In this document: positions 1 through 23,114 of the stretch, in pieces
Numbering within the stretch: the stretch's first letter is position 1
Layout of the letters: each line of letters starts with the position of its first letter
Source of the DNA: Baffinella frigidus
Taxonomy: Eukaryota; Cryptophyceae; Cryptomonadales; Baffinellaceae
Direction: 5' to 3'
DNA: 23,114 nucleotides
Assembly (NCBI GenBank): GCA_026770585.1
Contig: MU647111.1
Coordinates: forward strand, 79,656 to 102,769
Program-made: the position numbers and the translations under genes
The notes under the pieces: generated by a model
Databases searched by the model: none
Seen by the model: only the letters and a program-made list of their open reading frames with translations
What the model was told of the DNA's origin: nothing

Positions 1-30
<30 letters not shown>
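1..30. repeat. (AG)15 microsatellite
   Basis: The window opens with an uninterrupted AG dinucleotide run. It may continue upstream of the window. Confidence 0.95.
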
Positions 31-32
<2 letters not shown>

Positions 33-73
33 CACGGTTGGTGTTGTTGATGGCTCCGGCGTACTGGGCCAGG

Positions 74-286
74 CCACTCGAGGCTAGAAATGTGACCATT
101 TTGAAACTGGGATTCTTTTACAAGTGAAGGGGGGAAAAGAGATGTGTAGTAATTTTGACATAAATAGGGGCGGTTTGTCACGTTGCTGGGGGGAATTCCC
201 CCAGCAACGTGACCAAACCTGCCCGTGGCTGGTACTAAATTTAACAACCCCACATTTTAAATGGTCTCATTTCTAGCCTCGAGTGG
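74..286. mobile_element. Foldback (MITE-like) element with ends CCACTCGAGGCTAGAAATG
   Basis: Positions 74-102 and 258-286 form terminal inverted repeats of about 28 bp with one or two mismatches. The centre is a long perfect hairpin around GAATTC at 193-198, with arms GGTTTGTCACGTTGCTGGGG and its complement. The element has no coding capacity, so I infer a non-autonomous DNA transposon. The internal stretch GTGTAGTAATTTT recurs in the element at 6356-6532, which suggests a shared superfamily. Confidence 0.8.
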
Positions 287-606
287 GGGAGCTATTCCTT
301 CGGATCGCAGAATGCGCATTCCATCATTCGAGAATGTCCGTGAATCAGTCAGAGCAACTCTGGTAGGGCTTGACCACTTCAGACTCGACGAATGATCGAC
401 TTCCCGACTTTCAAACGGTTACAAAGGCCGTGAACAGTTTCCAACGCGCCGTTTCGAGTTTCGTGGTGCCAAGGGAAATTGCCATTCAGCAATTCGACAA
501 ATCGACCACGGCCACGTCGTGCCAGAATAGCTCTATCGCCCCCCGGGACAACCTGTGGCGCTTTATTTTTGGCCTTGTTTATCTACGGGGGGGTGTACCT
601 GAGCAG
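287..606. other. Unassigned sequence upstream of the first recognised exon
   Basis: I see no recognisable exon here. The frame used by exon 1 is open from about 479 to the exon, so the first exon could start further upstream than the acceptor chosen at 746-747. No family similarity was recognised in the translated stretch. Confidence 0.4.
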
Positions 607-669
607 GTGGAAGACGTTGCGTGATATGCTCGGGTCGGGCCTGATCCAGATCCGTGATCAATGTCTGAT
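607..669 (+). pseudogene. Degenerate or alternative copy of LMF exon 1
   Basis: This stretch reads WKTLRDMLGSGLIQIRDQCL, an evident relative of the real exon WLTFRIMLGSGLIKIRGD plus SCW. It is about 140 nt upstream of the real exon, lies in the same frame, has no stop, and is preceded by the same AG|GTGG acceptor context. It lacks one codon of the conserved IRGD motif. It could be an exon fossil from a local duplication, or an alternative, mutually exclusive exon. Confidence 0.7.
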
Positions 670-747
670 TCGAAAATCGCGCGGTGCTGTGAAGCGTCGT
701 AAGCGGGGTTGTTCGTTGCTGACCAGATGCCTGATGTTGCTGTCCAG

Positions 748-810
748 GTGGCTCACGTTCCGGATCATGCTCGGATCGGGGCTGATCAAGATCCGCGGCG
801 ACTCCTGCTG
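748..810 (+). CDS. LMF exon 1 of window
   Basis: It encodes WLTFRIMLGSGLIKIRGD followed by SC and two bases of a Trp codon. This is the most conserved LMF motif. The acceptor is TGTCCAG|G. The donor is GC (CTG|GCAAAC): only this junction restores the Trp codon and the following RDLTAM, and reading on meets TAA within the heptamer array. The upstream boundary could be earlier because the frame stays open. Confidence 0.85.
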
Positions 811-3800
811 GCAAACCCTAAACCCTAAACCCTAAACCCTAAACCCTAAACCCCAAACCCTAAACCCTAAACCCCAAACCCTAAACCCTAAACCCTAAAC
901 CCTAAACCCTAAACCTGAAACCAGGAGGGACCTAACTGCCATGTGCTTCCACTATGAGACCCAGCCTGTGCCGAACCCCCTCTCGTGGTTTCTCCACCAT
1001 ACACCGGTACGGGTGCCCCCCACCCCATCTTCCCCGAGGTGACGCGTGGTGAAGCAACACATGCCGGGTCCAGAATCTAATGTTGATCGGTTCTGGGTGC
1101 CGGAGTTTGACCAGGGTGTTGATAACCTGATAGCGGGTTGTACGAGGTGCGTGATCCCCTTGAGGATGACACGCTTTGGTTAAGTCGACGGTTTTTGCTG
1201 TGCAAGGATGGCAGGTCCTTGCACAGCAAAAACAGTCGACTTACCCAAAGGTAACAACGTCGGCAGGGTGGTCATAACGAGGTGCAGCATCCTCCTGAGC
1301 ATCGCGATGCTCTTGAGGATGACACGCTTTGGAGAGTCGACCGGAGTTTGCTGTGCAAGGATGGCAGGGTGGTAACAACGTCGGCAGGGTGGTAATAAGG
1401 CAGGGTGGTCATAACGAGGTGCAGCATACTCCTGGGCTGCGCTGGTTGCACAAACTCGAGACGAGAGGAAGTGTTGATGTTCTCGAGACGAGAGGGAGGG
1501 TTGATGTTTTTCGAGACGCCAAGTTGATCAGTACGGTTCAGGTTGCCAGATTTTGAAAGCGTCAGAAACCTGGTAGCGGCTGATAAGGGGTGTTTCGTCA
1601 TCTTGAAACCCTGAAGCCCTACACCCCGAGCAGCTGTGGTTCCACAAGATCGAGACGGCCGGCAACCACGTCGTCGAGCTGGTACCCCAAACCCCAAACC
1701 CTAAACCCCAAACCTCAAACTCTAAACCCTAAACCCTGAACCCTAAACTCTAAACCCTGAACCCAAAGTTTTGAACACTAAACCCTACACCCAAAACCCC
1801 AAAACCCAAACCATGAACCCCAAACCCTAAATCCTTAATTCTGAACCCTAAACCTTAAAACTTGAACCCTCACCCCTAAACGCTAAACCCTAAAACCGAA
1901 AACCGAAACCCGAAAACTTGAATTCTAAACCCTACATCCTGAACCCTCAACCCTCAACCCTAAATCTTAAGCCCCAAACCCTAAACCCTAAACCTTAAAC
2001 CCTGAACCCTGAACCCTGAACCCTGATTCTCAAATTCTCAGCGCTGAAACCTAAACACCCAACCCTAAACCCTGAACCCTAAACCCTAAACGCTGACCGC
2101 TGAACCCTGAACCCCGAACCGTAAACCCTGAACCCCAAACCCTGAACCCTGAACCCTGAACCCTGAACCCTGAACCCCAAACCCTAAATCCTGAACCCTT
2201 AACCCGAAACCCTGAAACCTAAACCCTAAACCCTGAGATCAAAACCCTCGACCCGAAACCCTAAACCCTAAAATCTAAATCGCAATCGTCAAACTCTATA
2301 TCCTGGACCCAAAACCCTAAACCCAAAACACCAAACCCTAAACCCTAAACCCTAAACCCAAAACACCAAACACTCCGCCCTAATCTTTGAACCCTGCACC
2401 CTACACCCTAAACCCTGAACCCTAACCCCTGAAATCCTGAACACTAAACCCTAAACCCTAAACCCTAAACCCTAAACCCTAAACCCTAAACCCTAAACCC
2501 TAAACACTAAACACTAAACCCCAAACCCTAGCCACTAAATCTGAATCCATAAGCCCTACAATCTGAACCCCACACCTGAAACCCTAAACCCTAAACCCTA
2601 AACTTTAAACCCTAAACTTTAAACCCTAAACCCTAAACCCTCAAACCTAAAACCTAAAACCTAAAACCTAAACCCCTCAACCCTAAATCTTAATCCCTAA
2701 GCCCTACATCCTGAACCCTGAACCCTAAGCCTGAAGCTCAAACCCTAAACCCTAAACCCTAGATCGTAATCCATGAAACCTACATCCTGATCCCAAAACC
2801 CTGAACCTAGAACACCCAACCCTCACCCTAAACCCTTAACCCCACACCCTGAAACCTAAACCCTAAACCTTGAATTCCAAACCCCAAACCCTAAATCCTC
2901 AACCCTAAACCCTGAAATCTCAACACTAAACCCTAAACCCTGAACCCTGAACCCTGAACCCTGAAACCTGAACCCTAAACCCTGAACCCCAAACCCTACA
3001 CCCTAAACCCTGAACCCTGAACCCTGAACCCCAAACCCTGAACCCTTCCTAAACCCTGAAACCTTAACTCTAAACCCTTAACCCTCGACCCTAAACCTTA
3101 AACTTTAGCTCTTAACCCTAAATCCTAACCCCTAAGCCCTAAAACCTAAACCCTCAATCGCAATCGTCCAACTGTTTATCCTGGACTCAAACCCCTAAAC
3201 CCAAAACACCAGACCCTCAACCATAAACCCTAAACTCAAAACACTAAACACTCGTCCCTAATCTTTAAACCCTAAATCCTGAACCCTAAACCCAAAACCC
3301 AAAACCCAAAACCCTAAACCCTGAAACCCTAATCCCTGAAACCCTAAACCCTAAACCCTAAACCCTAAACCCTAAACCCTAAACCTAAAACCCCAAACCC
3401 TAAACCCTAAACCTTAGCCCCTAAATCTTAATCCATACGCCCTACATCCTGAACCCCAAACCTCAAACCCTGAACCCTAAACACTGAACCCTAAACCCTA
3501 AACCTTAATCCCTAAAACCCTAAAACCCTAATCCCTAAAACCCTAAAACCCAATCCCTAAATCCCAAACTCCAATCACGCCCGTTTGCTGTCTCCGCCTT
3601 AGTCAATCTGAGCTGTTCATTAACTATTTTCAATTAGGACTCCGTACTCACGCTCCAGCACAAAGAGCATCTAACAACATTCAATGAGGAGTTCCGATCA
3701 ACAGAGGCAGAGCGAGGCGTCGGTCCACAACACTTGAGCCATCCCCCCCCGAGGCCCATAACCTACCACCCAGCACTCTCGAGGCTCACAACCTCTCCAT

Positions 3801-6800
3801 GGTTCTCCCTCCACACCTCCAGATGACGCAGACGGCAGCCGCTTCCTGACAAACGCACAATTGCTCCGCCTCACACCTTGCATCAAGGGAATACATGGTG
3901 GCCATCTTGGTTTTGGTCCTTGATATTCGCGGACAGTGTATCCCTTTGAGAGACGTGACAACTGCCCCGTGCATGACCTGGTTGCCTGGGCCTGCCCCAC
4001 ACAGCGGGCTACGAAGGGATTTTCGGGCACTCAGTGCCCGAGTTTCCGTCACCTTATCCGTAGGAACCCCCCTATGCCCCTACGGGTTTCGTACCGTAGG
4101 GTCCTAGGTCTTATCGCTTAAGGGTTATTCAGAAATCCCTTGGACGTCCGCTGTGTGGCCAGGTGCAGCTTCACCCTCTGTCCTCGGCTAATCCGTCAAC
4201 GCGTTCTTTTGCGTTTTGATGGCACCACTCGATGCAGGTCACGTCAGCTCATCTGGCCAAACTCTTCAAACAAACAACAATGTCTGACAAAGTTCCTCGT
4301 TCGGACGCAGATTCTACCGTTGTTCCTGATATCGCCATTCCGGTCGCTTCTTCTCATTGGCGGCTCCGCCCAAATCCTCTTCCAGGCAAGACCCTGACTT
4401 GTACTTGTAAGGCGTACACATCTATTGTAGACTGGTGTATTCAGCTATTGTGGATCTCATGTTTGGTTCAAATCAGAAACGCTTGGGACTGTGAACAAAA
4501 GGGACTATAATGGGTGCATGTTGGAACTGTGTGTACCAGGCAACCTTTCACATGTATTGTAGACTAGTGTATGACATGTATTGTAGACTAGTGTATGAAC
4601 ATTCTGTAGATGTCCTGTTTGAAACATCAGAAACGCTTGATACCAGAGACTATAATAGGTGGATGGTTTGTTTTTGTACAAAGGATGGCAACCTTGCAAC
4701 CCTCCGAGACACCCAAGTTCCACATGTGCGAACGCTCGACCCCATTTTTGGCAAAATCGGGCGTTGAGAACCCCCCTACGTCTCTGGACTGATTCGAGGC
4801 ATGTTGGCTGCGAAGGCTGCCCGGTTGGGTTATCGCTCCGCTGGAAAACTGTGCCCGGAAGAGTCTTTCAGACGATGAACCATAAGGATTTTCGGACTCT
4901 AGCTCTGTCTGATTTTCGGACTCTAGCTCTGTCTGATTTTCGGACTCTAGCTCTGTCTGATTTTCGGACTCTAGCTCTGTCTGATTTTCGGACTCTAGCT
5001 CTGTCTCAGTCTTTCGGACTCTAGCTCAGTCTCAGTCTATTTGGGCTTACCAACCGCTCCAAAGTTGACGAATTTGTACCGCAACCCCGCGTGTCAACTT
5101 GAGAATAGACGGCCGACCCGAGTGAGGCAGAGCTAGGGACTCTCGGCCATTCGGTCTCGAAGAGGGAAGATCAACTCGAGAGCTTCGCCGCGCAGCTGCG
5201 TGAATCTTTTCAACTTGCATGTATCATCTGTCGTAGTTCCTCTCCCTAAACCATAAACCATAAACCATAAACCAGAAACCATAAACCATAAACCATAAAC
5301 CATAAACCATAAACCATAAACCATAAAACATAAACCATGGACCATAAACCATAAACCATCAACCAACCATAAACCAGAAACCATAAACCCTAAACCCTGC
5401 ACCCTAAACTCTAAACCCTAAGCCCTCAACCCCAACGCCCTCGCGGTTGGCAGGTGGTGTTGATCCTCTCGGGCAACCTGGCGTTCCTCAACTGGCTGAC
5501 AATCCTCCCAGCCATCCTCTGGTCCCCGTCCTCACGCCACAGTCTTGGAAAGGGTTCGCGGAAAGCCAACTCCTTCTCAAGGCAGTGGTTTTCAAAAGTC
5601 AACCAACGTATCCAGATACGTTCTAAATAAATCAACCCCCTCCTGCACTCTGGCGTGGCCCCATCAGCCACTCGGTGGACTACGGATTCTTCAAGACCCC
5701 TGGAATCCGGGGATTTCGAGACCAACTTGGTACCGGGAAATGGCTAACATACTTGAAATTGCCATTCTCTGGTAACCATCCCCAGCCTCACGGTCGTTTT
5801 TGGTGCTTGGTTCGTATGGAGATGAGCACCAGGTGGCGGTGGTATTGCCGACCCGGGTCAGGAGCCGATCCAAAAAAGGACCGTGCCCACTGTGGGATTG
5901 GAGCCCAGGGTTGGACTGCGGAGTACCCCCGGAATCCGGGGGTTGCGTGACCAAGTTTGTACCGGGATAGGGCTGAAAAAGGTGAAATTGGCCGAGCTTT
6001 CTTGAAGCATGGAAAGCTAGTAGTCCACCGTGTGGATCCCACAACCAGCCCGAATGCCACCGCGTGGATCCCACAACCAGCCCGAATGCCACCGCGTGGA
6101 TCCCACAACCAGCCCGAATGCCACCGCGTGGATCCCACAACCAGCCCATTCTCACAACCAGCCCATTCGTGAGAATGTTGCGTGAGCCACGCCAGGTCCC
6201 ACTGAGTATTTGTCTCTACTTGTTTCTCCGGATTAGCCCCACAGATGTGTATCAGCAGCACGTTACCAGTAATGCAAACCGTCGCGTGCTGAAAGTTTCA
6301 CTTATGCCCTGGCGTGGTTCACTGCCAGGAAGAGAGGAGAACAGCCTCGCCTTCCCACACGAGGCTACCTATGCGAACAGAATAAATGTCGATTGTAAAC
6401 GTGTGTAGTAATTTTCAGATGAAAAACAGCGATTTTACACAGGTCCAACCGCTCAGCGGGCGGAAACGTGATCATTTGCCCACAAAACTTTAAAAGCCCG
6501 TTTTATCCTGTTCGCCTGGGTAGCCTCGTGTGGTCCTCACGTGCTCATCCGTGTGAGAGGCACACGCATTCCGCATCTCGTATCCCGGTTCTGCAGGACC
6601 ACCCTCTCTCTGTCAGGGAACGCTGGACACAGTAGCGTGCTGGAAATCGTTGCAAATCCAGCGATTAAGTGTGTCATGCTGAGGGTGGGATCCACGCTTG
6701 GCGGAGGACAGGAACACATTTCCAAATTCGAAATGACCAGAGCCCCAATTCACGGTTGACTGCAACGTGAACCTCAGCTGAGTTGGTCGAGGTTTCCGGT

Positions 6801-9800
6801 GGAACATGATCGAGATGGCTTCTCTGGAGACAAGCCCCTCTCCATGTAGAAGTCACTCCGAATACTCCCACAGGGGGCGTGTCCCCAGAGCTTCCCCCTC
6901 GAGGACGGTTCACATGAGAAACCTGACATCTTTTCCCGGCCTCTTTTCAGCCTGGACGACGCGTTCCTCTCCCCGCTCTTCTCAGCAGCCTCCCTCCTGC
7001 AAGTCGCCGCACTCAACGCGATCCCCCTGCCGCTCAACCCCGCGACGGCGGTACCTCCCCGCATCCAGCTGCCCGCCGTGGCCACGCCAGGGCACACGTG
7101 ATAATTTCAGAACGCGGCGTTTCGCTTTAAAAAGGTTTCGTGGTACAGACTCCACCTTGTTGCGGCGCCGGGCTGTTGACCTTTGGCGTGATTCTGATTC
7201 CGATTTGTGAGAAACAGACGGATAATGAAGATGAGGTGAATTGTGACAGTGACGTGGCGTGGGTCTGGCGGTTCTGGCGTGGAATTGTGAAGTGTCGTGG
7301 TTCTGGCGTGGCAGGTTCGGGAGGCGATCAACCTTGCCCTCGCGTCCCTGGTCGTCTTCCTTTCGATTCCGGTCACGATCCCACCCCCGTTGGGTCACGA
7401 TCCCACGCCCGTTGACTAACCTCGACTTGTTTGCACTAGGACAGTGACCAAACCGTGCAGACTGAGTACCAGGAAACCCTCGGACGAGTCAACATCCGAG
7501 GGTCTGTTATTCCTGTCCCGCCTCATTCCCGCATGGCCTGTGTTTGGTGCGTAAACCCTAAACCCTAAACCCTAAACCCTAAACTCTCAACCCTAAACCC
7601 TAAACCCTAAACCCTAAACCCTAAACCCTAAACTCTCAACCCTAAACCCTGAACCCTAAACCAGCTTGCCTTTGCTCGAGTTTGAAGAGGGTGCAGGCCC
7701 TGTTCTCCAGCAGTAGAGCGCTGAGTGTCGTCTTTAAGACCTTATAACCATCTAGGGCTTGGCTCTCGATTCTCACAGAAACCGAATTCCCAGCCGGTAG
7801 AGCGGTGTTCGCATCTGGATGCCACGAAACGAAAGCAATCAAACAACCCCCAACGTTGATAGGTTGGTACCAGAAGCGTCAACTTTGGAATTATTGTATC
7901 GTTTCAGTGTATCAAACCGTTGCGAAAACCGCGCTACAGATTGTGCTCAAAACCCTCTCTTCTCTCAAACATGTGAGTGGGTGTAGGTGTTGCATTTTCA
8001 GGGGTTAGGGTTGATGGTTTATGGTCTAGAGTTGATGGTTGATGGTTGACGGTTGATGGTTGATGGTTGACGGTTGATGGTTGATGGTTGATGGTGTACG
8101 GTTGGTGACAGAAGAAAAGGGCATCAGGTGGTGCGGAACATCCTCTCAAAAACGCAAGTGATGAACACCTCCTTCGACGCATGGCGCCTCGTCAACACGT
8201 ACCCGCGCCCGGGGGGGGAAGTCCCTTAGCTTTTAAAGGCCCAGGGTTTTAAGACTTGTAGAGGGCTATTATAGACTCCCTGTACAAATTTTCGACAATG
8301 ACTAGAGCCATTTGTTTTCTAAGGGACTTCCCCCCCCGGGCGCGGCACCCCTTTTGCTCGATTCTAGGAGACTCCTTTAGTCAAAGAGATATAATAATAT
8401 CTTTTTGCTCGATTTTAGGAGGCTCACATAGCCAAAAAGATGTAGATATCTTGTTGCTCGATCCTAGGAAACTCCTATAGCCAAAAAGATATAAACATGT
8501 TTTTGCTCGATTCTAGAAGACTCCTCTAGCCAAAAAGACATAAATTTCTTTTCATTTGATGCTAGGTGGCTCCTGTAACCAAAAACATATGAAATTTGGC
8601 TCGATCCTAGGAGACTCTGATAGACAAAAAAAATCAACCTGTTTGCTCTGCGGGAAATATTTTTTTTGCACAAAAAGTTTCGAAATGTTTCGACAATTTT
8701 CAGATGGACGCCCAGCTGGCCTCGGCAGCACGTTGACGAGGCCGTGCGTTCGCCCCGTCTTGTCCATACTTGTGTTTCCGACAACCACGGCTTGTCCCGG
8801 TCGCTGCCGCTCCCTATGGCGAACACTGTTGATATTAACAATTGGTGGCAGGCGTTATCAGACACACACGCGACACGGCCGCACCGGGCCAGCCATGCAC
8901 ATGGCCAAACCACGTGCACTTGAAGCATCGGCGGCCAACTTCTCTGCACACCGGTTTGACAGGTACGGAGCGTTTGGATCGATCACACGAGAGCGCGAAG
9001 AGGTCATCCTCCAGGTCTCGCCCAAGCCTTGATCCCCAATCCTTCAACCCCAACCCCAACCCCCACCCGGTGATGTAACACCTCTCGCACTCCACACCAC
9101 ACACACTCCCGTTTCAAATGCCTCGCTCCCCCGTGTCGACGACATTTTCCTCTGGATGCAACACCTCTCAGACAGAGAGAGCGCCGTGTTTTTATCTCAG
9201 AAAACGAGTTCTAAAACTCGTTTTCTTAAGTCAATCCCCCTACAAATTCGTCAACTTATTCTTTACTCTCCGCATAAGTTGACAAATTTATAGGGGAATT
9301 GACTCAAGAAAACGAGTTTTAGAACTCGTTTTCTGAGATATCTTTGATGCCCTCTGTTATGAGGTTGCGCTGTGTTACACCCCTACCCTTAATATGGACT
9401 CGACAGTCCCGATGGTATCCATCATGGGGTGTCCACCCTAGAATGGATTCCACTCATAATATGGATATAGAAAGCTTAACCCGAGGCGGTTCACCAGAGG
9501 GTGGGGAGACTGTAGAACCCGTTGACGATTGGTTATATCTCCACGTAGGAGGTGGAGATAGAATCCATCCGGAACAATTTCGTAAGAGCAGCCGACACGG
9601 GGTACAGTAAGTAGCACAATGCGTAAGGCATGTGCGGCGCTGACGCTGGTCGTTTGGCAATAAATTACCAATCTCTAGCTCTGTCTCACCTGGATTTGGG
9701 CTCGCCATTGTTTCGCCACCCCCCGAAAATTCACAGGTAAATTTTGACACCCCCCATGAAATTTACCTGTGAAATTTCATCGGGGGCGAAATAATGGCGA

Positions 9801-12800
9801 GCCCAAATTGAAGTGGGACAGAGCTAGAGCTAGAATCTCTCATTGAAGATTGGAGTTGGGCAGGGCACGCGCGACGACCTGCGGCGAACGGCACCGGAAG
9901 ATGTGGAATGGCAGGAGTACGGCTTCAAGGTCAACCCCAAACCCCAAACCCCAAACCCGAACCCCCAAACCCCAAACCCCCCAACCCTAACCCCAAACCC
10001 CCAAACCCAAAACCCGAAACTCGAAAACGCATACCAGGTGAAGCCAGGGGACGTGACAAAGAGGCCGGGCGTGATCTCCCCGTACCACTACCGCCTTGAC
10101 TGGCTCATGTCGCACCCCACCCCACCGTCTACCTCTGCCGAAGTTCGGAACATGACAAGGCAGTCACCTCGGACAGTTGGCTTCGGCGTCCGCGTGACCG
10201 GTCACGCGGGCGCTCAAGAGCTGCCCGTACCACTACCGCCTTGACTGGCTCATGTCGCACCCCACCCCACCGGTGCTTTCTCTGCAGTCCTTTCTACGGA
10301 AGGGCGTGTCGTTGGGCTATGTTGGGAGCATTTAAAACCTAAAGGACCTAAAGGATCTACCTCTGCCGAAGTTCATCTGGGCTCATCATTGTACAACTTA
10401 ATCTCCATACAAGTATTAATTAATTGCTTTCTGGCAACGAAAATTACTACACGATTTGCTTATACAAGTAATAGTAGAGCATTTGTGTAGTAAATTTCGT
10501 TGCGCCAAAAGCAATTAATTAATACTTCTATGGAGATCAAACTGTGCCTAAGTTCATCTGGGCTCCTCGTCACGCACATTTAGATGCTTTTTTTTCCTGG
10601 AGCACTTGTACGCAGACCTGATCTCGAAGAATCGCATGAGGTGCCTAGATTAACTACGGATTTGTAGCACACACCCAGCTTGTCAACATGAGAAGAGTCC
10701 GTGACCCCGACTGATGCAGAAGAAGGAATCACAAGCGAGAAAGCCTGTTCCCGCGGGTGTCTGCTTCTCGCGAAGGCACGCCACGTTTCCTCTCCACCGC
10801 TCAATCTCAATCACCTTTCGCGATTCCGCGTGCGCTACCACGGCGAAAACAAGTCGCTGAGGCGAGCTTTCTTTGTCGCGTCGCAGGTGGTTTCTGCCGT
10901 TTGGGGACTCGCGACGAAACCCCTGGTTCTACCACCTTATCGGTGATTCCCCCCGCCTGATCACACGGGTAGAAACCTGTTCGAGTTCCGAGTTATTGGT
11001 CGCTTCCTGGATATTCTGGGGCCTTTTGCATCTACGCCAGGGCACACGTGAAAATTCCACACGGAACGTTTCGTAAAAAAATAATGCACTTGACACCATT
11101 GAGTGTGTCCTCCGCCGGTTGGTTATTCACTTTTGACGTGATTCCCGGGCTCAAAGTCGCGAAATCAACTTTAGCATTTATGATGTGTACGGAAATCTTT
11201 TAGATCGAGGGGTTTATGAAATTCCGATTTGTGTTGAACAAGTCACCTGGCGTGATATATACCGTACACACCGAGAAATCGGAGCAGGTTCCCGTTGAGA
11301 ATATCAGAGCAGCGGTGTGTAGGTGGAGGTTGTGTGACAGAATGCTGTGGTTAAGAGCTGACGTCGTCATTCCGGCGTGACCCTAATCCCGGCGGTCCGT
11401 CGGGTGCTACCATATGCAATACCGTAGGATGATGCGGAATGCCGCAATTAGGTTGACGCATAATTTTATCTCGTCGACCAATAACGACGGTGTGCGAACA
11501 AAGGAAAACTGGTGGTCAATGACACGGGCACGATGTCGCTGCCAACAACCCCTTCCACGAAGGCCTTGCACGCCATCACGCGGTGGGTAACGCCGAATAG
11601 TTGGTTTCGATCCGGAATAAACGCACGTTTGGTGAATGCAGGCAAGCTGCTGGTGAACGACGCGGGCGCCACGTCGCTCATCGCGAACAACCCCTTCGAA
11701 GGCGGGGACCCGCCCAAGTTCATCCGAGCGCAACTCTACAGGTTTGAACGCGACTGGGTTTGAATTCTACAGGTTTGAACTCTATAGGGTTTGAACTCTA
11801 TGGGTTTGAACTCTAGGGGGTTTGAACTCTACTGGGTTCGCACTCTCAAGGGGTTGACCTCTAGAGGTTCGAAGCTTAGCACTGGCACGTGCTCTGGCAA
11901 GTGCAGCTTTGTCAGCGCAGTTGTGCCCAGAGGAGAAGCTGCGTCGAGAGAAGCTCTCTGTCTTGGGGAGTTCTTTTGGCTTGCAGGGTTAGAAGTGTGC
12001 AGCTTCGGTATCGGATGCAGCCAGAATGATTTCAGTCGGTGGGTGCGTTTCTTTTCGTAGAGGTTACGTGCGTTGTGTTTGAGGACGGGAAGGAGGATTC
12101 TAGCTCTGCCTCACTCGGGCCGGCTGACTATTTTCAAATTGACATGCTGGGTGTGCGGTCCGATTCCGTCAACTTTGGAGCGGGAAAGAGCCCGGGATCA
12201 CCAAATTGATGAGCCACCAAATTGGTGAGCCGAAATAGACTGGGCCAGAAGTAGGGATTGACGGCTCGAAACGAAGCAGGTACGAGTACACGAAGCCTGG
12301 GTCAGAGGAGGCAAAACGCGGCGATTGGTGGACGCGCACCTTCATCCGGGTCTGTCCCCTGCCTCCCCCATCACTCTTGAGCCTCCTCCATTGCAGCATG
12401 GGTAGCTCGCGGCATTGGATTGCGGTACACTGCTACCTCGCTCGTGAGCAGCCGCTCCCCCCCCTAGAACCACCATAGGGCCCTAGGTATAGGCCTACTG
12501 TAGGGTCCTAGGGGGGTGCGGCTCCTTATGAGCGAGGTCACCCTGATTTGAGGAGTTATGCTTTCTCCGACACTATCTCGGCCCTACACTCTTCACCCTG
12601 AAAACTGCAACTCGTACAACAAGATGTCGTGTGCACTAGACATGTCTTGTGCCCAAAAGAGAGAGGACAGTGTGTGTGTTTTCGGATCGAAACTGACATG
12701 GCCACCACGAATTCCCTGAAACGATGATGATTCGGTGCAGTGCTTCCATACCCCTGATTGGCACACCCTGAGTGGGGTATTCAAAACCCCGGAGGCTCCC

Positions 12801-13119
12801 CTTCCCCCGGGGGCTGGAGACCCTCTCCCTCTCCTGCCTCCTCAAAATCCAGGACACGCACCTCCACTATGGAAGTCATATGCTCCTATGCATGGGCCTA
12901 CTGCAGGACCCTGGGGCGGTGCGTGCCCTTAATTGTGAGCAACCATTATCCCTGACTTGGCGAGCGGGTTAATCCTGACCCGCAGGAGTGGCATTGTTGA
13001 ATAAAGTGTGAACCGCGCGGTGGCAGTCGTTCGTGGAAGCGCAGAGCTTCGAAGACCTCCGCCCCGCCTACCGCCAGTTCGGCTGGCAGCTCCCACCTTC
13101 CAAGGCCAAGCCGCAGTAG
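748..13119 (+). CDS. Lipase maturation factor family protein, 5'-partial, 15 exons
   Basis: Lipase maturation factors are multispanning ER membrane proteins. In animals they assist folding and dimerisation of secreted lipases; the role in protists is not established. I joined 748-810, 925-1006, 1634-1681, 4311-4385, 5454-5521, 6951-7050, 7315-7371, 8128-8198, 8963-9014, 9864-9929, 10038-10108, 10887-10942, 11642-11741, 12280-12349 and 13027-13119. The splice phases agree at every junction and give 356 codons plus TAG. Family motifs appear in the expected order: LGSGLIKIRGD, HYETQPVPNPLSWF, SGNLAFLNWLTILPA, VMNTSFD, YGAFGSIT, PYHYRLDWLM, NPWFYHL, NNPF, RAQLYRYEYT, WWTR and YRQFGW. Animal LMF proteins are roughly 550-700 residues, so the N-terminal membrane segments must be encoded upstream of the window. 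Twelve introns are GT-AG and two are GC-AG. The family call is strong; exon 1 start and exon 6 end are the least certain boundaries. Confidence 0.92.
811..924 (+). repeat. Intron 1: telomere-like (CCCTAAA)n, GC-AG
   Basis: This 114-nt intron is almost wholly CCCTAAA heptamers with a few CCCCAAA variants. It runs from the GC of GCAAACCC to the AG of CTGAAACCAG. There is no pyrimidine tract. The sense strand carries the C-rich telomere strand. Confidence 0.85.
925..1006 (+). CDS. LMF exon 2 of window
   Basis: It completes the split Trp and reads RDLTAMCFHYETQPVPNPLS, then WFLHHTP. This matches the LMF motif in which a Trp-Arg-Asp-Leu is followed by a HYETQP segment. Acceptor AACCAG|G, donor CCG|GTACGG. 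It ends in phase 0. Confidence 0.92.
1130..1436 (+). repeat. Degenerate direct repeats in intron 2
   Basis: Two related blocks, about 1146-1300 and 1268-1425, share GAGGATGACACGCTTTGG, AGTCGAC, GCTGTGCAAGGATGGCAGG and ACGAGGTGCAGCAT. Parts (for example GGTAACAACGTCGGCAGGGTGG) weakly resemble the second half of exon 3, so these may be older exon-derived copies. A long hairpin at 1174-1250 lies in the first block. Confidence 0.6.
1174..1250. repeat. Long hairpin in intron 2
   Basis: Arms of about 35 bp (CTTTGGTTAAGTCGAC... and ...GTCGACTTACCCAAAG) flank the loop TGGCAGG. The stem includes GTTTTTGCTGTGCAAGGA paired with its complement and has only two or three mismatches. It looks like an inverted duplication of local sequence, because the left arm alone recurs at about 1327-1363. 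Confidence 0.85.
1420..1520 (+). pseudogene. Degenerate copy of LMF exon 3
   Basis: Positions 1425-1487 read HTPGLRWLHKLETRGSVDVL, related to exon 3 (LWFHKIETAGNHVVEL). A further partial repeat of the VDVLETRGR part follows to about 1520. The copy also carries HTP before the Leu, which matches the last residues of exon 2, as if it derived from a version with the exon 2/3 boundary joined. No stop occurs within it. Confidence 0.6.
1634..1681 (+). CDS. LMF exon 3 of window
   Basis: It reads LWFHKIETAGNHVVEL, the LMF segment normally seen as WFHKL...NHFVELV. Acceptor CGAGCAG|C and donor CTG|GTACCC, both phase 0. An AG three bases upstream would add one Gln, so the start may be 1631. Confidence 0.85.
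1682..3571 (+). repeat. 1.9-kb degenerate telomere-like array in intron 3
   Basis: The array starts at the donor GTACCCC and runs as heptamers CCCTAAA with many variants (CCCTGAA, CCCCAAA, CCTTAAA, CCCTCAA, CCCAAAA). Near-perfect runs occur at about 2451-2515 and 3346-3385. The decay suggests an old array that has been partly re-expanded in places. It is not a chromosome end, since exons of the same gene lie on both sides. Confidence 0.95.
3572..3996. other. Unassigned intron 3 sequence
   Basis: I recognise no exon or repeat family between the telomere-like array and the foldback element at 3997. It contains a small local duplication (CGAGGCCCATAACCTACCA and CGAGGCTCACAACCTCTCCA near 3750-3800). 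Confidence 0.4.
3997..4158. mobile_element. CCACACAGCGG-family foldback element, copy 1
   Basis: The ends CCACACAGCGGGCTACGAAG and its relative ending CCGCTGTGTGG form terminal inverted repeats. Internal marks are CGGGCACTCAGTGCCCG, ACGGTAGG-type palindromes and TAAGGGTTATTCA. The copy at 19298-19467 carries the same sequence in inverted orientation. It is non-coding. Confidence 0.85.
4311..4385 (+). CDS. LMF exon 4 of window
   Basis: It encodes 25 residues including ILPLFLISPFRSLLLIGGSA followed by QILFQ. This is a hydrophobic, probably membrane-spanning segment matching the LMF stretch VVPFF...AGGxxQxLFQ. Acceptor GACGCAG|A. The donor is GC (TTCCAG|GCAAGA), required because a TGA follows in frame at 4395. 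Confidence 0.9.
4422..4700. repeat. Degenerate tandem duplication in intron 4
   Basis: Blocks at about 4422-4545 and 4576-4700 share TATTGTAGACT(A/G)GTGTAT, ATCAGAAACGCTTG, GACTATAAT(A/G)GGTG and GGCAACCTT in the same order. Within this, a 24-bp unit ACATGTATTGTAGACTAGTG (+TATG) is exactly duplicated at 4550-4573 and 4574-4597. Confidence 0.8.
4887..5035. repeat. 24-bp minisatellite, 5 exact units plus partials
   Basis: The unit GATTTTCGGACTCTAGCTCT (+GTCT) is repeated exactly at 4887, 4911, 4935, 4959 and 4983, followed by diverged partial units. The unit contains CTAGCTCTGTCT, which is the terminal sequence of the adjacent foldback element at 5021-5136. Confidence 0.95.
5021..5136. mobile_element. 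CTAGCTCTG-family foldback element, copy 1
   Basis: The ends are CTAGCTCAGTCTCA and TGAGGCAGAGCTAG. The interior CTCCAAAGTTGACGAATTTG, TACCGC and GTGTCAACTTGAGA is shared with copies at 12100-12255 (inverted) and 18903-19039, and with fragments near 10660-10715 and 20070-20090. It is non-coding. Confidence 0.8.
5245..5430 (+). repeat. Telomere-like variant array (CCATAAA)n in intron 4
   Basis: About 25 heptamers, mostly CCATAAA grading to CCCTAAA, run toward the acceptor of exon 5, ending some 25 nt before it. The period of 7 is kept although the unit differs from the canonical one. Confidence 0.92.
5454..5521 (+). CDS. LMF exon 5 of window
   Basis: It reads VVLILSGNLAFLNWLTILPA followed by IL and the first two bases of a Cys codon. 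SGNxxFLNWLTI is a diagnostic LMF membrane segment. Acceptor GGTTGGCAG|G, donor CTG|GTCCCC. The Cys codon is completed by the C opening exon 6. Confidence 0.93.
5702..5993. repeat. 63-bp direct repeat pair in intron 5
   Basis: GGAATCCGGGG...GACCAA.TT.GTACCGGGA.A.GGCT...GAAATTG occurs at 5702-5764 and again, diverged, at 5931-5993. The sequence between carries no recognised gene. Confidence 0.8.
6032..6170. repeat. 32-bp minisatellite in intron 5
   Basis: The unit GTGGATCCCACAACCAGCCC (+GAATGCCACCGC) is exact at 6032, 6064 and 6096; a fourth unit from 6128 diverges and its CACAACCAGCCCATTC part is duplicated. Each unit carries a GGATCC. Confidence 0.95.
6182..6322. mobile_element. CACGCCAGG-family foldback element, copy 1
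   Basis: The terminal inverted repeats are GTGAGCCACGCCAGG and GCCCTGGCGTGGTTCAC. The interior is non-coding. Copies with the same terminal motif occur at 7082-7261 and 11035-11252. Confidence 0.65.
6356..6532. mobile_element. Foldback element with ends CACACGAGGCTACC
   Basis: The left end 6356-6387 and the right end 6501-6532 form 32-bp inverted repeats with four or five mismatches (CACACGAGGCTACCTATGCG against CACACGAGGCTACCCAGGCG). The interior is A/T-rich and contains GTGTAGTAATTTTCAG, similar to the element at 74-286. Confidence 0.85.
6533..6950. other. Unassigned 3' part of intron 5
   Basis: I recognise no exon, repeat family or RNA gene here. It ends with a pyrimidine-rich acceptor CCTCTTTTCAG, one of the few classical polypyrimidine tracts in this gene. 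Confidence 0.4.
6951..7050 (+). CDS. LMF exon 6 of window
   Basis: After the split Cys it reads LDDAFLSPLFSAASLLQVAA, then LNAIPLPLNPATA. This is the LMF CFDDxFLxPLF segment and the start of a variable loop. I place the donor at GCG|GTACCT because exon 7 needs phase 0. The frame stays open to a TGA at 7098, so a later GC donor (for example GTG|GCCACG) is possible. Confidence 0.8.
7082..7261. mobile_element. CACGCCAGG-family element, copy 2
   Basis: It begins CACGCCAGGGCACACGTGA and ends near GTGACGTGGCGTG. It shares the beginning, the internal TTCCGATTTGTG and the TGGCGTG end with 11035-11252. It sits in intron 6, and more TTCTGGCGTGG motifs continue up to the exon 7 acceptor. Confidence 0.6.
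7315..7371 (+). CDS. LMF exon 7 of window
   Basis: Nineteen codons read VREAINLALASLVVFLSIP, a predicted membrane helix before the conserved VVRN segment of exon 8. Acceptor GTGGCAG|G, donor CCG|GTCACG, phase 0 on both sides. The acceptor lies within a repeated TGGCGTGGCAG context. Confidence 0.85.
7553..7662 (+). repeat. Telomere-like array in intron 7
   Basis: About 15 units of CCCTAAA, with a few CTCTCAA and CCCTGAA variants, on the sense strand of the LMF gene. Confidence 0.95.
7663..8002. other. Unassigned intron 7 sequence
   Basis: I see no exon or repeat family between the two heptamer arrays of intron 7. Confidence 0.4.
8003..8104 (-). repeat. Heptamer array of opposite orientation, (GGTTGAT)n
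   Basis: It begins GGGTTAGGGTTGATGG and continues as GGTTGAT/GGTTGAC heptamers, the G-rich strand of a telomere-like variant. It ends 24 nt before the exon 8 acceptor. Confidence 0.9.
8128..8198 (+). CDS. LMF exon 8 of window
   Basis: It reads VVRNILSKTQVMNTSFDAWR then LVN and AC. The motif QVMNTSFD..RLVNT is highly characteristic of the LMF family. Acceptor GCATCAG|G, donor AAC AC|GTACCC. The Thr codon is completed by the G that opens exon 9. Confidence 0.94.
8204..8344. mobile_element. Foldback element abutting the exon 8 donor
   Basis: The ends CGCGCCCGGGGGGGGAAGTC and the complementary GACTTCCCCCCCGGGCGCG extend through CCCTTAG to about 25-bp arms. The left end lies only five bases downstream of the exon 8/intron 8 junction. 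It is non-coding. Confidence 0.88.
8351..8645. repeat. About 50-bp minisatellite, six diverged units
   Basis: Units starting near 8351, 8401, 8451, 8500, 8549 and 8597 share TTTTGCTCGATTCTAGGAGA, CTCCTATAGCCAAAAAGATA and an A/T-rich spacer. Each unit contains a small hairpin TAGGAGACTCCTA. Between-unit divergence is high, so the array is not recent. Confidence 0.9.
8963..9014 (+). CDS. LMF exon 9 of window
   Basis: After the split Thr it reads YGAFGSITREREEVILQ, the signature LMF motif NTYGAFGSITxxRxEVIxxGT. Acceptor TTTGACAG|G, donor CTCCAG|GTCTCG. It ends in phase 0, and exon 10 supplies the following GT. Confidence 0.95.
9036..9068 (+). repeat. Short (CCCCAA)n tract at the 5' end of intron 9
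   Basis: Units of CCCCAAC/CAACCCC follow the donor within about 20 nt. The tract resembles the CCCCAAA variant that fills intron 10. Confidence 0.7.
9193..9340. mobile_element. Foldback element with ends TATCTCAGAAAACGAGTT
   Basis: Near-perfect inverted repeats of about 64 bp at both ends enclose a short loop. The arms are themselves partly palindromic (AACGAGTTCTAAAACTCGTT). The terminal TA on both sides could be a TA target duplication. It lies in intron 9. Confidence 0.9.
9675..9827. mobile_element. Foldback element with ends CTAGCTCTGTC, long arms
   Basis: The arms contain CTAGCTCTGTCTCACCTGGA, TTTGGGCTCGCCATT and GAAATTTACCTGTGAA in matching inverted order. The terminal sequence is the same as in the 5021-5136 family, but the interior differs. 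It ends 36 nt before the exon 10 acceptor. Confidence 0.85.
9864..9929 (+). CDS. LMF exon 10 of window
   Basis: It encodes 22 residues, GTRDDLRRTAPEDVEWQEYG followed by FK. The LMF consensus here is a Gly-Thr, then a variable part, then a W.EYEFK motif. Acceptor GTTGGGCAG|G, donor TTCAAG|GTCAAC, both phase 0. Confidence 0.93.
9930..10037 (+). repeat. Intron 10: (CCCCAAA)n-type telomere-like intron
   Basis: The 108-nt intron runs from GTCAACCCC to CATACCAG and is made of CCCCAAA, CCCCGAA and CCCAAAA heptamer variants. Its length is a multiple of three and it has no in-frame stop, so retention would add a Pro/Asn/Thr-rich 36-residue insert. LMF proteins pass directly from EYxFK to a KPGD motif, which supports splicing. 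Confidence 0.88.
10038..10108 (+). CDS. LMF exon 11 of window
   Basis: It reads VKPGDVTKRPGVISPYHYRL then DWL and AT. KPGD..RRP..V.P...RLDWxMW is a core LMF motif. Acceptor ATACCAG|G, donor CTCAT|GTCGCA. The split Met codon is completed by exon 12, giving RLDWLMWF. Confidence 0.95.
10224..10272 (+). pseudogene. 49-bp exact copy of the exon 11 end in intron 11
   Basis: Positions 10079-10127 recur exactly, 145 bp downstream. The copy covers the coding part PYHYRLDWLM, the donor and the first 19 intron bases. It cannot serve as an exon without an acceptor, so it is a recent partial duplication. Confidence 0.93.
10273..10355 (+). mobile_element. 83-bp insertion of the CCTAAAGGA-tailed family
   Basis: The first copy of the duplicated block reads CACCG then TCTACCTCTGCCGAAGTTC (10128-10146). 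In the second copy these two parts are separated by 83 bp running from GTGCTTTCTCTGCAG to CCTAAAGGA. The first copy is therefore an empty-site reference and this is a precise insertion, with at most one base duplicated. Relatives lie at 16509-17690. Confidence 0.8.
10385..10549. mobile_element. Foldback element flanked by 16-bp direct repeats
   Basis: The long A/T-rich arms contain ATCTCCATACAAGTATTAAT, TAATTGCTTT and AACGAAAATTACTACAC with their complements. The direct repeat AAGTTCATCTGGGCTC occurs immediately on both sides, at 10369-10384 and 10550-10565. Confidence 0.88.
10566..10886. other. 3' part of intron 11 with a CTAGCTCTG-family fragment
   Basis: Around 10660-10715 the sequence TTGTAGC.CACACCCAGC.TGTCAA recalls the interior of the CTAGCTCTG family. 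Otherwise I recognise nothing up to the acceptor TCGCAG. Confidence 0.4.
10887..10942 (+). CDS. LMF exon 12 of window
   Basis: It completes the Met and reads WFLPFGDSRRNPWFYHLI, then one base of a Gly codon. The LMF motif is WFxxF.....PWF..L..KLL. Acceptor GTCGCAG|G, donor ATCG|GTGATT. Exon 13 completes the Gly with GC. Confidence 0.93.
11035..11252. mobile_element. CACGCCAGG-family element, copy 3
   Basis: It starts ACGCCAGGGCACACGTGA, as at 7082, and ends near TTCCGATTTGTG...CACCTGGCGTG. The shared ends and shared internal segment define the family. It lies in intron 12. Confidence 0.6.
11253..11503. other. Unassigned intron 12 sequence
   Basis: I recognise no exon or repeat between the element at 11035 and the exon 13 fossil. 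Confidence 0.35.
11504..11564 (+). pseudogene. Degenerate copy of LMF exon 13
   Basis: After ACAAAG|G it reads KLVVNDTGTMSL in frame, matching KLLVNDAGATSL of exon 13, then loses the frame by a 4-nt deletion before the AACAACCCCTTC part. The acceptor context is conserved in the copy. It is a pseudo-exon 138 nt upstream of the real one. Confidence 0.85.
11642..11741 (+). CDS. LMF exon 13 of window
   Basis: It completes the Gly and reads KLLVNDAGATSLIANNPFEG, then GDPPKFIRAQLY and two bases of Arg. KLLxxDxxxxxLLxxNPFxxxPPxxxRAxLYxY is a strong LMF motif. Acceptor GAATGCAG|G, donor TACAG|GTTTGA. The frame would run on only seven codons, to a TGA at 11761. Confidence 0.94.
11742..11870 (+). repeat. 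(GGGTTTGAACTCTA)n array at the 5' end of intron 13
   Basis: Seven or eight units of about 14-16 nt (GGGTTTGAACTCTA and variants) begin at the donor itself, which reads GTTTGAACG. The unit resembles two degenerate heptamers of the G-rich telomere-like type, although that origin is inference. Confidence 0.85.
12100..12255. mobile_element. CTAGCTCTG-family foldback element, inverted copy
   Basis: It begins CTAGCTCTGCCTCACTCGGG and continues through TCAAATTGACATGCTGGGTG and GTCAACTTTGGAGCGG, the reverse complement of the 5021-5136 interior. An extra block around GATGAGCCACCAAATTGGTG interrupts the far arm. It ends about 24 nt before the exon 14 acceptor. Confidence 0.75.
12280..12349 (+). CDS. 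LMF exon 14 of window
   Basis: It completes the Arg and reads YEYTKPGSEEAKRGDWWTRT followed by FIR. The joined sequence RAQLYRYEYT...WWTR fits the LMF YRYxFT...WWxR motif. Acceptor GAAGCAG|G, donor CGG|GTCTGT, phase 0 end. Confidence 0.94.
12429..12545. mobile_element. TACAGGGG-family 120-bp foldback element, in intron 14
   Basis: The ends are GCTACCTCGCTCGTGAG and ATGAGCGAGGTCACCC, diverged from the family ends. The core CCTAG.ACCACCATAGGGCC, CTAGGTATAGGCCTAC and TGTAGGGTCCTAGGGGGG is diagnostic. Confidence 0.85.
12546..13026. other. 3' part of intron 14
   Basis: About 12780-12960 contains CTACTGCAGGACCCTGGGGC and AATTGTGAGCAACCAT, plausibly a decayed TACAGGGG-family element. No further exon was recognised between exons 14 and 15. 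Confidence 0.4.
13027..13119 (+). CDS. LMF terminal exon with stop
   Basis: It reads SFVEAQSFEDLRPAYRQFGW then QLPPSKAKPQ and TAG. LMF proteins end with a segment of the form LxxFLxxxGW, here DLRPAYRQFGW, followed by a short tail. Acceptor GGTGGCAG|T. A TGA lies in frame just upstream at about 13010, which supports an acceptor here. Confidence 0.88.
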   Translation, partial: SFVEAQSFEDLRPAYRQFGWQLPPSKAKPQ

Positions 13120-13284
13120 CCCGCCGTCAGTTCGAACACGCTTCATGTATTCCGACACGGGGGGGGTGTCCTCCTGAGGCGGATCTACTCGAAATTACCC
13201 AGACGTCTAATGTGTACATAAATGAATTCTCTCCGGCCGAGGCGGGCCCGTCCTAGGCTCCGGCATCACAGCCAAAACGGTGTA

Positions 13285-13349
13285 GACTACTCCCCGCCCC
13301 GCCTGCCGGCAGTTTGCCTGACAGCTCCTGCCTTCCAAGGGAAAGAAGT
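13285..13349 (+). pseudogene. Degenerate copy of the LMF terminal exon
   Basis: CGCCCCGCCTGCCGGCAGTT and CAGCTCCTGCCTTCCAAGGG parallel the terminal exon, giving RPACRQFA, a stop, then QLLPSKGK. It lies about 220 bp downstream of the real exon and runs straight into the element at 13350. Confidence 0.8.
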
Positions 13350-13664
13350 CCACACAGCGGGATACGAAGGAATTTCTTGAATAACCCATAGAGCCAATCT
13401 GGTAGGACTTGGCCAAAGCGAACTTCGAAGTTGCGAGATTGCGAACTTCTAGATGGACCGTAATTATTACTAAACCCCGATTTGTACTGCAAAATTTGAA
13501 TTTAAAACACTACATGTCCAAAAGAGTCCATCTAGAAGTTCGCAATCTCGCTAGTTCGAAGTTCGCTCTGGCCAAGTCCTGACAGATTGGCTCTAAGTGA
13601 GTAGCCCAAAGGACTCTACGATAGGCCATCTCTGTAGAGACATAGGGGGTTTCCTACGGATAAC
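13350..13664. mobile_element. CCACACAGCGG-family element split by a nested insertion
   Basis: The left part 13350-13390 (CCACACAGCGGGATACGAAG, then GAATAACCCATA) and the right part from 13594 (TAAGTGAGTAG...TACGATAGG...TACGGATAA) align with the copy at 19298-19467. A 203-bp element separates them. The far right end is decayed. Confidence 0.8.
13391..13593. mobile_element. Nested foldback element flanked by TA
   Basis: The ends are GAGCCAATCTGGTAGGACTT and its near-complement ending AGATTGGCTC. The arms continue through GCGAACTT.GAAGTT, GCGAGATTGCGAACTTCTAG and ATGGA. It is bounded by TA at 13389-13390 and 13594-13595, and the uninterrupted relative reads CCCCTAAGCG at this point. This fits a Tc1/mariner-type TA target duplication. 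Confidence 0.92.
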
Positions 13665-13804
13665 CGGCTTCCAATGGGAAAGCGGGAGCGACCTGACATC
13701 AAAGCGCCGTTCGTCACGCATGCCACAGCGGCGGGCAGCTCTCGCTTTCCGGGAGCTACCAAGGCAGCGCATGATAGCGCAGTAGGGCGCCGCAAAGACA
13801 GGGG

Positions 13805-13927
13805 AGGGGTACTTCGCTCATAAGAAAACGCTCTTCCCCTGGGATCGCCTTAGTGCCTTAGACAAAAGGCAATCAGGTACTGTAGGGTTCAAGGGGAAAC
13901 GTTTTTGTGTGAGCGAGGTAACCCTGT
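13805..13927. mobile_element. TACAGGGG-family element, diverged
   Basis: The ends AGGGGTACTTCGCTCATAAG and GTGAGCGAGGTAACCCT are clear. The core is eroded but keeps GTACTGTAGGGTTCAAGGGG. Confidence 0.85.
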
Positions 13928-14007
13928 ACATGCACGGTGTGAACTGTCAATACTAGCACGAGCGTCCTTGGGGGTCGAGACGGTATGGTGTGCACTCAAT
14001 TGCAGTT

Positions 14008-14145
14008 GAGGGTTCAGGGTTCAGGGTTCAGGGTTCAGAGTATATGTTTTAGGGCCAACGTTTATGGTTCATGGTCCATGGTTCATGGTTGAAGGTTTAT
14101 TTTTTGTTTTACGTTGAAGGTTTATTTTTTGTTTTTGCTACCAGA
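14008..14145 (-). repeat. Telomere-like G-rich variants and a T-rich duplication
   Basis: GGGTTCA heptamers from 14008 grade into GGTTCAT/GGTCCAT units. Then GAAGGTTTATTTTTTGTTTT occurs twice (14091 and 14122). This lies outside the LMF gene. Confidence 0.85.
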
Positions 14146-14352
14146 TGTGACCCCGCTTGGGAGGGGAGAGGCCGCGCCGGCCAAGGCCCGACACACAAGC
14201 GAGAGAGAACTTACCTTCATTGGTCAACCATTGAGGCTCGTCACCTGTCCGACCGAGGCTCACACCCAGCGCTGGACCGAGGTTCATGCATACGAGCCCT
14301 GCACTGGACCTACAATGTAGGTGCTGGGCCTTGTCCTATGATCGAGGTGCCC

Positions 14353-14454
14353 TATCCCGTAAGTGGCGAACGGGTCACGTTTGACCCGCATAGGGTACGC
14401 ACCTACGCAGGGCCGAAGTGGGAGCGTAATTGGCTACTCGCCACTAAAGGGATA
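14353..14454. mobile_element. Short foldback element with ends TATCCCGTAAGTGGCGA
   Basis: Seventeen-base inverted repeats at 14353-14369 and 14438-14454 have two mismatches. The interior includes the hairpin CGGGTCACGTTTGACCCG. This is a single copy in the window, so the transposon call is tentative. Confidence 0.55.
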
Positions 14455-14628
14455 AAAACCGGCTGCTGCAACACCCAGCTGCCTCAACAAGAGGGTCGCG
14501 TCCCAATGTACATGCACGCAATCTCACAGATCTTGAGACCCCGCTTGGGAGCAAATCTCCGGTCGTGGTTCTGCACGAATCACGCAGATGAATTTCCGAC
14601 AAACACTCGTACCTCCTCAATTCTGAAC

Positions 14629-14670
14629 TTACACCCTACACCCTACACCCTACACCCTACACCCTACATC
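14629..14670 (+). repeat. (CCCTACA)n short array
   Basis: Five or six heptamers of the CCCTACA variant. Confidence 0.92.
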
Positions 14671-14770
14671 CTGCACTCCGAAGAGATAAACGTGGGTTGA
14701 TTACGGATCGAAAGCAACATGGCCACGATGCATCCCGCAACGCCGACGCCTCCCGAGTGCCAGTACTGGA

Positions 14771-14890
14771 TCGTGTACCGAGCGAGTCAGGAGCAGCGCC
14801 CCATCCTAGGGATCACCCTATTACCACACATAGGCCTACTGTAGGGTCCTGGGGGGGGGGCGTATTCTTATGAGCGGGGCAATCCTGTAG
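14771..14890. mobile_element. TACAGGGG-family element, decayed
   Basis: It keeps CATAGGCCTACTGTAGGGTC, CTGGGGGGG and TTCTTATGAGCGGGGCAATC. The left end is diverged (TCGTGTACCGAGCGAGTCAG). Confidence 0.75.
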
Positions 14891-15555
14891 GCCCTGAGAA
14901 CTGCGATCTAATCTCGGCCGAGTATTGATTATCAATACTCCCACCCAAGATCAGACGAACAGCAATTGCAAAAGTCAATTTCCCGGATTTCAGGGGGAAT
15001 GCACGCCAAAAGTGGATCCAAACTACGAAAATGGTAGTTTTTAACGTGGATAAGATTTTACAATTGCTCCGCGTAAAATCTAGGGTGGTTCCTGATGAGA
15101 TCATCAGTTCGGGCCTCTCTCCCCCGAGGGGGGCTGTTCTAGAGCCCCTCACCAGAGAGTGGGCTGCGGCGTGACTCTAGAACTTTGCCGCATCCTACTT
15201 CCCACATCCACCACTTGCAACACCCACCGAAGCGACGGCCGTGCAGAGCTCTCGCCCTCTTTCTTGTTCAGAGCACACGCTACAAGAGGCTCTGGCAGTG
15301 TTCCAGGTGGCAGCGCGGTGAAGGCACCCCAAGATCTGGGGGGGCACGGGCCCCTGCAATCACTCGTGCCACGCACAGCGAGACTCTTGCGTTGCGAACA
15401 GCATTCTTCAATCTTATCATCTTACACACAGTCTTTACAGTCTTATCAGTATCAATCGCTCACATCGCTCGTCTCTCACGTCCTGGTGGTCGTGAGACAG
15501 ACGCGCGCCGCATCCAATCACTATCATATCCTATCATCCTCACCACGCGCCCAGC
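14891..15555. other. Region 3' of the secreted-protein gene
   Basis: No gene was recognised. It contains a hairpin GAGTATTGATTATCAATACT (14919-14939). Positions 15473-15565 recur, diverged, at 22540-22625 (shared CACGTCCTGGTGGTCGT and ACAGACGCGCGCCGCA). Confidence 0.5.
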
Positions 15556-15945
15556 TCAGAAGAGGTCGAGGTCGCCGAGGGAACCCGTGCTGAAGGACGA
15601 CCCGAGGGAGCCAGCAGACACGACGCCCTTGATCGCGCCCTGCGCCGACGCCCAAGCCGGTGGAGACAGATCCGTAGGAGCCCCGGCGGATGAAGCGTCG
15701 GGAACGAAGGAGGGGAACGCCGCGAGATTTTGCTGGCCGGCGTACTCGTGCTCGAGCTGGCCCAGGAGCACTTCATCCGACGACGAGAGCATCCACGGAA
15801 GCACAGGCGGCACGGTCGCCGCGGTGCGCCCCGCGCAGCCCCAACGCGACGCGCCGCAGGTCTCGTTGTTGGGGAGCGCCGTGGCACCCACTGCGAGTGA
15901 CAGGGCGGCGAGAAAGAGAGCGCCGAGCCTCGTGGAAGCAACCAT
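15556..15945 (-). CDS. Predicted small secreted protein, 129 residues
   Basis: The minus-strand frame from ATG at 15945 to TGA at 15556 encodes 129 residues. It opens with a textbook signal peptide: Arg at residue 6, the hydrophobic core LGALFLAALSLAVGA, and a likely cleavage after ATA near residue 23. The mature part starts LPNNETC with a possible N-glycosylation site (NET) and has only two cysteines. It is rich in Ala, Ser, Gly and Pro, with an acidic end DLDLF. I recognise no family. Codons are strongly G/C-ending, as in the LMF exons. An AG acceptor (ATTTCAG at 15977-15971) lies 25 nt before the ATG and could receive a spliced leader or a 5' exon. It is convergent with the LMF gene. The large plus-strand ORF opposite it looks like its shadow. 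Confidence 0.65.
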   Translation of the reverse strand: MVASTRLGALFLAALSLAVGATALPNNETCGASRWGCAGRTAATVPPVLPWMLSSSDEVLLGQLEHEYAGQQNLAAFPSFVPDASSAGAPTDLSPPAWASAQGAIKGVVSAGSLGSSFSTGSLGDLDLF

Positions 15946-16192
15946 ATTGTCGTTTGTGATTTTTTGGCTGCTGAAATCGAATCGTCACTCGAAGGAACCA
16001 GCCAATGGCTCCAACGCCGCGTGTACAAGGAACCGCTGTGGTACAAACGTAAAATGGTCTTGTCCCGTATAACTAACAACAGGTGCCCTTGGAGCCGTTC
16101 ATGCACAAACTGATTCAAGTTGAGCGCGAGGGTGGAAGCAAACAGGTTATTTAGGAGGGTGGGGTAGCAGGCGTTTTGTGTGGTAACATGAT
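15946..16192. other. Upstream region of the secreted-protein gene
   Basis: Apart from the possible acceptor at 15971-15977 I see no TATA-like or other recognisable promoter element, and no repeat. Confidence 0.35.
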
Positions 16193-16293
16193 GTTCCCCC
16201 AAGGACCACAAAAATCTGAGACCACATTTTTACAACAGAATTGAAAGTTGGTCCAAAAATGTGGTCTCAGATTTTTGTGGTCCTTGGGGGAAC
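16193..16293. mobile_element. Perfect 39-bp-arm foldback element, copy 1
   Basis: The arms start GTTCCCCCAAGGACCACAAA and continue AAATCTGAGACCACATTTTT, and are exactly complementary over 39 bp. The loop contains AACAGAATTGAAAGTTGGTC. The same loop and inner arm recur, inverted, at 18021-18116. Confidence 0.93.
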
Positions 16294-16370
16294 ACCTCCA
16301 TAATCGGCCCGCGACGAGTTTTTCTTCACCCAGGCGGGCCCATCCGGAGGCGGGGGAAACGTTTTCCTGC

Positions 16371-16388
16371 ATAAAGGACCTAAAGGAT
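16371..16388 (+). repeat. CCTAAAGGA tail fragment
   Basis: ATAAAGGACCTAAAGGATCC matches the tail of the dispersed family but has no body attached. Confidence 0.6.
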
Positions 16389-16508
16389 CCACTTTTGCCA
16401 ACTTTTCAAAAGGGTTGTCGACAACTTTTGGTCTGCTACCCCACCCTCTTATTTAGCGGGAAATCCAGAAATGGCTCCAATGTTGCGCACTGATGCCTTC
16501 AACTTTTA

Positions 16509-16650
16509 CCATGAGCCTCAGAAAGGCTGACTTGGGTTCGGTGCGTGGGCGAGCGCGCGCCCATGTGGGCAGCCTCAAACACTCCAATAGAGCCACTCTG
16601 TATCCCCTCTTCACGAGCCTATGCACTGGAGAGCGAAACGCGATCCGATG
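16509..16650 (+). repeat. Dispersed family, copy lacking the 3' half
   Basis: It contains ATGAGCCTCAGAAAGGCTGA, TTGGGTTCGGTGCGTG, CCTCTTCACGAGCCT and CACTGGAGAGCGAAACGCGA, then diverges before the tail. Confidence 0.85.
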
Positions 16651-16683
16651 GGGAGCATCCCTCGGAGACAGACTGAGCGGGGT

Positions 16684-16938
16684 AAAGGCTGACTTGGGTT
16701 CGGTGCGTGTAAGTGAGCATGGGAGCGATGTCGTATACCTTCACCCACCCCAAGAGAACCACCCTGTATCCTCTCTTCACGAGCCTCTGCACTGGAGAGC
16801 GAAACGCGATCCGAGAGCAAAAATGCCTTCTCTGCGGTCCTTTCTACGGAAGGGCGTGTCGTTGGCATATGTTGGGCGAAATTAAAACCTAAAGGACCTA
16901 AAGGACCTACTACAGGTAAAGAACCTAAAGGACCTACG
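16684..16938 (+). repeat. Dispersed CCTAAAGGA-tailed family, long copy
   Basis: The full order is AGGCTGACTTGGGTTCGGTG, CACGAGCCTCTGCACTGGAG, TTTCTACGGAAGGGCGTGTC, GTTGGCATATGTTGGG, and a tail of CCTAAAGGA units extended by ACCTACTACAGGTAAAGAAC. The variable tail recalls the 3' tails of short retroposons; the body is not recognised. Confidence 0.85.
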
Positions 16939-17102
16939 TTATTTTAAAAAGGACTCTTCAGGTGTCGTGCCAGCCCATCCGGCGGTTGGTTCATGAGAAA
17001 GTGGAACATTTGTGTACTTCGTAACATTTCCCCTTGGTTGGTTCGTCCCTCTCACCTTGTGGGGTATCCGTGTTTGAAGCTCCCATACCTCAACCATGGG
17101 AT

Positions 17103-17336
17103 ACCATGAGCCTCAGAACAAGGCTGGCTTGGGTTCGGTGTGTGTGATGAGCGCGATTTTCTGGATCAACTCAAGCACCCCAAGAGAGCCACCCTGTATC
17201 CCCTCTTCACGAGCCTCTGCACTGGAGAGCGAAACGCGATCCGAAAGCAAATTTTTTTTCTCTGCAGATCCCTTCTACGGAACGGCGTGTCGTTGGCATA
17301 TGTTGGGAGCATTTAAAACCTAAAGGACCTAAAGGA
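17103..17336 (+). repeat. Dispersed CCTAAAGGA-tailed family, long copy 2
   Basis: It has the same order of blocks as 16684-16938 and ends GGGAGCATTTAAAACCTAAA, GGACCTAAAGGAT. Read through, the end would encode YVGSI, a stop, then NLKDLKD; an uninterrupted relative occurs at 20995-21062 on the minus strand. Confidence 0.85.
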
Positions 17337-17668
17337 TAACATGGACCGATCATAGTCTGGTTAAAGCACGGGTTAGGCAATAACGGCGAAACATCTTTAA
17401 TAAATTCAGTAATCAGTAATCAGTAAAGCAAACATGCTTTCTTTGCAGTCCCTTCTACGGAACGGCGTGTCGTTGGCATATGTTGGGAGCATTTAAAACC
17501 TAAAGGACCTAAAGGATAACATGGACCGATCATAGTCTGGTTAAAGCACGGGTTAGGCAATAACGGCGAAACATCTTTAATAAATTCAGTAATCAGTAAT
17601 CAGTAAAGCAAACATGCTTTCTTTGCAGTCCCTTCTACGGAACGGCGTGTCGTTGGCATATGTTGGGA
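17270..17668 (+). repeat. Perfect 180-bp tandem duplication, 2.2 copies
   Basis: Sequence from CCCTTCTACGGAACGGCGTG repeats exactly at a 180-bp period (17270-17449, 17450-17629, partial to 17668). Each unit holds a tail of the dispersed family, a unique stretch ATGGACCGATCATAGTCTGG and a small triple AATCAGT. Identity is complete as read, so the duplication is recent or homogenised. Confidence 0.95.
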
Positions 17669-18020
17669 GAAATTAAAACCTAAAGGACCTATGCCCCAGC
17701 TTAAATCAAAAACTTTTTCTCGCAAAGGTGTAGGCCTTGAAAACTTGAGCATCTGTGTTGGTACCAGGGTTTTGCGAGGAGGAAGGGAAGGGTGTGAAAA
17801 ACCAGATGCGGTGGTTTTGGGGGATTGATTTTTTGAGTATGTTTTAGGGCCTCTGATGCCCCAGATTCATCAAGCGGATTTGAAGAGGACGTTTTGAGGA
17901 TCCCAGAACCGTCGAGAAAAGAGAAATGGGCCCAGGGGGTCGAAAGTTACACCCAATCGAGCGCCCGACGGGCCCACCTCGAGGACCAAGAAACTCTGCA
18001 AAGCCAGGTTTGGGGGGCCT
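17669..18020. other. Unassigned intergenic sequence
   Basis: It starts with a last tail GAAATTAAAACCTAAAGGAC of the dispersed family. ATGCCCCAG occurs twice (17691, 17856). No gene was recognised. Confidence 0.4.
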
Positions 18021-18116
18021 AGCCCCCATTAATACAAAAATGTGAAATCACATTTTTGGACCAACTTTTTTTCTGTTTCACAAATGTGATCTCAGATTTT
18101 TGTATTAAGGGGGGCC
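18021..18116. mobile_element. Foldback element, copy 2 of the 16193 family
   Basis: The ends are GCCCCCATTAATACAAAAAT and ATTTTTGTATTAAGGGGGGC. Read on the minus strand, the interior CTGAGATCACATTTGTGAAA, CAGAAAAAAAGTTGGTCC and AAAAATGTG matches the core of 16193-16293. Confidence 0.88.
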
Positions 18117-18423
18117 AGATCATGTTCCTATTCCGAAGCCCTGCTTCTCCACCCTCTTGAGCGCTGCAAAATTTGCAAAATGCTATGGCTGTAGCAAAAG
18201 ATGCCGCGAATGGATGCTCCGCAGGTAAATGCCCTCGGTATTTCCGCACAGGATCAGTCGTGCATGCGGAGAAAGCTTCCCACGAGGGGAATCGTAACTT
18301 TCGTCTTTCAAGCGTCGAAGATGCGCCCAGGCGTTTGCAAACCCTGAACCCTTCTTCTCTACTCTCTGAAGCGAGATTGAAACATACGATGCCGATTCAA
18401 TCATTGGGTTGAACACGAAACTA
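18117..18423. other. Unassigned intergenic sequence
   Basis: I recognise no exon, repeat or RNA gene. Confidence 0.35.
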
Positions 18424-18468
18424 AATCAGTTTCATAGGGTAACGTCCTGCGAAAGTAAATCAGTTTCA
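18424..18468. repeat. 28-bp direct repeat beside a foldback element
   Basis: AAATCAGTTTCATAGGGTAA (+CGTCCTG) occurs at 18424 and again at 18457, where it forms the flank and left end of the element at 18469. This is a duplication of one element end with its flank. Confidence 0.85.
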
Positions 18469-18642
18469 TAGGGTAACGTCCTGAAAACCGGGTACTTAAG
18501 CCTACGGTATTGCCTACGGAAGGCTGTAGGAGCGTGGGGGGGTTATAGGTTAGTCCTACGAAACCAAGGTCCTAGGAGCCCTACGGCCTACCGTAGGTAA
18601 TACCGTAGGCCTAACCACCCGGTTTTCAGGACGTTACCCTAT
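18469..18642. mobile_element. Foldback element with ends GGGTAACGTCCTGAAAACCG, TA-flanked
   Basis: Both ends carry GGGTAACGTCCTGAAAACCG (+GG) in inverted orientation, bounded by TA. The interior shows the GCCTACGGTATTGCCTACGG/complement arms and a TAGGACC/CCTAGG-rich loop reminiscent of the TACAGGGG family core. Confidence 0.9.
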
Positions 18643-18902
18643 CAACTTACGTGATTCCGATTGACCCAACACGTTGATCCACATTTCAAATGCACGATCC
18701 TGCACTCCCGGGATCCGCGCTCTACTCTTTCACGCCAAGCAACCGACCCTTGAACTAGCCCCGCAGACCCCAGCACACACCCCACGCGCAGCGTACTGGC
18801 CGCCAGTGCGCAGAACATTGCCACGATTGTACCCCCAAGAAGACCCTCCCTCCCCCGGAGTCCGACGCGCCTCCCTCCAGCAAACTGCACGCCCGAATCC
18901 TA
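18643..18902. other. Unassigned sequence with weak ORFs
   Basis: Short ORFs overlap on both strands, but none shows a family motif or an unambiguous splice context. Confidence 0.35.
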
Positions 18903-19039
18903 CCTCTCTCTCACTTTATTTGGACGCACCAAATGCGGTGATCCCAGCCTATTTTCCACTCCAAAGTTGAAGAATTTGTACCGCACACCCAGCACGTCAA
19001 ATTGAGAGGAGTCGGTCAACTCGAGTGAGGCAGAGCTAG
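18903..19039. mobile_element. CTAGCTCTG-family element, copy 3
   Basis: CTCCAAAGTTGAAGAATTTG, TACCGCACACCCAGCACGTC, AAATTGAGAGGAGTCGGTCA and GAGTGAGGCAGAGCTAG match 5021-5136. The left end is diverged. Confidence 0.75.
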
Positions 19040-19297
19040 ACATGGTCAGCTCACTTCCGAAGCCAGCTGTTCCCCTCGTTTAGGGCCAACCCCCGATTTG
19101 CCCCACTTTGCACCAAGGGGGCTTTGAAAAACAGCGCCCCTGGAGCAAATCCGCCAGACTTTGAACGATCAAAAGGCCTGACTTCGGAGGGCGGGTGATA
19201 TCTCACCCCCCGCACACACTCAGCGCTCCCACCCTCCCTGAAGCCTTCATCAAGCATCGGCGTGTGTGCCTTGACCGTGTGGATGTGATCCGTCACT

Positions 19298-19467
19298 CCA
19301 CACAGCGGACTTCGAAGGGTTTTTTGAATAACCCCTAAGCGATAAGACCTAGGACCCTACGGTAGGCAACCCATAGGGACATAGGTCCATAGGGGGGTTT
19401 CTACGGATAAGGCAACGGAAACTCGGGCACTGAGTGCCCGAAAATCCCTTGGTAGCCCTTTGTATGG
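19298..19467. mobile_element. CCACACAGCGG-family element, inverted copy
   Basis: It begins CCACACAGCGGACTTCGAAG and contains TGAATAACCCCTAAGCGATA, AGACCTAGGACCCTACGGTA and CGGGCACTGAGTGCCCG, the reverse complement of 3997-4158. It supplies the empty-site sequence for the nested insertion at 13391. Confidence 0.88.
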
Positions 19468-19798
19468 TAGTCCGGTGATGCCACGGGTTTGGAAAAACGG
19501 CGAATCCTCCCCTACGAATCATTAGATTCAGAGATCTGAGGTGGCTTCGCCCCTGGGTGTGCAGATGATGCGTGCTCGTGTGGCAGCGCAGGTCCGCAAG
19601 ACCCCCCCCCCCCCGTGTAGAGAGACCTCTTCTCTAGAGAAGTAGGTTTGATGTTGCTGGTGAGAAGCGTTTGAGGGTGCTTGCGAAGAAGGGTGCTGCA
19701 CCGAGAAGCTGAAGGCTTCTCGGTAGGGCCGTACAATAGAAACCTCTCGTGGTTTGAGGGAGTGGATGTTTTTTTCTTTTCGAGTATTTCGTATGGCC
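19468..19798. other. Unassigned sequence with a C tract and hairpin
   Basis: A run of about 13-14 C lies near 19600-19614. CCGAGAAGCTGAAGGCTTCT (+CGG) forms a hairpin near 19700. No gene was recognised. Confidence 0.4.
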
Positions 19799-19994
19799 TC
19801 AACCCTAAACCCTAAACCTTTAACCCTAAACCCTAAACCCTAAACCCTAAACCCTAAACCCTCAACCCTCGACCCTAAACTCCGAACCATAAAACCTAAA
19901 ACCCTAAACCCTCCACCCTAAACCCTAAACCCTAAACCCTAAACCCTAAACCCTAAACCCTAAACCCTAAACCCCTAAACCCTAAACCCTAAAC
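19799..19994 (+). repeat. Telomere-like (CCCTAAA)n array, intergenic
   Basis: About 28 heptamers, the second half nearly perfect, some with one-base slips (CCCCTAAA). Unique sequence continues on both sides, so it is interstitial. Confidence 0.95.
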
Positions 19995-20275
19995 CGAGTC
20001 AAGCCGATGTACTTGCAAGTTTTTCTGGCCGAGACTGGAAATGCCTCCAGCTCCAACCTGGTTGGTGCCAAAAATTGACGAATTGGTACGACCTGTCTCT
20101 CATCAAACCCTCAAGTGTCTGTACCGCACCATCACAGGCAAGGATCGTGTGTGACGGTCCCTCGCTCAATGAGTGGTCACTGTTGCTCTCAACGCCGGTG
20201 TTTCTTCCCCAGAAGAGAGAGATGATTGTATCGAATTGATGGCGAAAGAAGCTCACTCAAAACCGGGGTTTGAAA
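19995..20275. other. Unassigned sequence
   Basis: AAAATTGACGAATTGGTACG near 20070 is a fragment of the CTAGCTCTG family. Nothing else was recognised. Confidence 0.4.
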
Positions 20276-20392
20276 CAGGGGTACCTCGCTCATAAGAAAC
20301 TGCCCCCCCCAGGACCACCGTAGGGCCCTAGGCATAGGGCTGCTGTAGGGTCCTAGGGGGAGGCACTTTCTCATGAGCGAGGTACCCCTGTA
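20276..20392. mobile_element. TACAGGGG-family element
   Basis: The ends CAGGGGTACCTCGCTCATAA and TCATGAGCGAGGTACCCCTG are near-perfect. The core is AGGACCACCGTAGGGCCCTA, GGCATAGGGCTGCTGTAGGG, TCCTAGGGGG. Confidence 0.95.
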
Positions 20393-20417
20393 ACGCCCCC
20401 AAGGCGGGCGCGCCGCT

Positions 20418-20477
20418 GCAGGGGTACCTCGAGTTTCAGAACCCCCTAGGACCACCCTATTCTCCTAGGTATTTGCC
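20418..20477. mobile_element. TACAGGGG-family element, left half only
   Basis: GCAGGGGTACCTCGAGTTTC and CCCCCTAGGACCACCCTATT are kept. The right half is missing and the next full copy follows directly. Confidence 0.8.
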
Positions 20478-20600
20478 TACAGGGGTACCTCGTTCATAAG
20501 AAAACGCCCCCCCTAGGACCCTACGGCAGCCCTATGCGTAGGGCTCTATGGTAGTCCTAGGGGGTGGACGTTTTCTTATGAAGACTACAGTACCCCTGTA
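20478..20600. mobile_element. TACAGGGG-family element with rebuilt right end
   Basis: The left end TACAGGGGTACCTCGTTCAT is typical. At the right end, after TTTTCTTATGA, the expected GCGAGGTACCCCTG is replaced by AGACTACAGTACCCCTGTAG (+TCT), itself a small palindrome. Confidence 0.9.
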
Positions 20601-20787
20601 GTCTTGGTGCTGATGAGGATCTAGTCCCTGAGAGCTGCGATGAACCAGAAGGGTTCTTCTCTGCTGTCCGGGCTTCTCTCCCAAGCGGGCGCGTCGCCAG
20701 TCTTGGTGCTGACAGCCTCGCGGCTCCGCTCTGTAACTCCCAGGATGTCGTGATTGCAGGGTCGTTGGTGACAGGGTGTTTCCGCAG

Positions 20788-20853
20788 GGGGTGACGCTGT
20801 GCCTGATGATGGGGTCGCTCTACACCCAGAAGCGCCTGAAGCACCTCGGCCTC
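20788..20853 (+). CDS. Possible isolated exon, function unknown
   Basis: Following the acceptor GTGTTTCCGCAG the frame reads GVTLCLMMGSLYTQKRLKHL then GL, and a GTCAAG donor follows at 20854. All 22 codons end in G or C, like the LMF exons, and the acceptor is AG|G. No family was recognised and no partner exons were found, so this is a candidate only. Confidence 0.3.
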
Positions 20854-20994
20854 GTCAAGTCCCGTCAAGTCCCCCTACTCACCAGGGTGCCTAGGGGGCG
20901 TAGATGCAGTGGGCAACCCCGATGTTGTCACTCCACATTTAGATGGCAGGTCTATCTGGCGGGGAATAAAGGAAATAAATCATGCGACTTCCCA

Positions 20995-21062
20995 GAACGA
21001 GCGAGAGGCGGAGCGGTGCGTCCTTTAGGTCCTTGAGGTTGTTCGAGCTCCCAACATAGGCG
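20995..21062 (-). repeat. Minus-strand relative of the CCTAAAGGA family with an open frame
   Basis: On the minus strand this reads VSAYVGSSNNLKDLKDAPLR without a stop. The dispersed copies at 16-17 kb carry GVSLAYVGS, a stop, then NLKDLKD in the corresponding frame. It may be closer to the coding source of that family. Confidence 0.6.
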
Positions 21063-21365
21063 GACACCGGAACTTATCCTGCAAAAAGGCCATGCTTCCT
21101 TTCGGATCACATCAGGAACCCCGGCGCAGAAGGATCGCGCTTAAGGGTATCCTCAAACGGGTGTGTGAAGGTATACAAAAAGTTCTCATGCTCACACACA
21201 CACCAGGGCAAAGCAAGTCGGCTGAAGGCCCATAATGGCACCCCATCGTGAAGCTCCTAGGAACTCCAACCACGGATACCTCAGATGTCAAACCAAGAAA
21301 ATGTAGAGGTTTCCCCCAATGTACGGAAGTCAGTAGAGTTAAGGGTAATCGAAACGTCAGAAATG
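21063..21365. other. Unassigned intergenic sequence
   Basis: I recognise no exon, RNA or repeat family. Confidence 0.35.
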
Positions 21366-21413
21366 CGAGAGAGAGAGAGAGAGAGAGACAGAAAGAAAGA
21401 AAGAGAGAGAGGG
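21366..21413. repeat. GA-rich microsatellite
   Basis: (GA)n followed by GAAAGAAAGAAAGAGAGAGA; a simple purine-rich tract. Confidence 0.95.
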
Positions 21414-21500
21414 AGGACAGGAGATGCCTTCTCCGCAGGGTGCGAGCGTTTGTCGCGGAATGCATCTGTGTGGTGAAGGCTTCATTCCTTCAGTGACGAG

Positions 21501-21619
21501 TACAGGGTTTCCTCGTTCATAAAAAAGCGCCCCCCCCTCTAGGACCACCATAGGGCCCTGGGCATAGGCCTACTGTAGGGTCCTGGGGGAAGGCGCTTTC
21601 TTATGAGCGAGGTACCCCT
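21501..21619. mobile_element. TACAGGGG-family element
   Basis: TACAGGGTTTCCTCGTTCAT at the left and CTTATGAGCGAGGTACCCCT at the right, with the core AGGACCACCATAGGGCCCTG and GGCATAGGCCTACTGTAGGG. Confidence 0.93.
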
Positions 21620-21701
21620 TCAGCCTCTTACGCTCCTATCTAGGCCTACGTAGGTACCTACCACCTACGACCTGCTGAGGGTCATGACCCCTTCGCCCCT
21701 T

Positions 21702-21730
21702 ACAGGGATACCTCGTTTATAAAGGACACC
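21702..21730. mobile_element. TACAGGGG-family left-end fragment
   Basis: TACAGGGATACCTCGTTTAT followed by unrelated sequence. Confidence 0.7.
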
Positions 21731-22229
21731 CTTGCTCGAAGGTCGGTAGGTCGTCGTGTTGTTAAATTAGTACCCGCGGGTTGACTAAATCTGGCGTTGA
21801 GTCAACCCTCTGGTATTAGCTGAAGTGGCAGGGGCTTGGAGTGTGCTCAAGTGGCAGGGGGGTTCGTCTCGAGAGCGGCTCGTGGCCCCTGGGTGTCAGG
21901 GGCTACCTCCAGAGTACCTCGTCGATAAGAAACGCTTCTGACAACAGAGCGTTTTTGAGGGGTGGCGGCTCTTAATTTTCAAGAACCGCTGAGCGATAAA
22001 TAAATTTTCAAGCACGGCTGAGCGATTTGAAGGAACGGCTCAACGATCAATGAGAACCACAAGGCGTTAATTTCCCGGTTTTTTGTGAGGACCTTAAGAG
22101 TCCAGGACGAGCCCGCCTCCGGACGTTGGAGCCACTGCTCTCTCGGGCGGAATTCACCCACATGGATGTTGTCCGTTGAAATACAACATTGGAATGCAGT
22201 GTTTCAAGAGAGCGTTTTCAGATTGAAAT
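21731..22229. other. Unassigned sequence with small repeats
   Basis: AAGTGGCAGGGG occurs twice (21823-21857). TACCTCGTCGATAAGAAACG at 21915 is another end-like fragment of the TACAGGGG family. Three diverged units of about 27 bp (AAGAACCGCTGAGCGAT and relatives) lie at 21978-22055. No gene was recognised. Confidence 0.5.
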
Positions 22230-22305
22230 CTGCACCTCATGAGTGAGGTATCCCTGTAGGCCTGAAGCACCTAATGAGCGAGGTATCCCTGTAGGCCTGA
22301 AGGTG
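22230..22305. repeat. Tandem right ends of the TACAGGGG family
   Basis: ATGAGTGAGGTATCCCTGTA, GGCCTGAA is followed at once by AATGAGCGAGGTATCCCTGT, AGGCCTGAA. These are two right termini with the same flank and no left end between them. Confidence 0.85.
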
Positions 22306-22374
22306 CACCCAGGCAAGTTGTGCTCTTGCTGAGCCGGACAGTACCGTGTGTTGTATCAAAGAAACATTTACTGG

Positions 22375-22495
22375 TACAGGGGTACCTCGCTCATACCAAA
22401 CTGCCCCCCCCTAAGGACCACCGTAGGGCCCTCGGCATAGGCCTACTGTAGGGTCCTCGGGGGAGGTGGTTTGTTATGAGCGAGGTACCCCTGTA
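22375..22495. mobile_element. TACAGGGG-family element, near-perfect copy
   Basis: TACAGGGGTACCTCGCTCAT at the left and ATGAGCGAGGTACCCCTGTA at the right are exact complements over 20 bp. The core is as in the other copies. Confidence 0.96.
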
Positions 22496-22539
22496 CAGTG
22501 CAAGTTACACCATTGCTGATCCGAATCGTCCGTATCCCG

Positions 22540-22625
22540 CCACTCTCACGTCCTGGTGGTCGTTGGACAGACGCGCGCCGCACTCAATCACTATCTTCCT
22601 CGCCACTCGCACTGCTCACAAGAGA
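22540..22625. repeat. Diverged copy of the secreted gene's 3' region
   Basis: CTCTCACGTCCTGGTGGTCG, ACAGACGCGCGCCGCA and TCAATCACTATC match 15473-15530 in the same order; similarity fades near the end of the coding part. Confidence 0.8.
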
Positions 22626-22683
22626 TGCACGTGCCCGTCACCTTCGGCAGGGGGTGCCTCAGCGAACTGGAGCTCTTTTCAAC

Positions 22684-22804
22684 TACAGGGGTACCTCGCT
22701 CATAAGAAACGCCCACCCCCCTAGGACCACCATAGGGCCCTACGCATAGGCTTACTGTAGGGTCCTAGGCGGATGCGGTTTCTTATGAACGAGGTACCCC
22801 TATA
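22684..22804. mobile_element. TACAGGGG-family element
   Basis: TACAGGGGTACCTCGCTCAT at the left and TTATGAACGAGGTACCCCTA at the right, with the core AGGACCACCATAGGGCCCTA and GGCTTACTGTAGGGTCCTAG. Confidence 0.95.
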
Positions 22805-23114
22805 GATGTGACTCTCGCGGGGGCTCGAACCCCGCAGCGGGCCACACCCCAGAGAGGAAATAGAGGCGTCTTGCCGTGTCGTGGGGTTGTGTCGCGCGTG
22901 GGCCTTCTGCGTGCGCTTGCCTCCTCTTGATCCTGCGCCCCAGAGAGACCGAGCAACGCATCAGACACCGCGCCTCCTCGCTTCGAGCTGCCTCGCAAGG
23001 TCTTGCTCACTCACTACAGCCAGAGATTTACCCCACAAAGTACTCCGCCGGATCATCGAAACTCCCCGCGGGTGAAGGGTGGGGCCTTGAGACTTCCATT
23101 ATGGCACAGTACAC
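22805..23114. other. Unassigned right edge
   Basis: G/C-rich sequence with short ORFs but no recognised gene. CGGGGTTCGAGCCCCCG on the minus strand (about 22816-22835) has the form of a tRNA T-arm, but the rest of a tRNA is absent. Confidence 0.4.

Follow-up and report, generated by a model that had tools for sequence, protein, structure and literature searches.

Can an array of telomere-type repeats serve as a spliceosomal intron and, where it does, did the array create the intron or grow inside one? The question is raised by a stretch of 23,114 nucleotides from Baffinella frigidus (contig MU647111.1; the whole stretch is referred to here as the window), in which introns of a single gene consist wholly or partly of CCCTAAA-like heptamers. 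How new introns originate has long been debated, and of the recent sources the best known are introners made by transposons.

The gene lies on the + strand at 749–13119, its 5′ end falling beyond the resolved part, and was delimited from its reading frame, Pfam matches and the public intron-free sequence P0116. Its 15 exons occupy 749–810, 925–1006, 1634–1681, 4311–4385, 5454–5521, 6951–7050, 7315–7371, 8128–8198, 8963–9014, 9864–9929, 10038–10108, 10887–10942, 11642–11741, 12280–12349 and 13027–13119 (ending in the stop), and when spliced they give an unbroken frame of 357 codons, the stop among them. The predicted product carries both domains that mark an LMF1 lipase maturation factor, PF06762 (E = 1.2e-52; 178.8 bits against a cut-off of 27) and PF25179 (E = 1e-20; 74.6 bits against a cut-off of 34.2), as scored on the part of the protein built first, and it is 57% identical to a Hemiselmis protein. 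All 14 introns have spliceosomal boundaries and restore the frame on removal, 12 being GT-AG and two GC-AG (introns 1 and 4). P0116 matches residues 165–356 of the spliced product (exons 8–15) at 192 of 192 positions and lacks introns 8–14; its coverage stops short of introns 1–7. No near-identical fragment for exons 1–7 was present among the 120 matches listed of 183, so the removal of intron 1 is predicted from frame and homology. Twenty open frames downstream of LMF1 gave one sub-threshold Pfam match only, and an Rfam search gave no match at gathering thresholds. A search of viral contigs for LMF1 relatives gave four pattern matches, none of which was confirmed. A gene neighboring LMF1 shows 95% identity to a protein of Baffinella frigidus.

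Two of the introns are arrays from edge to edge. Intron 1 (811–924, + strand, 114 nt, GC-AG) was initially described as essentially pure CCCTAAA, and CCCTAAA-type 14-mers indeed cover 98% of it within exactly those bounds; it holds no GT, its donor is its only GC and its acceptor its only AG, and left unspliced it would introduce two in-frame stops. Intron 10 (9930–10037, + strand, 108 nt, GT-AG) is confirmed as a CCCCAAA-type array with equally exact bounds, that heptamer being its commonest unit and coverage reaching 80%. Unspliced, it would read as 36 stop-free codons; it is removed, as P0116 joins EYGFK directly to VKPGD within its identical run across exons 8–15. In both introns the splice sites sit at the array edges, as had been noted before, and the same is true of the donor of intron 3 (1682–4310, + strand, 2,629 nt, GT-AG), whose array (1684–3569) starts 2 nt past the intron start. 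The roughly 1.9 kb ascribed to this array was measured at 1,886 nt, although it is degenerate and only 71% regular, and the final 741 nt of the intron are non-array sequence.

Shorter arrays had also been assigned to introns 4, 7 and 9, correctly for the first two. In intron 4 (4386–5453, GC-AG), an array with CCATAAA as its commonest unit lies near the acceptor (5243–5432, + strand). Intron 7 (7372–8127) contains a sense CCCTAAA array (7549–7663, + strand) and a degenerate antisense array (7997–8100, − strand; GGTTGAT on the + strand), and a 114-nt stretch of it (7551–7664), with GTAAACC at its start and AAACCAG at its end, resembles intron 1. An array in intron 9 (9015–9863) is ruled out: heptamer coverage is 0%, none of the arrays detected falls there, and only a short C-rich stretch is present. 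Beyond the gene lie a CCCTAAA array (19796–19997, + strand) and, downstream, two short arrays of CCCTGAA type (14005–14038, − strand) and CCCTACA type (14630–14676, + strand). The commonest unit thus varies between arrays. The LMF1 introns also contain hairpin repeats, and a 16-nt tandem array spans exon 13 into intron 13. A search of viral contigs for a hairpin motif gave no match.

Intron positions were compared with those of human LMF1 only. Eleven of the 14 introns lie at positions without a human counterpart, among them introns 1, 3, 7 and 10; introns 6 and 13 could not be placed. The one intron common to both genes is the array-bearing intron 4, which has the same position and phase as human intron 6 (c.897/898; PMC9820378, Table 3). 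Of the nine array-free introns, seven likewise have no human counterpart in position and the remaining two could not be placed; position therefore does not single out the array introns. The preliminary description had proposed that telomere repeats added inside exons during break repair gave birth to these introns, a proposal that is not established here, with intron 4 at a human intron position. It had also counted orthologs sharing intron positions with unrelated content against that idea, and this is in part what intron 4 displays.

The letters of the repeat offer a simple reason why such arrays would be tolerated. Neither (CCCTAAA)n nor (CCCCAAA)n contains GT or AG, and the opposite strand carries one of each per unit; one strand of an array therefore lacks both splice dinucleotides and would act as inert filler, with no competing splice site inside it and donor and acceptor only at its edges. 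The earlier suggestion that the sense C-rich strand helps splicing is retained in this form, since the arrays do suit splicing, but chiefly through the absence of GT and AG. Its companion, that every unit supplies a branch-point-like CTAA, is apt for intron 1, with 12 CTAA, but not for intron 10, with one, and such a supply is thus not general.

Array introns recur in other genes of the genome, most of them predicted from reading frame and splice letters. Introns of this kind were placed by reading frame in a Rab1 gene (L028), where the Ras domain (2.2e-67) continues unbroken across the seam, in L027, in a TPR-like gene in L029, in an aldo/keto reductase gene (L045) and in a P4-ATPase-like exon pair (L062). 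Starting from 28 array ends with AG, described below, both ends were set by eye for 12 introns (L045, L052 and ten more); L057, L063 and L068 were left out for an ambiguous donor, 13 other AG ends were not placed, and L071 was retained without proof of frame. Pfam domains cross the seams in LMF1, Rab1, BCCIP and the aldo/keto reductase (PF00248, 1e-8), and all 12 structure matches to the P4-ATPase-like exon pair at E up to 1 were phospholipid ATPases (best E = 0.0074). The TPR-like and RCC1-like joined exons gave Pfam matches only under the curated cut-off, and those of L027, L060 and L061 matched no Pfam family. Pooled, 19 array introns (83–624 nt) have 0.55 GT and 1.44 AG per 100 nt; when introns 1, 3 and 10 are set aside, the eleven remaining LMF1 introns have 6.28 and 5.67. 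The scarcity of AG is not strict, as the Rab1 intron holds 29 internal AG. Antisense arrays also occur within genes: in LMF1 intron 7, in an ADH-like gene in L029 and, as judged by eye, following an exon of L055.

Across the 382-Mb genome, the 21-mer (CCCTAAA)3 has 53,120 matches, overlaps counted, against 27 for the reversed pattern, and CCCTAAA arrays sit inside contigs. CCCTAAA was also present in six viral contigs. Among array ends with two changed letters, AG occurs in 622 of 2,954, about eight times an independence estimate for which end dinucleotides were counted by eye in the first 100 rows listed (contigs 1–7). In-register 5′ array edges show no such enrichment of GT, which was found at 14 of the 100 DT sites listed first. 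Coding-like sequence followed the array at 14 of 28 AG ends compared with 12 of 84 other ends (Fisher p = 4.4e-4), two exact units having been required of the former and only one of the latter. The first eight AG ends fetched, which were the first eight + strand sites listed (one with a GT start nearby, noticed before fetching), gave p = 0.004 alone and p = 0.04 once the six AG ends from within the sample were added, none of those six being followed by coding-like sequence at score 4; the further 20 were + strand sites taken in sequence from the rest of the list, one being skipped because it adjoined the preceding site. In an edge-to-edge test on 94 arrays (190,326 nt), sense exceeded antisense by 9 to 3 at score 4, 7 to 1 at score 5 and 5 to 0 at score 6, with 13 to 12 at score 3; 17 of 18 large stretches had been picked for holding + strand arrays. 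The preliminary description had counted heptamers equally common and unoriented between genes and in introns against its idea; arrays do occur beyond the LMF1 gene as well, and they take either orientation.

Taken together, these results probably reflect a class of spliceosomal introns that recurs in this cryptophyte and that degenerate telomere-type arrays fill entirely or for the most part, more often with the C-rich strand in sense. The arrays and their edges, the recurrence and the removal of intron 10 are observed. Seeds of the repeat would have spread across the genome and then expanded and homogenized where they lay, often within introns, by slippage or unequal exchange, until an array filled its intron; selection against cryptic splice sites would favor arrays with the C-rich strand in sense. 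That units differ between arrays suggests that the arrays probably expand in place. Some introns, for example 1 and 10, may have originated when an array entered an exon, and the most serious competing account is built on intron birth of this kind. In that account double-strand breaks within exons would have received telomere-type repeat, either from telomerase or through the end joining of capped ends, and a short piece of the flanking exon would at times have been duplicated; the repeat would have been spliced from the outset for want of internal splice sites, and C-rich arrays would have become introns instantly, hundreds of times in the lineage. We regard intron birth by this route, and with it the repeat as a source of new introns, as possible but doubtful. 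Little besides array is left in introns 1 and 10, the shortest two of the 14, and introns 1, 3, 7 and 10 occupy positions without a human intron. In nine array introns the first letters of the intron are similar to those of the following exon (p = 0.0078, computed with the Rab1 intron ends one base off; the Rab1 similarity is 7/9 at the correct ends too). Judged by eye, GTACC stands on both sides of the L045 intron, about 20 nt are repeated in L071 and an exon piece directly abuts the array in L027. However, the resemblance was not reproduced in ten more introns (p = 0.49), all 19 together giving p = 0.015 (the L027 intron near 4349–4486 was excluded from the nine- and 19-intron tests for a boundary mismatch), and direct repeats at the splice junctions of all 14 LMF1 introns gave p = 0.047 for identity and p = 0.62 for run length. 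The shared position of intron 4 and the non-human positions of array-free introns also weigh against birth, and no gene copy free of these introns turned up, all 12 LMF1 matches lying within the window. Expansion within introns is accordingly judged likelier than birth by insertion.

The arrays could also be passive litter, that is, telomere-type satellites scattered through introns as often as anywhere else, with no preference of strand or edge. This we consider improbable: the number of exact 21-mers, the arrays outside LMF1, the hairpin repeats in its introns and the 41.1% repeat content of a 534.5-Mb Baffinella assembly (as given in the available part of PMC9756366) are all in keeping with it, but the excess of AG at array ends (again by the estimate from the first 100 listed), the more frequent coding-like sequence after such ends and the mostly sense edge-to-edge introns at scores of at least 4 are not. 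That the arrays are introners, mobile elements bringing their own splice sites, is very unlikely. The array in intron 7 has the length of intron 1 (114 nt), the two run from G[CT]AAACC to AAACCAG and share 104 of 114 letters, and AAACCAG recurs at acceptors, unselected in LMF1 intron 1, L027 and L029 and elsewhere through the selection of AG ends. A shift by one unit leaves the identity nearly equal, however (0.907 versus 0.912), so the likeness may be mere period, and the idea that the two are copies of one cassette was dropped when this control gave no contrast; nor do the 19 array introns agree in length. Misassembly of the arrays, or exons that do not form one gene, is scarcely credible: long repeats are hard to assemble, but the identity of P0116 over exons 8–15 and the domains spanning seams in four genes speak against it. 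Growth of arrays within introns is thus the reading we carry forward. In several genes of this genome entire introns are formed by a repeat of another kind than transposon-made introners. A pattern search locates such arrays readily, which makes intron presence or absence directly scorable between strains and species.

No account of telomere-like arrays as introns was found in the open-access literature, outside which most subscription papers lie. Introns have reportedly arisen from tandem duplications carrying AGGT (Hellsten et al. 2011). Some array introns share with these similar letters at the donor and the next exon, but they are mostly telomere-type repeat rather than copied exon, and the similarity signal was not reproduced. 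The nuclear genome of Baffinella CCMP2293 has a GC content of 53.9%, against 52.2% for the window, and words that start with intron or telomer are absent from the main text of its genome paper, in the part available (PMC9756366). According to the accessible parts of the sources, TTTAGGG telomeres are known from plants, algae and dinoflagellates (PMC6410037, PMC7789003), short interstitial telomeric sequences are tied to double-strand-break repair, and artificial ones placed in introns have been described (PMC6410037). The arrays here resemble interstitial telomeric sequences as portrayed in PMC6410037, being intrachromosomal, telomere-type, degenerate and of a kind that can expand, but differ in that natural arrays form whole introns with splice sites at their edges. 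With introners, for which inverted repeats are named in Amoebophrya (PMC7789003; see also Gozashti et al. 2022, PMC9860276), they share that one kind of repeat forms introns and abuts the splice sites; they differ in being tandem heptamers of variable length.

The 15 LMF1 exons on the plus strand (749–13119, the 5′ end as read being 749) join into a single open reading frame, 356 codons long and closed by a stop. A first partial model of the protein matched Pfam PF06762 (LMF1; E = 1.2e-52) and PF25179 (C-terminal domain; E = 1e-20), with part of exon 13 on its own matching PF25179 at 7.5e-7, under the curated cut-off. Hemiselmis andersenii, a cryptophyte, supplies the top-scoring relative among the 120 matches listed (57% identity), and all 12 matches of the protein to the assembly (382 Mb, 1,364 contigs) fall inside the window. 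Each of the 14 introns has a GT or GC donor and an AG acceptor, introns 1 and 4 being GC–AG. The public protein P0116, encoded on a contig of 965 nt that presumably derives from cDNA, is identical to residues 165–356, that is, to exons 8–15 lacking their seven introns (4,413 nt in total); read at sequence level, it shows the removal of intron 10 (9930–10037), its coverage of exons 8–15 including none of introns 1–7. Evidence for the predicted removal of intron 1 (811–924) comes from the frame, from the two in-frame stops that appear if it is left unspliced, and from conserved sequence that continues across the seam in comparison with a relative. Judged from these alignments and frames, the LMF1 introns are real. 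Intron 10 contains 36 stop-free codons in frame and could stay as coding sequence if unspliced.

A neighboring minus-strand gene (15556–15984) encodes 129 residues with a signal-like start and 95% identity to Baffinella frigidus T484DRAFT_1976472, which places the source among cryptophytes close to Baffinella; a Pfam search returned no domain. The window also holds 41 inverted-repeat pairs, several of the 25 listed having long near-perfect arms and a common GTACCTCGCTCAT motif (for example, 20275–20391, 22374–22496, 22680–22808, 9193–9340 and 13389–13595); they resemble short non-autonomous transposons and are found both within and outside introns.

Heptamer arrays are present in five of the 14 LMF1 introns (1, 3, 4, 7 and 10) and absent from nine, including intron 9 (9015–9863), in which the preliminary description had placed one. 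The arrays of introns 1 and 10 span from splice site to splice site, as that description stated, and cover 98% and 80% of intron length; arrays also lie within introns 3 (1682–4310; 60%), 4 (4386–5453; 15%) and 7 (7372–8127; 15% sense, plus an antisense array). Three further arrays start at 14005, 14630 and 19796, outside the gene. The commonest unit is CCCTAAA in introns 1, 3 and 7, CCATAAA in intron 4 and CCCCAAA in intron 10, and the second array of intron 7 has CCATCAA, read in reverse; since a single telomerase product would give no such differences, the unlike units point to local expansion of variant units. A 16-nt tandem array (11732–11873) begins within exon 13 and continues into intron 13, the border between them itself seeming, from its sequence, to have been duplicated.

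Neither GT nor AG occurs in (CCCTAAA)n or (CCCCAAA)n, whereas both occur once per unit in (TTTAGGG)n, in agreement with the earlier proposal that the C-rich strand as sense suits splicing. Intron 1 lacks GT and has a single GC and a single AG; intron 10 has a single GT and a single AG. In each intron these are its own splice sites. The splice sites therefore sit at the very edges because of array composition, and edge position alone is no proof of birth in an exon. In the 2.6-kb intron 3 the array starts 2 nt into the intron (random placement probability 0.004) and in intron 4 it stops 21 nt before the acceptor (0.025); placement of the sense array in intron 7 was unremarkable by the same test.

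Array introns extend beyond LMF1, and the first observation stands with small corrections. The (CCCTAAA)3 21-mer occurs genome-wide at 27,288 + 25,832 sites on the two strands, compared with 14 + 13 for the backwards pattern. As a sample, 18 stretches, each 10 kb long, were taken from contig 1, and 17 had been picked for listed plus-strand (CCCTAAA)3 arrays. They yielded array introns in Rab1 (L028, 3321–3919; Ras domain unbroken across the seams), an unnamed gene (L027; joined exons without a Pfam match) and a TPR-like gene (L029; sub-threshold Pfam matches only), together with an internal sense array within an intron of a BCCIP gene (PF13862, 2e-41) and antisense arrays in an ADH-like gene (PF08240, 4e-5). 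The 94 arrays in 190,326 nt were scored for whether each, taken from edge to edge, would make a plausible intron with coding-like sequence on either side; there were 13 sense versus 12 antisense at score 3, 9 versus 3 at 4, 7 versus 1 at 5 and 5 versus 0 at 6. The window supplied the codon table for this test, and one of the positives is LMF1 intron 10. Five of six IMG/VR viral contigs fetched (L001, L002, L004, L005 and L006) carry short tandem CCCTAAA arrays between similar flanks; among the matches listed, they have the repeat alone in common with the window.

Array ends with the last two letters changed to AG (CCCTAAACCCTAAACCAG) number 622 genome-wide (319 + 303; backwards control 0), or 21% of the array ends with two changed letters (CCCTAAACCCTAAACCDV; 2,954), which form nine classes. 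The first 100 listed, which lie on contigs 1–7 and were tallied by eye, comprise AG 21, AA 6, AC 9, GA 1, GC 7, GG 2, TG 7 and TA plus TC 47, with AG approximately eightfold over an independence estimate (~2.5 expected), although neighboring sites are not independent of one another. Coding-like sequence follows 14 of 28 fetched AG ends (5/8 and 9/20) versus 12 of 84 array ends of other kinds in the sample (Fisher p = 4.4e-4), selection being unequal in that AG ends required two exact units before the end and the others one. The second batch of 20 AG ends gave p = 0.0012 on its own (Mann–Whitney). The sample itself contains six AG ends, none of which was followed by coding-like sequence. Among the fetched AG ends, the genes that could be named are an aldo/keto reductase (L045; PF00248 spans the seam) and a P4-ATPase-like exon pair (L062); an RCC1-like case (L056) had sub-threshold support only. 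By eye, a short exon is flanked on both sides by array-type sequence in L059, L062, L065, L067, L068 and L072.

Decayed partial copies near their own exon were found by blastn for three of 15 LMF1 exons, namely exon 1 (626–654, upstream), exon 11 (10224–10253, in the intron after it) and exon 15 (13294–13340, past the stop), and for three of six exons of other genes: Rab1 exon 4 (L028, 3462–3517; 56 nt, 89%), an exon in L027 (6458–6502; 45 nt, 93%) and one of the ADH-like gene, with four copies (L029, 8362–8976). None of the 15 LMF1 exons had a blastn match in the other stretches, 18 in all. Array sequence follows the exon copy in both Rab1 and L027. Such copies could arise from unequal exchange between arrays, or from slippage.

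Searches of an open-access library that includes few subscription papers listed no description of telomere-like array introns. Words starting intron- or telomer- are absent from the main text of the paper on the Baffinella genome (PMC9756366), and a word search of the introner paper PMC9860276 met no telomer-, tandem or cryptophyte words.

The preliminary description proposed that telomere-type arrays inserted in exons gave rise to new introns, which is possible and testable. Human positions were numbered by aligning the protein P0032, with a full length that we take to be 567. This numbering was checked on 15 residues that PMC7068683 and PMC9820378 name, and it agreed at all 15. Relative to the human intron positions in Table 3 of PMC9820378, introns 1, 3, 7 and 10 have no human counterpart, as expected of such births; however, 11 of the 14 LMF1 introns are off human positions (introns 6 and 13 being left out of the tally), and seven of these are array-free. 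Across nine array introns the intron start resembled the next exon start (38 of 81 letters versus a shuffled mean of 28.8; p = 0.0078), a likeness not repeated in ten further array introns (p = 0.49); all 19 gave p = 0.015. For the 12 LMF1 introns excluding 1 and 10 the value was p = 0.61. A signal of duplicated exon letters at array introns is unproven. Two single cases, seen by eye, still stand out: GTACC lies on either side of the L045 array intron, and a copy of ~20 nt on either side of that in L071. The most likely reading is that a splice-inert repeat would expand inside introns, with its strand maintained by selection. The birth proposal draws some support from the positions of introns 1, 3, 7 and 10 and is countered by array-bearing intron 4, which matches human intron 6 in both position and phase and so places at least one array inside an old intron.
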